A stretch of DNA of 64,000 bases, from NCBI RefSeq assembly GCF_009911795.1, contig NZ_CP047898.1:2790001-2854000 (forward strand). The letters are read 5' to 3'. The notes under the pieces were generated by a model that saw only the letters and a program-made list of their open reading frames with translations, had not been told where the DNA came from and did no database searches. Below are positions 1-64,000 of this stretch, piece by piece. The position numbers and the translations under genes are program-made. The DNA comes from Pseudarthrobacter psychrotolerans. GTDB taxonomy: Bacteria > Actinomycetota > Actinomycetes > Actinomycetales > Micrococcaceae. Each line of letters opens with the position of its first letter. The stretch's first letter is position 1.

Positions 1-20
1 AAATGCGCAGCGCCAGAATA

Positions 21-812
21 ATGACCAGAAAGTCTTTGCTAGTTGGATCCGGCCTGGGGCTGCTGGCACTGATCACCGGTTGCAGCAAGCCCGCCGCCGG
101 GGCCGCGGGACCCTCGCCGTCCACCTCCGCAGCGCCCCATGCCTGGTCCTACGACGGCGCCGAAGGCCCCGAACACTGGGGCGCCTTGAGCTCCGATTTC
201 GGCTCCTGCTCTTCCGGCACCGCCCAGTCCCCCATCGACGTCGGCGGCGGTTCCGGCCTTACCCCGGTGCCGCTCGCGCTGGCCTATGCCGCCTCGGTGG
301 GCGAGATGACCGACAACGGCCACACCACCGAACTGCGCGCCCTCACGGCCCAGGGCATCACCGTAGGTGGCAAGCAGTATGCCTTCAAGCAGATGCACTT
401 CCACGCCCCGTCCGAGCACACGCTGGACGGCGTCCGATTCGAGGCCGAGTTCCATTTTGTCCACCAGGCCGACGACGGCGGGCTGGCCGTCGTCGGGATC
501 CTCGCTGCGGTGGGGGCCGCCAATGCGGCATGGGCGCCGTTCACGGACGGTGTGCCTGCCGCAGCCAGCGGGCAGAAGGTGGCCGCCGGCGTCGTGGACT
601 TCCCGGCACTGTTCCCGGCGTCGCTGGACCATTTCGCGTACGACGGCAGCCTGACCACTCCGCCCTGCTCGGAAGGCGTGCGCTGGCTGCTCCTCGAGAC
701 CCCCGTTGAGCTGGGAGCCGGGCAGCTCGCCACACTGCGGGCGGCGCACGCGGGCAACAGCCGGCCGGTCCAGCTGCTCAACGGCAGGGACGTTGTTGTG
801 GTGGACCAGTAG
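21..812 (+). CDS. alpha-class carbonic anhydrase, lipoprotein
   Basis: Likely a surface-anchored enzyme interconverting CO2 and bicarbonate. The N-terminus MTRKSLLV is followed by a hydrophobic stretch and the lipobox LITGC, so it should be exported and lipidated, then a Pro/Ser/Ala-rich linker. Alpha-carbonic anhydrase signatures are clear: HWGALSSDFGSC, AQSPIDV, the zinc-ligand region HFHAPSEH followed by EFHFVH, and the C-terminal YDGSLTTPPCSEGVRW. About 263 residues, normal for the family. An in-frame ATG at 3 is also possible, but the ATG at 21 gives a cleaner signal peptide. It converges on the dehydratase gene with only 4 bases between stop codons. Confidence 0.93.
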   Translation: MTRKSLLVGSGLGLLALITGCSKPAAGAAGPSPSTSAAPHAWSYDGAEGPEHWGALSSDFGSCSSGTAQSPIDVGGGSGLTPVPLALAYAASVGEMTDNGHTTELRALTAQGITVGGKQYAFKQMHFHAPSEHTLDGVRFEAEFHFVHQADDGGLAVVGILAAVGAANAAWAPFTDGVPAAASGQKVAAGVVDFPALFPASLDHFAYDGSLTTPPCSEGVRWLLLETPVELGAGQLATLRAAHAGNSRPVQLLNGRDVVVVDQ

Positions 813-816
813 GGCC

Positions 817-1749
817 TCAGACCGTGGCGGGGTCCGTGTTGGCGCCGCAGAGGATCACGGCCACGCGTTCCCCGTCCGCCGGAACATAGGCGCCGGTGAG
901 CAGGGCGGCGAAGGCCGTGGCAGCGCCGTGCTCCACGATGATGCGGTACTGCTCCCACAGCAGTGAACGGGCGGCAACGATGTCCTCGTCGGAGACCAGC
1001 ACGGCGCGGACGCCGGTACGGACGGCCACTTCGAAGCCGATCCGGCCGATCTGCCGTGCCCCCAGGGAGTCGGCGGCGATCCCGGAGACGGCGACATCCA
1101 CGGGGGTCCCGGCCGCGAGCGCGGCGTGCAGGGTGGGCGTGGATTCGGACTCGACGCCCACCACTATGGCCCGGCCCTCCACGGCGGCCGCGACACCTGC
1201 CATGAGCCCGCCGCCGCCCACGGCCACCACTACGGTGTCCACGGGGCCCAGCTGCTCCAGCAGCTCGGTTCCGATGGTGCCGGCGCCGGCGGCGATCTCA
1301 GGTTGGTCGTAGGCATGGCAGTAGACCGCGCCGGTCTCGGCGGCGTAGGCCGTAGCGGCGTCATAGGCTTCGGAGTATTCGGCCCCGTGTTGGACCACCT
1401 TGGCACCGATGGCCCGGAGCTTCTTGACCTTCACGGCCGGGGCGGTCTCGGGCACAAACACGGCGGCTGGGACGCCGACTTCAGCGGCGGCGTAGGCGTT
1501 GGCCAGGCCGGCGTTGCCGCCGGAGGCCACCACAATGCCCACGTCGTCCTTCAGTTCGCCGCGCTCCCGGCAGGCCAGGACCCGGTTGAACGCGCCCCGG
1601 GCCTTGAACGTGCCGGTGTGCTGCATGAACTCGCATTTGAGCCACACCTCGCCGGGGAACGGGCCGCGGTCTGCCGCCAGCACGGGCGTGACGCGGATCC
1701 TCCCGGCAATCCGGGCAGCGGCTTCGTCGACGTCGGTGCGTGTGATCAT
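817..1749 (-). CDS. PLP-dependent threonine/serine dehydratase-like enzyme
   Basis: Fold type II pyridoxal-phosphate enzyme of the threonine dehydratase/serine racemase group, probably deaminating Thr or Ser to the 2-oxo acid. The PLP lysine lies in GTFKARGA near residue 50, the substrate loop is ASGGNAG, and the phosphate-binding glycine loop is VGGGGLMAG. At about 310 residues it lacks the C-terminal ACT regulatory domain of biosynthetic IlvA, so it is a catabolic or racemase-type member. The start is taken at MITRTD because GAGGA lies 8 bases upstream; the longer in-frame start at 1785 has no such site. Substrate is not settled by sequence. Confidence 0.88.
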   Translation of the reverse strand: MITRTDVDEAAARIAGRIRVTPVLAADRGPFPGEVWLKCEFMQHTGTFKARGAFNRVLACRERGELKDDVGIVVASGGNAGLANAYAAAEVGVPAAVFVPETAPAVKVKKLRAIGAKVVQHGAEYSEAYDAATAYAAETGAVYCHAYDQPEIAAGAGTIGTELLEQLGPVDTVVVAVGGGGLMAGVAAAVEGRAIVVGVESESTPTLHAALAAGTPVDVAVSGIAADSLGARQIGRIGFEVAVRTGVRAVLVSDEDIVAARSLLWEQYRIIVEHGAATAFAALLTGAYVPADGERVAVILCGANTDPATV

Positions 1750-1905
1750 GGGGAAATCCTCGTTCCGGGGCGGGGCTGGGTTCAACGTTCAGGCTATCGC
1801 CCGTGTGGGTGTGGCTTGCACAGCGCACGACGGCGGTACTCCGGTGCCGCCGTCGGCGGGCGTAACGCGCGAAATATCCCCACGGGCGCCGGTGTTGCCC
1901 CGGAT

Positions 1906-2547
1906 ATGACAACCATCGGAATCATCGGTGCAGGACACCTCGGCAGCGAGGTTGCCCGCAAAGCGGTCGAGCTCGGCTACGACGTAGTGATCAGTAATTC
2001 CCGCGGCCCGGAAACACTCGCCGCGCTTGTCGCGGAGCTGGGACCCCGCGCCCGGGCCGCGACCCCGGCGCAAGCGGCAGCGGCGGGCGATTTCGCCGTC
2101 GTGACCATTCCCTTCAGGAGCCTCGGCAGCATCCCCGTGGAGCAGCTCGCGGGAAAGATCGTGATCGATGCCGGCAACTACTACCGGAAGCGCGACGGCC
2201 ATGTTCCGGCCCTCGACGCCGGCGAAGCCACGTCCTCCGCGCTGGTGCAGGAACACCTGCCCACGTCCAAGGTGGCGAAGGGCTTCAACCACATCCGGTA
2301 CAGCGAGATCACCACGGACGGCACCCCTGCCGCCACCCCGAACCGCCGTGCCCTGGCCACCGCGAGCGACTACGCCGAGGCCAGCGAGCTCGTGACGAAG
2401 CTATATGACGAGTTCGGCTTCGACACGGTGAACCTCGGCCCGCTCTCCGAGAGCTGGCGCGCGGAGCCGGGCCGTCCGGCGAATGTGGTGCGGCAGAACG
2501 CTGCTGAACTCAGCGAGACCCTGGCCAGGGCGCCGCGGACGGTCTGA
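1906..2547 (+). CDS. NADPH-dependent F420 reductase-like oxidoreductase
   Basis: A 213-residue Rossmann protein beginning MTTIGIIGAGHLGSEVARKA, the dinucleotide-binding GxGxxG of the F420 reductase/NADP oxidoreductase family (PF03807). SNSRGPETL follows strand two, a pattern that usually means NADPH preference, and VIDAGNYY and KGFNHIRY are family-typical. Family members reduce F420 or act as small dehydrogenases; the partner here is unknown. It is read away from the dehydratase gene, and the ~155-bp gap between them should hold both promoters. No convincing Shine-Dalgarno was seen before the ATG. Confidence 0.82.
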   Translation: MTTIGIIGAGHLGSEVARKAVELGYDVVISNSRGPETLAALVAELGPRARAATPAQAAAAGDFAVVTIPFRSLGSIPVEQLAGKIVIDAGNYYRKRDGHVPALDAGEATSSALVQEHLPTSKVAKGFNHIRYSEITTDGTPAATPNRRALATASDYAEASELVTKLYDEFGFDTVNLGPLSESWRAEPGRPANVVRQNAAELSETLARAPRTV

Positions 2548-2673
2548 CGGATGGTGGGCGGTGGGCGGTGGCGGCTTACGGCAATTAATCCAGTCGGCGT
2601 ATTATTTAGTGTGATCCACGTTCTCTTGGCCCAGACGCGGCCCAACCCTGGTCCCTGACACTGAAGGTTTTCC

Positions 2674-3617
2674 GTGAGCCACCTCAACCAAAACCAGTCG
2701 CCGCTGCCTGCCTCCGGCGCCGAAAAGCCACCGCGCGCCCTCGGCAGGGAGGTAGCCCTCGCCTTGTTGATAGGGCTTCTGGCGGGTCTGCTTGGGCTGG
2801 CCCCATGGCTGGCCACCGGCGCGCAGCTTCCCTTGCAGAACCTTTGGGGCACGGAAGTACTGCCGCAGCAGATGCCCCTGTCACTCCTGCCGTTAAGCCA
2901 ATACGAGCTCACCACACTCGTTGCCCTAATGACCGTGGGCGGGGCGGCCGCTGGCCTGGCAGTGCGTCTCTGGTCCCCTGCCCGACGGCGGCTGGTGACG
3001 TGGTGTGCGGCGGCTGGCGTTCTCGCGGTTCAGGTCACTGCCGCGGTTCAGGCGTTCAGAGTGCTCTCCGGCGGCTTGGCCGGCGGAACGATGCCAGGGG
3101 TCTATTTCGCCGGGTTGCTCGCAGGTGTCATCGCAGCCATCGCCGCGGGCCTGGTGGCGCTCCTGCTCCTCTCGGCAAAGTCCAGGGCTCTGACAGCCCT
3201 GGGCGTGGGACTCGTCGCGGTGCCCTTCGGCTCGTGGGTCGGCGAGGGGCGGGAAATCTGGCAGGGGCGGGCAATGTATCGCCCACGGTATTGATGCTGC
3301 TGCGCTGGTTGCCCGCAGTGCTGACGGGTGTGGCACTGGCGTGGTGCGGCCTCCGGCCCGCCCGCCGCGCAGTGGTGTGGCTGGTGAACCTGGCCCTGCT
3401 GTGGGTGGTTCCGGCGGTGTTCACCTCCGTCAATTACGTCCTGGGTACACGCGTGCCGGAACGGGACCCGCAGGAATTGGCCCTGATGATCCGACAGATT
3501 CTGACGGCCACCCTCGGACCTGACGGCGGGGCCGGGCCCACAGTGCTGCTGGCACTGGCCGTCGCCCTGACTGGCGCGGGCATCCGGGAACTGGCCCATC
3601 GGCGTCCTCGGAGCTGA
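2674..3617 (+). pseudogene. multi-pass membrane protein, frameshifted
   Basis: Unrecognised integral membrane protein. The GTG start at 2674 has AAGG 6 bases upstream. The first frame gives about 190 residues with membrane segments around residues 27-45, 75-95, 108-125 and 145-165, then runs into an early stop at 3294. The second half (LLRWLPAVLTGVALAW through LAHRRPRS) continues in the +2 frame to 3617. A partial second copy near 7.7 kb reads GEWAGNLAGAGNV without interruption, which shows that one base is missing here near 3246-3250, inside a G run. The original protein would be about 314 residues. It is either a recent pseudogene or a sequencing error. Confidence 0.7.
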
Positions 3618-3655
3618 AGACCGGGCTCAGCCGCGGGCCGGTGCTAGGGCGAGCC

Positions 3656-3726
3656 CAACCCCCACATTCCCGGAGATCATTTGGGCTCCTGACCGATCCG
3701 CGGGGGCCATTCCTTTCTACAATTTA
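3656..3726 (+). repeat. duplicated 3' flank of the membrane-protein gene, copy A
   Basis: About 65 bases here, ending in CCATTCCTTTCTACAATTTA, are nearly repeated at 7882-7949. Both copies follow sequence from the same membrane-protein gene, so a gene plus its downstream flank was duplicated and the copies now lie ~4.2 kb apart. The segment contains a G/C-rich inverted repeat that is more complete in copy B. Confidence 0.75.
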
Positions 3727-3802
3727 TCGAAGACGCCATCAATTGTTGAGAGCGCGTCGCGGCGGGACTCATTCCTCGCCGTGATGGACGGCCAGGTCAT
3801 CG

Positions 3803-3810
3803 GCGTTGCA
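3803..3810. repeat. target-site duplication, left
   Basis: GCGTTGCA directly abuts the left inverted repeat of the IS and is identical to 5256-5263. Confidence 0.95.
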
Positions 3811-5255
3811 GGCTCTTCAAGGTTCCCGGGGAAATAGGTTCGTGTTGTAGCTAGCAGAGGACTCGTGGTCCTGCTGGGATGAGTGTTATCTACGCATTCA
3901 ACCTGAACAGGAACCACGAGCCTTGTTAGAGCCTACTTTGGCGGCCGATGATGCTGCCAGCTTGATCTTCAACCTGCCTGATTACCGTGTCACGGCCGCC
4001 GTGCTGCTTCCTGACGGGGCACGCCACATTACGGTGGAGACGACATTTCCGCCGGGCTGCCCGAGTTGCGGCGTCGTCGCCTTCCGGGTGAAGGAGCGCC
4101 GTTGCCAGCGGCTGCGTGACATTCCGGTCGCTGGCCGGGTGGTGCTGCTCTGGGACAAGCGGCGCTGGTTCTGTGACGAGTATTTGTGCGAGCGGAAATC
4201 GTTCTGCGAAGCGACGCCGCAGGTCCCGCGCCGGGCCCGGTCGACGCGGCGGCTACGGCAGTCGGTGCTGGAGGCGGTCATCACCTCGGGGCGGGCAGTG
4301 TCCGAGACCGCCGTGGCGTTCGGGATCTCGTGGTGGCTGGTCCAGCAGATCATCGGCGACGCCGCCCTGCGCCTGCCGGACGTGGACCTGCTGGCACCCA
4401 GGATGCTGGGCATCGATGAGCACCGGTACCGGTCCGTGCGGTTCTTCCAGGACCCCGGCACCAAGGCATGGATCCGGTACGAGCCCTGGATGACAACGAT
4501 CGTGGATCTGGACACCGGCCAGGTCCTGGGCATCGTGGACGGACGTGACCACAAGGGCGTCGGGAACTGGCTCTTCGCCCGGCCACTGGACTGGCGGCTT
4601 GGGGTGCAGGTCGTCGCGATCGACCCGTCCGCGGCCTTCCGGAAAGCACTACGGATGTGGTTGCCGCGCACGGCGGTCTCGGTGGATCTTTTCCACGTGA
4701 CGATGCTGGCCAACGACATGCTCACCACCGTCCGTCAGGGCCTGTCCCAGCAGGTTCGGGGCCGGCGGGGCAGGACCACGGACCCGGCGTGGGCGAACCG
4801 GATGCTGCTGCTGAAGGCCAACGAGAACCTCTCAGAACGTGGACATCACCGGTTGGCGGGCGTGTTCGCTGCCGACGATCCGACCGGCAGCCTCCAGGCC
4901 GCCTGGCAGGTCAAGGAACAACTCCGCACCCTGCTCTCCACCGGGTCCCTCGAGGACGCAGCCGCCGCGAAGACTGCCCTCGCCGACCTGGTGGAACGGG
5001 CCGCGATGCCGGAGACGAACAGGCTCTACCGGACCGTGTGCCGCTGGTGGGCCGAGATCGAAGTCCTCATCGTCACCGGCGCTACAACAGCCAAAGTAGA
5101 AGCCAACAACACCGCGATAAAACACATCAAACGAACCGCCCGCGGCTACCGCAACCCAATCAATTACAAATCGCGTATTCTCTTGAGAAGTGCAGCCCGG
5201 ATGGCAGCATGAGCAATCATCTCAGCAGACCATTCCCCGGGAACCTTGAAGAGCC
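3811..5255 (+). mobile_element. complete ISL3-type insertion sequence, 1445 bp
   Basis: The ends are perfect 23-bp inverted repeats: 3811-3833 begins GGCTCTTCAAGGTTCCCGG, and 5233-5255 is its exact reverse complement. The octamer GCGTTGCA occurs immediately outside both ends (3803-3810 and 5256-5263), the 8-bp target duplication expected of ISL3-type transposition. One intact transposase gene fills the element. Perfect ends, perfect target duplication and an open reading frame imply a recent insertion and a possibly active element. Confidence 0.96.
3923..5212 (+). CDS. ISL3 family transposase
   Basis: A 429-residue transposase, full length for ISL3. A zinc-ribbon-like N-terminal segment (CPSCGVVAF around residue 47, with further Cys in CDEYLCERKSFC) is followed by a helix-turn-helix region (AVAFGISWWLVQQII). 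The DDE catalytic domain shows MLGIDEHRYR, VVAIDPSAAFRKAL with VDLFHVTML, and a final glutamate in TAKVEANNTAIKHIKRTARGY. It is read from a TTG start inside the IS, with the left inverted repeat about 90 bases upstream, and appears intact. Confidence 0.95.
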   Translation: MLEPTLAADDAASLIFNLPDYRVTAAVLLPDGARHITVETTFPPGCPSCGVVAFRVKERRCQRLRDIPVAGRVVLLWDKRRWFCDEYLCERKSFCEATPQVPRRARSTRRLRQSVLEAVITSGRAVSETAVAFGISWWLVQQIIGDAALRLPDVDLLAPRMLGIDEHRYRSVRFFQDPGTKAWIRYEPWMTTIVDLDTGQVLGIVDGRDHKGVGNWLFARPLDWRLGVQVVAIDPSAAFRKALRMWLPRTAVSVDLFHVTMLANDMLTTVRQGLSQQVRGRRGRTTDPAWANRMLLLKANENLSERGHHRLAGVFAADDPTGSLQAAWQVKEQLRTLLSTGSLEDAAAAKTALADLVERAAMPETNRLYRTVCRWWAEIEVLIVTGATTAKVEANNTAIKHIKRTARGYRNPINYKSRILLRSAARMAA

Positions 5256-5263
5256 GCGTTGCA
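5256..5263. repeat. target-site duplication, right
   Basis: GCGTTGCA directly abuts the right inverted repeat of the IS and is identical to 3803-3810. Confidence 0.95.
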
Positions 5264-5529
5264 TGGTGGATCGCCACTTCCCGGAATCCGCAGAACTGAC
5301 CCTGATCGCCGTACAGGCCGGTCACCGCGGCGCTGGAATCGGCGCTGCTCAACGCCCGCCTCGACGACTCTCATCGTGGAGGAGTGCAGACTACTTCAGG
5401 CTCACACCGTCGGCCTAACATTCGAGGATGCCTCCTACGCCCAGACCAGGGACTTCTATGGTCGGACTCGATTCCCACCCGTCAGAGTTTAATGGCCCGG
5501 CTGGATATGAGCGGCCTACATTCTCCGGT

Positions 5530-6585
5530 TTATTCCCGGAGAGTGTCTGTTACGGAAAGGTCTTCGACATTCACGCGGGCAACAGAAAGGTCCCGGTTCA
5601 ACACATACGCCCGATCTTGGCCTTGGCTGAAGACAATCGCCTGGCGCGGCTCCTTGAATCCCTCGAGTGTCTTCACGACCGTGTTTTTGTTGACGTCGAT
5701 TACGTCAATTGTGTTGTCGGCCTTATTGCTGGCAAAAAGAAGTTTGCCATCCGGTGATAGGGCGGCACCGTACGGCTCGCGACCGACTTCGATTTCGTTC
5801 GTTATTTCCCCCTTCAATACGTCGACCACGGCGATACTGTTGCGCCCGCTGCTTGCGGCATACAGCGTGTTCCCGTCAGCGGTCACGGAAATTCCCCGAA
5901 TCTTGGAGAATCCAGTCAGTTCGCGGATAATCTTCCGGCTGGCGGCATCGAAAACGGTGACCTCATCTCCCTCGAAGTTCGTCACAAAGACTTGCTTTCC
6001 GTCCGGAGATACTTTGATGCCTTGCCTTGGCTGGGAAAAACCGGTGATAACATCGGTCGGTTTCCGTGTCTCAAGATCGACGACCGTGACGGAGCTATGT
6101 GCCTGGTTGTTCACATACATGGTCTTTCCATCCGGACTTACCGCGGTTCCGAATGCTCCCGGTCCAACCACGACTTCATCCTGCAGCGTATAGTCTTCCG
6201 TGCTGTAAAAACGGAGGGTGCCGAGACTGCTGTCAGAGACGACAAATTGCAAGCCGTCATTAATAAACACAATGTTCCGCGGTGTGCCAAAGCCGCCGAT
6301 CTTCTTGCGCAGCCCACCTTCGGCCAGGTCATAGATCAGGAGTGACTTTTCGCGGCTGTCCGAGACCACCGCGGTTTTCTCATCCGGGCTCACCGCAAGG
6401 GAGTTATTGGTGATATCGGCGTCAAACCCGGTTTTACTATTCTCGGCAGCCGCCGAGTCAGAACTGGCCGCGCCACCGGTGGACAGGGATTTTGCGCTGC
6501 TGGCGGTATCTGTTGAGGCGCAGCCGCTAAGGGCCAGCGCGATCAAGGATATCGCCGCCATGGTTCTACTGATTCGCTTATTCAT
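5530..6585 (-). CDS. YVTN-type beta-propeller lipoprotein
   Basis: A 351-residue exported protein. The signal peptide MNKRISRTMAAISLIALALS ends at lipobox LSGCAS, followed by a Ser/Ala linker. The body is a run of ~42-residue repeats with the YncE/YVTN hallmark 'SPDGK-hhhVsN....VsVhD': VSPDEKTAVVSD, VSPDGKTMYVNN, VSPDGKQVFVTN, VTADGNTLYAAS, LSPDGKLLFASN. That indicates a seven-bladed surface propeller, often a binding or scaffold protein with no known catalysis. GAGGAG upstream of the ATG supports this start over a longer in-frame one at 6723. The EF-hand-like secreted protein lies upstream on the same strand, 148 bases away. Confidence 0.88.
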   Translation of the reverse strand: MNKRISRTMAAISLIALALSGCASTDTASSAKSLSTGGAASSDSAAAENSKTGFDADITNNSLAVSPDEKTAVVSDSREKSLLIYDLAEGGLRKKIGGFGTPRNIVFINDGLQFVVSDSSLGTLRFYSTEDYTLQDEVVVGPGAFGTAVSPDGKTMYVNNQAHSSVTVVDLETRKPTDVITGFSQPRQGIKVSPDGKQVFVTNFEGDEVTVFDAASRKIIRELTGFSKIRGISVTADGNTLYAASSGRNSIAVVDVLKGEITNEIEVGREPYGAALSPDGKLLFASNKADNTIDVIDVNKNTVVKTLEGFKEPRQAIVFSQGQDRAYVLNRDLSVARVNVEDLSVTDTLRE

Positions 6586-6733
6586 ATAGTGCGGCTCCTC
6601 TGTTGGCCTATTTTTGAGATCAGGACCATCGTGTCGGGTTTGTGCACGTCGGCTAATTCGACTGACGCCCCTGACCGATTCCGGAGGGAACGCCTTCACG
6701 GCAGCTCCCGGCTGAAGCCCCAACAGCGTCGTG

Positions 6734-7426
6734 CTACTTGGGGTCGCCTGAAATGTGGAACGGGATCGTAGTTATCTCGGAGGCGACTCCGATGGCTTCG
6801 AGATCCCGTGCATCAATCGTGCCATCGCCGTTGGCGTCCAGCACGACGCTCGGGGCGTCGTTGTAGACGCCGTCGTGGTTGAGGTCGGCGATCACGGCGA
6901 CTGTCAGGGTGCTGTCCACGTCCTGACCGGCAATCGGGGCGCCGACGATCCAAGAATCCAAAATTTCAGCGCCCTTTTTCGAGCGGTCGGTCACCCCGGT
7001 GAGATTGAACAGGTTGGCCAGATTCGTGCCGGGACCAGAGAAGCCCTTGATGGTGCTATTGGTGGTGGAGGCGAGTACAACGAGGCCCGGCAGACGATCA
7101 TCCTGACCGGTGGAGAACGACCCAGGGAAGGGCGCCGTGTTCGCGTGCGCGGCGGGCCCAGTGACCTGCAGACCCGTGAAGCCTGCTGCGGCCAGGCCGC
7201 CGTCGTACCTCACCCTCAGGTCGACGAACCAGCCAGCACCAGCGATCCCGGCGTTATCGCCCTTTACAGGGGCAAACACCTCGATCTCCACTGGATGCTT
7301 TTGCGATGCGTCGGGGACAGGCTTCTCCGGCGTCGGACTCGCAGTTGCAGCGCCGGCCACAATCGCCCCCAACACCCCCACGGAGCTAACAACGGCGGCA
7401 ATTCGACGGCTACTGATTTTCATCAT
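6734..7426 (-). CDS. secreted protein with C-terminal calcium-loop (EF-hand/dockerin-like) motif
   Basis: About 230 residues, no recognised enzyme domain. A typical signal peptide (MMKISSRR, then a hydrophobic core ending AGAATASP) is followed by a beta-rich region. Near the C-terminus are two acidic loops, DLNHDGVYND and DANGDGTIDARDLEAIG, matching the DxNxDGxIxxxD calcium-binding pattern of EF-hand/dockerin loops. GAGGAAGAATC precedes the ATG. It may act with the downstream propeller lipoprotein, but that is only positional inference. Confidence 0.72.
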   Translation of the reverse strand: MMKISSRRIAAVVSSVGVLGAIVAGAATASPTPEKPVPDASQKHPVEIEVFAPVKGDNAGIAGAGWFVDLRVRYDGGLAAAGFTGLQVTGPAAHANTAPFPGSFSTGQDDRLPGLVVLASTTNSTIKGFSGPGTNLANLFNLTGVTDRSKKGAEILDSWIVGAPIAGQDVDSTLTVAVIADLNHDGVYNDAPSVVLDANGDGTIDARDLEAIGVASEITTIPFHISGDPK

Positions 7427-7659
7427 GATTCTTCCTCGGCTCGGCTTACAGATGGAGAAGTGAATATTTCGGCGCCAATGACCGGCACCAGCCATAACGA
7501 CGAGGGATCGGGCGGGATGGTTCACTTACAACCAAACTCTCACCGCCGTACCCGGGCCAAGCGGGCTCCACTCATTAGAATGCGCACGGTGAACTCCGAA
7601 GGGGCCGATATGCTCAAGCCGGAGCCAACCGCTCGCTCACGAAAGGGCGTCTCCGTGGC

Positions 7660-7881
7660 GCCGGAACTGGGGCCACGGCTGCCATGGTCGCGAGCCTGGT
7701 GGCGCTCCTGCTCCTTTCGGCAAAGTCCCTGGCCGTGACAGCGCTCGGCGCCGGACTCATGGCCGTGCCCTTGGCTCGTGGGTCGGCGAGTGGGCGGGGA
7801 ATCTGGCCGGGGCGGGCAACGTCTCGCTCACGGTGCTGACGGCGCTCCGCTGGTTGCCAGCGATCCTGGTTGGCGTGCAAT
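7660..7881 (+). pseudogene. partial second copy of the membrane-protein gene
   Basis: Translation gives VASLVALLLLSAKSLAVTAL and then, after a frame change, SWVGEWAGNLAGAGNV and LRWLPAILVGV. These match residues from about 150 to 215 of the protein encoded at 2674-3617. The copy then jumps directly into the shared 3' flank, so about 320 bases of the gene's 3' part are deleted, and its 5' half is missing as well. It cannot encode the protein. Its intact GEWAGN reading exposes the one-base loss in the other copy. Confidence 0.8.
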
Positions 7882-7949
7882 CCCCACATTCCCCGCGGAT
7901 CATTTGGGCTTCTGACCGGTCCGCGGGGACCATTCCTTTCTACAATTTA
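7882..7949 (+). repeat. duplicated 3' flank, copy B, containing a hairpin
   Basis: Near-identical to 3661-3725. CCCCGCGGA (7891-7899) pairs perfectly with TCCGCGGGG (7920-7928) around a 20-base loop. It lies just upstream of the CsbD gene, so it could be a terminator for the lost upstream gene or part of the csbD leader. Confidence 0.65.
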
Positions 7950-8004
7950 AGTGGCGGCAGTTGCGGCAATCAGCCGTACGGGCCGCGCCACAAGGAGGAC
8001 CGCA

Positions 8005-8181
8005 ATGGGTTTGGGTGACAGGATCCACAACGCCGCGGAGAGGCTGCACGGCAAGGGAAAGAAGGCCGCCGGTGAGGTCAGCGGCAACGACCGCATGAGG
8101 GCTGAAGGCAAGGCCCGCGCAGTCCGGGCCGACCTCAAGCAAGCCGGCGAAAAGATCAGGCACGCCTTCAAGAGGCACTAA
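8005..8181 (+). CDS. CsbD family stress protein
   Basis: A 58-residue, charged, all-helical protein: MGLGDRIHNAAERLHGKGKK, then AAGEVSGNDRMRAEGKARA and a C-terminal KIRHAFKRH. The GK(K)AAGEVSGND-R-EGKA pattern is the CsbD hallmark (PF05532). Members are induced by general stress in many bacteria; the molecular role is unknown. AAGGAGGAC sits 4 bases before the ATG, decisive over the upstream in-frame start at 7951. A strong intrinsic terminator follows at 8199. Confidence 0.92.
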   Translation: MGLGDRIHNAAERLHGKGKKAAGEVSGNDRMRAEGKARAVRADLKQAGEKIRHAFKRH

Positions 8182-8198
8182 ATACGATCAATCGAACG

Positions 8199-8229
8199 GG
8201 CGGCTCTGCCAGGAGCCGCCTGTTTTTCT
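8199..8229 (+). terminator. rho-independent terminator after the csbD gene
   Basis: GGCGGCTC, loop TGCCAG, GAGCCGCC, then TGTTTTTCTG: an 8-bp perfect G/C stem followed by a U-run. It separates the CsbD gene from the glyoxylate operon promoter. Confidence 0.93.
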
Positions 8230-8276
8230 GTGCCTGGCGGCGAAGATGCCCAACCACATACCCACAGAACACCCCC

Positions 8277-8341
8277 TTGACTCCCGTCCCCACTTTCCCT
8301 AAACTTTTCATAAAGCAGAATCTAAATTCCACAAGACGGAA
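8277..8341 (+). promoter_or_regulatory. promoter and probable operator of the glyoxylate operon
   Basis: TTGACT (8277-8282), a 17-base spacer and TAAACT (8300-8305) form a good vegetative promoter upstream of hyi. Downstream of the predicted start lies TTCCACAAGACGGAA (8327-8341), an imperfect dyad with TTCC/GGAA arms that resembles operators of IclR-type (AllR-like) glyoxylate repressors. Its position suggests repression by blocking elongation. No IclR gene is present in the window. Confidence 0.62.
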
Positions 8342-8402
8342 ACTCGCCACAGAGTGAAGCAAGCGGGAAACTAGATCAAAGCCCCCCTCGGAAGGACCTA
8401 CG

Positions 8403-9203
8403 ATGACGTACACAGTGAACTGCTCCATCCTCTTGACGGAGCTTCCCCTGCTCGAGCGCCCCGCAGCCGCGAAGGCCGCCGGTTTTGACGCCGTCGAGTT
8501 CTGGTGGCCCTTCGACACCTCCGTCCCCACCGACGCCCAGGTCACCGGGTTTGAGAACGCCATCAAGGATGCAGGCGTCCAGCTCACGGGCCTGAACTTC
8601 AACGCCGGCAACATGCCCGGCGGAGACCGCGGCCTGGTTTCCTGGCCCGCCCGCTCCACCGAATTCCTGGACAACATCGACGTCGTTGCCGGCATCGGCG
8701 AGCGTCTCGGCTGCAAGGCCTTCAACGCCCTCTACGGCAACCGGGTTGACGGCGAATCGGCCGAGAAGCAGGACGCCGTCGGCGCCGAAAATCTCGCCGC
8801 CGCAGCTGCCGGCGTCGCGGGCATCGGCGGCACCGTCCTCCTCGAACCGGTCAGCGGCGCCGCCAAGTACCCGCTCCTCACGGCAGCGGACGCCCTCAAG
8901 GTCATCGCCCGCGTCAAGGACGAATCCGGCGCAGAGAACATCAGGCTCCTCGCGGATTTCTACCACCTGGCAGTCAACGGGGACGACGTCGCAGCCGTCA
9001 TCGAAAACCACGCCAAGGACTTCGGCCACATCCAGATTGCCGACAACCCCGGCCGCGGGGCTCCCGGAACGGGTGAGCTTCCCCTCGGCGAATGGATCGC
9101 CCGCAGCCGCGAACTCGGCTACGACGGCTACATCGGCCTCGAGTACAAGGAACCGGCGGAAACCGCCTTTGCCTGGGCCATCCGCCAGCGCGCCAGCCGG
9201 TAG
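8403..9203 (+). CDS. hyi: hydroxypyruvate isomerase
   Basis: A 266-residue TIM-barrel isomerase (AP endonuclease 2-like fold) interconverting hydroxypyruvate and tartronate semialdehyde. Family-typical segments include VNCSILLTELPLLERPAAAK, AGFDAVEFWWPF, LNFNAGNMPGGDRG, LLEPVSG (metal-ligand Glu), LLADFYHLAVNGDD (Asp/His), HIQIADNPGRGAPGTGEL and YIGLEYKE. First gene of an operon whose next members reduce tartronate semialdehyde, make it from glyoxylate and phosphorylate the product, which fixes the role. GGAAGG lies 9 bases before the ATG. Confidence 0.93.
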   Translation: MTYTVNCSILLTELPLLERPAAAKAAGFDAVEFWWPFDTSVPTDAQVTGFENAIKDAGVQLTGLNFNAGNMPGGDRGLVSWPARSTEFLDNIDVVAGIGERLGCKAFNALYGNRVDGESAEKQDAVGAENLAAAAAGVAGIGGTVLLEPVSGAAKYPLLTAADALKVIARVKDESGAENIRLLADFYHLAVNGDDVAAVIENHAKDFGHIQIADNPGRGAPGTGELPLGEWIARSRELGYDGYIGLEYKEPAETAFAWAIRQRASR

Positions 9204-9298
9204 TCCCCACCCGCACCCTAACCTCGCAAGCTCGGCCAGGGAACCCCACGGGCGTGGGCCCAGCCACCATCACAAAGACTTTCAGTAAAGGAACCACA

Positions 9299-10177
9299 AT
9301 GAGCAACGTTGCAGTCATCGGACTCGGAATCATGGGCCTCCCCATGGCCATCAACCTGGTCAAGGCCGGCCACACCGTCACCGGCTTCAACCGCAGCCAG
9401 GACAAGATCGACAAGCTCGTCTCCGAAGGCGGCCTGGGCGCCACGAGCATCGCGGACGCCGTCAAGGACGCCGACGTCGTCATCACCATGGTGCCGGACT
9501 CCCCCGACGTCGAAGGGGTAGTCAGCGGCAAGGACGGCGTCTTCGCCAACGCAAAAAAGGGCACCCTCTGGATCGACGCCAGCAGCATCCGCCCGGATGT
9601 CGCCAAGCGCCTGGCCGATGACGCCAAGGCAGCCGGCATCCGCCCCCTCGACGCCCCCGTATCCGGCGGCGAACAGGGCGCCATCAGCGCCGCGCTCTCC
9701 ATCATGGTGGGCGGCGAGGCAGCCGACTTCGAGGCGGCACAGCCGGTCCTCACCGCCGTCGGCAAGACCATTGTCCACGTCGGCCCCTCCGGCTCCGGCC
9801 AGACCGTCAAGGCAGCCAACCAGCTGATCGTGGCCGTCAACATCCAGGTTCTCGGCGAAGCAATCGCCTTCCTCGAGGCCTACGGCGTGGACACCGACGC
9901 AGCCCTCAAGGTCCTCGGCGGCGGCCTGGCCGGCTCCAAGGTCCTCGACCAGAAGGGCCAGAAGATGCTCGACCGCAACTTCGACCCCGGATTCCGCCTG
10001 GCCCTCCACCACAAGGACCTCGGCATCGTTACCTCGGCAGCCCGCGAAGCCAACGTCGCCGTCCCCCTCGGCGCCCTGGTCGCACAGCTCGTCGCCGCAA
10101 CCGTCAACCAGGGCGACGGCGGCCTCGACCACTCCGGCCTCTTCAAGCAGGTCCTGCAGCTCAGCGGCCGCAAGTAG
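9299..10177 (+). CDS. glxR: 2-hydroxy-3-oxopropionate (tartronate semialdehyde) reductase
   Basis: A 292-residue beta-hydroxyacid dehydrogenase reducing tartronate semialdehyde to D-glycerate with NAD(P)H. It has the Rossmann motif [10 protein letters not shown], the substrate motif [11 protein letters not shown], the catalytic lysine segment [12 protein letters not shown] and C-terminal [24 protein letters not shown] precedes the ATG. It lies between hyi and gcl. GarR and GlxR cannot be told apart by sequence, but the neighbours point to the glyoxylate/allantoin branch. Confidence 0.92.
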
Positions 10178-10260
10178 GTTTCGCTCCCACCGGGATCCCA
10201 CCGGGTTTTCCTTCAGCACACCAAAAACAGGCTTCACCACAGACTTTCAAGGAGTACACA

Positions 10261-12039
10261 ATGACTAAGATGCGCACCGTTGACGCTGCCGTCGCAATCC
10301 TGGTAAAGGAAGGCGCCATCGAGGCGTTCGGCCTGCCAGGCGCGGCAATCAACCCGTTCTACTCGGCAATGCGGAAGAACGGCGGCGTCCGCCACACGCT
10401 GGCCCGCCACGTTGAAGGCGCCAGCCACATGGCGGACGGCTACTCCCGGGCCAAGGATGGCAACATCGGCATCTGCATCGGCACCTCGGGCCCCGCCGGC
10501 ACGGACATGATCACCGGCCTGTACGCGGCCTGGGCCGATTCCATCCCCATGCTCTGCATCACCGGCCAGGCCCCCGTGGCCAAGCTGCACAAGGAAGACT
10601 TCCAGGCCGTGGACATCCAGACCATCGCCGCCCCCGTCACCAAGATGTCCATGACCGTGATGGAGCCGGGCCAGGTTCCGGGCGCCTTCCAGAAGGCCTT
10701 CCAGCTGATGCGCTCCGGCCGTCCGGGCCCGGTCCTGCTGGACCTGCCGTTCGACGTGCAGATGGCCGAGATCGAATTCGACATCGACGCCTACGAGCCC
10801 ATCGCCGTCCAGAAGCCCACGGCCAGCCGCAAGCAGCTGGAAAAGGCCCTGGACATGCTGACCGCAGCCGAGCGCCCGCTGATCGTGGCCGGTGGCGGCA
10901 TCATCAACGCCGGCGCCTCCGCGCAGCTGGTGGAACTGGCCGAACTGCTGAACGTTCCGGTTATCCCCACCCTGATGGGCTGGGGCACCATCCCGGACGA
11001 CCATGTCCTGATGGCCGGCATGGTGGGCCTGCAGACCAGCCACCGCTACGGCAACGAGACCATGCTGGCGTCCGACTTCGTGATCGGCATCGGCAACCGC
11101 TGGGCCAACCGCCACACCGGCGGCCTGGACACCTACACGGCCGGCCGCAAGTTCGTGCACATCGACATCGAGCCCACCCAGATCGGCCGCGTGTTCTCGC
11201 CGGACCTGGGCATAGCGTCCGACGCCGGTGCGGCGCTGGACGGGCTGATTGAGCTGGCACGCGAGCGCCAGGCAGCGAAGTCCCTGCCGGACTACTCCGG
11301 CTGGGTTTCCGAATGCACCGCACGCAAGGGCTCCCTGCAGCGCAAGACGCACTTCGAGAACGTGCCGATCAAGCCGCAGCGTGTGTACGAGGAAATGAAC
11401 AAGGCGTTCGGCAAGGACACCACCTACGTGTCCACCATCGGCCTGTCGCAGATCGCCGGCGCACAGATGCTCCACGTGTTCGGCCCGCGCAAGTGGATCA
11501 ACGCCGGCCAGGCAGGCCCCCTGGGCTGGACCGCCCCGGCCGCCCTGGGCGTGGTCCGCGGCAAGCCGGACGAGACGGTGGTTGCCCTGTCCGGTGACTA
11601 CGACTTCCAGTTCATGATCGAAGAGCTGGCCGTGGGCGCGCAGTTCAACCTGCCGTACATCCACGTGGTGGTGAACAACTCGTACCTGGGCCTGATCCGC
11701 CAGTCCCAGCGCGGCTTCGAGATGGAACAGAACGTGTCCCTGGCGTTCGAGAACATCAACTCCCCGGAGACCAACGGCTACGGCGTGGACCACGTCAAGG
11801 TGGCCGAGGGCCTGGGCTGCAAGGCCATCCGTGTGGAGAACCCATCCGATCTGCCGGCCGCGTTCGACAAGGCCAAAGCCCTGATGGGCGAGTTCAAGGT
11901 TCCCGTGGTGGTTGAAGTGATCCTGGAAAAGATCACCAACATCTCCATGGGCCTGGAAATCAACGCCGTGAACGAGTTCGAGGACCTGGCCGCCCGCGGC
12001 GAGGACGCCCCCACCGCGATCATCGCCCTGTTGGACTAG
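10261..12039 (+). CDS. gcl: glyoxylate carboligase (tartronate-semialdehyde synthase)
   Basis: A 592-residue thiamine-diphosphate enzyme that condenses two glyoxylates to tartronate semialdehyde and CO2. The N-terminal Pyr domain reads [22 protein letters not shown] (here [14 protein letters not shown]), with no acidic residue where other ThDP enzymes carry the catalytic Glu; this is a known trait of carboligase. A middle FAD/UDP-binding domain follows, then the C-terminal ThDP/Mg motif [15 protein letters not shown]...NNSYLG. Length matches E. coli Gcl (593). CAAGGAGTACACA lies just before the ATG. Confidence 0.96.
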
Positions 12040-12065
12040 TACAGAACCTGAGAGGAGGTACCGGA

Positions 12066-13238
12066 ATGCGTGTGGTCATCGCCCCGGACAAATTCAAGGG
12101 CTCACTGTCCGCCCCCGACGTCGCCAGCCGCCTGAGCGCGGGACTGCAGTCGGTTGTGGCGGATCTTGAGACCACGCTCATTCCGGTGGCCGACGGCGGC
12201 GAGGGAACCCTCGACGCTGCCGTCGGCTCCGGCTTCACCCGCCGAACCGCCACGGTCACCGGCCCCATGGGCCAGCCGGTCCGGGCCGACTTCGCGGTCC
12301 GCGGCCAAGAAGCCATCATCGAAATGGCGGCAGCCTCTGGCCTCGAGCTGCTGCCCGGCGGTCCGAGTTCCGAAACCGCCAAGACGGCCACTAGTCTGGG
12401 CACCGGACAGCTCATCCGGGCGGCACTGGATGAGGGCTGTCGGCGGATCATCCTCGGTGTGGGCGGCAGCGCCAATACCGACGGCGGCGCCGGCCTGCTC
12501 CAGGGGCTCGGCGCCAAGTTCCTTGATGCCAACGGCAATGAACTGCCAGCCGGAGGTGCCGCGCTGGCCAACCTGCACCGCATCGACTTCACCGGGTTCG
12601 AACCCCGCCTGGTGGATACACGCTTTGTGCTGGCGTCCGACGTCGACAATCCCCTGCTGGGCCACCAAGGCGCCGCAGCGATTTTCGGCCCGCAAAAGGG
12701 CGCCACACCAAAGGATGTCGGCATACTCGACACCGCCCTGGCCAGGTTTGTCGAAGTCCTGGCCAGGGAAATCGGATTCCGCGCCGAGCAGGCCGCCGTC
12801 GCACCCGGCGCAGGAGCAGCCGGCGGCGTCGGCTACATTGCCATCGCGGCGCTGGCCGCGGCACGCAGGCCGGGCATCGACGTCGTACTCGAATTCACTG
12901 AGCTGGAGCGGCGGCTGGCCGGCGCGGACCTGGTGATCACCGGCGAAGGCAGCCTGGACGAGCAAAGCCTGCTCGGCAAGACGCCCATGGGTGTGGCCCG
13001 CGCGGCGGCTCGTGCCGGAATCCCCGTGATTGCCGTCTGCGGCCGCAGTACGCTGAGCCAGGAACAGCTCACGGAAGCCGGGTTCAGGGCCGTTCACGCC
13101 CTGACCGATTTTGAGACCAATGTAGAGAAATGTATGGCCGAAGCAGGCCCGCTGCTTGAAGAATTAGGTAAGCACATCGGCGTGCACCTGCCTGCGAGTG
13201 CAGCGCGTACCGACACCAAGGAGAACGTCCATGTCTGA
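12066..13238 (+). CDS. glxK: glycerate kinase
   Basis: A 390-residue type-II glycerate kinase (PF02595) that phosphorylates D-glycerate from the reductase step. Seen: MRVVIAPDKFKGSLSAPDVA, PVADGGEGTLDA, GVGGSANTDGGAGLLQGLGA, VLASDVDNPLLG, GAAGGVGY and VITGEGSLDEQSLLGKTP. GAGGAGGTACCGGA lies before the ATG, 26 bases after gcl. Its end overlaps the allantoinase start by 8 bases (ATGTCTGA), indicating translational coupling. Confidence 0.94.
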   Translation: MRVVIAPDKFKGSLSAPDVASRLSAGLQSVVADLETTLIPVADGGEGTLDAAVGSGFTRRTATVTGPMGQPVRADFAVRGQEAIIEMAAASGLELLPGGPSSETAKTATSLGTGQLIRAALDEGCRRIILGVGGSANTDGGAGLLQGLGAKFLDANGNELPAGGAALANLHRIDFTGFEPRLVDTRFVLASDVDNPLLGHQGAAAIFGPQKGATPKDVGILDTALARFVEVLAREIGFRAEQAAVAPGAGAAGGVGYIAIAALAAARRPGIDVVLEFTELERRLAGADLVITGEGSLDEQSLLGKTPMGVARAAARAGIPVIAVCGRSTLSQEQLTEAGFRAVHALTDFETNVEKCMAEAGPLLEELGKHIGVHLPASAARTDTKENVHV

Positions 13239-14592
13239 AGAAACCACCCCGGCGGCCGGCGCATTTGACCTGGTCATCCGCGGCCAGCGCATCCTCACCA
13301 CCGCAGGCATCACCGCCCGCGAAGTAGGCATCCGCGGCGGCGTGATCGTCGCCATCGAACCGTTCGGCAACGACCTCACCGGCACCCAGGTCATTGACCT
13401 GGCCGACGACGAAACCCTCATCCCCGGCCTCGTGGACACGCACGTCCACGTCAATGAGCCCGGCCGCACCGAGTGGGAGGGCTTCGCCTCCGCCACCCGT
13501 GCAGCCGCCGCCGGCGGTGTCACCACCATCATCGACATGCCGCTGAACTCCATCCCGCCCACCACCACGGTGGAAGGCCTCAAGCTCAAGCGCGAGGTGG
13601 CCGAGGACCAGGCGTTTGTGGACGTCGGATTCTGGGGCGGCGCCGTACCGGGCAACAAGAAGGACCTCCGCGGCCTGCATGACGAAGGCGTCTTCGGCTT
13701 CAAGTGCTTCCTCCTGCACTCCGGTGTGGACGAGTTCCCGCACCTCGAAGCGGACGAGATGGAGGAGGACATGGCCGAGCTCAAGTCCTTCGACTCCCTC
13801 ATGATCGTCCACGCCGAGGACTCCCACGCCATCGACCGTGCACCGCACCCCGGCGGCGACCACTACGAAACGTTCCTGGCCTCCCGCCCGCGCGGCGCCG
13901 AGAACAAGGCAATCGCCGAGGTCATCGAGCGGGCCCGCTGGACCGGCGCCCGCGCCCACATCCTGCACCTCTCGTCCTCGGACGCGCTGCCCATGATCGC
14001 GAGTGCAAAGCGCGACGGCGTCCACCTCACCGTGGAGACGTGCCCGCACTACCTCACCCTGATGGCCGAGGAAATCCCCGACGGCGCCACCGCCTACAAG
14101 TGCTGCCCGCCGATCCGTGAGGCTTCCAACCGCGAGCTGCTCTGGAAGGGCCTGCAGGACGGCACCATCGACTGCATCGTTTCGGACCACTCCCCCTCCA
14201 CCCTGGATCTGAAGGACCTGGAAAACGGCGACTTCGCCGTGGCCTGGGGCGGCGTCTCCTCGCTGCAGCTGGGGCTGTCCCTGATCTGGACCGAGGCCCG
14301 GCACCGCGGCATCCCCCTGGAGCAGGTGGTGTCCTGGATGGCGGAGAAGCCCGCCGAGCTCGCCCGCCTGCACAACAAGGGCCAGCTGGCCCTCGGCTAC
14401 GACGCGGACTTCTCCATCTTCGCGCCGGACGACGCATTCGTCGTCGACGTCACCAAGCTCAAGCACAAGAACCCCATCACGCCCTACGACGGCAAGGCGC
14501 TCTCCGGCGTCGTCCGCAAAACGTTCCTTCGCGGCAACGAGATCGACGGCCGCACGCCCAGCGGCAAGCTGATCCGCCGCGGCGGCGTCTGA
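13231..14592 (+). CDS. allB: allantoinase
   Basis: A 453-residue cyclic amidohydrolase hydrolysing allantoin to allantoate. Metal-site motifs in order: DTHVHVNEPGRTEWEGF, carboxylated-lysine segment GFKCFLLHSGVDEFPHL, VHAEDSHAI, HILHLSSSDALPM, TCPHYLTL and SDHSPSTLDLK. YKCCPPIRE is diagnostic of allantoinase over dihydropyrimidinase. The start at 13231 has AAGGAGAACGTCC before it. Linkage to the glyoxylate genes makes sense because allantoin breakdown yields glyoxylate. No allantoate amidohydrolase or ureidoglycolate enzyme is in the window. Confidence 0.94.
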   Translation: MSEETTPAAGAFDLVIRGQRILTTAGITAREVGIRGGVIVAIEPFGNDLTGTQVIDLADDETLIPGLVDTHVHVNEPGRTEWEGFASATRAAAAGGVTTIIDMPLNSIPPTTTVEGLKLKREVAEDQAFVDVGFWGGAVPGNKKDLRGLHDEGVFGFKCFLLHSGVDEFPHLEADEMEEDMAELKSFDSLMIVHAEDSHAIDRAPHPGGDHYETFLASRPRGAENKAIAEVIERARWTGARAHILHLSSSDALPMIASAKRDGVHLTVETCPHYLTLMAEEIPDGATAYKCCPPIREASNRELLWKGLQDGTIDCIVSDHSPSTLDLKDLENGDFAVAWGGVSSLQLGLSLIWTEARHRGIPLEQVVSWMAEKPAELARLHNKGQLALGYDADFSIFAPDDAFVVDVTKLKHKNPITPYDGKALSGVVRKTFLRGNEIDGRTPSGKLIRRGGV

Positions 14593-14603
14593 GGCACAGC
14601 GCG

Positions 14604-15328
14604 ATGGCCGTCAACGTCCACGCCCCGTACCCGCGGCCGCGTGCCGGCTCCCGCGTCGGCTTCAGTTCAGGCGCCCACCCCGGCGCCCGGCCGGGCCTCC
14701 AGCCGGGGCTTCAGCCGCGCGGCCTGGCGGTGTGGCTTCAGCCTGGTGAAGGCCAGGACATCGACCCGGCCGTCTGGGCCCAGGCCGCCAAGGCGGTCCT
14801 GGCACGTGCCCGCCTGCTTGCTCCGGAAGCCGAAGTCCACCTGTGGACCGCGGCCGGAACCGGAACGTCCGGCGTCGAGGATTCAGAGGCTTCCGGCGTT
14901 CGCGACGGCGGCACCGGTGTTTCACGAACGGCCGTTTCCGCAACGGCGTCCGACGCCGGAAACGGCACCGCCGCCGTCGACCCGCCCGTGTCCCTGGCCG
15001 GGCGGCGGAGCATCGTGGCAGTGGATCTGGCCGCGGACACCGTCCTTCTGGACGGTGTCCCGGTCAGCTTCACCCTCATGGAATTCAGCCTCCTGAGGTA
15101 CCTCGTGGAAAACCAGTCGCGGACGATTCAACGTGAAGAACTGCAACGCGTCCTGGAATCCCTGGACTGCCCCGGCGCGGCATTCCGCTCCATCGACGTG
15201 TATGTTGGACGCGTCCGGCGCAAGCTGGGCTCGGCCCGCCACGCCATCGCCACGGTGCGCGGGGCGGCTACCAGTTTGTGCCCGGACCGGGCAGCACTGT
15301 CCGCGGACCCGCGGAATACTGCATCTAG
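14604..15328 (+). pseudogene. winged-helix (OmpR/PhoB C-terminal type) regulator, frameshifted near its end
   Basis: An Ala/Pro-rich N-terminal region without a receiver domain is followed by a PhoB-type winged helix: LDGVPVSFTLMEFSLLRYLV, then IQREELQRVL and RSIDVYVGRVRRKL. The family ends in a wing motif 'TVRGxGYxF'. Here the frame reads TVRGAATSL, but one base later it reads GYQFVPGPGSTV and stops at 15326-15328. One G is therefore missing in the GGGGCGG run near 15261-15267. If real, the wing is destroyed; the uncorrected frame stops at 15353. Possible regulator of the upstream operon. Confidence 0.72.
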
Positions 15329-15395
15329 GCAGCCCGTTGCACCCATAGATTGATCGCCGGCCACGGCGGTTACCCCACAAGTCAAGGATCGCCAC

Positions 15396-15863
15396 ATGAC
15401 CCAGAAACTCCTCGCCGGAACCCAGGCCCCCGATTTCGCCCTGCTCAACGCCGACGGCCACAAGGTCTCCCTCTCCGATTACCGCGGACGCAACGTCGTT
15501 GTGTACTTCTACCCGGAAGCCGCCACGCCCGGCTGCACCACCGAGGCCTGCGACTTCCGCGACAACCTCGCCAGCCTGCAGTCCTCCGGCTACGACGTCC
15601 TGGGCATCTCACCGGACGCGCCGGAGAAGCTGGCAGCGTTCACCGGCGACTTCGCCCTGACGTTCCCACTGCTCTCCGACGAAGACCACGCCGTGGCGTT
15701 AGCCTACGGCGCCTGGGGCGAAAAACTCGTGAACGGCGAAGTGGTTGACGGTCTGGTCCGTTCCACGGTGGTGCTCGACGCCGAAGGCAAAGTCACGCTC
15801 ACCCAGTACCAGATCAAGGCCCAGGGCCACGTCGCAGCGCTCAAGGCAGAGCTCGGAGTCTGA
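15396..15863 (+). CDS. bcp: thioredoxin-dependent thiol peroxidase (Bcp-type peroxiredoxin)
   Basis: A 155-residue peroxiredoxin that reduces hydroperoxides in the cytoplasm. The peroxidatic and resolving cysteines sit in TPGCTTEACDFRDN near residue 48, five residues apart as in the Bcp/PrxQ group. Other typical segments: APDFALLNADGHKVSLSDYRG, VVVYFYPEA, ISPDAPEKLAAF and FPLLSDEDHAVALAYGAWGEK. Length normal. It converges on the broken MpaB-like gene. Confidence 0.94.
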   Translation: MTQKLLAGTQAPDFALLNADGHKVSLSDYRGRNVVVYFYPEAATPGCTTEACDFRDNLASLQSSGYDVLGISPDAPEKLAAFTGDFALTFPLLSDEDHAVALAYGAWGEKLVNGEVVDGLVRSTVVLDAEGKVTLTQYQIKAQGHVAALKAELGV

Positions 15864-15894
15864 GACTCTTCGCGGCGCCCACGCCGTACCGTTC

Positions 15895-16657
15895 CTACGC
15901 CGGGATCCGGCCGAGGCAGTAGTTCTTGGCGAAGTGCCGGACCGGCCGCGGCAGCCGTGGATACACCAGGGCGGACCACCTGGTCGTTCGGTCGAACAGG
16001 CGGTTGTGGCGCTCACTCCAGGGCAGGCCGAAACCGGCCCGCAGGTGATCCGGCAGCAGACCGGCCGTGATGAACCGGATCAGGGGCATGCTCATCCGCA
16101 GCCAGAGCGGCCCGGCGGGCGGATACAGGAGGTCACGGGCGACGCCCGTGGTGACGGCGTCGAGCTCCAGCGTGAGCAGGCGCGCGTCCCAGTACGTCCT
16201 GAAGGCTGCGCGGTCGGCAGGCCAGAGGTCCGCCGGCAGTTGCAGGACGGTGCCGATTCTCGCGTAGTCGCTGTACATCAGGTCGGCCGTCTCGTCGTCC
16301 AGCGGGCCGTAGATTTTCTCGTAAACCGTGATGGCGGTGTCGTAGAGGGTGGCCACTACCCAGAGTTGCGCCTGCGCGTCGAACGCGCTGTACCCCGCGG
16401 AGCCGGCGTCGGGCTTGCGGCGGACCGCGGAGTGGGCCCGGTTAACCTTGCGTCGCACTGCTGCGACCTGGTCCTCGGTTCCGTAAACCACGGCGTAGAC
16501 GTATGTGACGGTGGCCTGGAAGCGGCCGGGCAATAAAGTCGCTGTGCTCGGCCACGCCGTGGCCAACTGCCGGGTTCGCGATCTGCAGCAGAAGGGCACG
16601 GCCCGCCCCCGCGAGAAATACACCTTCAGCGCCGATATCGGCTAGGTTCCGCACCAT
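15895..16657 (-). pseudogene. MpaB/DUF2236-type oxygenase-like protein, frameshifted
   Basis: Relatives are 'oxygenase MpaB family' (DUF2236) proteins, heme-binding latex-clearing-type enzymes. The N-terminus (GAGRALLLQIANPAVGHGVA, then EHSDFIA) reads from the ATG at 16657. The remainder (TVTYVYAVVYGTEDQ, then KVNRAHSAV through NYCLGRIPA) is in another frame from about 16530 to 15895. Joining them needs loss of one base (or gain of two) near 16525-16535, at a C run. The joined protein of ~250 residues matches the family. It is the only frameshift in this window that implies an extra base. Confidence 0.75.
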
Positions 16658-16801
16658 GGACCCACGATACCGGAGATGACCACCGCCTTTGGAGGCAGGA
16701 CTCCCCCAAGGTGTTCGGGAACAAAGTGCACCACCAGGGCCGTTGACGTACTCGGAACCCGCCGCCCGCACAGCCGGCGGCACCCTAGAGAACGGAACCA
16801 C

Positions 16802-17086
16802 ATGGTCAGGGCTATCTGGAACGGAAAAGTCATTGCCGAGTCCCCGGACACGGTGGTGGTTGAAGGCAACCACTACTTCCCGCGCGACGCCGTCAACGCG
16901 GGCTACCTCAAGGACAGCGACATGTATTCCGTCTGCCCGTGGAAGGGCGAGGCCAGCTACCACACCCTGGAAGTGGACGGGAAGCTGAACGTCGATGCTG
17001 CCTGGTTCTACCGGGAGCCCAAAACGCGGGCCAAACCGATCGAGGACCGTATCGCCTTCTGGCGCGGCGTCACCATCGAAGAGTAG
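16802..17086 (+). CDS. DUF427 domain protein
   Basis: A 94-residue single-domain protein (PF04248). Typical features: MVRAIWNGKVIAESPDTVVV, EGNHYFPRDAV, VCPWKGEASYHTL, AAWFYREPK and a closing IAFWRGVTIEE. The fold is a small beta-barrel; the function is unknown. Start chosen at the ATG after GAGAACGGAACCAC. A hairpin repeat follows 30 bases after the stop. Confidence 0.9.
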   Translation: MVRAIWNGKVIAESPDTVVVEGNHYFPRDAVNAGYLKDSDMYSVCPWKGEASYHTLEVDGKLNVDAAWFYREPKTRAKPIEDRIAFWRGVTIEE

Positions 17087-17115
17087 CCCCGCAACTTTAA
17101 CAGCGGACTTTAACA

Positions 17116-17149
17116 GCGGACGACGTCGGGACCTCCCGCGGTCGTCCGC
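17116..17149. repeat. GACGACGGCGGG hairpin repeat, copy 1
   Basis: GCGGACGACGTCGGGA / TCCCGCGGTCGTCCGC around a short centre, with a few mismatches to the family consensus. It follows the DUF427 gene and is itself followed by TTCCTTTTTGG, so this copy looks like a working intrinsic terminator. A 13-base unit (ACTTTAACAGCGG) is duplicated just before it. Confidence 0.88.
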
Positions 17150-17449
17150 TTCCTTTTTGGTTCAGATACGTTCCCGCGGCGCGCAATGCCAGGCCGGGAG
17201 CCCCTTGTGCGCCCCGGCCCGCCCCGCGACGTCGCCGCGGCCGATGGCCCTCCACACCCCCAAACCTGCGCCCGGGCTGGGTGCTGCCTGTGAGTTTGAA
17301 AAACCGCTGGCGGCACAGGCTTGAACTTCTGGTGAAACTTCCGTCAGTGCAACTAAAAGCGGCGTGCCAAGTCCTGTGGCAGCGCGAGACTCCTCAAGGG
17401 GGAAAGCCAGCGTCATTCCTGAATTTCCTAGGCGAAGGATCAGATTTCC

Positions 17450-18499
17450 ATGAAATCAACAACGAAAAACCGGGCAGTAGCGGCCGCAGGCCTGGGGGCT
17501 GAGAGGCGCTCCATGAACACGGCTCGAACCCGAATCATCTTTACGGCCGCCGCGGCCATTCTCTTGGCTGCATCCGCAATCGGCGGCACCGCAGCAGCCC
17601 GGGCATCAGTCCACCACGAAACGGACAACGCCCTGGCCGACTCGTTCAACGGCGTCGACCGCAACACCAACTGGCAGCAGACCAGCAAACTGAAGCTGAA
17701 CTTCCCCACGTACCACACAGAGGGAATCGCTTTCAGCGGGGACCACATTTTCCTATCGGCCGTTCAAATCATTGAACCGACCGTGAAGTTCCCGGCACCC
17801 CAAGGCGGCTTCGACCGCACACCGGGCAAGGGAATCGGCCACCTGTTCGTCATGGACCTGGACGGCAACCTCCAGAAGGACATCACGCTCGGCGAGGGAG
17901 ACATGTACCACCCCGGCGGCATCGACTTCGACGGTACGAATGTCTGGGTGCCAGTGGCGCAGTACCGGCCCAACAGCAGCGCCATCATCTACCGGGTCGA
18001 CGCCACAACCCTGGACGTGCAGAAACAGTTCGAGGTCAAGGACCACTTCGGCGGGATCGTGATGGACAAACAGACCGGCCATCTGGTGGGCAACACCTGG
18101 GGATCACGCCGCTTTGCGGAATGGGACCTGCAGGGCAAGGAACTCTCCACCTGGGATAACCCGGACTTCTTTATCGACTACCAGGACTGCCAGTACGTGC
18201 CCAACTCCAGGATGCTCTGCGACGGGATCACTAATCTTCCACAGACTGCCGCGGCCGGCGGGAACGCCGTCACCTACGAACTGGGCGGCATGGCAATGAT
18301 TGACCTCAAGTCCCGGAATGTGGTGCGCGAGGTTCCCTTCCAGCAGTGGTCAACGGCCGGGCACGTGGCCACGCGCAACCCGTTCAAAATGACCGCCGAC
18401 GGCGACCGCCTCACCATGAAGGTTGCACCGGACAACGGCGACGAAGGCAACGGCACCGAAATCCTCACCTATGAAGCCACTGTCAGCACCACCAAATAA
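17450..18499 (+). CDS. secreted DUF6454-like propeller protein
   Basis: About 349 residues; a signal peptide runs from an internal MNTARTRIIF (alternative start 17513) through AAAAILLAASAIGGTAAARA. The mature part looks like an extracellular beta-propeller: YHTEGIAFSGDHIFLSAVQI, GHLFVMDLDGNLQKDITLGE, YHPGGIDFDGTNVWVPVAQY, WGSRRFAEWD and GGMAMIDLKSRNVVREVPF. It resembles the DUF6454 family, of unknown function. It lies 22 bases upstream of a secreted phosphoesterase gene, so the two are probably co-transcribed. Both candidate starts have purine-rich sites upstream; I kept the first. Confidence 0.72.
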   Translation: MKSTTKNRAVAAAGLGAERRSMNTARTRIIFTAAAAILLAASAIGGTAAARASVHHETDNALADSFNGVDRNTNWQQTSKLKLNFPTYHTEGIAFSGDHIFLSAVQIIEPTVKFPAPQGGFDRTPGKGIGHLFVMDLDGNLQKDITLGEGDMYHPGGIDFDGTNVWVPVAQYRPNSSAIIYRVDATTLDVQKQFEVKDHFGGIVMDKQTGHLVGNTWGSRRFAEWDLQGKELSTWDNPDFFIDYQDCQYVPNSRMLCDGITNLPQTAAAGGNAVTYELGGMAMIDLKSRNVVREVPFQQWSTAGHVATRNPFKMTADGDRLTMKVAPDNGDEGNGTEILTYEATVSTTK

Positions 18500-18521
18500 C
18501 AAGACAACCCTCGGAGACACC

Positions 18522-20225
18522 ATGCTTCATCCAGTAAAACGCCCCACCGGAAAGCGCCTCGCCGCTGCCGGTGGCACCGCCGCCGCGGCGGCCTTGGCCC
18601 TGACCAGCGGGTTCCTGGGCGCCGGTCCGGCAACCGCCGGTGGAAACCATCCCGCCACAACCACCACCCCCATCAAACACGTGGTGGTGATCTTCCAGGA
18701 AAACGTCTCTTTCGACCACTACTTCGCCACCTATCCCCAGGCCGCAAATACCCCAGGGGAAACCCTGCAGGGCACCGCGACCCCGGCCCCGTCGTTCACA
18801 GCGGCGAGCAATACGCCCAAGGGAATCAACACGCTGGCCAACGCGGGCCTGATCGCACCGAACAACCCGAACTCAGTCCAGCCCTCCCGGCTGTCCCCCA
18901 TACAGGCAGTGACCTGCGATCAGGACCACAACTACGGCGCCGAGCAGAAGGCCTACAACGGCGGCCTCATGGACAGGTTTGTTGAGTTCACCAGCCGGGA
19001 CGAGTGCGGTACCAACCAGTACGGACGGCCCGGCCTGACCATGGACTACTACGATGGCAACACCGTCGCCGGTATCTGGAACTACGCCCAGAATTACGCC
19101 ATGAGTGACAACCACTTCAGCACGGTCTTCGGCCCCTCAACCCCGGGCGCGCTCAACCTGGTGTCCGGACAGACCCACGGGGTCAAGGAATTCACTGCCG
19201 CCGGGCAGCCCGTCACGCCGGCCGCCAGCGACTACACCGTCCGCCAACCCGACGCGACAGGCGTGGGCACGGTCATCAATGATCCGGACCCGGTCTACGA
19301 TGACTGCTCCAACAACAGCCATGCCAAAACCAACAACCTCGCGGGCATGACCGGCACGAACATCGGTGACCTGCTCAATGACAAGGGCGTGTCTTGGGGT
19401 TGGTTCCAGGGTGGCTTCACCCCGACCAGCAGCGCGACGGCCACTGCACCGGCGTCGTGCCTCTCCACGCATACCAACGCCGCCAGCGCCGGCGTGGTTG
19501 ACTACTCCCCGCACCACCAGCCGTTCCAGTACTACGCGTCCACCGCCAACCCGCACCACGTGGCTCCGGCGACCGACGCGGAGATCGGGCACAGCGGGCA
19601 GGCGAACCACCAGTACGACCTGACAGCGTTCAACAAGGTGATCAACACCGACAACATGCCGGCCGTCTCCTTCCTGAAAGCGGGCATGTACCAGGATGGC
19701 CACGCCGCCTATTCCGACCCGATTGATGAGCAGAACTTCATCACCAATACCGTGAACCAGATCCAGCAGTCCAAGAACTGGGAGAACACCGCGGTGGTGC
19801 TCGCCTATGACGATTCCGACGGCTGGTATGACCATGTCGCGGCGAAGGTGAAGAACGCTTCCAACACTGCCGACGACGCGGCCTGGTGCGAGAATGCCGC
19901 TGCCAGCGGCGTTCCGATGTCTGGCGGGTACGCTGATCGCTGCGGCCCGGGCCCGCGCCAGCCTCTTGTGGTCATCTCTCCGTACTCCAAGAAGAACTTC
20001 GTGGACCACACCCAGACCGATCAGGCGTCGATCCTCCGCTTCATCGAGGACAACTGGAGCACCGGACAGATCGGTGACTCGTCCGCGGACGCCACCGCGG
20101 GTTCGATTAATGCCGTGTTCAACTTCCACCACCAGCGCAATGACCAGGTGCTGCTGAACGAACAGAACGGAACGGTCGCCTCGATCACCGGATCCGGCAA
20201 CGACGACGGCGGGAACCTCCCGTAG
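18522..20225 (+). CDS. secreted phosphoesterase (PF04185, acid phosphatase/phospholipase C-like)
   Basis: A 567-residue exported hydrolase. Signal region MLHPVKRPTGKRLAAAGG, then a hydrophobic Ala-rich core ending ATAGG. The mature N-terminus IKHVVVIFQENVSFDHYFA is the alkaline-phosphatase-superfamily metal-site motif of PF04185 (variant ENVSFD where phospholipase C has ENRSFD). Further on: MSDNHFSTVFGPSTPGALNL, AVSFLKAGMYQDGHAAYSDP, VVLAYDDSDGWYDH and PRQPLVVISPYSKKNFVDHT. Probably releases phosphate from organic esters outside the cell. GGAGACACC precedes the ATG. A perfect hairpin repeat follows the stop. Confidence 0.88.
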   Translation: MLHPVKRPTGKRLAAAGGTAAAAALALTSGFLGAGPATAGGNHPATTTTPIKHVVVIFQENVSFDHYFATYPQAANTPGETLQGTATPAPSFTAASNTPKGINTLANAGLIAPNNPNSVQPSRLSPIQAVTCDQDHNYGAEQKAYNGGLMDRFVEFTSRDECGTNQYGRPGLTMDYYDGNTVAGIWNYAQNYAMSDNHFSTVFGPSTPGALNLVSGQTHGVKEFTAAGQPVTPAASDYTVRQPDATGVGTVINDPDPVYDDCSNNSHAKTNNLAGMTGTNIGDLLNDKGVSWGWFQGGFTPTSSATATAPASCLSTHTNAASAGVVDYSPHHQPFQYYASTANPHHVAPATDAEIGHSGQANHQYDLTAFNKVINTDNMPAVSFLKAGMYQDGHAAYSDPIDEQNFITNTVNQIQQSKNWENTAVVLAYDDSDGWYDHVAAKVKNASNTADDAAWCENAAASGVPMSGGYADRCGPGPRQPLVVISPYSKKNFVDHTQTDQASILRFIEDNWSTGQIGDSSADATAGSINAVFNFHHQRNDQVLLNEQNGTVASITGSGNDDGGNLP

Positions 20226-20240
20226 TCCAACGGGACGCCA

Positions 20241-20286
20241 CGAAAAGCGGACGACGGCGGGACCTCCCGCCGTCGTCCGCTTTTCG
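20241..20286. repeat. GACGACGGCGGG hairpin repeat, copy 2 (longest, perfect)
   Basis: Perfect 22-bp arms around a CC centre: CGAAAAGCGGACGACGGCGG... and its exact complement ending CCGCTTTTCG. It fills the gap between the convergent phosphoesterase and sugar-kinase genes. The flanking AAAA and TTTT make it a good bidirectional terminator. Confidence 0.95.
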
Positions 20287-21239
20287 TTAATGCGCTGACT
20301 GGGCCTGCAACGGAACAGACAGCGGGCCGAGTTCGGCAGTCCGGGGTGGGTTTGCCCCCGGCCGGGAGCAGGTGATCGCTGCGGCGCGGTTGGCGTAGGC
20401 GGCGAGCGCATGCAGTTCATCGCGGGATAGGCTCCGGAGCCGTTGCCGGCCGCCGGCCCCGAGTGCTGCGAGCTGGTCCAGGCCGGAGATGAGCGCGGAC
20501 ATGAAGGAGTCGCCGGCGCCCACGGTGTCTGCCACGGTGACGGGTTCGGCTGCCATTTCCGCCCTTCCCTGGCGGGCAAGAATGACCGGGCCTGACGCGC
20601 CGCGCGTCAGCGCTACGAGTACGGGTCCGAGTTCAAGCCAGGCTGCCAGGCTTTCCTCCGGCGTCCGGTGCGGGTAGAGCCAGGCGAGGTCCTCATCGCT
20701 GGCCTTGACGATGTCGCTCACGGCCACGAAGCGTTCCGCCTGCGTGCGGACCTCGGCCACATCGGGGCCTATCGCCGGCCGGCAGTTCGGATCGTAGCTG
20801 ATACTCGCGTGCTCCCGGGCCGCCGTTATCAGGGCAAGCGTGGCCTGGTCACCCGGCGCGAACACCGCCGCGATCGATCCCGTGTGGACGTGGGTGGAAC
20901 CCTGGACCGCTGCCAAGGCCGGAAGCGACGCCCCATGGATGTCCCAGCCGATGTTGAAGGCGTAGGTGGCCGCCCCGTCCGGACCGAGCGTTGCGGTCGC
21001 CGTTGACGTGGGCGAACTGCCGCCCCGGACCACCGTGACGCCGTTGGCCTTCAGGTGCCCCTCGATCATGTCCCCATGCGGATCATCGGCGTAGTGCGTC
21101 ACCAGGTTCGTCGCCAGGCCCAGCCGTGCCACGCCCACAGCCACGTTGAGAGGACTGCCTCCCGGGTGGGCCTGGACCTCCCCGGCCGGCGGGGGTCGCT
21201 GATGATGTCCACGAGCGATTCGCCGATGACGGTGATCAT
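20287..21239 (-). CDS. PfkB family sugar kinase, frameshifted near the N-terminus
   Basis: A ribokinase/fructokinase-type kinase, probably phosphorylating the ketose made by the adjacent dehydrogenase. The true start is the ATG at 21239, reading MITVIGESLVDIISDPRRP. After that the frame must shift to reach HPGGSPLNVAVGVARLGLAT; one G is missing in the GGGG run near 21178-21185. The C-terminal ATP/anion-hole motif DTVGAGDSFMSALI is intact. The uncorrected frame would start only at 21144. The gene lies 2 bases after the dehydrogenase stop as the last gene of the polyol operon. The single-base loss in a coupled operon gene looks like sequence error. Confidence 0.85.
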
Positions 21240-21241
21240 GG

Positions 21242-22303
21242 TCAACGGCCCGGGTAGACGACGGCTTTGAGCTGACCGGCCTGCTTGCCCGCTTTCAGGG
21301 CTTCTTCGGACTCGGCGAGGGTGAATTTCCCGGTGACGAGGATATCCAGGTCCACCTTTCCGTCGGCGATCAGTTGGATCGCCAGCGGCCAGGTGTTGGT
21401 GTAGCGGAAGACGCCGGAGAGCCAGATCTCGCGGTTCTGGATGAACGAGACGGGGAGTTCGACGTCGTCGGCCCCCAACCCGACGAGGATGACCCGGCCG
21501 GCCGGACCCACGGCCTTGATCCCGGAACGGACCGCCTGAGGTGCGCCTGAAGCGTCAATGAACGCATCGACGTCGAGCCCTTCCACGCTGTCGGTCCTGG
21601 CGTTCAGCGCGTGCGTGGCGCCGTGCTCGAGTGCGAAGGCGAGCCGGTCCTCGGCGATGTCCGTGATGTAGATTTCGCTCGCCCCGAAGGCGCGTGCGGC
21701 CTGGGCGGCGATGATGCCGATGGGGCCGGCGCCGGCGATCAGGACCCGGCTGCCCGGTTTGATCTCGGCGCGTTCGCAGGCCCACAGCCCCACGGAGAGC
21801 GGTTCGATGAGGGCTGCCGCCTCGTCGCTGACACTGTCCGGGATGTCGTAGGCGAAGTCGCTCTGGATGGTGACGTACTCGGCGAAGGCGCCATCGATCG
21901 GCGGGGTGGCATAGAACTCGATATCAGGGCACAGGTTGTAGCGGCCGGCCTTGCACTGCTTGCAGGTGCGGCAGGGGCGCTGGGGTTCGACGGCGACGCG
22001 CTGGCCGATGCGGCCAGCGTCAACGGCGCTTCCGACGGCGGCGATCCGGCCGGAGAGTTCGTGGCCCAGGATCAGCGGGTGGTCCACCACGTAATCACCG
22101 ATGCGGCCGTGCTCGTAGTAGTGGACGTCGCTGCCGCAGACGCCGACGGCGGCCACCTGCACCAGGACCTGGTCGGCGTCGAGCTGCGGAAGGGGCAGGG
22201 TTTCCATCACCATGTCGCCCTGGCGTTTCAGGACGGAGGCACGCATGGTGGCCGGCAGTTCGGCGGCGGGCAGGGTGGTGGACTGGGCGGTTAATGCTGT
22301 CAT
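21242..22303 (-). CDS. zinc-dependent polyol (sorbitol/xylitol-type) dehydrogenase
   Basis: A 353-residue medium-chain dehydrogenase oxidising a polyol to a ketose with NAD. Catalytic zinc ligands: VGVCGSDVHYYEHG and GHELSGRI. The structural-zinc cysteines cluster in CRTCKQCKAGRYNLC, and the cofactor site is VLIAGAGPIGIIAAQAARAF with YITDIAEDRL (an Asp favouring NAD). ERAEIKPGSRV and ALNA are family-typical. It lies between permease and kinase genes in a polyol uptake operon, so sorbitol, xylitol, mannitol or arabitol are the candidates. Confidence 0.9.
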   Translation of the reverse strand: MTALTAQSTTLPAAELPATMRASVLKRQGDMVMETLPLPQLDADQVLVQVAAVGVCGSDVHYYEHGRIGDYVVDHPLILGHELSGRIAAVGSAVDAGRIGQRVAVEPQRPCRTCKQCKAGRYNLCPDIEFYATPPIDGAFAEYVTIQSDFAYDIPDSVSDEAAALIEPLSVGLWACERAEIKPGSRVLIAGAGPIGIIAAQAARAFGASEIYITDIAEDRLAFALEHGATHALNARTDSVEGLDVDAFIDASGAPQAVRSGIKAVGPAGRVILVGLGADDVELPVSFIQNREIWLSGVFRYTNTWPLAIQLIADGKVDLDILVTGKFTLAESEEALKAGKQAGQLKAVVYPGR

Positions 22304-22355
22304 CGGAGTGGTCCTTTCGGGAATTCGGGAGTTGCGGGCCGGGTGCCGGGCGGCG

Positions 22356-23285
22356 TTATTTCACGGCGCCGAGGGAGAGGCCCTGGACGAGCTTGTCCTG
22401 GGCGGCGAACCCGGCGAACAGCACCGGGAGGGAGATCACGACGGCGGCCGCGCAGACCTTGGCGAGGAAGAGGCCCTGGCCTGAAACGAAGCCGGTGAGG
22501 AAGACCGGCGCCGTTCCCGCCACCACGCCGGTGAGGACCCGGGCCAGGAGCAGTTCGTTCCAGCTGAAGATGAAGCAGATCAGGGCGGTCGCGGCGATCC
22601 CGGGCATCGCGACCGGTGCCACCACCTTGCGAAGCGTAAGGAGCAGCCCGGCGCCGTCGATCTGGGCGGCTTCGAGCATTTCGACCGGTACTTCTGCGAG
22701 GAACGACCGCATCATCCAGACCGCGATGGGGAGGTTCATGGACGTGTACATCAGGATCAGGAACCAGATGTTATCCAGGGCGCCGACGGTCCTGGCGAAC
22801 AGGTAGAGCGGCAGGATGGCCGCCACCACCGGCATCATCTTCGTGGAGAGGAAGAAGAACATCACGTCGGTCCACTTCTTCACCGGCCGGATGGAGAGGG
22901 CGTATGCGGCGGGGATGGCCAGGACCAGGACGAGGACCGTGGACAGGATCGAGGCAGTAGCGGAGTTGATCAGCGACGGCCACGGACTGACGCCGGACGT
23001 TTCTCCGAAGAACTCCCTGTAGGCGTCGAGTGTGAGGTTCGCGGCGATGGATGGCGGGTTGGTGGCGGCGTCGGTTTCTGAGTGAAAGGACGTGAGGATC
23101 ATCCACATCACAGGGGCGGCGAAGAGCAGGGCGAGCAGCCAGGCCGCGAGGCCGGCGGCGGTGTTGTTGCGCGTCGGGTCCATGCGTGATTTGCCGCGCC
23201 GGAGTGATCCGGTGGCACGTGAGGTGAGTGATGTTGAACGGGCTTGGCCCGACTTGCGGGTTGCTGCAGGAGTGAGCGTGCTCAT
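22356..23285 (-). CDS. sugar/polyol ABC transporter permease (MalG type)
   Basis: A 309-residue inner-membrane permease with about six membrane segments from residue 45 on (AAGLAAWLLALLFAAPVMWM, LVLVLAIPAAYAL, ICFIFSWNELLLARVL). The EAA loop contacting the ATPase is EMLEAAQIDGAGLLLTLRKV. The cytoplasmic N-terminus is long and basic. The start codon overlaps the stop of the partner permease by ATGA. Forms a pair with the gene at 23282; no ATPase gene is present here. Confidence 0.93.
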   Translation of the reverse strand: MSTLTPAATRKSGQARSTSLTSRATGSLRRGKSRMDPTRNNTAAGLAAWLLALLFAAPVMWMILTSFHSETDAATNPPSIAANLTLDAYREFFGETSGVSPWPSLINSATASILSTVLVLVLAIPAAYALSIRPVKKWTDVMFFFLSTKMMPVVAAILPLYLFARTVGALDNIWFLILMYTSMNLPIAVWMMRSFLAEVPVEMLEAAQIDGAGLLLTLRKVVAPVAMPGIAATALICFIFSWNELLLARVLTGVVAGTAPVFLTGFVSGQGLFLAKVCAAAVVISLPVLFAGFAAQDKLVQGLSLGAVK

Positions 23286-24250
23286 CGTGCTGCCTCCTTC
23301 TTGAAGAGCGAAAAGACGGTGCGGAGGGCGAAGGTGGCCACGATGATGGTGCCGATGACCACCACGACGCCGGCTGCCGAAGCCAGGCCGTATTCGTTGG
23401 CGAAGTAGAACGTCTGGTAGATGGCGTAGGGCAGGTTGGCGGTGCCCAGTCCGCCTGCGGTGAGGGTGAAGACGGCGTCGAAGTTCTGCACAATGTAGAT
23501 GGCTCCGAGCAGTCCGCCCAGCTCCAGGTATTGGCGCAGGTGCGGCAGCGTGAGATGCCGGAAGATGGCCCACGGGGTGGCGCCGTCCATCTGGGCAGCT
23601 TCCACAGTGTCCATGGGACGTGACTGCAGGCCCGCGAGCAGGATGAGCATCATGAAGGGCGTCCACTGCCAGACCAGGGACACGATGACGGCCATCATCG
23701 GCGCCTGGGACAGCAGGTCCAGCTGGGGTGCCGTGCTGCTGCCAAAGAGTGACCAGGCCCAGGTCAGGATGCCGTTGATCAGCCCGTAGGTGGGGTTGAG
23801 CAGGGCGTGCTTCCAGATGAGGGCCGCGGCGACGGGCACCACCAGGAACGGTGCGATCAGCAGGGTCCGTGCCAGTCCGCGGCCGATGAACTTCTTGTCC
23901 AGCAGCAGTGCCAGGCCCAGCCCGACGACCAGGCTTGCCAGGACCACCGAGACGGTGAGGAGGATGGTGGTGAAGATGGCCTGGCGCAGGTCCGGATCGG
24001 TGAGGACCGTGACGTAGTTTTCCACGCCGGCGAATGCGGTCTTGTCAGGGCTCAGGCTGTTCCAGTTCAGGAAAGAGATGATCAGCGTCACCACGAACGG
24101 AAGCTGCGTGACGAGAATGAGGAAGATCAGGGCCGGAAGCAGCGGTGCACGCCGGGCCCAGGCCAGGGCGCGTTCCCGCGACCGGGTGTCTCTTTGAGGT
24201 TTGGCTGCGGGGTGTCCCGGGCGGGAGATGCGCGCCGTTGCGGTAGTCAT
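23282..24250 (-). CDS. sugar/polyol ABC transporter permease (MalF type)
   Basis: A 322-residue permease with six membrane spans (LLPALIFLILVTQLPFVVTL first) and the EAA loop DTVEAAQMDGATPWAIFRHL. Start chosen at the ATG at 24250, preceded by CAGGAGAACCTC. An in-frame ATG at 24274 lies only a few bases after the binding-protein stop and has no ribosome site. It works with the adjacent permease and the binding protein. Confidence 0.92.
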   Translation of the reverse strand: MTTATARISRPGHPAAKPQRDTRSRERALAWARRAPLLPALIFLILVTQLPFVVTLIISFLNWNSLSPDKTAFAGVENYVTVLTDPDLRQAIFTTILLTVSVVLASLVVGLGLALLLDKKFIGRGLARTLLIAPFLVVPVAAALIWKHALLNPTYGLINGILTWAWSLFGSSTAPQLDLLSQAPMMAVIVSLVWQWTPFMMLILLAGLQSRPMDTVEAAQMDGATPWAIFRHLTLPHLRQYLELGGLLGAIYIVQNFDAVFTLTAGGLGTANLPYAIYQTFYFANEYGLASAAGVVVVIGTIIVATFALRTVFSLFKKEAAR

Positions 24251-24276
24251 GAGGTTCTCCTGCTGTTCGGTCATTG

Positions 24277-25623
24277 CTACTTGTACTTATTGCCGATTTT
24301 TTGGGCGGCTTCTTGGCCTTTGGCCAGTGCGTCGGCGACGGTGCCCTGGCCTGCGATGGCGGAGCTGACGCCCTGGGAGACGTTGGTGCCCAGGGCAGCG
24401 AATTCGGGAATGCCCACAAACTGGATGCCGGCGGCGGGACGTTCCTGGGCGCCGGGGCTCTTCGGGTCGGCGTTCTCGATGGCGAAGCGTTCGGCCTCGA
24501 AGAACGGCGCCGCCTTCTGGAAGTCGGCGTTCTCGTACGTGGAGATGCGTTTTCCGGAGGGAACCTTCGCCCATCCGAGCTTGGACGCCACGAGTTCCTC
24601 GTAGTTCTTGGAGCTGGCCCAGGCGATGAATTTCCCGGCTGCATCCTGCTTCTTTGAGGCCGCCTGCACAGCCCAGGACCAGGTCCAGAGCCAGCCGGAG
24701 GATTTGGTTTCCTTGACCGGGGCCTGGGCGTAGCCGATCTTCCCCTTCACCGGTGATGTCTCGGCTTCGAGGGCGCCGGCGGCGGAGGTGGCGTCGTACC
24801 ACATGGCCACTTTGCTCTGGCTCATGTTGTTCAGGCACTCGGTGAAGCCGGCCTGCGCGGCTCCCGCTTCGCCGTGCTCGCGGACGAGTTTGGTGTAGAA
24901 CTCGACGGCGGCCGTGAATTCCGGGGAGTTGACCTGGGCGTTCCAGTCCTTGTCGAACCAGGTGCCGCCGTAGGTGTTCACCACGGTGGTCAGCGGCGCG
25001 AAGACCTGTCCCCAGCCCGGCTGGCCGCGCAGGCAGATGCCCTTCATACCCGGGGCTGCGCCGTCGGCCTGCGCCGCAATTTCGGCAACCTCGTCCCAGG
25101 TGGGCTTCTCCGGCATGGTCAGGCCCTTGGCCTCCAGGATGTCCTTCCGGTACATCAGGAAGGATGATTCGCCGTAGAACGGTTCGCCGTAGAGCTTGCC
25201 GTCCCCGCCGGTGAGGGACGCCGTATAGGCCGGCAGGATGTCGTCCTGTTCAAACCCGGCGTTGTTGGCCACGTTGTCCAGCGGCGCCAGCCAGCCGTTG
25301 GCGGAATAGAACGGGATCTCGTAGTTGGACAGCGACGCGACATCGTACTGGCCGGCCTGGCTGGAGAACTCCTGGCTGATCTTGGCCCGGACGTCGTTCT
25401 CCGGCAGGATCGTGTAGTTGACCTTGATGCCGGTTTCCTTGGTGAAGTTATCCGCGGTGAGCCGCTGGAGGTCCTCCATCTGGGGGTTGTTCACCATCAG
25501 GACATTGATGCTGTTCGGGTCTCCGGCGGAATTGCCTCCGCCGGCTCCGGCACAGGCCGAGGCACTCAGGGCGACGCACAAAGCGCCGGCGGCGAGGGTC
25601 GCAGCACGCATTTTTGGGCGCAT
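24277..25623 (-). CDS. sugar/polyol ABC transporter substrate-binding lipoprotein
   Basis: A 448-residue family-1 extracellular solute-binding protein. Signal MRPKMRAATLAAGALCVALS ends at the lipobox SASAC, followed by a Gly/Asn linker. Typical segments: INVLMVNNPQMEDLQRLTA, YDVASLSNYEIPFYSANGWL, YGEPFYGESSFLMYRKDILE and LTMPEKPTWDEVAEIA. First gene of the operon; AAAGGAGTCC precedes the ATG. Substrate is probably a polyol, judged from the downstream dehydrogenase and kinase. Confidence 0.93.
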   Translation of the reverse strand: MRPKMRAATLAAGALCVALSASACAGAGGGNSAGDPNSINVLMVNNPQMEDLQRLTADNFTKETGIKVNYTILPENDVRAKISQEFSSQAGQYDVASLSNYEIPFYSANGWLAPLDNVANNAGFEQDDILPAYTASLTGGDGKLYGEPFYGESSFLMYRKDILEAKGLTMPEKPTWDEVAEIAAQADGAAPGMKGICLRGQPGWGQVFAPLTTVVNTYGGTWFDKDWNAQVNSPEFTAAVEFYTKLVREHGEAGAAQAGFTECLNNMSQSKVAMWYDATSAAGALEAETSPVKGKIGYAQAPVKETKSSGWLWTWSWAVQAASKKQDAAGKFIAWASSKNYEELVASKLGWAKVPSGKRISTYENADFQKAAPFFEAERFAIENADPKSPGAQERPAAGIQFVGIPEFAALGTNVSQGVSSAIAGQGTVADALAKGQEAAQKIGNKYK

Positions 25624-25896
25624 TAAGGACTCCTTTGTTCTTCAGGGGGTGCACAGCCTTCTCGCGTCGACTGCTGTGATGACGTATTCGGCTGGAGCGG
25701 GCCGGTCATCGGGATTTCGATGTGCCGGGCTGGTCTTCCTCAACTGTAGGTGTGTGCGGTACACCACAACTAGCGCCCTGCTTGCCCATTTCTGATACAA
25801 ATTTTCCCTACCGCGCTCCGGACGGCAGGCGCTACTGTGGGAAAGCGCCCACGGCGCTGTCCATTTTTCATGTATGCGGATAACGGGAGAACCAGC
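25624..25896. promoter_or_regulatory. divergent promoter region of polyol operon and AraC gene
   Basis: This 273-bp gap separates the divergently read binding-protein and AraC genes and should hold both promoters and the activator sites. A partial dyad GTGTGCGGTACACCAC lies near 25753. No -35/-10 pair stood out clearly. Confidence 0.4.
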
Positions 25897-26820
25897 ATGA
25901 ACGCGGCAGATCCCAGCGACGGGGCGTCGGCCCGGCTCGCCGAAAGGCTTCTGGGCATGCGCGCCAACCGGGAAGTCATCCCCCACGACCCGGACCACTC
26001 CGTCCGGTGGCACCAGCACGACTACCCCAGCGCCGTGGCCCGGTGGAACTACCACCCCGAGTACGAGATCCACCTCATCCGGAAAGGCACCGGAAAGTTC
26101 ATTGTGGGAGACCACATCGGCACCTTCGAAGCCGGGCACGTGTCCCTGATGGGATCAGGACTGCCCCACGACTGGGTCAGCGACCTTGAGCCCGGCGAGC
26201 TCATTGAGGGCCGGGACGCGCTGATCCAGTTCGACGGAAAGTGGGTGGAACAGACCGCCGCCCTTGTCCCGGAGCTGGCCGAGATCGAACCCCTGCTGGA
26301 ACAATCAGCACGCGGGATCGAGTTCCTCGGGGGCACGGCCCTGGCCGCGGCTGCATCCATCGAAGCGATGGGCACCTCTACAGGGCTGGGACGGCTGCAG
26401 CACCTGCTGGAACTGTTTACCATTCTGGCGCGCTCGCCGCAGGAGGACCGGCGCTACCTCGCTGACGAATGGTTCAGGCCGCAGCTGGACGGCCAGGCCG
26501 CGGCGGTGGTGGACATCGTCCTGGAGTATGTGTTCGGCAATCACGCCGGCAGCGTCAGAATGTCCGAGGCGGCGGCACTGGTGGGAATGTCCGAGCCAAC
26601 CTTCTCGAAGTACTTCAAGCGCGCCACCGGCCAGAACTTCAGCGATCTGGTCCGCAAACTCCGCCTGGCCCATGCCCGGCGTCTGCTCGAGCGCAGCGAC
26701 AAACCCATCTCGGACATTTGCTACGAAGTCGGGTTTTCCAACCTGTCCAACTTCAACCGGCATTTCCTGAACGACGTCGGCGAAACGCCCCGGAGCTACC
26801 GCCAACGGATGCAGGGCTGA
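25897..26820 (+). CDS. AraC family transcriptional regulator
   Basis: A 307-residue regulator. The N-terminal cupin-like sensing domain includes PEYEIHLIRKGTGKFIVGDH, then GTFEAGHVSLMGSGLPHDWV. The C-terminal double helix-turn-helix shows MSEAAALVGMSEPTFSKYFK and, further on, KPISDICYEVGFSNLSNFNR followed by GETPRSYRQRM. Divergent from the polyol operon, so most likely its substrate-responsive activator. The start at 25897 follows CGGGAGAACCAGC. A hairpin repeat lies 21 bases after the stop. Confidence 0.92.
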   Translation: MNAADPSDGASARLAERLLGMRANREVIPHDPDHSVRWHQHDYPSAVARWNYHPEYEIHLIRKGTGKFIVGDHIGTFEAGHVSLMGSGLPHDWVSDLEPGELIEGRDALIQFDGKWVEQTAALVPELAEIEPLLEQSARGIEFLGGTALAAAASIEAMGTSTGLGRLQHLLELFTILARSPQEDRRYLADEWFRPQLDGQAAAVVDIVLEYVFGNHAGSVRMSEAAALVGMSEPTFSKYFKRATGQNFSDLVRKLRLAHARRLLERSDKPISDICYEVGFSNLSNFNRHFLNDVGETPRSYRQRMQG

Positions 26821-26841
26821 CCCGGCCGCCCGGCACAAACG

Positions 26842-26879
26842 AAGCGGACGACGGCGGACCCTCCCGTTGTCGTCCGCTT
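26842..26879. repeat. GACGACGGCGGG hairpin repeat, copy 3
   Basis: AAGCGGACGACGGCGGA / TCCCGTTGTCGTCCGCTT with a couple of unpaired positions in the middle. It lies between the convergent AraC gene and a small minus-strand gene. Confidence 0.88.
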
Positions 26880-26904
26880 GTGTTGTGTGTTTGGTTGTAG
26901 CCTT

Positions 26905-27171
26905 TCAGGAGTCCGCGCGCTTGATGCCTTCCGGACTCGCGGGTGCCCAGATCGCGTCGACGACGTCGTCCCGAAGGAAATACTGCCGGCTTTCCAAGGG
27001 TGTGAGGCTCCCACGGACTATGTAGTAGCCCCGGCCTTCACCGGGGCCGCCGGCGGCCCGGTCCAGAGCGTCGAGCATGTCGCGGTCCAGCTGCTGGTCC
27101 GGGCCGCGCTCTTGAAGTGCTGCCAGTGCGTCCGGCGCGAGGGAACTGATGAGCCCTTGGATATTCGTCAT
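26905..27171 (-). CDS. small hypothetical protein
   Basis: Not recognised. About 88 residues (MTNIQGLISSLAPDALAALQ ... SPEGIKRADS), soluble, acidic, with an apparent helical N-terminal half and a YYIVRGSLTPLESRQYFLRD segment. The frame is open upstream to a possible start at 27261; I prefer 27171 because AAGGA lies upstream, though spaced 11 bases. It sits between two hairpin repeats. Confidence 0.5.
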   Translation of the reverse strand: MTNIQGLISSLAPDALAALQERGPDQQLDRDMLDALDRAAGGPGEGRGYYIVRGSLTPLESRQYFLRDDVVDAIWAPASPEGIKRADS

Positions 27172-27386
27172 TTCATGCACATCCTTAGCGGCACCCCTCG
27201 GGACATGGTTAATGTCTTCCCCCGAGGGCGTACCGGGGGTGCCTGCACCGGCTGCGTCCATCCCCCGATTGTAGGACCGGGCCTGAGATCAGGCCAGACC
27301 CTGTTTTGGGGTTTTGCCGCCCCGACGCCCAGATCCCGGTGGACGGCGGTCGTGATCTCGGTGGCGAGGACCTCCATGGAGTTGGA

Positions 27387-27418
27387 CGGACGACGGCGGG
27401 AGGTGCCGCCGTCGTCCG
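27387..27418. repeat. GACGACGGCGGG hairpin repeat, copy 4
   Basis: CGGACGACGGCG and CGCCGTCGTCCG arms around GGAGGTGC. It lies just beyond the 3' end of the metallophosphoesterase gene. Confidence 0.88.
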
Positions 27419-27431
27419 CCCGCCGTTGCTG

Positions 27432-28478
27432 CTACCCGCTGAAGGGGACCTTCTCCCAGGTCAGAATGTCAGCGCCCTTGGCGCCGTTTCCGGCCACTGT
27501 GAATCTGACGTAATTGGTGGCGTTGTTGGAGCCGTCGACGGTGATGCGCTGCAGGTCATCAGCGGCGGTCTGGCCATAGACCCTCAGCCACGGTGAGCCC
27601 TCGGCAAGCGGCTGGTTTTCGGCGTAGACGTGGCTGTCACCGTTGACGAGGTAGACCGGACCGTCGAAGCGGTTGGTCTCCTCGATGATTGTCTGGATGA
27701 TTTCCCGGAACCCTGAGACTGTTTCCGGGTTGGCCAGGGCTGCATCGAGCAGGGCGGGGTCGAACATGTCAGCCTGGGTCATCAGGACCACGGCCCGGTC
27801 ATTGCGGCGCGTGGCGTCATGGAAGGTGCCCCGGATCTGCTCCAGGACAGCCGCGGTTCGGTGCTCCACTTCAGCCAGCTGCTCGGGCGTTGGGGCGGTT
27901 TCACCGAGGCCGGTCCACGGCTGGAGGGAGTTGTTGCTGCCCTGGACGTTCACCACGGAGAACGCCACGCGGTTCTGCGTGAAGCGGACGTTCTCCGGCA
28001 GGCCGAGGCTTTCCTGGGTCTTGACCGGCATGGTCTCGCCGAGGGTCTTGCCGGGTTCGTCGAAGAAGACCTCGCGCAGCTTGTCCAGCCGCTCCAACGG
28101 GTTGTAAGCGCCGTTGTTGGTCCGGTGGCAGTCCACCCATTCGTTGTCGCCGGGCGTGAAGACCAGCGGGTGCTCGAAGGTATCGAACTCGGCGCGGATG
28201 TGCTGGAAATATTCGTCCGAGCAGACGGATGACCCGTTCTTGATGTCCCCCACATGGGTGACAAACTTCAACTCCCTGTCGGCATTGATGTCCTGGATGC
28301 GTGCGGGGAACTTCGCGATTTCGCCGGCGCCGTAAGGGATGTCGCCGATGACACCGAAGCTGAACGCCTGTTCGCCGGCGGATGTGTCTCTGGCGGCAGC
28401 GGCGGGGATGATGCCGGCGCCGGCACTGACTGCGATGAGGGCCACTGCGGCGGCGGTCCTAAAACTGTTCAAGGGCAT
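27432..28478 (-). CDS. secreted calcineurin-like metallophosphoesterase
   Basis: A 348-residue exported protein; signal MPLNSFRTAAAVALIAVSAG ends near AAAARD. Metallophosphoesterase-type metal motifs: GVIGDIPYG, FVTHVGDIKNGSS, VFTPGDNEWVDCH (GDNE) and LVNGDSHVYAEN near the C-terminus. The fold is convincing, although the canonical DxH and GNHD forms are varied (GDIPY, GDNEW). Substrate unknown. It lies 58 bases downstream of another secreted phosphodiesterase-like gene on the same strand, so the two may act together on extracellular phosphoesters. AGGACTTCCCC precedes the ATG. Confidence 0.83.
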   Translation of the reverse strand: MPLNSFRTAAAVALIAVSAGAGIIPAAAARDTSAGEQAFSFGVIGDIPYGAGEIAKFPARIQDINADRELKFVTHVGDIKNGSSVCSDEYFQHIRAEFDTFEHPLVFTPGDNEWVDCHRTNNGAYNPLERLDKLREVFFDEPGKTLGETMPVKTQESLGLPENVRFTQNRVAFSVVNVQGSNNSLQPWTGLGETAPTPEQLAEVEHRTAAVLEQIRGTFHDATRRNDRAVVLMTQADMFDPALLDAALANPETVSGFREIIQTIIEETNRFDGPVYLVNGDSHVYAENQPLAEGSPWLRVYGQTAADDLQRITVDGSNNATNYVRFTVAGNGAKGADILTWEKVPFSG

Positions 28479-28536
28479 GGGGAAGTCCTAACTGAGGATT
28501 TGGCAGTGTAGAAAACGGGAGCGCGGCAGAGCCGGG

Positions 28537-29400
28537 CTACTGGCCTTTGGCGCTCAGAAACTCGGCCAGGCCCACGAGATCGTCGGTGTTGATGTGGTCT
28601 ACATTGGCCTCAAAGAGCTCGTTCCACATGGCGCCACGAGCAAGGCCGGGCTGGTCTGGGGTGGCCCAGAAGCGGACACGGTAGCCTGCGGCGTGTGCCG
28701 TCTCCACGTAGGCGCGCAGCTTGGCCCGCTCAGGCTCGGGCATGGGGCCCACACCTTTCCAGGTGAACAGATTGGTCCAGTTTTCGCTGATCAGGGGCAT
28801 CAGGCCGGCCGGCTTTCCCGATGTGAGGTCGCTCGAGCGCCCGTCAAAGAACGCGAACCGTTTGTCCATCGACTGCATGGTGGCCAACGGACGGTTACCG
28901 CTGATGACCGCGGTGACGGGGCCGGTCTTGGTGGTGCCGTTGCTGTAGCGGCTCATGATGGCCCGGTGCTCGTCCAGCTCCTGCTCAATGGCAGCGTAAG
29001 TGGTTTCGCCGTCGCTCTTTATGTCGATCAGCAGCTGCAGGCTGCCGTCCCATTTCGGATAGACACTGTGGCCTTGGTTCCGCACCAGGTCCTCCAACGG
29101 ATCCAGATACATGCTTTCAAGCGTCACTCCGGGCTGTACGTCCTCCCTGTCATGGGCCACCAGAAGTTCGCCGTCAACCAGCCACACATCCGCTTCGACG
29201 CTGGTAAACCCATGCTCCAGTGCGTCGAAGAGGGGGCGGTCATGCTCGTAGTCGTTATGCCCATGCGCTGCAGCCAGCGGCTGCCCGAGAACTACTGTCG
29301 ATGCTGCGGGGCCGGCGGAGGGTTCAGCGGACGGTGGGGCTGCGGTTCCGGTCATGGACGTAAGGGCCACAAAGGCGGTGACAGCGCTTTTCACGAACAC
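28537..29400 (-). CDS. secreted PI-PLC/GDPD-superfamily phosphodiesterase-like protein
   Basis: A 287-residue exported TIM-barrel protein. The mature N-terminus AAHGHNDYEHDRPLFDALEH, then FTSVEADVWLVDGELLVAHD, matches the phospholipase C/glycerophosphodiesterase superfamily: His and Asn of HGHND, Glu-x-Asp of VEADV, and the second His in VAHD. It is closest to the bacterial AIM6-like group, of unproven substrate. C-terminal YRVRFWATPDQ and VDHINTDDLVGLAEFL are typical. GTG start at 29400 with GAGGAGAACCCT before it. Confidence 0.83.
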   Translation of the reverse strand: MFVKSAVTAFVALTSMTGTAAPPSAEPSAGPAASTVVLGQPLAAAHGHNDYEHDRPLFDALEHGFTSVEADVWLVDGELLVAHDREDVQPGVTLESMYLDPLEDLVRNQGHSVYPKWDGSLQLLIDIKSDGETTYAAIEQELDEHRAIMSRYSNGTTKTGPVTAVISGNRPLATMQSMDKRFAFFDGRSSDLTSGKPAGLMPLISENWTNLFTWKGVGPMPEPERAKLRAYVETAHAAGYRVRFWATPDQPGLARGAMWNELFEANVDHINTDDLVGLAEFLSAKGQ

Positions 29401-29568
29401 AGGGTTCTCCTCGGTTCAGTCAATGGCCGCTCAGGGAACCGTGCTATCGGGCCATACGGCGCTGAGTGGGCGTGCACTAAGAGACTTCATGCCGCGGACT
29501 AACGGCCCGGGACCACACGGTTTCGGGGCCATGAACAGAAGCCGTCCTGGTAGCTGAAAACGTAAATC

Positions 29569-30081
29569 TCAGAGTGCTGCCCGGAAGCCTTCGACAAACA
29601 GCTGCGCCCTTTCGTCCGCGTACTTTTCCAAGGGCACAAGGCCCGTGGCGATATCGGAGCGTCCGCTGGGGGCAACCGATTCGATGTAAAGCCGGGAGGT
29701 TTCTACAACGAGAACAAAACGCGGCGGCGGAAACCACTCTGTCGCTCCGTCCGGCGCGCTGGCATCCTCGAGATCCGGTTCGCGGGCCAGCTGCATGTAC
29801 TTAGTTATGCCTTCATGTAGTGGAACTGCGCCGCCCGGGAGGGCAAGCTGGAGTTCCCCCTCCCGCGTTATGTTCAAATACACGGCACCGTGCGGATGGT
29901 AAGTAAAGCCATCGTCTCTTCGTTTGAACAAGGCGTCCGCTACCGGCAAGACATTGTCGGGAATGGCCTCGAGAATTCCGGCCTTAGCGTAGGTTTCAAG
30001 AGTCCGCGATCCGAGCTCCCGCAAGAATGGCGCGAGCGCTGCTACCCGCTGCCTCAGCTCAGCCTCATCAGCGTCCATCAT
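29569..30081 (-). CDS. hypothetical protein
   Basis: Not recognised. About 170 residues, soluble: a helical start (DEAELRQRVAALAPFLREL) followed by a beta-rich part (GFTYHPHGAVYLNITREGEL, WFPPPRFVLVVETSRLYIES). Two adjacent ATG codons at 30081 and 30078; no clear ribosome-binding site. Codon use is less G/C-biased than its neighbours, which could reflect transfer. Confidence 0.5.
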   Translation of the reverse strand: MMDADEAELRQRVAALAPFLRELGSRTLETYAKAGILEAIPDNVLPVADALFKRRDDGFTYHPHGAVYLNITREGELQLALPGGAVPLHEGITKYMQLAREPDLEDASAPDGATEWFPPPRFVLVVETSRLYIESVAPSGRSDIATGLVPLEKYADERAQLFVEGFRAAL

Positions 30082-30131
30082 GGCCCGATAGTACGCTCCA
30101 TGTGATCATCCTGTTACCCATCAGGCGTGGA

Positions 30132-30169
30132 AACGGACGACGGCGGGGACCTCCCGCCGTCGTCCGCTT
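30132..30169. repeat. GACGACGGCGGG hairpin repeat, copy 5
   Basis: AACGGACGACGGCGGGGA / TCCCGCCGTCGTCCGCTT. It lies upstream of the minus-strand gene at 29569-30081 and before a decayed protease gene, so here it does not follow an intact 3' end. Confidence 0.92.
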
Positions 30170-30239
30170 GCGTCTTGGCCGGGGTACTATGCTGTTCGCC
30201 CAGCGGGCGTATTCCGCCGTGGGCCATCGATGAGGCATT

Positions 30240-30870
30240 AGGCAAGCCGCAAGCCCCCGAGCCCTGGCGAGGCCCCCCTTTTTTCGCGAAGCTCAGGAAA
30301 GGGGCCCGTCTACGGCAGGAAGCGGCCAGTCCGCGGGCGCAAACGGAGAACCCGGTCCGCCACGGTCCTGGGCGTTGCCCTGGTGGTGGCTCTCTACTTC
30401 ACGCCGACTCTCTTCGAACGGTTCCGGCAGCCCTTCCCCACCTCTCAGGCGCCAAAAGTGCCTCCACCGGGTATGAGGCGGCGTCATCCCCTCTCGGACT
30501 CCCGGCGGCCTCCAGCGGCTCGACTGCCTACGTCCTGCAGAAGTCGCCGGACCCGGGCCAGCCCTTTGTTGCCTACGACCCATGCCGCGCCGTGCACTAC
30601 GTGGTCCGGCCGGACAATGCGCCGCCAGGAACTGACCGGCTCATCCAAGGGGACCGTATCCTCAGTTTCCGCCGCCTCCGGACTGCAGGTCATGTATGAC
30701 GGAATCACGGCCGAAGCGCCATCGGAGACTCGCGAAACATACCAGCCTGAGCGCTACGGCAAGCAATGGGGCTCACGGCTGACTGGGCTATGTAGAGCCG
30801 TCTGGCAGCCCTGCCGAAAATGGAGTTCCTCAGCGAGGACTGTGAAGCATTCAAGCTGGCGCAGTTCCAT
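30240..30870 (+). pseudogene. remnant of a secreted zinc-metalloprotease-like protein
   Basis: Fragments in two frames match an actinobacterial matrixin-like peptidase N-terminal region: PGQPFVAYDPCRAVHYVVRP and DNAPPGTDRLIQ in one frame, then VSSVSAASGLQVMYDGITAE and SETRETYQPERYGKQWG in another, after a frameshift near 30650. The segment that should carry the HExxH zinc site is missing; the sequence breaks up after about 30780. About 270 further bases before the next gene hold nothing recognisable. The gene is dead. Confidence 0.6.
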
Positions 30871-31142
30871 GGAGGCCAAATCGATATGAACCCTGGGCTG
30901 GGCTCCCGTAATTCTTCGGACTTCCTGTTGCGCCGGACCACGGATTCAGGCACACTGGCTACAGATCCGCAGGAACAAATGCTTCCGCCGATCCAGCCCG
31001 CCGGACAATTCGGCCGGCCACCGCCCCATCAGAGATGCCGGGCAACCCCTCTGGAACCACCGCTTTCCGCCTCCCCGGGTGCACCCCCCGGAAGCCTGTA
31101 CCCCTCCAGAGTCCCGGGATCCCCGCCGAGAAAGAGACCATC

Positions 31143-31367
31143 ATGATCAAGCGCCACTCGGACCTCGTCCTGGAAATCATTGCCCACGATCCTGACACCG
31201 TCGAAAACGACCTCAACACCGCCGTGGAAATGGCCCGGGATCACGCCATGCAGGAAAGCCGCCACGGCATCCTGGTGACACAACACAGCTACACGAACTA
31301 CACCGTCGCCGTCAGCCGCGACGTCCCCTACGGGCAGACCCATGAATGGCGGGAACTGACCGTCTAG
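31143..31367 (+). CDS. small hypothetical protein
   Basis: Not recognised. 74 residues: MIKRHSDLVLEIIAHDPDTV ... GQTHEWRELTV. It looks like a compact alpha/beta protein with an amphipathic helix (DLNTAVEMARDHAMQES) between strands. GAGAAAGAGACCATC lies before the ATG, supporting this start. A perfect hairpin repeat follows 11 bases after the stop. Confidence 0.6.
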   Translation: MIKRHSDLVLEIIAHDPDTVENDLNTAVEMARDHAMQESRHGILVTQHSYTNYTVAVSRDVPYGQTHEWRELTV

Positions 31368-31378
31368 CAGCGAGGCGA

Positions 31379-31412
31379 GCGGACGACGGCGGGACCTCCC
31401 GCCGTCGTCCGC
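31379..31412. repeat. GACGACGGCGGG hairpin repeat, copy 6
   Basis: Perfect GCGGACGACGGCGGGA / TCCCGCCGTCGTCCGC, followed by the family tail TGCGTTTGGGGCCG. It lies between two plus-strand genes. Confidence 0.93.
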
Positions 31413-31477
31413 CTGCGTTTGGGGCCGTTCCCCCACCGCGCCGACCAGCCGGCATCGGGGCGCGGTAGTTTGGTGGC

Positions 31478-32050
31478 ATGACGAAAAGCTACCGGTACGA
31501 CGTGGAGGTCCTGCATCTCCTGGTCTCGCCGGCGCACGCCTACTTCGGCCGCGCCCGCGAGGGTGCCGCGGATGTCCCCACCACAGATGCCGGGCGGGCG
31601 GAGCTCGTGGCGGGCAAGGGCATCGTCGGTGACCGGTTCTTCGGCAAGGCCGCGCACATGGACGCAGCAGTCACCCTGTTTGCCATCGAGTCCCTTGAGG
31701 CCATCGCGGCAGAGCTGGAAACGGCGCCGTTGGACCCGCTCCTGACCAGGCGCAATATTGTCCTCCGAGGCGCCCACCTGGCTCCGCTGCTGGGACACGA
31801 CTTCGCCCTTGAATCCCAGGGGGACCTGGTGCGGCTCACGGCAGGGCGGCCCGCAAACCCCTGCGTCTGGATGGATGAGATGCTCGCGCCGGGCGCACAC
31901 AAAGCGATGCGCGGGCGGGGCGGCATGCGGTGCCGGGTACTTTCCGACGGCGTTCTGCACCGAGGACCGGCCGTGCTGGTCAGCCCCGTGCCGCTGGAGC
32001 CGGGGCGCGCCGGTGAGGCTACGCTTCTGCGGGCGTCGCGGCTGCCCTAA
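31478..32050 (+). CDS. MOSC domain protein
   Basis: A 190-residue stand-alone MOSC domain (molybdenum cofactor sulfurase C-terminal type). Features: VEVLHLLVSPAHAYFGRARE, GKGIVGDRFFGKAAHMDAAV (the GI-GDR-G motif), LTRRNIVLRG, and the conserved Cys region PANPCVWMDEMLAPG followed by GRGGMRCRVLSDG. Such proteins carry Mo-bound sulfur or reduce N-hydroxylated compounds; the partner here is unknown. It converges on a truncated glyoxalase-family gene. Confidence 0.87.
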   Translation: MTKSYRYDVEVLHLLVSPAHAYFGRAREGAADVPTTDAGRAELVAGKGIVGDRFFGKAAHMDAAVTLFAIESLEAIAAELETAPLDPLLTRRNIVLRGAHLAPLLGHDFALESQGDLVRLTAGRPANPCVWMDEMLAPGAHKAMRGRGGMRCRVLSDGVLHRGPAVLVSPVPLEPGRAGEATLLRASRLP

Positions 32051-32068
32051 GCGTAGGCCCGCTGGCGG

Positions 32069-32375
32069 TCAGACGTGCTGATCCACGAGCACCGGGTTAC
32101 TGTCGGGATCCACACCGATAAAGTTCCCGGGACCGGTCGTCGCCTCGTCTGCCTCGTCTGCCTCGGCAACGAACTCCGCACCCTGGGCCTTGAGTTCCCG
32201 CTGGAGGTCGCGCACATCGGCGAAGGAATCCAGCGCTTCGGCGTTCTGGCTCCAGCCCGGGTTGAACGTCAGCATGTTCTTCTCAAACATCCCCTGGAAG
32301 AGGCCAATAACCGTCTCGCCGTTCTTGAGGATCAGCCAGTTCTGGGTGATGTCGCCCCCGAAGCTCGTGAAGCCA
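32069..32375 (-). pseudogene. VOC (glyoxalase) family protein, C-terminal part only
   Basis: The minus-strand frame from 32375 reads LGFTSFGGDITQNWLILKNG, then ETVIGLFQGMFEKNML, LDSFADVRDLQRELKAQGAE and IGVDPDSNPVLVDQHV: the C-terminal module of a vicinal-oxygen-chelate protein. The N-terminal module is missing. A hairpin repeat abuts the truncation exactly, with a TetR remnant beyond it. The open frame continues through the repeat to 32752, but that part is not VOC sequence. Deletion between repeats is a plausible cause. Confidence 0.72.
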
Positions 32376-32411
32376 AGGACGACGACGGAGCCTCCCGCCG
32401 TCGTCCGCTTG
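32376..32411. repeat. GACGACGGCGGG hairpin repeat, copy 7, at a gene truncation
   Basis: Degenerate left arm (AAGGACGACGACGGAG), perfect right arm (CTCCCGCCGTCGTCCGCTT) and family tail TGGGTTGGGTGCCGCT. It abuts the point where the VOC gene loses its N-terminal half. Confidence 0.82.
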
Positions 32412-32459
32412 GGTTGGGTGCCGCTCCCCCGGGTCTCAAGCTTTTGACAGGACCTCCGG

Positions 32460-32790
32460 CTACGCCCGATCCAGCCGCGCAGCCTTGGACGTCCAGCCCC
32501 GCCGGTGGAGCCGTTCGATGCCGTCCAGGAGGAGATCCAGGGCGAAGTCGAACTCAAACTGGTCGTCGCGGCCATGGCGCACCACCGAGTCATCGTCATG
32601 GTTGGCTTCCGTTGCAACCTGCAGGACGTTCGGGTAGCGGACGGACATCTCCTGGAATATGGCAGCCTGGACTTCCGGCGCCACTTCAGCCGGCGCTTCG
32701 CCGGACTCGCTGGCGGTTGAGTCGAAAAGTTCCGATTCAAAGGCGGCTCCACTCAGGTGCGCAGTAAGCGACTGCCACCGGTTGAAACTT
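32460..32790 (-). pseudogene. TetR family regulator, C-terminal fragment
   Basis: The minus-strand frame reads SGAAFESELFDSTASESGEA, then FQEMSVRYPNVLQVATEANH and DDQFEFDFALDLLLDGIERL before its stop: the ligand-binding C-terminal domain of a TetC-type TetR repressor. The DNA-binding N-terminus is absent; the fragment ends at the promoter of the acyl-CoA operon. Confidence 0.65.
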
Positions 32791-32834
32791 AGTTTCTATT
32801 GACGTGACACTGAGGTTCACGGTATAACTGTGTT

Positions 32835-32835
<1 letters not shown>
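32784..32835 (+). promoter_or_regulatory. promoter and palindromic operator of the acyl-CoA operon; probable leaderless start
   Basis: TTGACG (32799-32804), an 18-base spacer and TATAAC (32823-32828) form a promoter whose predicted transcript starts at or beside the GTG at 32835, so translation may be leaderless; no ribosome site is present. The perfect palindrome GAAAC-TTA-GTTTC (32784-32796) sits just upstream of the -35 box and is a good operator candidate for the TetR at 38211 or for the regulator now surviving only as a fragment. Confidence 0.6.
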
Positions 32836-34193
<1,358 letters not shown>

Positions 34194-34199
34194 GGATGT

Positions 34200-35387
34200 A
34201 TGAACATGCCCGACTATGACGTCGCTGAACCACTGGACACGGACTACTACACCGTCTTCGCGAACATTCCCGCACCCGACCGCGAAGCGTGGCGGCGCGC
34301 CCGGATCTTCACCGCGGAGGCCCTGCCGCAGATGAACGACTACTGGGAACGGGCCGAGTTCCCCGCCCACCTGGCCAAGCGGATGGGCACCATGAACCTG
34401 CTGGCCGATGGCATTGACGTACAAGGCCTGGAGCCGATGTCCGCGCTGGCCGCCGGCCTGGTCAACATGGAGGTCTCCCGCGGGGACGGTTCGCTGGGTA
34501 CGGTGATCGCAGTCCAGGGCGGCCTGGTACTACGGACGATTGCCCTTTTTGGCTCCGAAGCCCAGCGCCAGACCTGGCTGGGTCCGCTGGCCCGCGGCGA
34601 AAAGCTCGGCGCCTTCGCCCTGACGGAACCCGACCACGGCTCGGATTCCGTGGCACTGGAAACAACCGCCACGCTCGACGGGGAGGACTACGTCCTCAAC
34701 GGCGAGAAGAAGTGGATCGGCAACGGCTCCGTCGGCGATGTGACGGTGGTCTGGGCACGCGATGACGACGGCGATGTCCGCGGTTTCCTGGTGGAGCAGG
34801 ACCGGGAGGGTTACGAGGCCGAGACCATCACCGGAAAGGCCTCGCTGCGCGCAATACACCAGGCCCGGATCAAGCTCAACAACGTCCGCATTCCAAAGGC
34901 CAATCTTCTCCCCGGTGCCCGCACTTTCAAGGACACGTCCGAAGTCCTCGTTGCCACGCGCCTGGGGGTGGCCTGGTCCGCCCTCGGCCACGCCACCGCC
35001 GTCTACGAAGCCGCGTTGACCTATGCCAAGCAACGGACACAGTTCGGCAAGCCACTGGCCAAATTCCAACTTGTCCAGGAGCGCCTGGCGTACATGCTCT
35101 CGGAGCTGACCAGCATGCAGCTGCACTGCTTCCATCTTGCGGGGCTTGATGCGGTCGGCCAGATGCGCCCAACCCAGGCCTCGATGGCGAAGTACCACAA
35201 CACACGCAAGGCCCGCGAGCTGGCATCCATTGCCCGCGACATGTTGGGCGGCAATGGCATCCTGCTGGAAAACCACGTGATCCGGCACCTTCTGGACATC
35301 GAATCCATCCATACCTACGAAGGCACGCAAAGCATTCAGACCCTATTGATCGGCCGCGATGTCACCGGACAAAGCGCCTTCGCCTAA
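34200..35387 (+). CDS. acyl-CoA dehydrogenase (glutaryl-CoA dehydrogenase-like)
   Basis: A 395-residue flavoenzyme that introduces a 2,3 double bond into acyl-CoA. Features: FALTEPDHGSDSVALETTAT (flavin contact), DYVLNGEKKWIGNGSVGDVT, VRIPKANLLPGARTF, the C-terminal KQRTQFGKPLAKFQLVQERL, and MLGGNGILLENHVIRHLLDI, YEGTQSIQTLLIGRDVTG with the catalytic Glu in TYEGT. That catalytic region and FALTEPDHGSD are closest to the glutaryl-CoA dehydrogenase group. AAGGATGT lies before the ATG; a second ATG two codons on is equally possible. Confidence 0.9.
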   Translation: MNMPDYDVAEPLDTDYYTVFANIPAPDREAWRRARIFTAEALPQMNDYWERAEFPAHLAKRMGTMNLLADGIDVQGLEPMSALAAGLVNMEVSRGDGSLGTVIAVQGGLVLRTIALFGSEAQRQTWLGPLARGEKLGAFALTEPDHGSDSVALETTATLDGEDYVLNGEKKWIGNGSVGDVTVVWARDDDGDVRGFLVEQDREGYEAETITGKASLRAIHQARIKLNNVRIPKANLLPGARTFKDTSEVLVATRLGVAWSALGHATAVYEAALTYAKQRTQFGKPLAKFQLVQERLAYMLSELTSMQLHCFHLAGLDAVGQMRPTQASMAKYHNTRKARELASIARDMLGGNGILLENHVIRHLLDIESIHTYEGTQSIQTLLIGRDVTGQSAFA

Positions 35388-35396
35388 GGATTCGCC

Positions 35397-37031
35397 ATGA
35401 CCACAATTGAGCTTCCCAATGAAACCCCGCTGAGCCCCCTCCGGTTCCTGCAGCGCTCCGCCGAGGTGTTCGGACAGAAGACGGCGATCATCCACGGTGA
35501 CCGCTCCTATACCTACAGGGACTTCGCTGCCGAAGCCCAGGGGCTGGCCAAAGCGATCAAGAGCAGGATCCAGCCCGGCGATCGGGTGGCGTTCCTGTGT
35601 CCTAACGTGCCGGAACTGCTGATCGCCCATTACGCCGTCCCCTTGGCCGGGGGCGTCCTGGTGGCCCTGAACTCGCGGATGTCCGCCCGGGAACTCCAAT
35701 ACATCCTGGAGCATTCCGAAGCCAGGCTGCTGTTTGCCGATTCGGAACTGCTGGCCACCGTGGCCGGGCTGGACCTGGGTCCGACACAGCTGGCTGAGGT
35801 GATCGAAGTGCCTGACAGCACCGTCCCGTATCCGGAGGTCCCGGCGGGCGTGGCCGCCACGCAGTACGCGGACTTCCTCGCCGCGTCCGGACACCAGGAC
35901 GCAGATCTTCCGTGGAGCGTAGAGGACGAACGCGCCCCCATCACGCTGAACTACACCTCCGGCACCACGGGCAAGCCCAAGGGCGTGCTGTATTCGCATC
36001 GCGGTGCTTACCTGAACTCGCTCGGGGAAACCTTCCACAATCACTTCACCGGAGACACACGCTACCTCTGGACCCTTCCGATGTTCCACTGCAACGGCTG
36101 GTGCACCACTTGGGCCGTGACGGCGGCCGCAGGCGTCCACATCTGCCTGCGGGCAGTGCGCGCCGACGCCGTCTGGGACGCCATCGACACTCTCGGCGTC
36201 ACCAACCTCTGCGGCGCCCCCACGGTGTGCAGCATTATTGCCGGCGCGCCCCAGGCCCACGAGCTGAAGGAGCCGCTGCGGATCACGACGGCGGGCGCGC
36301 CGCCGTCGCCCGCAATCATCACCTCTCTGGAGGCAATCGGGATCAGCGTGGTCCACGTCTACGGCCTGACCGAGGTGTACGGGCCCTACACCATCTGCGA
36401 ATACCAGGCCGAGTGGGATGATCTTTCCACCCAGGACAGGGCCGTCAAGATCTCCCGCCAGGGGGTGGGGATGCTTCAGGCCGAGACGGCGCGCATCGTG
36501 GACGTGGACATGCTCGATGTCCCGGCCGACGGCGCAACGCTGGGCGAAATCGTGCTGCGGGGCAACAACGTGATGCTCGGTTATTTCAAGGATCCCGAGG
36601 CCACGGCCGACGCCTTCCGCGGCGGCTGGTTCCATACCGGAGACCTCGGCGTGATGCATCCCGACGGCTATATCCAGCTCAAGGACCGGGCCAAGGACAT
36701 CATCATCTCCGGCGGAGAAAACATCTCCACCATTGAGGTGGAGCAAGCCATTATCAGCCACCCGGCGGTGCTGAACGTGGCCGTGATCGGCGTCCCGCAC
36801 GAGAAATGGGGCGAACGCCCCGTGGCCTTTGTCATCCGTAGCAGCTCCAGCTCGGTCACGGCCGAGGAAATCCGCTCGCACGTCAAGGGCCTGCTCTCAG
36901 GATTTAAGGTTCCGGACCGGATCCTCTTTCCCGACGAACTCCCGCACAACTCCACCGGCAAGGTCCTGAAGTCGCGGCTACGCGCCCTGGACCTCAGCGC
37001 CCCAGCCCTCAGCAAGGAACCCACCAAATGA
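35397..37031 (+). CDS. AMP-forming acyl-CoA synthetase
   Basis: A 544-residue ligase activating a carboxylic acid with ATP and CoA. ANL-superfamily motifs: P-loop LNYTSGTTGKPKGVLYSHRG (A3), A5 HVYGLTEVYGPYTICE, A7 WFHTGDLGVMHPDGYIQLKD, A8 RAKDIIISGGENISTIEVEQ and the catalytic lysine in PHNSTGKVLKSRLR. It belongs to the medium-chain/dimethylsulfoniopropionate-type synthetase subgroup; the acid used is not evident. Its stop overlaps the thiolase start by ATGA. Confidence 0.93.
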   Translation: MTTIELPNETPLSPLRFLQRSAEVFGQKTAIIHGDRSYTYRDFAAEAQGLAKAIKSRIQPGDRVAFLCPNVPELLIAHYAVPLAGGVLVALNSRMSARELQYILEHSEARLLFADSELLATVAGLDLGPTQLAEVIEVPDSTVPYPEVPAGVAATQYADFLAASGHQDADLPWSVEDERAPITLNYTSGTTGKPKGVLYSHRGAYLNSLGETFHNHFTGDTRYLWTLPMFHCNGWCTTWAVTAAAGVHICLRAVRADAVWDAIDTLGVTNLCGAPTVCSIIAGAPQAHELKEPLRITTAGAPPSPAIITSLEAIGISVVHVYGLTEVYGPYTICEYQAEWDDLSTQDRAVKISRQGVGMLQAETARIVDVDMLDVPADGATLGEIVLRGNNVMLGYFKDPEATADAFRGGWFHTGDLGVMHPDGYIQLKDRAKDIIISGGENISTIEVEQAIISHPAVLNVAVIGVPHEKWGERPVAFVIRSSSSSVTAEEIRSHVKGLLSGFKVPDRILFPDELPHNSTGKVLKSRLRALDLSAPALSKEPTK

Positions 37032-38227
37032 GTAGCCAGGACATAGTTGTTGTGGGCGCGGCCCGCACCCCTCAGGGAAAACTGATGGGCCAGCTGGCTT
37101 CACGGAGCGCTGTGCAGCTTGGCGCCGCGGCCATCGCCGCGGCCCTGGAGCGCTCCGGGATCGGGCCAGCGGCCGTCGACGCGGTCATCGTGGGCCAGGT
37201 CCTGACGGCCGGCGCGGGCCAGAACCCCGCGCGCCAAAGCGCCGTCGCGGCAGGAATACCGCTCAGCGCCCCCGCCGTCACCGTGAACAAGGTCTGCCTC
37301 TCCGGGCTGAGTGCCATCATCCAGGGCGTCAGGCTGCTCAAATTGGGCGAGGCGGACGTGGTGGTCGCCGGCGGCCAGGAATCCATGAGCCAGGCGCCGC
37401 ACCTGCTCACTGGCTCGCGCGCCGGTTACCTCTACGGCGGCATCACGGCCATGGATTCGGCCGGCCATGATGGGCTCACGGATGCCTTTGACCAGGAGCT
37501 CATGGGGATTGCCACGGACCGCGCCAACGCGGAGCTTCAGCTCTCCCGCGAAGCGCAGGACAATATCGCGGCGCTGTCCCACCAGCGGGCGGCCGCGGCC
37601 CGGGCCGAGGGAAGATTCAGCGCCGAAATTGCTCCTGTTTCGGTGCCGCAGAAGCGCGGCGCGTCCATGCTGGTAAGCGATGACGAGGGCGTCCGTCCGC
37701 AATCCACGCAGGAGGTGCTGGCCGGGCTGAAACCGGCCTTCACCGCAGCGGGAACAGTCACGGCCGGAAATGCTTCGCCGCTGAGCGACGGCGCCGCCGC
37801 CGTTGTGCTGGTGACCCGCGGGTACGCCGATGCCCACGGGATCGAGGTGCTGGCCGTCGTCGGGCCCGCCGGGCAGATCGCCGGGCCGGACACAACGCTG
37901 CCGGACAAGCCGGCACAGGCAATCACGGCGGCCCTGGTCCGCGCCGGCTGGACGGCCGGGGACCTTGACTTCGTGGAGATCAACGAGGCCTTCGCCTCGG
38001 TGGTGGCGCACTCCGCAGCGACTCTGGGGCTCGGTTTGGACAAGGTGAACGTCAACGGCGGGGCCATCGCCATTGGACATCCGATCGGCGCCTCCGGAGC
38101 GAGGCTGGTCGTCTCGGCCGTCCATGAGCTGATGCGGCGCGGCAGCGGCAAATCCGCCGTCGCGCTCTGCGGCGGCGGCGGACAGGGTGACGCGCTGCTA
38201 CTGTACCGGGATGGCATCAGTGGCTAA
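37028..38227 (+). CDS. acetyl-CoA acetyltransferase (thiolase)
   Basis: A 399-residue thiolase cleaving 3-oxoacyl-CoA or condensing acetyl-CoA. The nucleophilic Cys is in VNKVCLSGLSAIIQG (~residue 88), the His in NVNGGAIAIGHPIGASGARL, and the second Cys in SAVALCGGGGQGDALLL. QNPARQSAVAAGIP and DFVEINEAFASVVA are typical. Coupled to the ligase upstream; its 3' end overlaps the TetR start by 17 bases. Confidence 0.95.
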   Translation: MSSQDIVVVGAARTPQGKLMGQLASRSAVQLGAAAIAAALERSGIGPAAVDAVIVGQVLTAGAGQNPARQSAVAAGIPLSAPAVTVNKVCLSGLSAIIQGVRLLKLGEADVVVAGGQESMSQAPHLLTGSRAGYLYGGITAMDSAGHDGLTDAFDQELMGIATDRANAELQLSREAQDNIAALSHQRAAAARAEGRFSAEIAPVSVPQKRGASMLVSDDEGVRPQSTQEVLAGLKPAFTAAGTVTAGNASPLSDGAAAVVLVTRGYADAHGIEVLAVVGPAGQIAGPDTTLPDKPAQAITAALVRAGWTAGDLDFVEINEAFASVVAHSAATLGLGLDKVNVNGGAIAIGHPIGASGARLVVSAVHELMRRGSGKSAVALCGGGGQGDALLLYRDGISG

Positions 38228-38894
38228 TTTCCGTTCCGGCGTGGCCGAGGCCGCGCTGGATCTGTTCACCGACGCTGGCTACGACCCGACCAGCGTGGAC
38301 GACATCGCCCTCGCTGCCGGAATCTCCCGCAGCACCTTCTTCCGTCAGTTCCGCGCCAAGGAAGATGTGATCTTTGCGGACCACGAAGCCCTGCTCGCTG
38401 AGCTGACGGTCTACCTGGCAGCGAGCCATCCCGATCCGTGGGAGGCTGTGTGCCAGGCCGCGGTGCTGGTCTTCGTGAAATTTTCCGAACACCGGAAACT
38501 GGCCCAGAAGCGCTACCACGTCGTGCAGGCGGTGCCCGCGCTCCGGGACCGGGAAACGATCATGGTCTCCCGCTATGAACGGCTTTTCTCGGACTATCTC
38601 CGCCGCGCTCTGCCAGGCATAGCAACGCTGGATGCCATCCGGTTCGCCGCCGCAGTCACATCAACTCATAACTATGTGCTGCGCGAAATGATGCTGGATT
38701 CCCCCCGTGGCTCCCTCCAGAATCTGGAACACGAACTCCAGGCGGTGCGCCGCATCTTCGGGGTGCTGCCAAAGGAGGACCCGGCATCCAAGCCAGCCGA
38801 GGATGACCTGGTAGTGGCCGTCTTTTCCCGCTCGACGCCCGCCGCAGAGATCGCGCGCCGCATCCAAAGCGAACTTGACGGACGCTCCGCCTAA
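38211..38894 (+). CDS. TetR family regulator of the acyl-CoA operon
   Basis: A 227-residue repressor. N-terminal helix-turn-helix: VAEAALDLFTDAGYDPTSVD, then DIALAAGISRSTFFRQFRAK and EDVIFADHEAL. The C-terminal domain is a helical ligand-binding region. Being last in the operon and overlapping the thiolase gene, it probably represses its own operon in response to an acyl-CoA. The ATG at 38211 has only a weak upstream site, as expected for coupled translation. Confidence 0.9.
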   Translation: MASVANFRSGVAEAALDLFTDAGYDPTSVDDIALAAGISRSTFFRQFRAKEDVIFADHEALLAELTVYLAASHPDPWEAVCQAAVLVFVKFSEHRKLAQKRYHVVQAVPALRDRETIMVSRYERLFSDYLRRALPGIATLDAIRFAAAVTSTHNYVLREMMLDSPRGSLQNLEHELQAVRRIFGVLPKEDPASKPAEDDLVVAVFSRSTPAAEIARRIQSELDGRSA

Positions 38895-38974
38895 CGGAGA
38901 CCCGCGCTCCGTCACCGTTCCGGAAAAGCGGCTGACATCAACCGGCTGTTTCCTCCGACTTGGGGAAGGACCCC

Positions 38975-39832
38975 ATGATTGGCCGTGACAACGACGTGTA
39001 CCGACCGAGTGATCGCGACCTGCTGAAGCGAGCGATCCGGGAGACGGCTGCCCGGACCGGCACCGGTGTGTTCTTCGCAGGCCTCGTGAACCGCACCGAG
39101 CTCACCATCACAGAGTTCTTCGGAACCCTGACACACGGCCTGAAGAACCTCAGCGTGCAGCCCGGCGAGGGAGTCGGGGGCAGGGCCCTCTCCCAGGCGC
39201 GCCCCATCGGGGTCGCCGATTACCTGGACTCCGACCGCATCACTCATCATCATGACGAAGCCGTGCGCATCGAGGGACTACGGACGATGGTCGCGCTCCC
39301 GATCCTCGTGGGCGGCCATGCCCGGTGCATCCTCTATGCGGCGACGCGCGAGCGCACGTCGATCGGCGAGTGGGTGGTCAACGAACTCAGCGCCGGCGCC
39401 TCGAGGATCTCGCGGGAGCTGACGATTCGCGACGAGGTCGACCATCGGGTCTCGATTCTCCGGGTCGTCGACAGCTTGGCCGCGGAGCCACCGGAGCGTG
39501 ACCTCGTCGAGGCCGTCCGGCTTGCGCATGCCGAACTGCTCTCCGTGGCACGCATCACGGATGATCCCGAGCTCGCCCGGCGCATCCTCGCCGTGACGGC
39601 ACGGCTCGAGGGCTCCGGCGCCGCGCCGGCCGGTTCACCGCGCTTCACGCGGCGGGAGACGGATGTGCTCGCCCAGGTGGCGCTCGGCTGTTCCTATGCC
39701 GAAGCTGGCAACCGGCTGTCGCTCAAGGCAGTCACGGTGAAGAGCTACATGCAGTCGATCATGGCGAAACTGGACGTGCACAGCCGCGCGGAGGCCGTCG
39801 TGGTCGCGCGCAGGCTCCGCCTTTTGCCCTGA
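38975..39832 (+). CDS. GAF-like sensor with LuxR-type helix-turn-helix
   Basis: A 285-residue regulator. Residues ~10-150 form a GAF-like sensory domain (ETAARTGTGVFFAGLVNRTE, VGGRALSQARPIGVADYLDS, MVALPILVGGHARCILYAAT). The C-terminus has a LuxR/FixJ helix-turn-helix, FTRRETDVLAQVALGCSYAE, then LSLKAVTVKSYMQSIMAKLD. The start at ATG 38975 is supported by GGAAGGACCCC. It is followed by an MHS-family transporter gene in the same direction, a common regulator-transporter arrangement. The ligand is unknown. Confidence 0.88.
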   Translation: MIGRDNDVYRPSDRDLLKRAIRETAARTGTGVFFAGLVNRTELTITEFFGTLTHGLKNLSVQPGEGVGGRALSQARPIGVADYLDSDRITHHHDEAVRIEGLRTMVALPILVGGHARCILYAATRERTSIGEWVVNELSAGASRISRELTIRDEVDHRVSILRVVDSLAAEPPERDLVEAVRLAHAELLSVARITDDPELARRILAVTARLEGSGAAPAGSPRFTRRETDVLAQVALGCSYAEAGNRLSLKAVTVKSYMQSIMAKLDVHSRAEAVVVARRLRLLP

Positions 39833-39839
39833 CGGGTGG

Positions 39840-39951
39840 CGCGCGAAAGCACCTCCATCGGGAGGTAGCGGCGATCGCACCGCGCTGACACGATGACATC
39901 TTCGCGTCGACACAATATCGTCGCGAGGACCGATGTCAAAGGAGATATCGC
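39840..39951 (+). promoter_or_regulatory. leader region of the MHS transporter gene
   Basis: Holds a small stem ACCTCC-ATCG-GGAGGT (39851-39866) and dyads such as CGACACAATATCGTCG, candidate sites for the GAF-LuxR regulator. No clear -35/-10 pair was identified. Confidence 0.35.
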
Positions 39952-41310
39952 ATGATCGAAAGCACCGCAACAATCGCGGCCCGGACGGGCCCGCGCCGCA
40001 CCTCGATGGCCCGGGTCGCCGTCGCCAGCTCGATGGGCAGCATCATCGAGTTCTACGACTTCCTCATTTACGGCACGGCTGCGGCCCTTGTCTTCCCTCA
40101 GGTGTTCTTCCCGGCGCTCGGCCCGGCCGCCGGTACCCTCGCCGCCTTCGGGACCTTCGCCGTCGCCTTCGTCTCGCGCCCCCTCGGGGCCGTCCTTTTC
40201 GGCCACTTCGGGGACAGGCTGGGGCGCAAGAAGACGCTCGTCAGCACACTGCTGATCATGGGTGCCGCCACGGTCACGATAGGGCTGCTGCCCGACGCCA
40301 GTGTGATCGGCGTTGCCGCACCGATCATCCTCGTTGTTCTCCGTTTCCTTCAAGGATTCGCCGTCGGCGGTGAATGGGCCGGAGCGGCGCTCCTCGCCGC
40401 TGAGTACGCCCCGCCCAAGCGCCGGGGCCTCTTCGCGGCCTTCCCGCAGCTGGGCCCCTCGATCGGCTTCGCCCTCGCAAGCGCGACCTTCCTGATCATC
40501 AACCTGTCGCTGGGCGACAAGTCGGAGGCATTCCTCACTTTCGGCTGGCGCATTCCGTTCATCGCCAGCGCTGCACTTGTCATCATCGGTCTCTACATCC
40601 GCCTCAAGATCGAAGAGACCCCGGTCTTCAAGGCGGACCGCGAGGCGGCCGTCGTCTCTATGGATCCGCGCAAGCTGCCGGTGTGGGAGTCTGTGCGCAA
40701 CCAACCGCGCCAGATCCTCCTGGGCGGGGCCTCCACCATGATGCTCTTCGCCTTCTTCTACATCGGCACGGCCTTCCTCAGCAGCTACGGCACCAACCCC
40801 ACGGGCCTGGGCCATAGCCGGCCAACCATCCTCTTTCTTGGAATTGTCGGCGCAATGTTCTTTGCAGCCGGCACTTTGGTGAGCGCCGTCCTTTCGGATC
40901 GGATCGGCCGCCGAATTGTGATCGTTACTTCCTGCATCGTGGCGATCCCTTGGGCGCTCCTGCTCTTTCCGATCCTTGACATCGGCACGACCTGGTCATT
41001 CGCACTCGGACTGTCGGGCACGCTTCTCATCGTCGCCGGAGTCTACGGTCCTGTCGGTGCGTTCCTGCCGGAGCTCTTCGCCACCCGCTACCGTTACACA
41101 GGCGCCGGAATGGCCTACAACCTCGGAGCGCTGGTGGGCGGTGGCATCACCCCGCTCGTAGCGGCGTCGCTTGGTGCCAGTCTGGGGAGTTACTCCATCG
41201 GCCTGCTTCTTGCTGGAGTTAGCGTGGTGAGCCTGCTCGCCACCTTCGGCCTCCCCGAAACCCGCGGCATCGATCTCGATGCCTCGTCCGGAAGCACAGC
41301 CGTGCGGTGA
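39952..41310 (+). CDS. MFS transporter, metabolite:H+ symporter (MHS) family
   Basis: A 452-residue, 12-span inner-membrane symporter. MHS signatures: MGSIIEFYDFLIYGTAAAL in span 1, VSRPLGAVLFGHFGDRLGRK in loop 2-3, RFLQGFAVGGEWAGAALLAA in span 4, and LRLKIEETPVF-like (here YIRLKIEETPVFKADREA) after span 6. Relatives carry proline/betaine, shikimate, citrate or ketoglutarate; the substrate here is not determined. AAAGGAGATATCGC precedes the ATG. It is probably controlled by the adjacent LuxR-type protein. Confidence 0.92.
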   Translation: MIESTATIAARTGPRRTSMARVAVASSMGSIIEFYDFLIYGTAAALVFPQVFFPALGPAAGTLAAFGTFAVAFVSRPLGAVLFGHFGDRLGRKKTLVSTLLIMGAATVTIGLLPDASVIGVAAPIILVVLRFLQGFAVGGEWAGAALLAAEYAPPKRRGLFAAFPQLGPSIGFALASATFLIINLSLGDKSEAFLTFGWRIPFIASAALVIIGLYIRLKIEETPVFKADREAAVVSMDPRKLPVWESVRNQPRQILLGGASTMMLFAFFYIGTAFLSSYGTNPTGLGHSRPTILFLGIVGAMFFAAGTLVSAVLSDRIGRRIVIVTSCIVAIPWALLLFPILDIGTTWSFALGLSGTLLIVAGVYGPVGAFLPELFATRYRYTGAGMAYNLGALVGGGITPLVAASLGASLGSYSIGLLLAGVSVVSLLATFGLPETRGIDLDASSGSTAVR

Positions 41311-41329
41311 CCAGCCGGTCACCCGGATC

Positions 41330-41356
41330 GACGTTGACGAGCGCCTCCTCAACGTC
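41330..41356 (+). terminator. stem-loop after the MHS transporter gene
   Basis: GACGTTGA / TCAACGTC, perfect 8-bp arms around an 11-base loop, 20 bases after the transporter stop. It has no U-run, so intrinsic termination is uncertain. Confidence 0.45.
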
Positions 41357-41449
41357 ACAGTTCGGCGCCGGGGTCGGTGTGGATCTCGCCGTTGGCGGGC
41401 AGGCTCGGTTCGGTCATCCAGCACAAACCGTGAAGGAGACCGTTCCAGA

Positions 41450-41707
41450 ATGGCTGCTCCGCTCACCACCACGCAACCCATAATCGTCGCTGGCGTCGAT
41501 GCCCACAAAGACACCCATCACGCTGGTGTTCTGGACGGCAACGGCGTCCGGCTGGCCTATCGGAAGTTCCCGGCAATACTGGCTGGATATCAAGACCTAC
41601 TCGACTGGATTGCAACGTTCGGCATCCCCGATCGTGTCGGTATCGAATCAACCGGCTCGTTCGCGAGCGGTCCGTCGGGCCGAGTTCAACGACCCTGCCG
41701 AATGAGT
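41450..41707 (+). mobile_element. IS110 family transposase, N-terminal fragment
   Basis: The frame from ATG 41450 reads VAGVDAHKDTHHAGVLDGNG, then DWIATFGIPDRVGIESTGSF, the RuvC-like N-terminus of IS110 transposases (first catalytic Asp in GVDAHKD, Glu in IEST). It diverges after about residue 70 and soon stops; the remaining ~300 residues, including the serine-containing C-terminal domain, are absent. AAGGAGACC still precedes the ATG. Inactive remnant. Confidence 0.82.
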
Positions 41708-41823
41708 TGACTCTCCGTGCGGCTTCCCAGTGCCGTCGGATGGTCGTGTCGCTAAGTCTGGCGTAGTGGAAATTCAGACCGCTACGACCGATCGCTCCTT
41801 AGCGTTAGGCAGCGTGCCCCGGA

Positions 41824-42063
41824 TCATTTCTCCTCTGGGGATCCTTCGGCCTCGCTGTCCAGTGGACCCGCCTCTTCGGACTCAGACACTGCATCCTGGT
41901 GCGGATCGTCCTTGTGGCGGGCTTCCTCGAGGTGCTGTTCCAGTTTTTCCTCCGACTCCCGGCGGCGTTGACCTACGGTCCGCATTTGTTGCGTTGTCGG
42001 AGCGGCGTGGGCGTGCTGGTGCGGGCCGTGATCCTGCGGGCCGTCAGCGATTTTCTCACTCAT
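41824..42063 (-). CDS. small charged hypothetical protein
   Basis: Not recognised. About 79 residues starting MSEKIADGPQDHGPHQHAHA and ending SEAEGSPEEK; very hydrophilic, His-rich at the start, with a Glu/Arg/Lys coiled-coil-like middle (QRRRESEEKLEQHLEEARHK). Likely disordered or helical. An upstream TTG at 42105 would add 14 residues; no clear ribosome site decides between them. Confidence 0.45.
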   Translation of the reverse strand: MSEKIADGPQDHGPHQHAHAAPTTQQMRTVGQRRRESEEKLEQHLEEARHKDDPHQDAVSESEEAGPLDSEAEGSPEEK

Positions 42064-42103
42064 ACTGAAATCGTCCCACCGTGCGTCGGTGTCGGGAAGG
42101 CGC

Positions 42104-42141
42104 AAGCGGACGACGGCGGGAGGTCCCGCCGTCGTCCGCTT
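42104..42141. repeat. GACGACGGCGGG hairpin repeat, copy 8
   Basis: Perfect outer arms AAGCGGACGACGGCGGGA and complement around a GG centre, followed by the family tail TACGTTGAGTGCCGCT. It lies between a small minus-strand gene and an SDR remnant. Confidence 0.93.
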
Positions 42142-42225
42142 ACGTTGAGTGCCGCTGACCTACAGCGCCGGCCATCCGCCGTTGGACGCGAGGTGCAGAT
42201 ACGGGCTGGTCAAGCTCCCTTCCTG

Positions 42226-42378
42226 TCAGTAGACGGCCCGGCCTCCGGAGAGGTCGAAAACGAAGCCCGTCGTGTAGGAGGCTTCCGGCGAGGCAATGTA
42301 TTCAACCAGCGCTGCTGCCTCTTCCGCACTGCCCAGGCGCCGCATCGGGATACGTTGCAGGTCCGCGGTAGTCGCGTC
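42226..42378 (-). pseudogene. short-chain dehydrogenase, C-terminal remnant
   Basis: The minus strand reads TADLQRIPMRRLGSAEEAAA, then LVEYIASPEASYTTGFVFDL and SGGRAVY before a stop: the last ~50 residues of an SDR (IPM-R-G--EE-A-hV-hLhS--ashhTG----dGG). The catalytic YxxxK part and Rossmann half are absent. The sequence upstream on that strand is unrelated. Confidence 0.7.
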
Positions 42379-42412
42379 TCCCGGTGGTTGAGCTTGTCAG
42401 TAACCCCGGTGG

Positions 42413-42571
42413 CTATCGGTTGGACGCGAAGACGTACTTGAAGTCATCGGCACGGTGGATGGCACGGCGCCAGCCTCCGGGACGGCCGTCACGGGTGAGC
42501 AGCAAAGTCTCGACCGCGAGGATCGGATCGCCGTCACTCAGGTCCAGTGCGCCGGAGTCGTCTGTGCGCAT
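42413..42571 (-). pseudogene. GntR family UTRA-domain, C-terminal remnant
   Basis: A 52-residue minus-strand frame, MRTDDSGALDLSDGDPILAV then ETLLLTRDGRPGGWRRAIHR and ADDFKYVFASNR, matches the end of a HutC/GntR-type ligand-binding (UTRA) domain. No DNA-binding domain remains. It could be read as a tiny ORF, but nothing suggests it functions. Confidence 0.6.
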
Positions 42572-42632
42572 AGTGCCGCTGATCTACGGCGCCGACCAGC
42601 CGCCGTCGCGCGGCACGTGGAAGTATTCAGGT

Positions 42633-43133
42633 ATGACTACCGAAAATGATGCTGCCAACACTCCGGCGCCAATGGACTCCCACGGCACCGACGCCCCGAC
42701 CGAACCCAGCCGCGGTTGGGACCACATCGGGGCCATCATTGTGGATGCCACGCTCCAGCGCCGGCAGAACTACAACGAAACCGTCAAGCCGCGCGTCGAA
42801 GCCCTGGTCGCGGAATGGCCGGATGCCGCCACGACGAGTGGATTCCGGCAGCACCTGGATACGGGGAAGCTCTCGGAAGTCATCGACTGGCCATCGCCTG
42901 GCCGCCTGGCCCAGGTAGAGGACATCACGCGCGTGTTCGAGCGTCTCGGCGTCGAAACGGTAGTGGAACTCCGCGGTGCGCTCAGTGATCAGGCCAAGGG
43001 TGCCGCTCTGCGGGAAGCCCTTGCACTGGTGCGGCACGTCAGCCCCAAAACACTGGATTACATTGGCACGCTGAGCGGGATCTCAACGGGCGCGGACGTC
43101 GACCAAGCTGCTGGCACCGAGGACTCGCCCTAA
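42633..43133 (+). CDS. hypothetical protein with a possible helix-hairpin-helix motif
   Basis: Not recognised as a named family. 166 residues. A Thr/Pro/Asp-rich N-terminus precedes a helical body (RRQNYNETVKPRVEALVAEW). The C-terminal part reads ALALVRHVSPKTLDYIGTLS followed by GIS, which resembles the helix-hairpin-helix pattern 'h--h-GVGPKTh-Yh--L-Gh' of DNA-binding and repair proteins, with VRHVSPKT in place of IPGVGPKT. The ATG at 42633 was chosen because the upstream frame covers older gene remnants. Confidence 0.6.
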   Translation: MTTENDAANTPAPMDSHGTDAPTEPSRGWDHIGAIIVDATLQRRQNYNETVKPRVEALVAEWPDAATTSGFRQHLDTGKLSEVIDWPSPGRLAQVEDITRVFERLGVETVVELRGALSDQAKGAALREALALVRHVSPKTLDYIGTLSGISTGADVDQAAGTEDSP

Positions 43134-43157
43134 GGCAGATCGCCTTTGATCGGCCGG

Positions 43158-43316
43158 TCAGTCAATGTGTTCAGGGTTGTCTGGCCGAAGCCGGAGGGCA
43201 ACCCATAAACCGCAGCGCCGGCAAATGTAGACGGGTTCGGTGCCGAGTGCATGAAGCTTCTTGCGACTCATCGTCCTGCCGCAGCAGGAGCAGCTGCACG
43301 TGGCTTCAGAGTCCAT
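43158..43316 (-). CDS. 52-residue zinc-ribbon protein
   Basis: A tiny frame, MDSEATCSCSCCGRTMSRKK then LHALGTEPVYICRRCGLWVA and LRLRPDNPEHID. The Cys pairs in SCCGR and CRRC, ~19 residues apart, form a C-x2-C-like zinc ribbon. The ATG overlaps the end of the upstream thioredoxin-like gene by 11 bases (ATGGACTCTGA), so it is probably translated by coupling. Function unknown; a redox or metal link with its neighbour is possible. Confidence 0.6.
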   Translation of the reverse strand: MDSEATCSCSCCGRTMSRKKLHALGTEPVYICRRCGLWVALRLRPDNPEHID

Positions 43317-43617
43317 TGTTCTTGAGCGCTTCGGTTATTTGGTTGATGGTTGGCTGGCCAGCCAGCCCGCTTGGAGTCGCGTATATCCGGCAGGCCAGGT
43401 CGTCTGCAGGTGCACCGGTCGGGAAAATGTCAGACCCATTGAGAGTGATCGTGGGGGAACCCGCGAATCCCGTGCCCGCTATATCAGACGCGGACGCCAG
43501 GAGTCGCGTAATCACTGGAATGTCGCTGTGCCCCAAGGCGGTCAGGGCTGATTCCAGACGCTCCTGTGCTTTAGCCATGTTGGGGCACTCGTCGATGTGG
43601 AGCAGTTCTATCCTCAT
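43306..43617 (-). CDS. thioredoxin-like small protein
   Basis: A 103-residue protein of a common actinobacterial family with a thioredoxin-like fold: MRIELLHIDECPNMAKAQER, FAGSPTITLNGSDIFP (cis-Pro segment SPT), ADDLACRIYATPSGLAGQPT and QITEALKN. Only one Cys (ECPN) sits at the active-site position, so it is not a standard dithiol oxidoreductase. GGAG lies before the ATG at 43617; longer in-frame starts are not needed. Co-transcribed with the zinc-ribbon gene. Confidence 0.78.
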   Translation of the reverse strand: MRIELLHIDECPNMAKAQERLESALTALGHSDIPVITRLLASASDIAGTGFAGSPTITLNGSDIFPTGAPADDLACRIYATPSGLAGQPTINQITEALKNNGL

Positions 43618-43805
43618 AGAATCATTCTCCACCTGTCGTCGTTTTGCCAAGTCCGATGATGGCTCGCGTGGATAGGGGCCGGCGCCCCGATCCATGCCGT
43701 CATGAGCGCAATTCAGGACAACCTCAGAAAGATTTTGTTGTTTCATCAACTTTGCCTGTGCCTGCGCTACGGTAAGCGGCACCATCAGTTTTTCAAGGGG
43801 GAAAA

Positions 43806-44912
43806 ATGGAGTTTGCAGAAAAGCTCTCGGCTTTGGCAGCAAAGGTGCGCCAGCAGCGAGGAGTAATCCAGACCGAAGAGGCAACCAAGAATGCATTTGT
43901 AATGCCCTTCATCTCAACAATTCTTGGCTACGACGTCTTCAATCCCATGGAGGTCGTCCCGGAATTCATCGCGGACGTCGGCCTGAAAAAGGGCGAGAAA
44001 ATCGACTACGCGATCGTCAAGGACGGCGAAGTCCAGATCCTCATCGAGTGCAAGAAGTCCACGGAACCGGTGAAAATCGAGCATGCGTCGCAGCTCTTCC
44101 GCTATTTCGCCGTGACAAACGCGCGCATCGCGATCCTCACCAATGGCGAGGTGTACCAGTTCTTCACGGACCTCGATGCTCCGAACCGGATGGATGCGAA
44201 GCCGTTCCTGGTCCTGGACCTCACGGACATCGACGAGTCGCTGATCCCTGAGCTGCAGAAGCTGTCCAAGGACGTCTTTGACCTCGACTCCATCATCAAC
44301 GCCGCCGGCGAACTGAAATACATCGGTGAGTTGAAGCGGACACTGGCAGCGCAGTTCAAGGAACCGGAGGACGAATGGATCAAGTTCCTCACTGGCCGCG
44401 TCTATCCTGGCGCGTACACCCAGAAGGTGCGGGAGCAGTTCACGGCGCTGGTGACCAAAGCGTCCAAGCAGTTCCTTAACGACCAGGTGAACGAGCGTCT
44501 GAAAAAGGCCCTCGGCGCCCCTGGCTTCCCGCAGTCTGAGGACGCGGCCGCAAGTGTCACGAGCGCACCGGTAGCGGAAGCCGACCTGGCCGAGGCTGAT
44601 TCGCTGGAGACCACGCTCGAGGAGATCGAGGGCTACCAGATTGTCCGCGCCATCGTCTGCAGCGAGGTGAAGCCCGCCCGAGTAGTCCAGCGTGATGCCA
44701 AGTCCTACTTTGCCGTGCTGCTGGACGATAACAACCGCAAGCCCATCGCCCGCCTGCACTTCAACCGGACGCAGAAGTACATCGGAATCTTCGACGACAA
44801 CAAGGAAGAAACCCTCGTTCCGATTTCCTCTCTTGAGGAGATCTACGAGCACACCGAGGCCCTGCGCGCCAGCGTGAAGAGCTACCTCAGTGCGTCACCC
44901 ACAATCAACTAG
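43806..44912 (+). CDS. stand-alone type I restriction enzyme HsdR-N-like nuclease
   Basis: A 368-residue protein. The N-terminal ~150 residues match the type I restriction subunit N-terminal nuclease domain: TKNAFVMPFISTILGYDVFN, PMEVVPEFIADVG, then KIDYAIVKDGEVQILIECKK with catalytic D67, E81 and K83, and FRYFAVTNARIAILTNGEVY. No helicase motor follows. The C-terminal ~100 residues (after an Ala/Glu linker at ~230-250) form another small domain, IVRAIVCSEVKPARVV to DNKEETLVPISSL. No hsdM or hsdS lies nearby. AAGGGGGAAAA precedes the ATG. Possibly a defence or DNA-repair nuclease. Confidence 0.78.
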   Translation: MEFAEKLSALAAKVRQQRGVIQTEEATKNAFVMPFISTILGYDVFNPMEVVPEFIADVGLKKGEKIDYAIVKDGEVQILIECKKSTEPVKIEHASQLFRYFAVTNARIAILTNGEVYQFFTDLDAPNRMDAKPFLVLDLTDIDESLIPELQKLSKDVFDLDSIINAAGELKYIGELKRTLAAQFKEPEDEWIKFLTGRVYPGAYTQKVREQFTALVTKASKQFLNDQVNERLKKALGAPGFPQSEDAAASVTSAPVAEADLAEADSLETTLEEIEGYQIVRAIVCSEVKPARVVQRDAKSYFAVLLDDNNRKPIARLHFNRTQKYIGIFDDNKEETLVPISSLEEIYEHTEALRASVKSYLSASPTIN

Positions 44913-44942
44913 GGGCAACGCGACGCGTCATTAAAACAGGAC

Positions 44943-44980
44943 AAGCGGACGACGGCGGGACCTCCCGCCGTCGTCCGCTT
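44943..44980. repeat. GACGACGGCGGG hairpin repeat, copy 9
   Basis: Perfect AAGCGGACGACGGCGGGA / TCCCGCCGTCGTCCGCTT around CC, with the family tail GCGTTTGGTGCCGCT. It lies between the convergent nuclease and MFS genes. Confidence 0.95.
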
Positions 44981-44998
44981 GCGTTTGGTGCCGCTCGC

Positions 44999-46348
44999 CT
45001 ACGCCGCGGCGGAAGCGGGAACCTTCAGCGGTTCCACCTTGCCCAGGACGAACAGGTAGTTCGCTGCACCGGCCAGTGAAACCAATCCGATGACCGCGAG
45101 CGGCGCCGCGTAGGATCCGGTCTGGTCCACCAGGACGCCGATCAGGACCGGGGTGAAGATGCCGGCCAGGTTCGAGGCGAAGTTCTGGAGCCCGCCGATG
45201 GATCCGACGTGGCGGGAGCTCGGGGCAACGTCCGCGGGGAGTGACCAGATGCCGGTAGCGGCGACGGTGAGGCTGGAGTAGGCCACCGACAGGAGGGCCA
45301 GTGCCATCCATGCCTCGGGGACCAGGGCGGCGAACATGATGACCGAGCCGCCGATCAGGCCTCCGGCGATGGCGGTCTTGCGGACCCGAGTGACCGAGAT
45401 GCCGCGCTGGACGGCCCGGTCGGCAACGTAGCCGGCCAGCCAGCCGAACGCCACCGCGCAGATGCCCGGGATGGCGCCGAAGAGGCCGAGCTTGAGCAGG
45501 TCGAAGCCGCGTTCCTTCACGAGGTAGCTCGGGAAGAAGGTGATGAAGAAATAGATGGCGCTGTTCAGGCAGAAGAAGCCGAACATCATGCTGAGGATGG
45601 TGCGGTACTTGAAGAGCGAGCGCCAGGGAAGCTTCGCTGCCTCGGCGTCGTCGTTCGCTGCGCTTCGGGCACCGCCGTCCCGGATGTAGGCCCGCTCCTC
45701 GTCATTGGCCGTCGGGTGGTCCTCGGGGTTCCGGTACATTTTCCACCACACAACAGCCCAGATAATTCCGGCCACACCAATGATGATGAAGACCGCGTGC
45801 CAGGACGTGAAGGCGACGATCAGCGTGACGATCGGCAGCGCGATGACCGCACCCACCCGGGATCCTGAATCCCAGATGCTGGTGGCAAAGGCCCGTTCGC
45901 GGACCGGGAACCAGGTGGCCACCACCTTGGCGGCGGTGCTGGGGGCCGGACTCTCACCTACACCGAGCAGGAACCGCGTGGCGAACAGCGACCAGAAATT
46001 CTGCGCAAAGGCAGTGAGCATCGTGAAGACGGACCACCAAACCGCGGCAAGAGTGAAGGACTTTCGGGGCCCCACCTTGTCCACGTACCACCCGGCAGCC
46101 AGCTGGCAGAAGTCATACGCCCAGAAGAAGGCGGCGAAAATGAGACCCTGCTGGGTGGCCGAGAGCTCAAAATCCTTACCCATAAACGGCAGGGCAACGC
46201 TGAGGCTGGAGCGGTCAAGGTAGTTAATGCTGAGCCCCACGAACGCGAGCCAGATGATCACCCAGCGCTTGCGGGTCATGGTGCGGTGAGCCTTGGAGGA
46301 AAGATCGGGGGAAGAATTGGGGGCGAGCCTGCTGCCTAGGACAGTCAT
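44999..46348 (-). CDS. MFS transporter, anion:cation symporter (sugar-acid) family
   Basis: A 449-residue, 12-span symporter of the ACS family (glucarate/galactonate type). Signatures: IWLAFVGLSINYLDRSSLSV in span 1, the AAGWYVDKVGPRKSF loop, RFLLGVGESPAPSTAAKVVA in span 4 and WFPVRERAFATSIWDSGSRV. It probably imports a hexonate or pentonate feeding the enzymes at 52.5-58 kb. AAAGGAGACGGT precedes the ATG. Divergent from the GntR gene, with a predicted operator over its -10 box. Confidence 0.92.
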   Translation of the reverse strand: MTVLGSRLAPNSSPDLSSKAHRTMTRKRWVIIWLAFVGLSINYLDRSSLSVALPFMGKDFELSATQQGLIFAAFFWAYDFCQLAAGWYVDKVGPRKSFTLAAVWWSVFTMLTAFAQNFWSLFATRFLLGVGESPAPSTAAKVVATWFPVRERAFATSIWDSGSRVGAVIALPIVTLIVAFTSWHAVFIIIGVAGIIWAVVWWKMYRNPEDHPTANDEERAYIRDGGARSAANDDAEAAKLPWRSLFKYRTILSMMFGFFCLNSAIYFFITFFPSYLVKERGFDLLKLGLFGAIPGICAVAFGWLAGYVADRAVQRGISVTRVRKTAIAGGLIGGSVIMFAALVPEAWMALALLSVAYSSLTVAATGIWSLPADVAPSSRHVGSIGGLQNFASNLAGIFTPVLIGVLVDQTGSYAAPLAVIGLVSLAGAANYLFVLGKVEPLKVPASAAA

Positions 46349-46424
46349 ACCGTCTCCTTTGACGTAAACGTGGCTTTCGGGTGCCTGGACACCGGGGAGG
46401 ACGCCGGGGTTCCCGGCGCAAAAT

Positions 46425-46470
46425 CATGTAGGAATCGAAATAATCATATAGTTAATGTGATCCAGAGCAA
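46425..46470 (-). promoter_or_regulatory. promoter and operator of the sugar-acid transporter
   Basis: On the minus strand: TTGCTC (46470-46465), a 16-base spacer, TATGAT (46448-46443), inside the operator-like CTATATGATTATTTCGATTC followed by CTACATG. The same -35/spacer/-10/operator layout recurs at 52438-52485 and 58313-58360. Confidence 0.75.
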
Positions 46471-46563
46471 CTTCTGGAGGAAAACGCCCCCGCCCCGGCC
46501 GCTCCCAGCCGTGGAATATGATTCCCAAAGCGACTCCACCAACAAGCACAAAGAGGTAACCGC

Positions 46564-47295
46564 GTGCCCACACGTCAATCATCCGATGCAACCAAAGGCA
46601 AGGCAGCCGTCAGCGACGTCTACGCCTCCATGCGGGCCTCCATCCTCAAGGGCGAAATTGCACCCGGCGCACGGATCAATATTGATGCGGTCTCCCGCAG
46701 CCTCGGAGTCTCACAGACCCCGGTCCGCGAAGTCCTTCAACGGCTGGAGGGTGACAACCTGGTGGTCTACAGCCCCGGCCGAGGATACAGCACCACCCCG
46801 CTGCTGGACCTGCCCGCACTGCGGTCACTCTTTGAGTTCCGGCTGCTGGTGGAGCCGTGGGCCGCGCGCTCCGCGGCCGTGGACCGCCTCGCCAACCCCG
46901 CCGCGGCGCTGGAGAAGGAACTGTCGGCCATCCGCGACTCCATGAAGACCACCAGCGGCGACGCGCGGCAGGACCTCGTGGCCCATGACACCCGCTTCCA
47001 CGACACCATCCTGCTGGCAGCGGGGAACCCGGTGGTCCAGCACGCCTTCGCCCAGACCCACTGCCACCTGCACACCTTCCGCCTCTACCCGGCAGACATC
47101 GACGGCGCCATCACCATCGCCGAGCACGCCACCGTGCGGGAGGCCATCGCATCCTGCCTGCCCGACCGCGCCGAGGAGGCCATGGCCGAGCACATCAGGA
47201 ATTCCTTCGCCCGGTTCGCCAAGGCCTTCGAAGGCAAGGCGGACCTCTCACCACTGGAGAGCGACGGGCCACCACGAAGGCATATCGTCACCTGA
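46564..47295 (+). CDS. GntR family regulator with FCD domain
   Basis: A 243-residue regulator. N-terminal winged helix: VYASMRASILKGEIAPGARI, then AVSRSLGVSQTPVREVLQRL and VVYSPGRGYSTTP. C-terminal FCD ligand domain with metal-site residues in LFEFRLLVEPWAARS, HDTRFHDTILLAAGNPVV and EHATVREAIASC. GAGGTAACC precedes the GTG start. Divergent from the sugar-acid transporter. I infer that it binds the CCTATATGAT-type operators at three promoters and is relieved by a sugar-acid intermediate. Confidence 0.91.
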   Translation: MPTRQSSDATKGKAAVSDVYASMRASILKGEIAPGARINIDAVSRSLGVSQTPVREVLQRLEGDNLVVYSPGRGYSTTPLLDLPALRSLFEFRLLVEPWAARSAAVDRLANPAAALEKELSAIRDSMKTTSGDARQDLVAHDTRFHDTILLAAGNPVVQHAFAQTHCHLHTFRLYPADIDGAITIAEHATVREAIASCLPDRAEEAMAEHIRNSFARFAKAFEGKADLSPLESDGPPRRHIVT

Positions 47296-47548
47296 AATCG
47301 AAGCTGGCCGGCATGAGCATCCTCGAGGAGGGCACTCCTGGACAGAGCGGAAGCTTGCCGGTCCCCGTGGCCTTCTCCCTCATTCATAGGCAGCAGCTGA
47401 TTCAAGCGACGGAGACGTTGCCGACAGCAGTGACAGGCCCAAATTCCGCCGGATGCAATGAGATCACTTCAGCTTTACGCAACGTCGACTATGGGCGGTG
47501 ATTCGTCGGTGGACTTTGTACCCTGGTGTTGGGGATTGCTGTTGTGGG

Positions 47549-47877
47549 TCAGGCCACCTGGGGTGCCATTACTCCCAAGGGAGCAGCGTCGTCGGGGGCG
47601 AGGATGCTCAGCCTGTAGTCGGACTGGAGCGGATCGACATCGTCAGGCAGATGGTGCGCCGCGAGCAGGTCCGGAGTTCTTCCAACGCGTCGGGCTCGAT
47701 CCGGGCCCGGGTCATATCGAGTTCCAGGGTCATTCCCGTGGTGAGCGAGTTGGCGCGCTTCATCACGTCATACAGGCCGCGGACGCTTTTGGAAGTCACA
47801 TGGCCCTGCGCGGCAACCTGGGCCGTTGCGCAGTCGAGGTCCACGCGGACCAGCACTCGAAGCTTGTCTGTCGTCAC
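47549..47877 (-). pseudogene. STAS-like small protein, frameshifted
   Basis: Reads MTTDKLRVLVRVDLDCATAQ, VAAQGHVTSKSVRGLYDVMK, LTTGMTLELDMTRARIEPDA and LEELRTC, resembling small actinobacterial STAS/anti-anti-sigma-like proteins. The frame then goes off into RRTICLTMSI and stops near 47608. One base later it reads LAAHHLPDDVDPLQSDYRLS then ILAPDDAAPLGVMAPQVA to a stop at 47549. One C/G is missing near 47668-47671. The corrected length is ~108 residues. Confidence 0.6.
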
Positions 47878-48612
47878 GAAAATTTCTCCGCTCTAAGTTG
47901 GGTGCCACAACGCTGTGGCGCCCCGGACAACCATAGACGAAATGTGATCCATGCAACACATCTGCCGAGGTTGGATATTTCCGCGGGCCCGGGACGGGGG
48001 ACGCGGCCGCCGGCCCTATCTAGGACGTCTCGAGCTCGCCGTTCGCGACACCGGCCTCGACGACGCAATGGACCACCGCCTGCCATGCGTCCACTTGCTC
48101 CCGCACACAAGTCGCGAGTGCCTCGTTCCGGCGCCCAAGGTCCACGCCTCCACCCAAATGGCAGTGACGTGGACCCCCTCTCCCTATTCCGGCTGCTAGC
48201 CCTGAAGTCGCACGTCAGGGAACCATCCTGCGGGTGGCATTTTGACTCTAGCTAGCCGTAGGGGGAAACTTCTGGCCAACAGCGCCCTCCACTGAGAGAT
48301 TGCCTGGTGGTGATTCTTGCTATAAGCCGAGTACCAAGCGCTGTTGGCTAGCGTGCTTGCTGTCTGTAATTGAGCGGCGACTCGTTGCTTCCGTTCCCGT
48401 GAAAGATATGGGACGACGCCTGGGCAGCGATGCCGGAAAACCCCGACATGGGAATCGGCATCAATGCGTTCCTGAACCGTGTTCACCCCCGATTCACCTG
48501 GAGCCCCACAGGCTGACCAGCGAGTCTGCACGATGAAACCAAGCCACCCATAGCCAGGTGCTGGCCCGACGGCCTTTCGATGACGGAAAAGTGTTCGTGC
48601 CGCCTTCCGCCG
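47878..48612. other. long gene-poor stretch with possible remnant
   Basis: No convincing gene. On the minus strand, 48165-48020 reads VDLGRRNEALATCVREQVDA, WQAVVHCVVEAGVANGELET, then stop; this looks like the C-terminal end of a helical (TetR-like) regulator without its beginning. An open frame of 111 codons at 48196-48531 on the minus strand has no recognisable domain or ribosome site and is probably chance. I see no clear promoter or repeat. Confidence 0.35.
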
Positions 48613-50220
48613 TCAGGCCGTAAAGACCCACTCGCCCCCAACCATTGTTCCCACAACGCCGACATCTGCCAGTTCGGCTGAATTGCTATGCAGAATGTCC
48701 CGATCCAGCACAGCGAGGTCAGCATCCATGCCCGGCAATAGCGTTCCGCGGGTGCCTTCTGCCCCTGCCAGCCAAGCGCTGTCGGCCGTTAACGAGTGCA
48801 GCGCCTGGGCCGGGGTGAGTCTTTGCTCCGGCCCAAGAGTTGCACCGGAGCTGGTCTCACGGGTTACCGCAGTCCATAGGGTCCGCAGCGAATCCATGGG
48901 GGTAATCGGGCAGTCCGAGTGAAGGCCAAAGTGCAGGCCTTTCGAAACCGCGTCTGCCAGGGGTTCTATCCTGGATGCACGGTCTTCCCCGATAAAGATG
49001 TCCCTGTGCCGGTCACCCCAATAGTAAATATGGTTGGCAAACACTGAGGCAGCGCCGCCCGCGGCGATAAGGTCCTCAATGTCATTGGCAGATGCCATCT
49101 GAAGGTGTTCGATGCGGTGTCTGGAGTCGCTTCGCCCACCGTCTTTTTTTACTTCGGCGAAGGCATCCACCACCGCGCGGATGGCTCGATCCCCGTTCGC
49201 GTGAACTGCACATTGGCCGCCTGCGGCATCGATGGTCTTAACCAGATTGACCAGATGGTTAAATTCAAAAAGCAAGTCTCCGCAGCTTTCCTGTGCGCAG
49301 GAATACGGCTGGGTCAACGCAGCAGACAGGCCCTGAATCGAACCGTCAGCCCAGTATTTTGCCCCCACTAGGTCGAAATTTCCCCGGGGCCCGGCTGTGA
49401 AGAGGTTCGGACGGGCGTCCAGGAGATCCGTGGCATAGTCCCCACGAAGGTACCCGATTACCCTAATCGGGATACGATCGGCGTCCGCCAGATGCTCCCA
49501 CGTCTCCAGTTCCATAGCGCCGCCCATCAAACCGATACCCAAGTCATGGACGGAGGTCATGCCGCGGGAGGCCGCCGTCGATAAGGCATGAACGGCGGCG
49601 TCCTGAAGCTCGCTCTCCCGCGGTTTGGGCGCGGCATCCATGATGAGGTTCACGGCACCCAATTCCCACATCAATCCTGTTAGCTTGCCATTCCCGTCCC
49701 TGACCAGTCTCCCCTCTGCCGGATCGGACATGTCCTCCGTCACACCGGCGACTTCCATCGCCTTGGTGTTGGCTACGACGAAATGGCCGGAGATATGGGA
49801 AACGATGACGGGAACGTCTGTACTTACGGCGTCCAGATCGTCGCGTGTGGGATGGCGGTTTTCGAAAAGAAGCGTGTCATCGTAGCCCCAGCCTCGGACC
49901 CATGCGTTGCCAGTCAGATTACGCAACGTCGCGCGGAGGGTCTTCTGCACATCCGCTATGTCCCGGTTCAATGGGCTGCGGCAATCCGCCCAGTTCCGGG
50001 TTAGACCATAAAAGATCGGGTGAACGTGAGACTCGACGAGACCGGGTATGACACTGGCACCCTTCAAGTCGTGAACCTGGGCTCCGGACCCCGCAACAGC
50101 TTCGGCCTCGTCACGGCTGCCCGCTGCCAGAATCCGACCGCGTGAAACGGTGAGGGCTTCGACGGGCTCAGCGAACGCGTCAGTGCGTATTATGCCGTTG
50201 GTGATTATTGTGGCTGCCAC
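48613..50220 (-). CDS. YtcJ-like metal-dependent amidohydrolase
   Basis: A 535-residue Amidohydrolase_3 enzyme hydrolysing an amide or imide bond; substrate unknown. Metal-site motifs: VIPGLVESHVHPIFYGLTRN, GQCAVHANGDRAIRAVVDAF, RHRIEHLQMASANDIEDL and GLHFGLHSDCPITPMDSLRT. GWGYDDTLLFENRHPTRDDL and ADLAVLDRDI are typical of YtcJ-type proteins. The GTG at 50220 follows GCGAGGTATAGCT, 2 bases after the symporter stop, so it is coupled to the transporter that probably imports its substrate. The open frame continues far upstream but only as symporter antiphase. Confidence 0.86.
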   Translation of the reverse strand: MAATIITNGIIRTDAFAEPVEALTVSRGRILAAGSRDEAEAVAGSGAQVHDLKGASVIPGLVESHVHPIFYGLTRNWADCRSPLNRDIADVQKTLRATLRNLTGNAWVRGWGYDDTLLFENRHPTRDDLDAVSTDVPVIVSHISGHFVVANTKAMEVAGVTEDMSDPAEGRLVRDGNGKLTGLMWELGAVNLIMDAAPKPRESELQDAAVHALSTAASRGMTSVHDLGIGLMGGAMELETWEHLADADRIPIRVIGYLRGDYATDLLDARPNLFTAGPRGNFDLVGAKYWADGSIQGLSAALTQPYSCAQESCGDLLFEFNHLVNLVKTIDAAGGQCAVHANGDRAIRAVVDAFAEVKKDGGRSDSRHRIEHLQMASANDIEDLIAAGGAASVFANHIYYWGDRHRDIFIGEDRASRIEPLADAVSKGLHFGLHSDCPITPMDSLRTLWTAVTRETSSGATLGPEQRLTPAQALHSLTADSAWLAGAEGTRGTLLPGMDADLAVLDRDILHSNSAELADVGVVGTMVGGEWVFTA

Positions 50221-50222
50221 AG

Positions 50223-51736
50223 CTATACCTCGCGTGTGAGTACGTTGTCGGAGACCGGCATTGGTTGGCCGCTTTTGGGATCCGCCGCGTCCAGCGCCAC
50301 TGCGGAGAATTGTGTGGTCAACCTGTGCTTCTTCCTTACCCAGACTGCCTCCGAGGGTTGCTTCGCAGGCCACACCAGCCGGCCAATGACGACGATGACG
50401 ACGTTGACCGCCAGGGACGGAACACCGATATTGAGTCCGCCAAGATCCGCACCCGAGAGGTAAATTCCAACTGCGGTCGCCGCTCCGGCCAGAAGGCCTG
50501 CGGCTATATTCGATGGCCGTACTCGACTGCCCGCGATCAGCAGAACAACGGCCACAGCCAACTGAGTGATTCCGTAGTAAGAAGTGTTGATCAGCGCGCC
50601 CATTAGATTTGGGAAAACAAGCGTGAGAACGATCGAAACCGCCAGGTAAATCGCAATAATGACCCGGACGAGTGATTTCTGCTTTTCTTCTTTCACACCC
50701 GTCAAAACATTGCGTGAAACCAGCGTGCCAATGACCAGTGAGGACGCGGCGAGGACGACTATGGCGCAAAGGGCTGCGCCGCCTGCAACGACGCCTACCA
50801 GCCAGTCGGGGAGGAGACGCCGGGCAACCTCGATAAATGCGAGGTTGGTATCCGGCCCTTTTAGTCCCGGCACAGCCGAGATTGCGAAGTACGCCGTGAT
50901 CATGAGGAACGGGTACATCAGCATGTAAATAGGCATACCGATCTGAGTCTTCCGGACCGTCTTCGCTGATTTGGAACTGAGTATGGCTTGAATGACGAAT
51001 GGGAACATGAAAAATCCGACGGCTTGGAAGAGCATGGTCGACACCGTGTGAATCATCGGACGCCCGGCAGCGATTGTGGTGTGGGCCGAGCCTACGTTGG
51101 CGTCCGCCATGATCTTCGGTATCGACGTGTTCTGTCCGAGGACAAACACTGCAACGACAACGATCGCGAAGATGAGTGCGAAGTCCTTGACGTAACTCAC
51201 ATATGCGGGTGCCCTGATTCCCGACAACATAACAAAGATGAGGGCAATGCCCACGCCGACCAGCACAGTAACGAGCGGAGTGAAACCTAGCCCCAAGCCG
51301 TTGAGTGCCACTGTAAGTCCAGTGAGCTGAAGTTGAGCCCAGGGAATAAGGAAGACAACCGAGACCAGCGCGGCTGCCAACTCAAGGGCGCGCGAGTTAA
51401 AGTGCCCCCTGAAGATGTCCGGCAGCGTCATGGCGTTGTGCTTGCGGCCAACCTTCCACAGGAGCGGCAGCAAGAAATAGCCAATTGGATAACCGAGCAG
51501 AATGTAACCCATGAACCAGATGGCGAAGCCTGCCCCTCGGCATAAACACCGCCCGGGAAACCGATGACGGTTCCGATGGAATAGACCTCTCCAACAACAA
51601 GGATAAAGAGGAGGATCCCGCCGAATTTTCGTCCGCCGACGAGGAAGTCAGCGGTCGTTTTGCCGGCACCCCGCCGGGAATAGATGCCCAGCCCCAGGGC
51701 CACGAGAAGAACCAAAACGAATGTTACGACAATCAT
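50223..51736 (-). CDS. sodium:solute symporter (SSS family), frameshifted
   Basis: A ~504-residue, 13-14-span Na+ symporter when joined. The first part from ATG 51736 reads TTADFLVGGRKFGGILLFIL, then GEVYSIGTVIGFPGGVYAEGQ. The rest continues in another frame from about 51529: FAIWFMGYILLGYPIGYFLL, PLLWKVGRKHNAMTLPDIF and so on. One G is missing near 51529-51531 (CAGGGCTTC expected, CAGGCTTC present). The 3' part is fully open and conserved-looking, so sequence error is as likely as a real break. Its start overlaps the DUF3311 stop by ATGA. Confidence 0.83.
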
Positions 51737-51975
51737 TTTGTTGCCTCACTAGGTGCCGTAGCAGAGTCTTCCTCGTAGTCCGCGTCACGATCGTACAAGC
51801 GCCAGGCGATGGCCATCAGTGCACTGGTGATCGGGAACAGGGCAAACACAAACACGAATAGCACGGGAACGCTGAAAATGGTCGCCGTTGACCCGCCCAG
51901 AAATAACACCCCAGCCGTGAGAGCTACGAGCGGTATGCCGAGGACGATCAGCATACTTTTTGGATTTGGATTCAT
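51733..51975 (-). CDS. DUF3311-like small membrane subunit of the symporter
   Basis: About 80 residues with two membrane spans (SMLIVLGIPLVALTAGVLFL; FSVPVLFVFVFALFPITSAL) and a charged cytoplasmic tail ending RLYDRDADYEEDSA. Small DUF3311 proteins commonly precede SSS-family symporters and are thought to be accessory subunits. The ATG at 51975 has AGAGG 8 bases upstream; in-frame starts up to 52026 are possible. First gene of a three-gene operon. Confidence 0.75.
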   Translation of the reverse strand: MNPNPKSMLIVLGIPLVALTAGVLFLGGSTATIFSVPVLFVFVFALFPITSALMAIAWRLYDRDADYEEDSATAPSEATK

Positions 51976-52026
51976 CTGGGCCGCCTCTAAGAGGAATGGA
52001 ATAGTCATTCCAGTCTTAGCGGCCAC

Positions 52027-52437
52027 CCTGGACTCTTCAAGACCCAGATTTGAACAGGTTGACCGGTCCAGTTGTGTGACTCAACCCACTCCCGTTGGTG
52101 GTGGGGTCTGTCCGAACTTTCAACTAAACCTTGGGCAGAGCGCTTCCTCTGCGGCATCCATGGCGCCCAGGATGTTTCAAAGCCCCGGCGCCGATACAGC
52201 TACCCCAGGCCCTGACCACCATCGCCTGGGCTAGCGCTTCGTCACTTCGCGGGCTAGAGGTGTTCCCAGGCCCGCCTGAGGGCTTCGACGCGGGAGACGG
52301 CTTAGGGGTAGAAGTACCATTCCATGCACCTGAGCCGTTCAGGATCGACCAGGGATGCCCCGTCGGGGTTCGGTGGAGAAGATCACCGTGAAGTGGTTGG
52401 CGGCAGGGACGTGGAGCATGGCGAATTTCGCCCGCAC
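52027..52437. other. intergenic stretch with a faint hydrolase remnant
   Basis: No intact gene. The minus strand near 52330-52430 reads AKFAMLHVPAANHFTVIFST, which resembles the HxPGxNHF end of alpha/beta hydrolases, but the match is short. The right edge leads into the promoter of the dehydratase operon; the left should hold the symporter-operon promoter, where TTGACCGGTCCAGTTG is a possible dyad. Confidence 0.3.
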
Positions 52438-52485
52438 TTGATCTGAATCACTGTTCCTATATGATTGTGAGAATTCATATAGGAA
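52438..52485 (+). promoter_or_regulatory. promoter and dyad operator of the dehydratase operon
   Basis: TTGATC (52438-52443), a 16-base spacer, TATGAT (52460-52465). Over the -10 lies a perfect inverted repeat: TTCCTATATGA (52454-52464), 10 bases, TCATATAGGAA (52475-52485). This is the best-formed of three related sites and is expected to bind the GntR/FCD protein. Confidence 0.82.
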
Positions 52486-52526
52486 TCGTGCTAACGAAGT
52501 GAATTGACCAGAGAGAGAAGAAACCC

Positions 52527-53873
52527 ATGACCTCCATCATTTCCATCCACACCCAAGACGTGCGGTTCCCCACGTCCCTGGAACTCGACGGTTCCGACGC
52601 GGTCAACGTTGACCCGGACTACTCCGCCGCGTACGTCGTCATCCGCACTGATGCGGGCGACGAAGGCCACGGCTTTGTTTTCACGTGCGGACGCGGCAAC
52701 GAAATCCTCACGCACGCCATTGACGCCTACGCCGGCCTGCTCCTCGGCCGGGACATCGACGAACTGATCTACGACCTCGGCGGCGCGTCGAAGCGCCTCA
52801 TCCACGATTCCCAGCTGCGCTGGCTCGGCCCGGAGAAGGGCGTCACCCAGATGGCCGCAGGCGCCCTCGTCAGCGCCCTCTGGGACATCCGCGCACGGCG
52901 CGAGAACAAACCCCTATGGCTCCTCCTCAGTGAGATGCCCGCCGAAGAAATCGTCGACGTCGTCGATTTCACCCACATCCGCGACGCGCTCAGCCCCCAG
53001 CAGGCACTTGACATCCTGCGGGCCGGCGAAGACGGAAAGGCCGCCCGGATCGCCGCCCTGAAGGTGGACGGCTACCCCGCGTACACCACGTCGCCGGGCT
53101 GGCTGGGCTACAGCGACGAGAAGCTGGTCCGCCTGAGCAAGGAAGCCGCCGCGGACGGCTTCTCCATGATCAAGCTGAAGGTGGGCGGCAACATCAATGA
53201 CGACCGCCGCCGCATGGCCCTGGCCCGAAAGGCTGTGGGCGACCTCCCCATCGCCATCGACGCCAACCAGCGGTGGGAAGTATCCGAGGCCATCGAGTGG
53301 GTCAACCAGCTCTCCGAGTTCAACCCGTACTGGATCGAAGAACCCACCAGCACGGACGACATCCTGGGCCACGCGGAGATCCGGAAGGGCGTTGCCCCTG
53401 TCCGGGTCGCCACCGGCGAGGCAGTGGCCAGCCGCATCGTGTTCAAGCAGCTGCTCCAGGCCGGTTCCATCGACGTCCTCCAGCTGGATTCGACCCGGGT
53501 GGGCGGCGTCAACGAGAACATCGCCAACCTCCTGCTCGCGGCCCGCTTCAACGTACCGGTTTGCCCGCACGCCGGCGGCGTGGGGCTTTGCGAACTCGTC
53601 CAGCACTTCTCCTTCTTCGACTACGCGGCCATCACCGGCAGCCAGGACGGCCGGATGATCGAGTACGTTGACCACCTGCACGAGCACTTCGCCGAGCCGG
53701 TCCGCATTGTCAACGGCCGCTACGCCGCCCCGGAGCTCCCGGGCACCGGCGCCGAAATGCTCACCGCCTCGCGGGACCGCTGGGAGTTCCCCACCGGGGC
53801 CGGATGGCTCGAAGTGGGCGACCGCGCCGCGGTTACCGGCGCCTCCGTGACCGGAGCCGGTGCGCTCCGATGA
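52527..53873 (+). CDS. L-fuconate dehydratase-like enolase-superfamily enzyme
   Basis: A 448-residue acid-sugar dehydratase removing water from L-fuconate or a stereochemically related aldonate (for example D-arabinonate) to give a 2-keto-3-deoxy acid. Features: [20 protein letters not shown], catalytic lysine in [12 protein letters not shown], metal ligands in [25 protein letters not shown] and [10 protein letters not shown], and the catalytic His in [20 protein letters not shown]. These segments match the FucD group rather than mandelate racemase proper. First gene of a five-gene ATGA-coupled operon. Confidence 0.9.
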
Positions 53874-55357
53874 CAACCACGGTCGATGACCTCAACGCGA
53901 GTGTCGACGCCGCCCACGCCGCGTTCGAAAAGGGCCGTGCCGCGGACCCCGGCACCCGGGCAGCCTGGCTGGAGGCGATAGCAGCCGCACTGGAGAACGA
54001 CGCCGACGCACTGGTGGAACTCGCCGCCCGGGAAACCCATCTGGGCGAGCCACGGCTCCGCGGCGAGCTGAAGCGCACGGTCTTCCAGCTCAGGCTCTTC
54101 GCCACGGAAGTCCGCGATGGCGAGCATTTCGACGCCACCATCGACCACGTGGACGCGGACTGGGGCATGGGCCCGCGGCCGGACCTGCGCCGGCTCAACG
54201 TGCCCATCGGCGTTGTGGGCGTCTTCGGAGCCTCCAACTTCCCCTTTGCCTTCAGCGTGATGGGCGGCGACAGCGCCTCGGCACTGGCCGCCGGGTGCGC
54301 CGTCGTTCATAAGGCACACGACGGGCACCGGAACCTCGCGCTCCTCACCGCCGGGACCGTCATCGCCGCACTGGATGCCGCCGGAGCGCCTTCCGGGCTG
54401 TTCTCGCTCGTCACCGGCCGGCCTGCCGCGGAGGCCCTGGTGGACCATCCAGCCGTGAAGGCGATCGGGTTCACGGGTTCGACGGCGGGCGGCCGGGCAC
54501 TGTTCAACCGCGCCGCCGCCCGGCCCGAACCGATTCCCTTCTTCGGCGAACTGGGCGGCATCAACGCCGTGTTCGTCACCGAGAACGCCTGGGCGGCGCG
54601 GCGCGACGAAATCCTCAGCGGATACGCCGCTTCCCTAACGATGGGAATGGGCCAGTTTTGCACTAAGCCGGGGCTGCTGTTTGTTCCGGGCGGACAGGCC
54701 GACGGCGTCCGGCAGGTTCTCAGCGGAGCGCTGGCGGGCTTTGCAGCGGCAAGGCTGTTGAGCCGGCGGTTGCATGAGGGCTACCGGCAGTCTGTGCAGG
54801 ATCTGCGGAACACCACCGGCGTGGACGTTCTTGTGGAAGGAGACTTCGACGAGGCGCCGGCGCCAACCGTGCTCCGGACGACATCCGCGGCCGTCCGCAG
54901 CGATCCGTCAATTCTGCGGCAGGAAATGTTCGGGCCCGCCAGCCTGGTGGTGGAATACGGCGACCAATCGGAGCTCCTGGAACTCACGGGACTTCTGGAG
55001 GGACAGCTGACCACCACGCTCCAGGCTGAGCCGGATGATGATGTGTCGGACCTCGCCGCACGGCTGACGGACATCAGCGGCCGGGTCCTCTGGAACGGCT
55101 GGCCCACGGGGGTCACGGTCAGCTATGCGCAGCACCACGGCGGACCGTACCCCGCCACAACATCGGCCACCACCTCTGTGGGAACGGCCGCGATCCGGCG
55201 CTTCCTCCGGCCGGTGGCCTACCAGTCGTTCCCGGAAGGACGCCTGCCCGAGCCTCTGCAGGACGCCAATCCCTGGCGCGTTCCGCAGCGGGTGGATGGC
55301 GTGTGGCAGCGACCCATCCGGCAGGGACAAACCGCAGGAAGCGCGGCGCAGCCATGA
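53870..55357 (+). CDS. NADP-dependent aldehyde dehydrogenase (2-oxoglutarate semialdehyde type)
   Basis: A 495-residue aldehyde dehydrogenase. Cofactor segment [20 protein letters not shown], then [35 protein letters not shown]; catalytic Glu in [12 protein letters not shown]; catalytic Cys in [18 protein letters not shown]. The FGASNFP and GQFCTKPG variants mark the 2-oxoglutarate-semialdehyde dehydrogenase group of non-phosphorylating pentose routes, which would make 2-oxoglutarate from a dehydrated pentonate. It overlaps its neighbours by ATGA on both sides. Confidence 0.88.
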
Positions 55358-56558
55358 GCGCCCCGATGGACCTCGGCGGGGCCTCGGTCCTCCCGGAAGA
55401 CGCGGCACGGGCACTCCTGATCGGCCGTGTCTGGGACGTCGAAACCGGCGGACCCCGGGTGGTCGCGGTCCAGGAAGAGGACGTATTCGACCTCCAGCAG
55501 CTGGCCGGAACAGTCTCCGAGCTCCTGGAACGGCCGGATCTCGTGGCCGCCGTCCGCACGGCCATGACGCTGCCGCGCTGGAAGACCAGCGAGATCGTCC
55601 ACGCGTCGCTGACGCAGGACGCGACTCGCCCGCATTTCTTGGCGCCGGTGGACCTTCAGGTCATCAAGGCCTGCGGCGTGACGTTTGTGGACAGCATGAT
55701 CGAACGGGTCATCGAGGAGCGCTGCGGCGGCGACGCCAGCCGCGCGGCCGAGATGCGGGAGCTGGTGGGCCGTGCGCTCGGCGGCAGCATCAGCTCCATC
55801 CGGCCAGGCTCCCCCGCGGCAGCCGAGGCCAAGAAGGTGCTCATCGCCGAAGGGCTTTGGTCACAGTACCTGGAGGTGGGGATCGGGCCGGACCCCGAGG
55901 TTTTCACGAAGGCTCCGGTGCTCTCCTCGGTCGGGCTGGGCGCGGGGTCGGGATCCCCGCCTTCTCCTCATGGAACAACCCGGAACCGGAACTGGTGCTT
56001 CTTGCCACGTCGGACGGCACCGTTGTGGGCGCAACCCTGGGCAACGACGTGAACCTCCGCGACGTGGAGGGCCGGAGTGCCCTGCTGCTGGGGAAGGCGA
56101 AGGACAACAACGCGTCCAGCGCCTTGGGTCCCTTGATCCGGTTGTTCGACGACGGTTTCACCCTGGAGACGCTGCGCCAGGAGGAGATCCAGCTGCGCGT
56201 GGAAGGCCAGGACGGTTACTCAATGGAGGGACGCAATTCCGTATCGCGGATCAGCCGGCCGTTCGAAGAGCTCGTCGCCGCGACGATTGGAAAGCACCAC
56301 CAGTACCCGGACGGGTTCGCCCTGTTCACCGGCACTCTTTTCGCGCCGACCCAGGACAGGGACCATCCGGGACAGGGGTTCACGCACCACATGGGCGACA
56401 CCGTGACCATCCGCAGCCGCCACCTCGGCGCCCTGGTGAACGTCGTGGGGGCGGCGGAAGAGTTGCCAGAATGGTCCTATGGCCTGCGGCAGCTGTTCGG
56501 CTATCTGCAGAGCCAACGCCAAGTCCTCGAATCAAGCCGTAAGGAATATGCCTCATGA
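55354..56558 (+). CDS. FAH-superfamily 2-keto-3-deoxy-acid dehydratase-like enzyme, frameshifted
   Basis: A ~401-residue fumarylacetoacetate-hydrolase-fold protein when joined, about the length of XylX-type 2-keto-3-deoxy-pentonate dehydratases. The first frame (RPHFLAPVDLQVIKACGVTF, VDSMIERVIEER, KAPVLSSVGLGA) breaks near 55943-55947 in a GGGG run. The second begins VGIPAFSSWNNPEPELVLLA and continues ATLGNDVNLRDVEGRSALLL, GKAKDNNASSALGP and so on. One base is missing. Next to the semialdehyde dehydrogenase it suggests a Weimberg-type branch to 2-oxoglutarate. Confidence 0.83.
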
Positions 56559-57397
56559 AGTTTGCCCAGATTGGTGCCCCGGGCGCCGAACAACCCGTAC
56601 TGGTCCACGGGGACCGGCACTACTCGCTCCAGAGCATCACGCCGGCCATCAACGGCGACTTTCTGTCCAACGGTGGCCCCGCCGCTGCCGCCGCCGCCCT
56701 GGCCGCAGGAACGCTGCCGGACATCACCTCCGACGACGTCCGCTACGGCGCCCCCGTGGTGCGCCCGTCCGCCGTCGTCTGCGTTGGCCTGAACTATGCT
56801 GCCCACGCAGCGGAATCAGGTGCCCAGCCGCCGGAACATCCGGTCATCTTCCTCAAGACGCCCAACACCGTGGGCGGGCCGGACGATGCCGTGGCCATCC
56901 CCCGGGGATCCACCAAGACTGACTGGGAAGTGGAGCTCGGGATCGTCATCGGGAAGCGGGCCTCCTACCTGGACTCCCCCGAAGCCGCCCGGGACCACAT
57001 CGGCGGGTTTGTGGTGGTGGATGACCTTTCCGAGCGTGACTTCCAGCTGAACGTTTCCGGCGGCCAGTGGTCCAAGGGCAAGAGCTCGCCGGGGTTCTGC
57101 CCCACGGGTCCCTACCTGGTGACCCCGGACGAGGTCGACGCCGGCAAGCTGCGGCTGCGCAGCTGGGTCAACGGCGAAATCCGCCAGGATTCATCCACGG
57201 CGGACATGATCTTCGACGTCGGGACCATCGTCTGGAACCTGAGCCAGTACATGGTGCTCGAGCCCGGCGACCTCATCTGCACCGGCACCCCCGAAGGCGT
57301 GGCTCTGTCCGGGCGTTTCCCGTACCTGAAGGCCGGCGACGTTGTGGAAATCGAAGTTGAAGGGCTGGGGCGGCAACGCCATGAATTCATCGCATGA
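56555..57397 (+). CDS. FAH-family hydrolase (2,4-diketo-3-deoxy-fuconate hydrolase-like)
   Basis: A 280-residue single-domain fumarylacetoacetate hydrolase-fold enzyme. Seen: VCVGLNYAAHAAESGAQPPE, IFLKTPNTVGGPDDAVAIPR, metal-ligand Glu in TDWEVELGIVIGK, GFVVVDDLSERDFQLNVSGG, QWSKGKSSPGFCPTGPYLVT and GDLICTGTPEGVALS. In L-fucose oxidation a member of this group splits a 2,4-diketo acid into pyruvate and lactate; with the SDR next door that role is likely. ATGA overlaps at both ends. Confidence 0.9.
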   Translation: MKFAQIGAPGAEQPVLVHGDRHYSLQSITPAINGDFLSNGGPAAAAAALAAGTLPDITSDDVRYGAPVVRPSAVVCVGLNYAAHAAESGAQPPEHPVIFLKTPNTVGGPDDAVAIPRGSTKTDWEVELGIVIGKRASYLDSPEAARDHIGGFVVVDDLSERDFQLNVSGGQWSKGKSSPGFCPTGPYLVTPDEVDAGKLRLRSWVNGEIRQDSSTADMIFDVGTIVWNLSQYMVLEPGDLICTGTPEGVALSGRFPYLKAGDVVEIEVEGLGRQRHEFIA

Positions 57398-57411
57398 ACG
57401 GGGACCCAACA

Positions 57412-58161
57412 ATGGAGTTTGAAGGCATCCGTGCCATCGTCACCGGTGGGGCCTCGGGAATCGGAGCCGCCACAACGGCGCACCTGACCCGGCGCGGGGC
57501 GAGAGTCGCGGTGCTGGATCTGAACCCGGACGCAGCGTCCGAGGCGGCGCTGGCGATCAGATGCGACGTGGCCGATGACGCTTCGGTGCGGGCCGCCGTC
57601 GAACGCGTTGCCCGGGAATTTGGCGGGATCGACGTTGTGGTCAACAACGCAGGCATTGGCGCCCAGGGGACCGTTGCGGACAACGACGACGCCGAATGGC
57701 ACCGCGTCCTGGACGTCAACGTGATCGGCGCGGTGCGGGTGAGCCGGGCAGCTTTGCCCCATCTGCGGCAGTCCCCCGCCGCCGCGATCGTCAACACGTC
57801 CTCCATCGCTGCCACGGCCGGGCTGCCCGCCCGGGCACTCTACGCCGCCACCAAGGGCGCCATCCGGGCGCTGACGTTCAGCATGGCGGCCGATCACATC
57901 CGCGAAGGCATCCGGGTCAACTGCGTCAACCCCGGCACGGCTGACACACCCTGGATCAACCGGCTGCTGAGCCAGGCGGATGACCCGGTAGCGGAACGCG
58001 CGGCGCTGGAGGCCCGCCAGCCGCACGGCCGGCTGGTCACGCCGGAGGAGGTTGCTGCGGCGGTTGCGTACCTGGCCAGTCCGCTGGCAGGTTCGACCAC
58101 GGGCACTGAACTGGCGGTCGACGGCGGCATGCAGGCGGTGCGCCTGCGTCCCGTCGAGTAA
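57412..58161 (+). CDS. short-chain dehydrogenase (2-keto-3-deoxy-fuconate dehydrogenase-like)
   Basis: A 249-residue classical SDR: cofactor motif VTGGASGIGAATTAHLTRRG with VLDLNPDAA (Asp, NAD-type), NNAGIG, catalytic Ser in VNTSSIAATAG, YxxxK in LYAATKGAIRAL, and PGTADTPWINRLL, which is close to sequences of L-fucose/KDF dehydrogenases. Probably oxidises the 2-keto-3-deoxy acid at C4. Start chosen at the ATG at 57412 (GGGGAC upstream); the ATG at 57394 overlaps the previous stop and would add six residues. Confidence 0.88.
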   Translation: MEFEGIRAIVTGGASGIGAATTAHLTRRGARVAVLDLNPDAASEAALAIRCDVADDASVRAAVERVAREFGGIDVVVNNAGIGAQGTVADNDDAEWHRVLDVNVIGAVRVSRAALPHLRQSPAAAIVNTSSIAATAGLPARALYAATKGAIRALTFSMAADHIREGIRVNCVNPGTADTPWINRLLSQADDPVAERAALEARQPHGRLVTPEEVAAAVAYLASPLAGSTTGTELAVDGGMQAVRLRPVE

Positions 58162-58201
58162 CGTCCCACCGGGGTAACGCCCCGTCGGAGTAAGAAGCCA
58201 C

Positions 58202-58245
58202 GAGGCGCCGTTGTGTCCTGATTGATCAGGACGCGGCGGCGCCTC
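58202..58245 (+). terminator. strong two-part hairpin after the dehydratase operon
   Basis: Outer arms GAGGCGCCG / CGGCGCCTC and inner arms GTCCTGAT / ATCAGGAC around a TG loop; all pair perfectly with a small internal bulge. It lies 40 bases after the SDR stop and ahead of the next promoter, so it should end or reduce readthrough into the ABC transporter genes. Confidence 0.75.
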
Positions 58246-58312
58246 TGGCGTGTCCGGATTCACCGCGCAGCCCCCTAAAGGCGAGCGCGCACGGGAGCAA
58301 TTCAGGAGGGGC

Positions 58313-58360
58313 TTGACCTGTGTCACATCCCCTATATGATAGTGCGTATTCCTATATGAT
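58313..58360 (+). promoter_or_regulatory. promoter and operator of the ABC transporter operon
   Basis: TTGACC (58313-58318), a 16-base spacer, TATGAT (58335-58340). CCTATATGAT occurs twice as a direct repeat (58331-58340 and 58351-58360), 20 bases apart. The layout matches the promoters at 46.4 and 52.4 kb, although there the second half-site is inverted or degenerate. Confidence 0.78.
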
Positions 58361-58453
58361 CTCCGACGGCCGAACGACCGGGATCCCCGGACTCCGTCAC
58401 CCCCGCATTCGATCCGTATCCGATCCGCATCAACAATCTCCAGGAGAGCACCC

Positions 58454-59293
58454 ATGTTCAAAGCAACACCGAAGTTGCTTCTTGTTCCGGCTATCGCGTT
58501 GGCCCTCACGCTGGGAGGCTGCTCCTCCGAGGGCGCCTCGGCCGGCGCCGGTGGCGCAACAGGAGCCGTGGCGAACAGCCACCTCACACAGATTCTCAAG
58601 ACGAAAACGATCAAGATCGCTGTCAGTGCCGACTCCCCGGGGTACGGCGTAATGACCTCATCAGGTGAGCACGAGGGTTTCGACATTGACGTCGCGAACG
58701 CGCTGGGCGCCTCGCTGGGCGCCAAGGTTGAGTTCGTCACGGCGACGAACGAGAGCCGCATCCCGCTGCTGCAGACCGACAAGGCGGACGCCGTCATCGC
58801 CACCTTCACGGCATCGGATGCGCGAGCCCAGGTGGTGGACATGTCCGAGCCGTACGCCGCCAGCTCCACCGTCTTTATGGTGCCCGCGGGAAGCCAGATC
58901 GGCAGCTATGCGGATCTGGACGGGAAGTCCGTGGCCACATCCCGGGGAAGTGTGGGCGAGCAGATCCTCAAGGCCACCTTCCCGAATGCCAAGATCGCCG
59001 GCTTCAACACCACGGCCGACTCCATCCAGGCCCTCAAGAGCGGCAAGGTGGACGCACTGATTGAAAACAACGCCATCATCGGCGGGCTCGTAAAGAGTGA
59101 GCCCTCCGCGTTCCAGGTGCTCAAGGGCGATCCGATCAGGCCGGCCCTGTTCTCCATCGGCGTCAAGCAGGGCGACCAGACGTGGGTCAACTACATCAAT
59201 AACTTCATCCGGAACTACACCATCTCCGGACAGAACGAGGCCTCCTTGCAGAAGTGGTTCGGGCTGGATCTTCCGCCCTTCCTCGCCCACTAA
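58454..59293 (+). CDS. ABC transporter substrate-binding lipoprotein, family 3 (polar amino acid type)
   Basis: A 279-residue binding protein. Signal MFKATPKLLLVPAIALALTL ends at lipobox LGGCSS. Family-3 features: KIAVSADSPGYGVM, EHEGFDIDVANALGASLGAK, TNESRIPLLQTDKADAVIAT, MSEPYAASSTVFMV and GSYADLDGKSVATSRGSVGE. CAGGAGAGCACC precedes the ATG. The family usually binds polar amino acids or opines, but the shared operator with sugar-acid genes hints at an acidic sugar or a related conjugate. Confidence 0.9.
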   Translation: MFKATPKLLLVPAIALALTLGGCSSEGASAGAGGATGAVANSHLTQILKTKTIKIAVSADSPGYGVMTSSGEHEGFDIDVANALGASLGAKVEFVTATNESRIPLLQTDKADAVIATFTASDARAQVVDMSEPYAASSTVFMVPAGSQIGSYADLDGKSVATSRGSVGEQILKATFPNAKIAGFNTTADSIQALKSGKVDALIENNAIIGGLVKSEPSAFQVLKGDPIRPALFSIGVKQGDQTWVNYINNFIRNYTISGQNEASLQKWFGLDLPPFLAH

Positions 59294-59378
59294 CAGTATT
59301 CGGACGCACTCTCCGGTGTGGGTGGAGGACAGGCAGTCATTCACCCACACCGCCGTTCACGGATAGGACCCTTTGCTC

Positions 59379-60050
59379 ATGGCTTTATATTTCGGAGACC
59401 TTCTCCCCTTCAGCTCGCTATTGCTCGAAGGGCTCTGGACCGCTTTGCACATCACGCTCGTGGCCATGGTGGCGGGAAGCGCACTCGGCGTCTTTCTGTA
59501 CCTGGGGAAGGTCGGGCCCGGAAAAGCAGTCAGCATCTTCTGCACGTGCTACATCGAGGCCATCCGCAACACGCCTCTGCTGGTGCAGCTATACCTGATC
59601 TACTTTGCCCTTCCCACATTGGGCATCAACCTCGAGCCCATCTGGGCCGCTCTCATTGGCCTGACCCTGAACAACGCGGCATACACGGCGGAAATTTACC
59701 GGGCCGGGTTCGAGTCCGTGCCCCACGGCCTGCGCGAGGCCGGCAAGGCGCTGGGCATGAAGAACGCCCAGATCGTACGCTTCATCGTCCTGCAGCCCGC
59801 CACCCGAAACGTTTTCCCCGCACTGACCAACCAGCTGATCCTGCTGTTCCTGGCTTCGTCGATTGGATCCATCATCTCGCTCCCCGAACTGACCAACGCG
59901 ATCATGAGCGTCAGCAACACCACGTACCGGACCGTCGAGGTTCTCGCCGTGGGCGGGCTGCTCTACCTTGGCGTTTCCGCCCTGTTGTCCCTGGCCTCGA
60001 AACGTGCCGAAACGACGCTGTTCCGGTGGGCGGTGGGCGCACGTGTTTAG
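59379..60050 (+). CDS. ABC transporter permease, His/Glu/Gln type (first)
   Basis: A 223-residue permease with about five membrane spans (SLLLEGLWTALHITLVAMVA at the start) and the coupling loop HGLREAGKALGMKNAQIVRF. CYIEAIRNTPLLVQLYLIYF is the conserved family motif. Start chosen at the ATG at 59379; a TTG six bases upstream, nearer to AGGACC, is possible. It overlaps the next permease by 8 bases. Confidence 0.91.
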   Translation: MALYFGDLLPFSSLLLEGLWTALHITLVAMVAGSALGVFLYLGKVGPGKAVSIFCTCYIEAIRNTPLLVQLYLIYFALPTLGINLEPIWAALIGLTLNNAAYTAEIYRAGFESVPHGLREAGKALGMKNAQIVRFIVLQPATRNVFPALTNQLILLFLASSIGSIISLPELTNAIMSVSNTTYRTVEVLAVGGLLYLGVSALLSLASKRAETTLFRWAVGARV

Positions 60051-60730
60051 GGCCTTTGACTGGCAGGACCTCATTCCGCTGGCCAAGGGGGCCTGGCTGA
60101 CCATTCAGCTCTGCGCGATGTCCGGCATTCTCGGCATCATCTTCGGACTGATCCTCGGCATTGCCAGAACCTCCCCCAGCAGGATCGCCCGGTGGATCAG
60201 CACCATCTACATCAGCTGCGTTCGCGGCATCCCCATTCTGGTCATCATCTTCTTCATCTTCTTCGGGATCCCGCTGCTGTTTCCCGGCCTGGAACTGGAC
60301 AAGTTCGCCTCGGCCGTCATCGCACTGACCTGCTTCGCCGCCGCCTATGTGGCAGAAATCGTGCGTGGCAGCATCGAGGCGGTGCCCAGGGCCAAAGTGA
60401 AGCGGCAGACGCCCTCGGTCTTAACTACTGGGCGAAGCTCCGGTATGTGGTTATGCCGCAGGCCCGGAAGATCATGATTCCCCCGGCGTCGGCTTCCTTA
60501 TTGGCCTGGTGAAGGATTCCTCGCTGGTGACGGTGACCGGGCTGGTGGAACTGACCCACGCCGGCAACATTGTCACCAACCTCACCGGCGACCCCATCAT
60601 GACGTTCCTGACCGTCGCCGCCATGTACTTCGTCATTTGCTACAGCATCTCCCTGCTGGGACGCCTGTACGAGAAACGCACCGGCATCCAGGTGGACCCC
60701 CTCAAACTTCCCGAGCCCGCGAGCGTTTAG
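60043..60730 (+). CDS. ABC transporter permease, His/Glu/Gln type (second), two frameshifts
   Basis: GTG start inside the end of the first permease. The frame reads [40 protein letters not shown] and [14 protein letters not shown], then is lost at about 60390. [20 protein letters not shown] with [11 protein letters not shown] lies in a second frame. Another break at about 60480-60484 leads to [20 protein letters not shown] and the C-terminus [10 protein letters not shown]. Both breaks are one missing base (GGGG and CCCCCC expected). Two such losses 90 bases apart in an otherwise perfect family member suggest sequence error. Confidence 0.82.
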
Positions 60731-60744
60731 ATCGGAATAAGACT

Positions 60745-61467
60745 GTGATTTTTGTTGAGAATTTGAATAAGAAGTTCGGCCCCAACCATGTCCTCAAAGG
60801 CGTTGACTGCCACATCCGTGAGCGTGAGGTGGTGTGCGTGATTGGCCCCTCGGGTTCGGGCAAAAGCACGTTCCTGAGGTGCATGAACGGCCTGGAATCC
60901 ATCACGTCCGGCAACATCGTGATCAACAAGCACCGGCTGGACGATTCGAAAACGAACATTAACCTGGTCCGGCAGGAAGCGGGAATGGTATTCCAGCATT
61001 TCAACCTGTTCCCGCACCTGAAGGTCATCGACAACGTTATGCTGGCCCCGCTTAAGGTGGCCAAGGCCAACAAGGACGAGGCCCGCGCGAAGGCCGAGAT
61101 GCTGCTGGCAAAGGTGGGCCTGGCCGAAAAGATGGAGGCCTTCCCCGGGAGTCTGTCCGGCGGTCAGATGCAGCGCGTGGCCATTGCCCGCGCGCTGGCC
61201 ATGGGTCCAAAGATCATGCTCTTTGACGAGCCCACTTCAGCCCTCGACCCGGAAATTGTCGGCGAGGTGCTGACCGTCATGAAGGACCTGGCCAATGAGG
61301 GCATGACCATGGTGGTGGTCACCCACGAAATGGGCTTCGCGAGGGAAGTGGCCGACCGGGTTCTTTTTATGGACCAGGGACTGATCGTCGAGGAAGGCTC
61401 CCCCGATGAGATCTTCTCCTCGCCGCGGAACGCCAGAACTCAGGGGTTCCTCAGCAAGGTTCTCTAA
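60745..61467 (+). CDS. ABC transporter ATP-binding protein, polar amino acid type
   Basis: A 240-residue ATPase. Walker [22 protein letters not shown]-loop [20 protein letters not shown], signature [20 protein letters not shown], Walker [21 protein letters not shown] and switch His in [20 protein letters not shown]. Length and motifs match GlnQ/HisP. GTG start at 60745, 15 bases after the permease stop; the upstream site is weak. Drives the two permeases encoded just before it. A hairpin repeat follows the stop. Confidence 0.94.
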
Positions 61468-61482
61468 CCGGGGCAGGCGGTG

Positions 61483-61516
61483 AGCGGACGACGGCGGGAG
61501 GTCCCGCCGTCGTCCA
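61483..61516. repeat. GACGACGGCGGG hairpin repeat, copy 10
   Basis: GCGGACGACGGCGGGA / TCCCGCCGTCGTCC around GG, with the last few arm bases changed and the family tail TGCGTTTGGTGCCGC. It lies between the convergent ATPase and DUF3846 genes. Confidence 0.9.
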
Positions 61517-61564
61517 TTGTGCGTTTGGTGCCGCGCAATTCGCGGTGCCACATCGCTGCGGTGG

Positions 61565-61909
61565 TCAGGCCGCCAGCGGCACGTCGAAAAGCTGCTCGGC
61601 AAGCCGGATGAGGTGCCCGGGGGCATCGGATTCATCGCCGCGGCTTCCGTTCCCGAGGAACACCGCGGTCCCGTTGAGGGTGTCGTCGAGATACACGCCC
61701 GCTTCGCGGATGAGCACTTCGGCCCGCGCGTTCTGGGGCAGACGGTTTCCCTCGTCGTTTAAGTAGACGTGCCAGTCTCTGCTGGTGATGGATTCAATGT
61801 TTCCTGCAACCAGTTTCTGCAGGGCTGCCATGACCGTGTCCACGGTTTCGATGCGCACGGGTTGAGTGAGGTGCGCCGGGACGATCAAGGCGTTGTAGGT
61901 GGTGTTCAT
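61565..61909 (-). CDS. DUF3846-like protein
   Basis: A 114-residue soluble protein: MNTTYNALIVPAHLTQPVRI, AALQKLVAGNIESITSRDWH, VYLNDEGNRLPQNARAEVLI and DTLNGTAVFLGNGSRGDESD. The 'LQ-LVGG-hE-h-----hhhh-ne-g---g--N--A' pattern is that of DUF3846, a family common on plasmids, phages and actinobacterial chromosomes; function unknown. AAGGACAACACC lies before the ATG. Confidence 0.72.
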   Translation of the reverse strand: MNTTYNALIVPAHLTQPVRIETVDTVMAALQKLVAGNIESITSRDWHVYLNDEGNRLPQNARAEVLIREAGVYLDDTLNGTAVFLGNGSRGDESDAPGHLIRLAEQLFDVPLAA

Positions 61910-62008
61910 GGTGTTGTCCTTGTGACTGAAACGAATTGCGTGCGGTCCCAGTGGTGGCGGGCAGCCGAACGGGGCTAGGAGTCTCGCATTCGGCTGCCCG
62001 CAGTTTAT

Positions 62009-62185
62009 TTAGCGCTGGTTTTTGCGCGGCTTTGCGAACAGAGTTTCACTGGTTTCGTTTTTAGCTTTTTTGTCGGCCCTTTTTTCGAGAATTGATTTTC
62101 CCGCTTTTTTGGCACTGACGCTCTTGGGCGATTTTCCTGACAATGGAATCACACCTTTCTTTGTTTTGTATCTACCCGATACCAT
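62009..62185 (-). CDS. small lysine-rich protein in AT-rich DNA
   Basis: Not recognised. 58 residues, MVSGRYKTKKGVIPLSGKSP then KSVSAKKAGKSILEKRADKK and AKNETSETLFAKPRKNQR; about one residue in four is Lys, so it could bind nucleic acid. The DNA from ~62000 to 62240 is clearly AT-richer than the rest of the window and the codons used are unlike neighbours, suggesting foreign origin. No ribosome site; TATAAG lies a few bases before the start, so leaderless translation is possible. Confidence 0.5.
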   Translation of the reverse strand: MVSGRYKTKKGVIPLSGKSPKSVSAKKAGKSILEKRADKKAKNETSETLFAKPRKNQR

Positions 62186-62436
62186 ACACACTTATATTTT
62201 TAATGCCAGTTTCCAGAAAAAGCACCACTAAACGGCGATGACATTAATTTCCGCTTGCTTAATTGCACCCCGCATAAACGCGGTTACAAGCCAGCGGCAA
62301 CTACTCACCTGACATGCGACGACACGTCCTCCCGCCGTCGGCCCGCCCGCACTGAGGTTCAGGCGGCTGCGTCGCCGGCTGGCGTGGCGCAGCCTGAACG
62401 GTCGCCAGGTCGCGCCGTTCCTGCCACACTGGGCCA

Positions 62437-63672
62437 ATGAATGAGGTGCTCCCACCGTCCCGCAGACCTGGCATCCGAGCGGCGATGTTTGTTGATTTCG
62501 ACAATGTCTTCACCGGCCTGCAGGCACTGGATCCACTGGCGGCGAAGCGCTTTGCCGAAGACCCGAAGCACTGGGCCGACGCGTTGTCAGCGGGCGGTTC
62601 CGGAGAGGACGCGCGCAGGTTCCTGATCCGCAACTGCTACCTGAACCCGGTGGTGTACTCGAAGTACCGGACGTACTGGACCCGCGCCGGCTTCCGCGTG
62701 ATCGACTGCCCGTCGCTGACGCAGCGCGGCAAGAGCAGCACGGACATCAACCTGGTGCTGGACGCCATGGACGCGCTGTCCGGCAACGTTGGCATCGAAG
62801 AGTTCTTCATCGCCTCGGCCGATGCCGATTTCACCTCCCTGATCCAGCGGTTCCGGGCCGCTGACCGGATGACCACAGTGATTGCGGCCGGCGCCGTTGC
62901 CTTCGCCTACCGGGAGATGGCGGATCACGTGGTGGAGTCCCACGACTTCGTCGCCATCCTTAACGGCTCAACGGTGGAGCCGGTTCGTGCGGTGGCGGCC
63001 GGTAAACAGCAGGCTGTCCCGCCCGCGGGGAAAGTGAAGACCAAATCCGCCTCGCCCGCCATCCGTGAGGTCCTGGAGTTCGTCCGCGCCGCTCCGGGAC
63101 CGGTAAACGGCGCGATGGTGGCCCACCGGGCCCTCACGGCAGAGCCGTCCCTGAAGACTGACTGGGCCGGCTGGGGAAAGTTCGGGACCTGGGTGTCCCA
63201 GATCGGCCAGGGCGTCGAGTACTCCCCGGCACAGGGCGGCTGGGTCTGGGACGCAAAGCGGTTCTCGAGCGAGGATCTGCCCGCACCTGCGGACCTGCAG
63301 CCCCGCATCGAGGAACAGGTCACCAGGGTGACCGATGTGCCGGCGCTTTCCGCAGCCCAGTTCCGCCAGATGTTCCACGCCATGGCTGCCAGGCTTCGCG
63401 AGCATCCCCTCAACCGCACCGAGCTGTCCCGGATGGTGCGGGACGACTGCGTCAACGCGGGCCAGCCGGTCTCCCGCAACGCCGTGAGCTTTGTCCTTCA
63501 AGGCCTTGCCTACGTCAATTTCCCGCTCACCGACGAGGCGACGGCGGAAGGCCTGGCCGCAGCCTGGACCGCGAACGTGGAGGAACTCTGCCGGGTGGCG
63601 CTCCTGGAGTTCGACGCCGCCGAGAAACTCGCCGTACGGCGCTGGGCCAGCGGCGGACTGCTGGACACCTAA
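62437..63672 (+). CDS. NYN-domain putative RNase with LOTUS/OST-HTH domains
   Basis: A 411-residue protein. Residues ~14-165 form a NYN (PIN-like) nuclease: AAMFVDFDNVFTGLQ (D20, D22, N23), KSSTDINLVLDAMDA (D103) and FFIASADADFTSLIQRF (D129, D131), the acidic metal site. A Lys/Ala linker is followed by an OST-HTH/LOTUS-like segment (~205-270, SPAIREVLEFVRAAPGPVNG, LKTDWAGWGKFGTWVSQ) and a second helical domain (~310-375) that may be another. LOTUS domains bind structured RNA in other systems; the target here is unknown. Confidence 0.82.
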   Translation: MNEVLPPSRRPGIRAAMFVDFDNVFTGLQALDPLAAKRFAEDPKHWADALSAGGSGEDARRFLIRNCYLNPVVYSKYRTYWTRAGFRVIDCPSLTQRGKSSTDINLVLDAMDALSGNVGIEEFFIASADADFTSLIQRFRAADRMTTVIAAGAVAFAYREMADHVVESHDFVAILNGSTVEPVRAVAAGKQQAVPPAGKVKTKSASPAIREVLEFVRAAPGPVNGAMVAHRALTAEPSLKTDWAGWGKFGTWVSQIGQGVEYSPAQGGWVWDAKRFSSEDLPAPADLQPRIEEQVTRVTDVPALSAAQFRQMFHAMAARLREHPLNRTELSRMVRDDCVNAGQPVSRNAVSFVLQGLAYVNFPLTDEATAEGLAAAWTANVEELCRVALLEFDAAEKLAVRRWASGGLLDT

Positions 63673-63682
63673 CACCAAGGTA

Positions 63683-63716
63683 AAGCGGACGACGGCGGGA
63701 CCTCCCGCCGTCGTCG
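63683..63716. repeat. GACGACGGCGGG hairpin repeat, copy 11
   Basis: AAGCGGACGACGGCGGGA with TCCCGCCGTCGTCG, the final arm bases altered. It follows the NYN gene by 10 bases and is followed by TTTC. Confidence 0.9.
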
Positions 63717-63789
63717 TTTCTCAGGTCCATACAGAGAAGTTTCTTGGTTGGCTCCGACACCTTTTCGTCCAGCCTGAGAGAATGGCCCA

Positions 63790-64000
63790 ATGGAGATCGC
63801 ACTGGGACTTCTGGTACTTGTCGCAGTGGTCTGTGCCGGGAGTGCACTGGGCCGTAAGCTCAACATTTCCGTTCCGCTGCTGCTGGTCCTGGCCGGCGTT
63901 GCCGGTTCCTTCCTCCCCTTCGTTCCGCGCATTGAGCTGAACCCGGAACTGGTCCTCGTGGGCTTGTTACCGCCGCTGCTTTACGCCGCGGCGCTGCGGA
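63790..64000 (+). CDS. Na+/H+ antiporter (CPA1/NhaP type), 5' part only
   Basis: Open frame from ATG 63790 running off the window: MEIALGLLVLVAVVCAGSAL, GRKLNISVPLLLVLAGVAGS, FLPFVPRIELNPELVLVGLL and PPLLYAAALR. The first two membrane spans and the LLPPLLYAAAL motif are typical of CPA1 antiporters. No strong ribosome site is visible. Confidence 0.8.
   Translation, partial: MEIALGLLVLVAVVCAGSALGRKLNISVPLLLVLAGVAGSFLPFVPRIELNPELVLVGLLPPLLYAAALR

Follow-up and report, generated by a model that had tools for sequence, protein, structure and literature searches.

Three promoters at 46.4, 52.4 and 58.3 kb of a 64,000-nt stretch of DNA (hereafter the window) from Pseudarthrobacter psychrotolerans, a soil member of the Arthrobacter group, share a -35 TTGNNC, a 16-bp spacer, a -10 TATGAT and a repeated element. 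The initial annotation had described one layout for all three, and its letters and coordinates were confirmed on rechecking. At site A, on the minus strand, the -35 TTGCTC (46470–46465) and the -10 TATGAT (46448–46443) belong to the promoter of a gene for an MFS transporter of the D-galactonate/sugar-acid (DgoT-like) type (44999–46348, minus strand). The corresponding hexamers at site B, on the plus strand, are TTGATC (52438–52443) and TATGAT (52460–52465), serving a dehydratase operon, and those at site C, also on the plus strand, are TTGACC (58313–58318) and TATGAT (58335–58340), serving an ABC importer operon (58454–61467, plus strand). These are the same three targets that had been named before.

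The repeated element had been read as two half-sites of one operator. The repeated letters hold, but the unit had to be revised: each promoter carries two 14-bp pseudo-palindromes with the consensus ATTCnTATAnGAAT and a centre-to-centre distance of 20 bp. At site A, box 1 (TTAACTATATGATT, 46442–46455, minus strand, weight-matrix score 16.8) lies over the -10 of the MFS promoter, and box 2 (ATTCCTACATGATT, 46422–46435, minus strand, score 20.2) is centred 20 bp downstream of it. At site B, box 1 (GTTCCTATATGATT, 52453–52466, plus strand, score 21.8, E 3.3e-7 for the pair) also covers the -10, and box 2 (ATTCATATAGGAAT, 52473–52486, plus strand, score 24.9) has 12/12 defined positions of the consensus. 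At site C, box 1 (TCCCCTATATGATA, 58328–58341, plus strand, score 13.2, E 1.7e-5 for the pair), again over the -10, is the weakest of the six boxes, and box 2 (ATTCCTATATGATC, 58348–58361, plus strand) scores 21.8. The perfect 11-bp inverted repeat reported earlier at site B is exact (TTCCTATATGA at 52454–52464 and TCATATAGGAA at 52475–52485). The 'direct' arrangement at sites A and C and the 'inverted' one at site B amount to flipped asymmetric positions within a near-symmetric box, and box 2 of site B, when reverse-complemented, matches box 2 of sites A and C position by position.

We aligned 46 promoters. Site A of G104, G112 and G055 was omitted, since it fell below threshold or had no MFS gene next to it, as were the degenerate site A of G115 and site C of G054, which was out of register. 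Box 1 lay over the -10 in all 46, as had been claimed for the element in the window, and TATGAT was exact in 45; TTG at the -35 and TATAT at the -10 were invariant and gap-free in 46/46. At least four of seven symmetric pairs were present in 41/46 downstream boxes and 31/46 upstream boxes, compared with a mean of 1.9 for random 14-mers of the window. The remaining upstream boxes (15/46) had 2 or 3 pairs, a lower symmetry that would be expected if the -10 constrains them. The 20-bp spacing was found in 93/99 distinct box pairs, a count that is partly circular because the matrix itself was built from 20-bp pairs. The boxes do not have the GT...AC core typical of GntR operators. Exceptions to this common form are described within the subfamily for BioR, NanR and FarR (PMC4494728), so that the missing core does not bar membership of the FCD subfamily.

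A further element, TCAC(A) in the -35/-10 spacer, had been missed earlier. The segments from the -35 to this element are TTGCTCTGGATCACA at site A (46456–46470, minus strand, TTGCTC with TCACA, a pattern match with one mismatch), TTGATCTGAATCACT at site B (52438–52452, plus strand, TTGATC with TCAC) and TTGACCTGTGTCACA at site C (58313–58327, plus strand, TTGACC with TCACA). TCAC was conserved in 42/46 aligned promoters, and the left half TTGA of a TTGA-N6-TCACA arrangement in 38/46. The consensus site of CRP/GlxR is TGTGA-N6-TCACA; the centre of the candidate CRP-like site would lie near -27.5, which is not a usual activating position. When TTGAYCTGGATCACA was searched with at most two mismatches, the genome gave 27 matches versus 2 for the reversed control, and 20 inspected matches included 12 inside a long open frame and three that were sites A–C. 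The conserved TTGA-N6-TCACA may hint at a second, CRP-like input.

Within this genome, the paired motif is confined to this locus. Both the pattern CTAYATGATNNTNNNNATTC, which was derived from the three sites and had exact matches only there, and CCTATATGAT, with 0 matches for its reversed control, occurred three times in the 5.17-Mb genome, each time at this locus. A motif model, R1, was trained on 29 sites taken from 15 relatives, with the window and five near relatives among 20 fetched regions left out. On the 5.17-Mb genome R1 recovered the three sites at E 3.3e-7, 1.7e-5 and 4.0e-5, model E-values being rough, and the next-best match, at E 0.35, was the opposite strand of site B. A genome scan had been proposed in the initial annotation; with R1 just the three sites came out below E 0.35, and no further regulon members were found in the 5.17 Mb under that value. 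A weight matrix for the pair, made with the sites of the window among its input, scored these at 46.8, 37.0 and 35.0, compared with 0.6 for the next place in the window and a maximum of 6.4 in 25 dinucleotide shuffles. The held-out model and the shuffles together rule out a chance origin of the motif.

The candidate reader of the boxes is encoded by gntR (46564–47295, plus strand). A different palindrome, GGAATATGATTCC, lies at 46513–46525, closer to gntR than site A. The 243-aa product has an N-terminal GntR winged helix-turn-helix (PF00392, 9.1e-14, 51.3 bits against a cut-off of 27) and a C-terminal FCD domain (PF07729, 1.2e-18). Residues D142, H146, H188 and H210 were invariant across 14 homologues, and we take them to be the metal ligands (Asp and three His) of the all-helical FCD effector domain. 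The best Foldseek matches were FCD/VanR-type regulators. Eight NCBIfam GntR orthologue groups (among PhnR, NanR, LldR, GlcC, PdhR and others) matched the protein, none of them over its cut-off; the best was PhnR with 74.9 bits against 271.5. Direct autoregulation of gntR was not supported, site A ending 108 bp before the gntR start.

Orthologues of gntR (E<=1e-40) were found in 63/206 genomes of the genus. In a genus-wide motif search with stricter filters, which lose weak matches, the motif and gntR occurred together in 60/206 genomes, gntR without the motif in 3, and the motif without gntR in none (0/143 genomes lacking gntR). The Fisher value for this co-occurrence was 7e-49, which is not a true probability because the genomes are related. 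Training sites came from 15 of the 60 motif genomes, and 45 of the remaining 48 gntR genomes have the motif. This comparison strongly supports the earlier assignment of the three promoters to a regulon of the GntR/FCD protein at 46564. The three genomes with no motif-model match (G050, G053 and G082) have a diverged gntR, 54–63% identical. Upstream of gntR in G053 and G082 (62–63% identical) there is a weak degenerate pair that keeps the 20-bp spacing; G050 has none, and its 54%-identical gntR lies inside a fucD-ALDH-FAH1-gntR-SDR-FAH2 cluster.

Gene neighbourhoods were compared in 20 regions of relatives, hand-picked among the 63 genomes with gntR. In 20/20 gntR was followed by a pair and then by fucD (19 regions) or the aldehyde dehydrogenase gene (one region), and in 17/20 a pair lay between gntR and a divergent transporter gene. 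The ABC operon was downstream of the SDR gene in 8/20, with the pair present at threshold in seven and found by the model in the eighth (G054). In G104, G112 and G115 the ABC operon has a second gntR paralogue, itself accompanied by a pair; the MFS-promoter pair of G104 and G112 was below threshold, with a second box that looked degenerate by eye. G055 has no MFS target adjoining gntR, and in G052 ~8 kb separate gntR from the sole pair, which stands at a different operon. Beyond the genus, pairs at gntR were present in three further genera of the same family and also in Rhodococcus and Sinomonas. A single exact CCTATATGAT occurred in 81/206 genomes versus 2 for the reversed control, and 22 of the 81 had no gntR. 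In the four of these 22 that were inspected (G003, G025, G066 and G077), no second box 20 bp away was seen by eye; three of the single boxes were within open reading frames and one preceded an aldehyde dehydrogenase gene. Because these four cases show no paired box, single boxes were not counted as regulon sites.

The candidate target genes point to sugar-acid catabolism. The MFS transporter (PF07690, 1.3e-65) matched TIGR00893 at 1.7e-103 with 346.7 bits, under the cut-off of 395. The gene fucD (52527–53873, plus strand) encodes a predicted L-fuconate dehydratase of the enolase superfamily, with two structures of that enzyme, 2hxt (3.9e-176) and 1yey (4e-176), as best PDB matches and an alignment spanning residues 1–429. 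The aldehyde dehydrogenase (53870–55357, plus strand; PF00171, 1.3e-45) is of ketoglutarate-semialdehyde type by context, 2,5-dioxovalerate dehydrogenase models being among the best but far under cut-off. FAH-family gene 1 (55354–56558, plus strand), 2-keto-3-deoxypentonate dehydratase-like, is in two frames in the window; a single-frame copy in a relative matched 9kkt (1.1e-108) and the 2-keto-3-deoxy-D-arabinonate dehydratase 2q18 (3.6e-17). FAH-family gene 2 (56555–57397, plus strand), 2,4-diketo-3-deoxy-sugar-acid hydrolase-like, matched the structure of L-2,4-diketo-3-deoxyrhamnonate hydrolase (8gsr, 1.7e-60) and scored 245 against a cut-off of 500 for NF053535. The SDR dehydrogenase (57394–58161, plus strand; PF13561, 1e-59) presumably carries out the 2-keto-3-deoxy-L-fuconate 4-dehydrogenase step, its substrate being taken from context. 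The ABC importer comprises a binding protein (58454–59293; SBP_bac_3, 1.1e-31) whose best PDB matches include binding proteins of the amino-acid type, permeases at 59373–60050 and ~59968–60512, the second split across two frames, and an ATPase ending at 61467. No fucose dehydrogenase or lactonase gene was recognised in the cluster at this locus, and no RNA element reached the gathering threshold within 44–64 kb. The substrate of the candidate target genes is probably a sugar acid, L-fuconate, with D-arabinonate possibly as an additional one.

From the boxes, their spacing, the -10 overlap, the uniqueness in the genome and the co-occurrence and co-location with gntR, all read directly from the DNA, we infer binding, cooperativity, repression and an effector for the GntR protein. 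We propose, with a probability of roughly 0.88, that the GntR/FCD protein at 46564 serves this locus as its own dedicated regulator, which would act as two dimers per promoter and repress sugar-acid uptake and oxidation. Two FCD dimers would bind the adjacent pseudo-palindromes at each of the three promoters and, with centres about two helical turns apart, would share almost one face of the helix and be able to touch. Since the upstream box overlaps the -10 and the downstream box falls where transcription is expected to start, RNA polymerase would be blocked. The regulator would be released when its FCD pocket takes up a metabolite of the pathway, such as L-fuconate, D-arabinonate or their 2-keto-3-deoxy products, so that the genes for the MFS transporter, the dehydratase operon and the importer would be switched on together.

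A protein bound over the -10 normally blocks RNA polymerase, and because box 1 holds this position throughout the 46 aligned promoters, repression by occlusion would be the simplest reading. FCD regulators may activate as well, and a box over the -10 is no proof of repression. That the protein is an activator or has a dual role, GntR proteins of both signs being known, we regard as unlikely; the same question was left open for the Rhodococcus pen operon, with its palindrome within the -10 (PMC11998424), but the placement of box 1 argues for a plain repressor, and the VanR-type repressor Atu1419 also has a palindrome overlapping the -10 (PMC7797058). It is quite improbable that each promoter has instead one operator made of two half-sites, with a single dimer spanning ~30 bp. 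The perfect 11-bp arms at site B would suit such an operator, as would the direct repeats used by some FadR-/HutC-subfamily proteins (FarR, NagQ and NanR; PMC4494728), and the weaker symmetry of the upstream boxes counts a little in its favour. However, one dimer could hardly read direct and inverted repeats at the same 20-bp offset unless the units were symmetric, and near-symmetric is what they are, by the pair counts in 41/46 downstream and 31/46 upstream boxes.

A regulator encoded elsewhere, with gntR a mere neighbour, would fit the departure of the motif from the common GntR consensus and its absence from the three genomes with a diverged gntR. Such a regulator is very unlikely, since the motif occurs in 0/143 genus genomes without gntR, pairs accompany gntR in varied gene orders, in other genera and beside its paralogues, and the diverged gntR of G053 and G082 is adjoined by a degenerate pair at the same spacing. 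Recent copying of one segment, in place of selection for a shared operator, might explain why the likeness extends from the -35 to box 2, TCAC included; but the flanks and linkers of sites A, B and C differ while boxes and spacing are fixed across genera, and box 2 of site B has the opposite orientation, which leaves copying extremely improbable.

With a repressor acting as two dimers as the preferred reading, a gene set whose regulator occurs in 63/206 genus genomes gains a proposed regulator and operator as well as a probable class of substrate, and the guesses on its transport and pathway become testable. The kind of switch, GntR-type, is already known, and the operator sequence is unusual: it breaks the usual GntR rule and follows a strict pair geometry. 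Nature offers variants of it, with a degenerate second box, a diverged regulator or a paralogue, as material on how FCD proteins choose DNA, and the ABC importer suggests that an amino-acid-type transporter serves a sugar acid. More tentatively, and with less than even confidence, a VanR/FCD-type regulator may read a symmetric box without GT...AC and do so always through a rigid side-by-side pair, 20 bp between centres, which is tied to the -10 and coupled with a TCAC(A) input in the spacer. If true, FCD regulators would have a repression geometry that is new for them and is conserved across several genera of actinobacteria, where duplicated regulators and different transporters have come under one operator.

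Among the matches listed in the open-licence PMC literature, none described this motif or the regulon. The GntR protein has a fold similar to that of Atu1419 of Agrobacterium fabrum (VanR subgroup, FCD; 6za3, Foldseek E 3.4e-8), with 23% identity over the structural alignment. Atu1419 is described as a tetramer in which each dimer is able to bind one palindrome, and a short palindrome overlaps the -10; the palindrome, ATGTATACAT, retains the GT...AC core that the window boxes do not have, and looping was proposed between paired sites separated by 190 or 109 bp, whereas the window centres are 20 bp apart (PMC7797058). NanR of Escherichia coli, an FCD-type GntR repressor of sialic acid genes, resembles the proposed system in that its dimers bind side by side and cooperatively on a repeated AT-rich operator, but it uses three GGTATA repeats and three dimers, and its cooperativity comes from a 32-residue N-terminal extension (PMC8012715), whereas the first helix of the window protein starts at residue 16. 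Against the NCBIfam NanR model the window protein scored 51.4, with a cut-off of 260. For FadR-subfamily divergons, 29 with paired sites at near-constant spacing were read as cooperative (Suvorova et al. 2015, PMC4494728); the common site given there consists of TKGT/ACMA boxes, unlike ATTCnTATAnGAAT, and the double sites lie in divergons, whereas the window pairs also occur at the non-divergent promoters B and C.

In the bacterial oxidative (non-phosphorylative) routes for L-fucose and D-arabinose, as described in PMC6336799 and PMC5507952, Route III proceeds through L-fuconate dehydratase and then a dehydrogenase and a hydrolase, a Route II branch leads to alpha-ketoglutarate, and the genes are frequently grouped with those for ABC transporters and regulators. 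Unlike the known oxidative routes, the window operon seems to combine both branches (Routes II and III), and unlike the known L-fucose/D-arabinose clusters, its neighbouring ABC importer is of the amino-acid type.

The window lies on the 4.96 Mb contig of the 5.17 Mb genome, and its promoters at 46.4 kb (site A, minus strand, MFS transporter gene), 52.4 kb (site B, fucD operon) and 58.3 kb (site C, ABC importer) share the layout described in the initial annotation, TTGNNC, 16 bp, TATGAT and a second element copy downstream, with letters and coordinates correct. The element forms a pair of 14-bp pseudo-palindromes, box 1 and box 2. Box 2 was found 73 bp (MFS), 40 bp (fucD) and 92 bp (ABC binding protein) from the start codon, and the divergent gntR gene at 46564 starts 108 bp beyond the end of site A. 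Searched exactly, CTAYATGATNNTNNNNATTC had three matches in the genome, all within the window. Because this pattern was written from the sites themselves, a fair test was the scan with R1, a motif model trained on 29 sites from 15 relatives, excluding the window and its five near relatives among 20 fetched regions. R1 recovered B (E 3.3e-7), C (1.7e-5) and A (4.0e-5) in the genome, and the next match (0.35) was the opposite strand of B; E-values of this type are rough. With a pair weight matrix made with the window sites included, the three sites scored 46.8, 37.0 and 35.0, compared to 0.6 for the next-best place in the window and 6.4 for the best of 25 dinucleotide shuffles.

These promoters had been proposed as a regulon of the GntR/FCD protein, and the distribution of the motif in the genus supported this. 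Orthologues of gntR (E<=1e-40) were detected in 63 of 206 genomes, own genome counted, and the R1 motif in 60 at E<=0.05, in a scan whose stricter filters lose weak matches. All 60 motif genomes were among the 63 with gntR, and the motif occurred in none of the 143 others (Fisher 7e-49, a value that ignores relatedness between genomes). Training sites came from fifteen of the 60, which therefore had to match; among the 48 gntR genomes that gave none, 45 carried the motif. The gntR copies of the three without it (G050, G053 and G082) were 54-63% identical, and a weak 20-bp-spaced pair was present upstream of gntR in G053 and G082 and absent there in G050.

In the 20 regions, picked from the 63 gntR genomes, a pair always lay after gntR, within about 60-130 bp of its stop, and the next gene was fucD in 19 and an aldehyde dehydrogenase gene in G187. 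In 17, a pair also separated gntR from the divergent transporter gene; in G104 and G112 it fell below threshold, the second box being degenerate by eye, and in G055 no MFS gene adjoins gntR. The ABC operon followed the SDR gene, which ends the fucD operon in the window, in eight regions, with its pair at threshold in seven and by R1 in the eighth (G054). In a family-wide draw, 23 of 395 genomes matched; three of these belong to other genera, and in all three gntR is next to fucD. Pairs flanked gntR on both sides in Rhodococcus aetherivorans, a Rhodococcus metagenome genome and Sinomonas mesophila, an arrangement missing in two proteobacterial relatives (25-27% identical). Relatives of gntR with a named source, at 94-97% identity, were in Pseudarthrobacter sp. 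MDT3-9, Arthrobacter sp. Soil762 and a Micrococcaceae metagenome genome.

The SDR stop is 166 bp away from site C box 1, and the genome yields one gntR match at E<=1e-40, so the three promoters are probably all controlled by one regulator. In G115 (locus L076, 10401-11051), G104 (L081) and G112 (L083) there is a further gntR copy, 67-68% identical, which runs divergently from the ABC operon, and a pair lies between the two. The one pair found in G052 (L202, C17 about 20831-20862; score 41.3) is about 8 kb from gntR and precedes another operon, with a dehydrogenase-like gene and then a binding-protein gene that looks TRAP-type by eye, which would put another kind of transporter under this operator. 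Upstream of gntR, at 46513-46525, is a 13-bp palindrome, GGAATATGATTCC, whose layout is unlike the boxes and which comes with a -10-like TATGAT; TATGATTCCC also occurs upstream of gntR in G104 and G112, as the reverse complement (by eye). This region is possibly the gntR promoter.

The initial annotation distinguished a direct repeat at A and C from an inverted repeat at B. Since the 14-bp unit is near-symmetric (ATTCnTATAnGAAT) and box 2 of B is flipped relative to A and C, the two repeat types represent one arrangement of two palindromes side by side. The reverse complement of B box 2 tracks box 2 of A and C position by position, as expected if orientation hardly matters, and this box agrees with ATTCnTATAnGAAT at all 12 defined positions. 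Among 46 aligned promoters, at least four of seven symmetric pairs were present in 41 downstream boxes (five or six in 29), and four or five in 31 upstream boxes, against a mean of 1.9 in random window 14-mers. Centres were 20 bp apart in 93 of 99 distinct box pairs (<=60 bp apart, both scores >=7), a count that is partly circular as the matrix was made from such pairs. The 46 promoters aligned without a gap, with TTG invariant, TATGAT in 45, TTGA in 38 and TCAC in 42; the -10 lies inside box 1, and box 2 starts near the expected start site.

The conserved spacer TCAC(A) yields TTGA-N6-TCACA, present in most aligned A, B and C promoters and absent at some outgroup fucD promoters (e.g. G138 and Sinomonas). 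The CRP/GlxR site is TGTGA-N6-TCACA, and the likeness is a lead to a possible second input. The spacer 15-mer (<=2 mismatches) had 27 matches in the genome versus 2 for its reversed control; 12 of the 20 opened were inside long open frames. A centre near -27.5 would be odd for activation.

The regulator consists of a GntR HTH and an FCD domain, and no NCBIfam orthologue group scored above cut-off. Its AlphaFold2 model (mean pLDDT 79.2, pTM 0.69) best matched FCD/VanR-type regulators in Foldseek, with PmiR, Atu1419/VanR and TM0439 within the first 13. D142, H146, H188 and H210, invariant among 14 homologues, fit the FCD metal site. At HTH position 28 the regulator carries Asp41 (invariant in the 14) where FadR has Arg, and at position 38 Gln51 (variable) where FadR has an Arg contacting G. 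The FadR numbering follows our own alignment, anchored on a table in PMC4494728. Since Arg-G and Asp-C are preferred contacts according to PMC4494728, the loss of the GT...AC core agrees with the changed residues, as an indication only.

FucD matched solved L-fuconate dehydratases at about 4e-176, and FAH2, the second FAH-family gene product of the operon, matched L-2,4-diketo-3-deoxyrhamnonate hydrolase at 1.7e-60. FAH1 of a relative matched 9kkt, named just FAH-family protein, at 1.1e-108 and 2-keto-3-deoxy-D-arabinonate dehydratase at 3.6e-17. The MFS transporter is DgoT-like, scoring under the family cut-off, and the ABC system is of amino-acid type; the regulon's substrate and effector are inferred. 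The symporter (50223-51736), FAH1 (55354-56558) and second ABC permease (59968-60512, by eye) genes each occupy two reading frames, indicating either decay or assembly error, as FAH1 is in a single frame in G146. About 5.1 kb (approximately 47308-52434), with an amidohydrolase gene (PF07969, 1.3e-98) and a symporter-like gene, separates gntR from site B. Compared with G146, this insert seems to have taken the place of the gntR terminator, and it ends just before the site B -35; a long flanking repeat was looked for and not found.

Elsewhere in the window, a 28-bp hairpin, GACGACGGCGGGAGGTCCCGCCGTCGTC (one copy folding at -30.4 kcal/mol, z -5.7), occurs exactly at 20250-20277, 31382-31409, 42109-42136, 44948-44975, 61487-61514 and 63688-63715, and with one mismatch at 27389-27416. 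The genome has 15 distinct sites (<=1 mismatch), all at 2.703-2.996 Mb of the contig, and 132 of 206 genus genomes contain it, against none for the reversed control. In 13 other picked genomes, 108 of 111 listed sites fell 450-820 kb upstream of dnaA, where a uniform spread would put about 8%; this range was chosen once the data had been seen, and the count omits G020, G021, G022, G084, G114 and genomes such as G075, G143, G152 and G172; sites of G201 are those among the matches listed. The 15 own sites are on the other side of dnaA, 415-708 kb away, and sites look more scattered in G020, G084 and G143. The hairpin may be an element that marks a region, or a terminator/REP-like repeat that was amplified locally. 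An open frame at 41279-41710, beside another MFS gene, resembles an IS110-type transposase start (by eye).

Taken together, the regulon finding is right in substance, with the operator anatomy revised. Among the literature matches listed, none described this motif or regulon. The system is of a kind already known, a predicted pathway-specific GntR/FCD repressor with paired operators, and the nearest described mechanisms are those of NanR (PMC8012715) and Atu1419 (PMC7797058).
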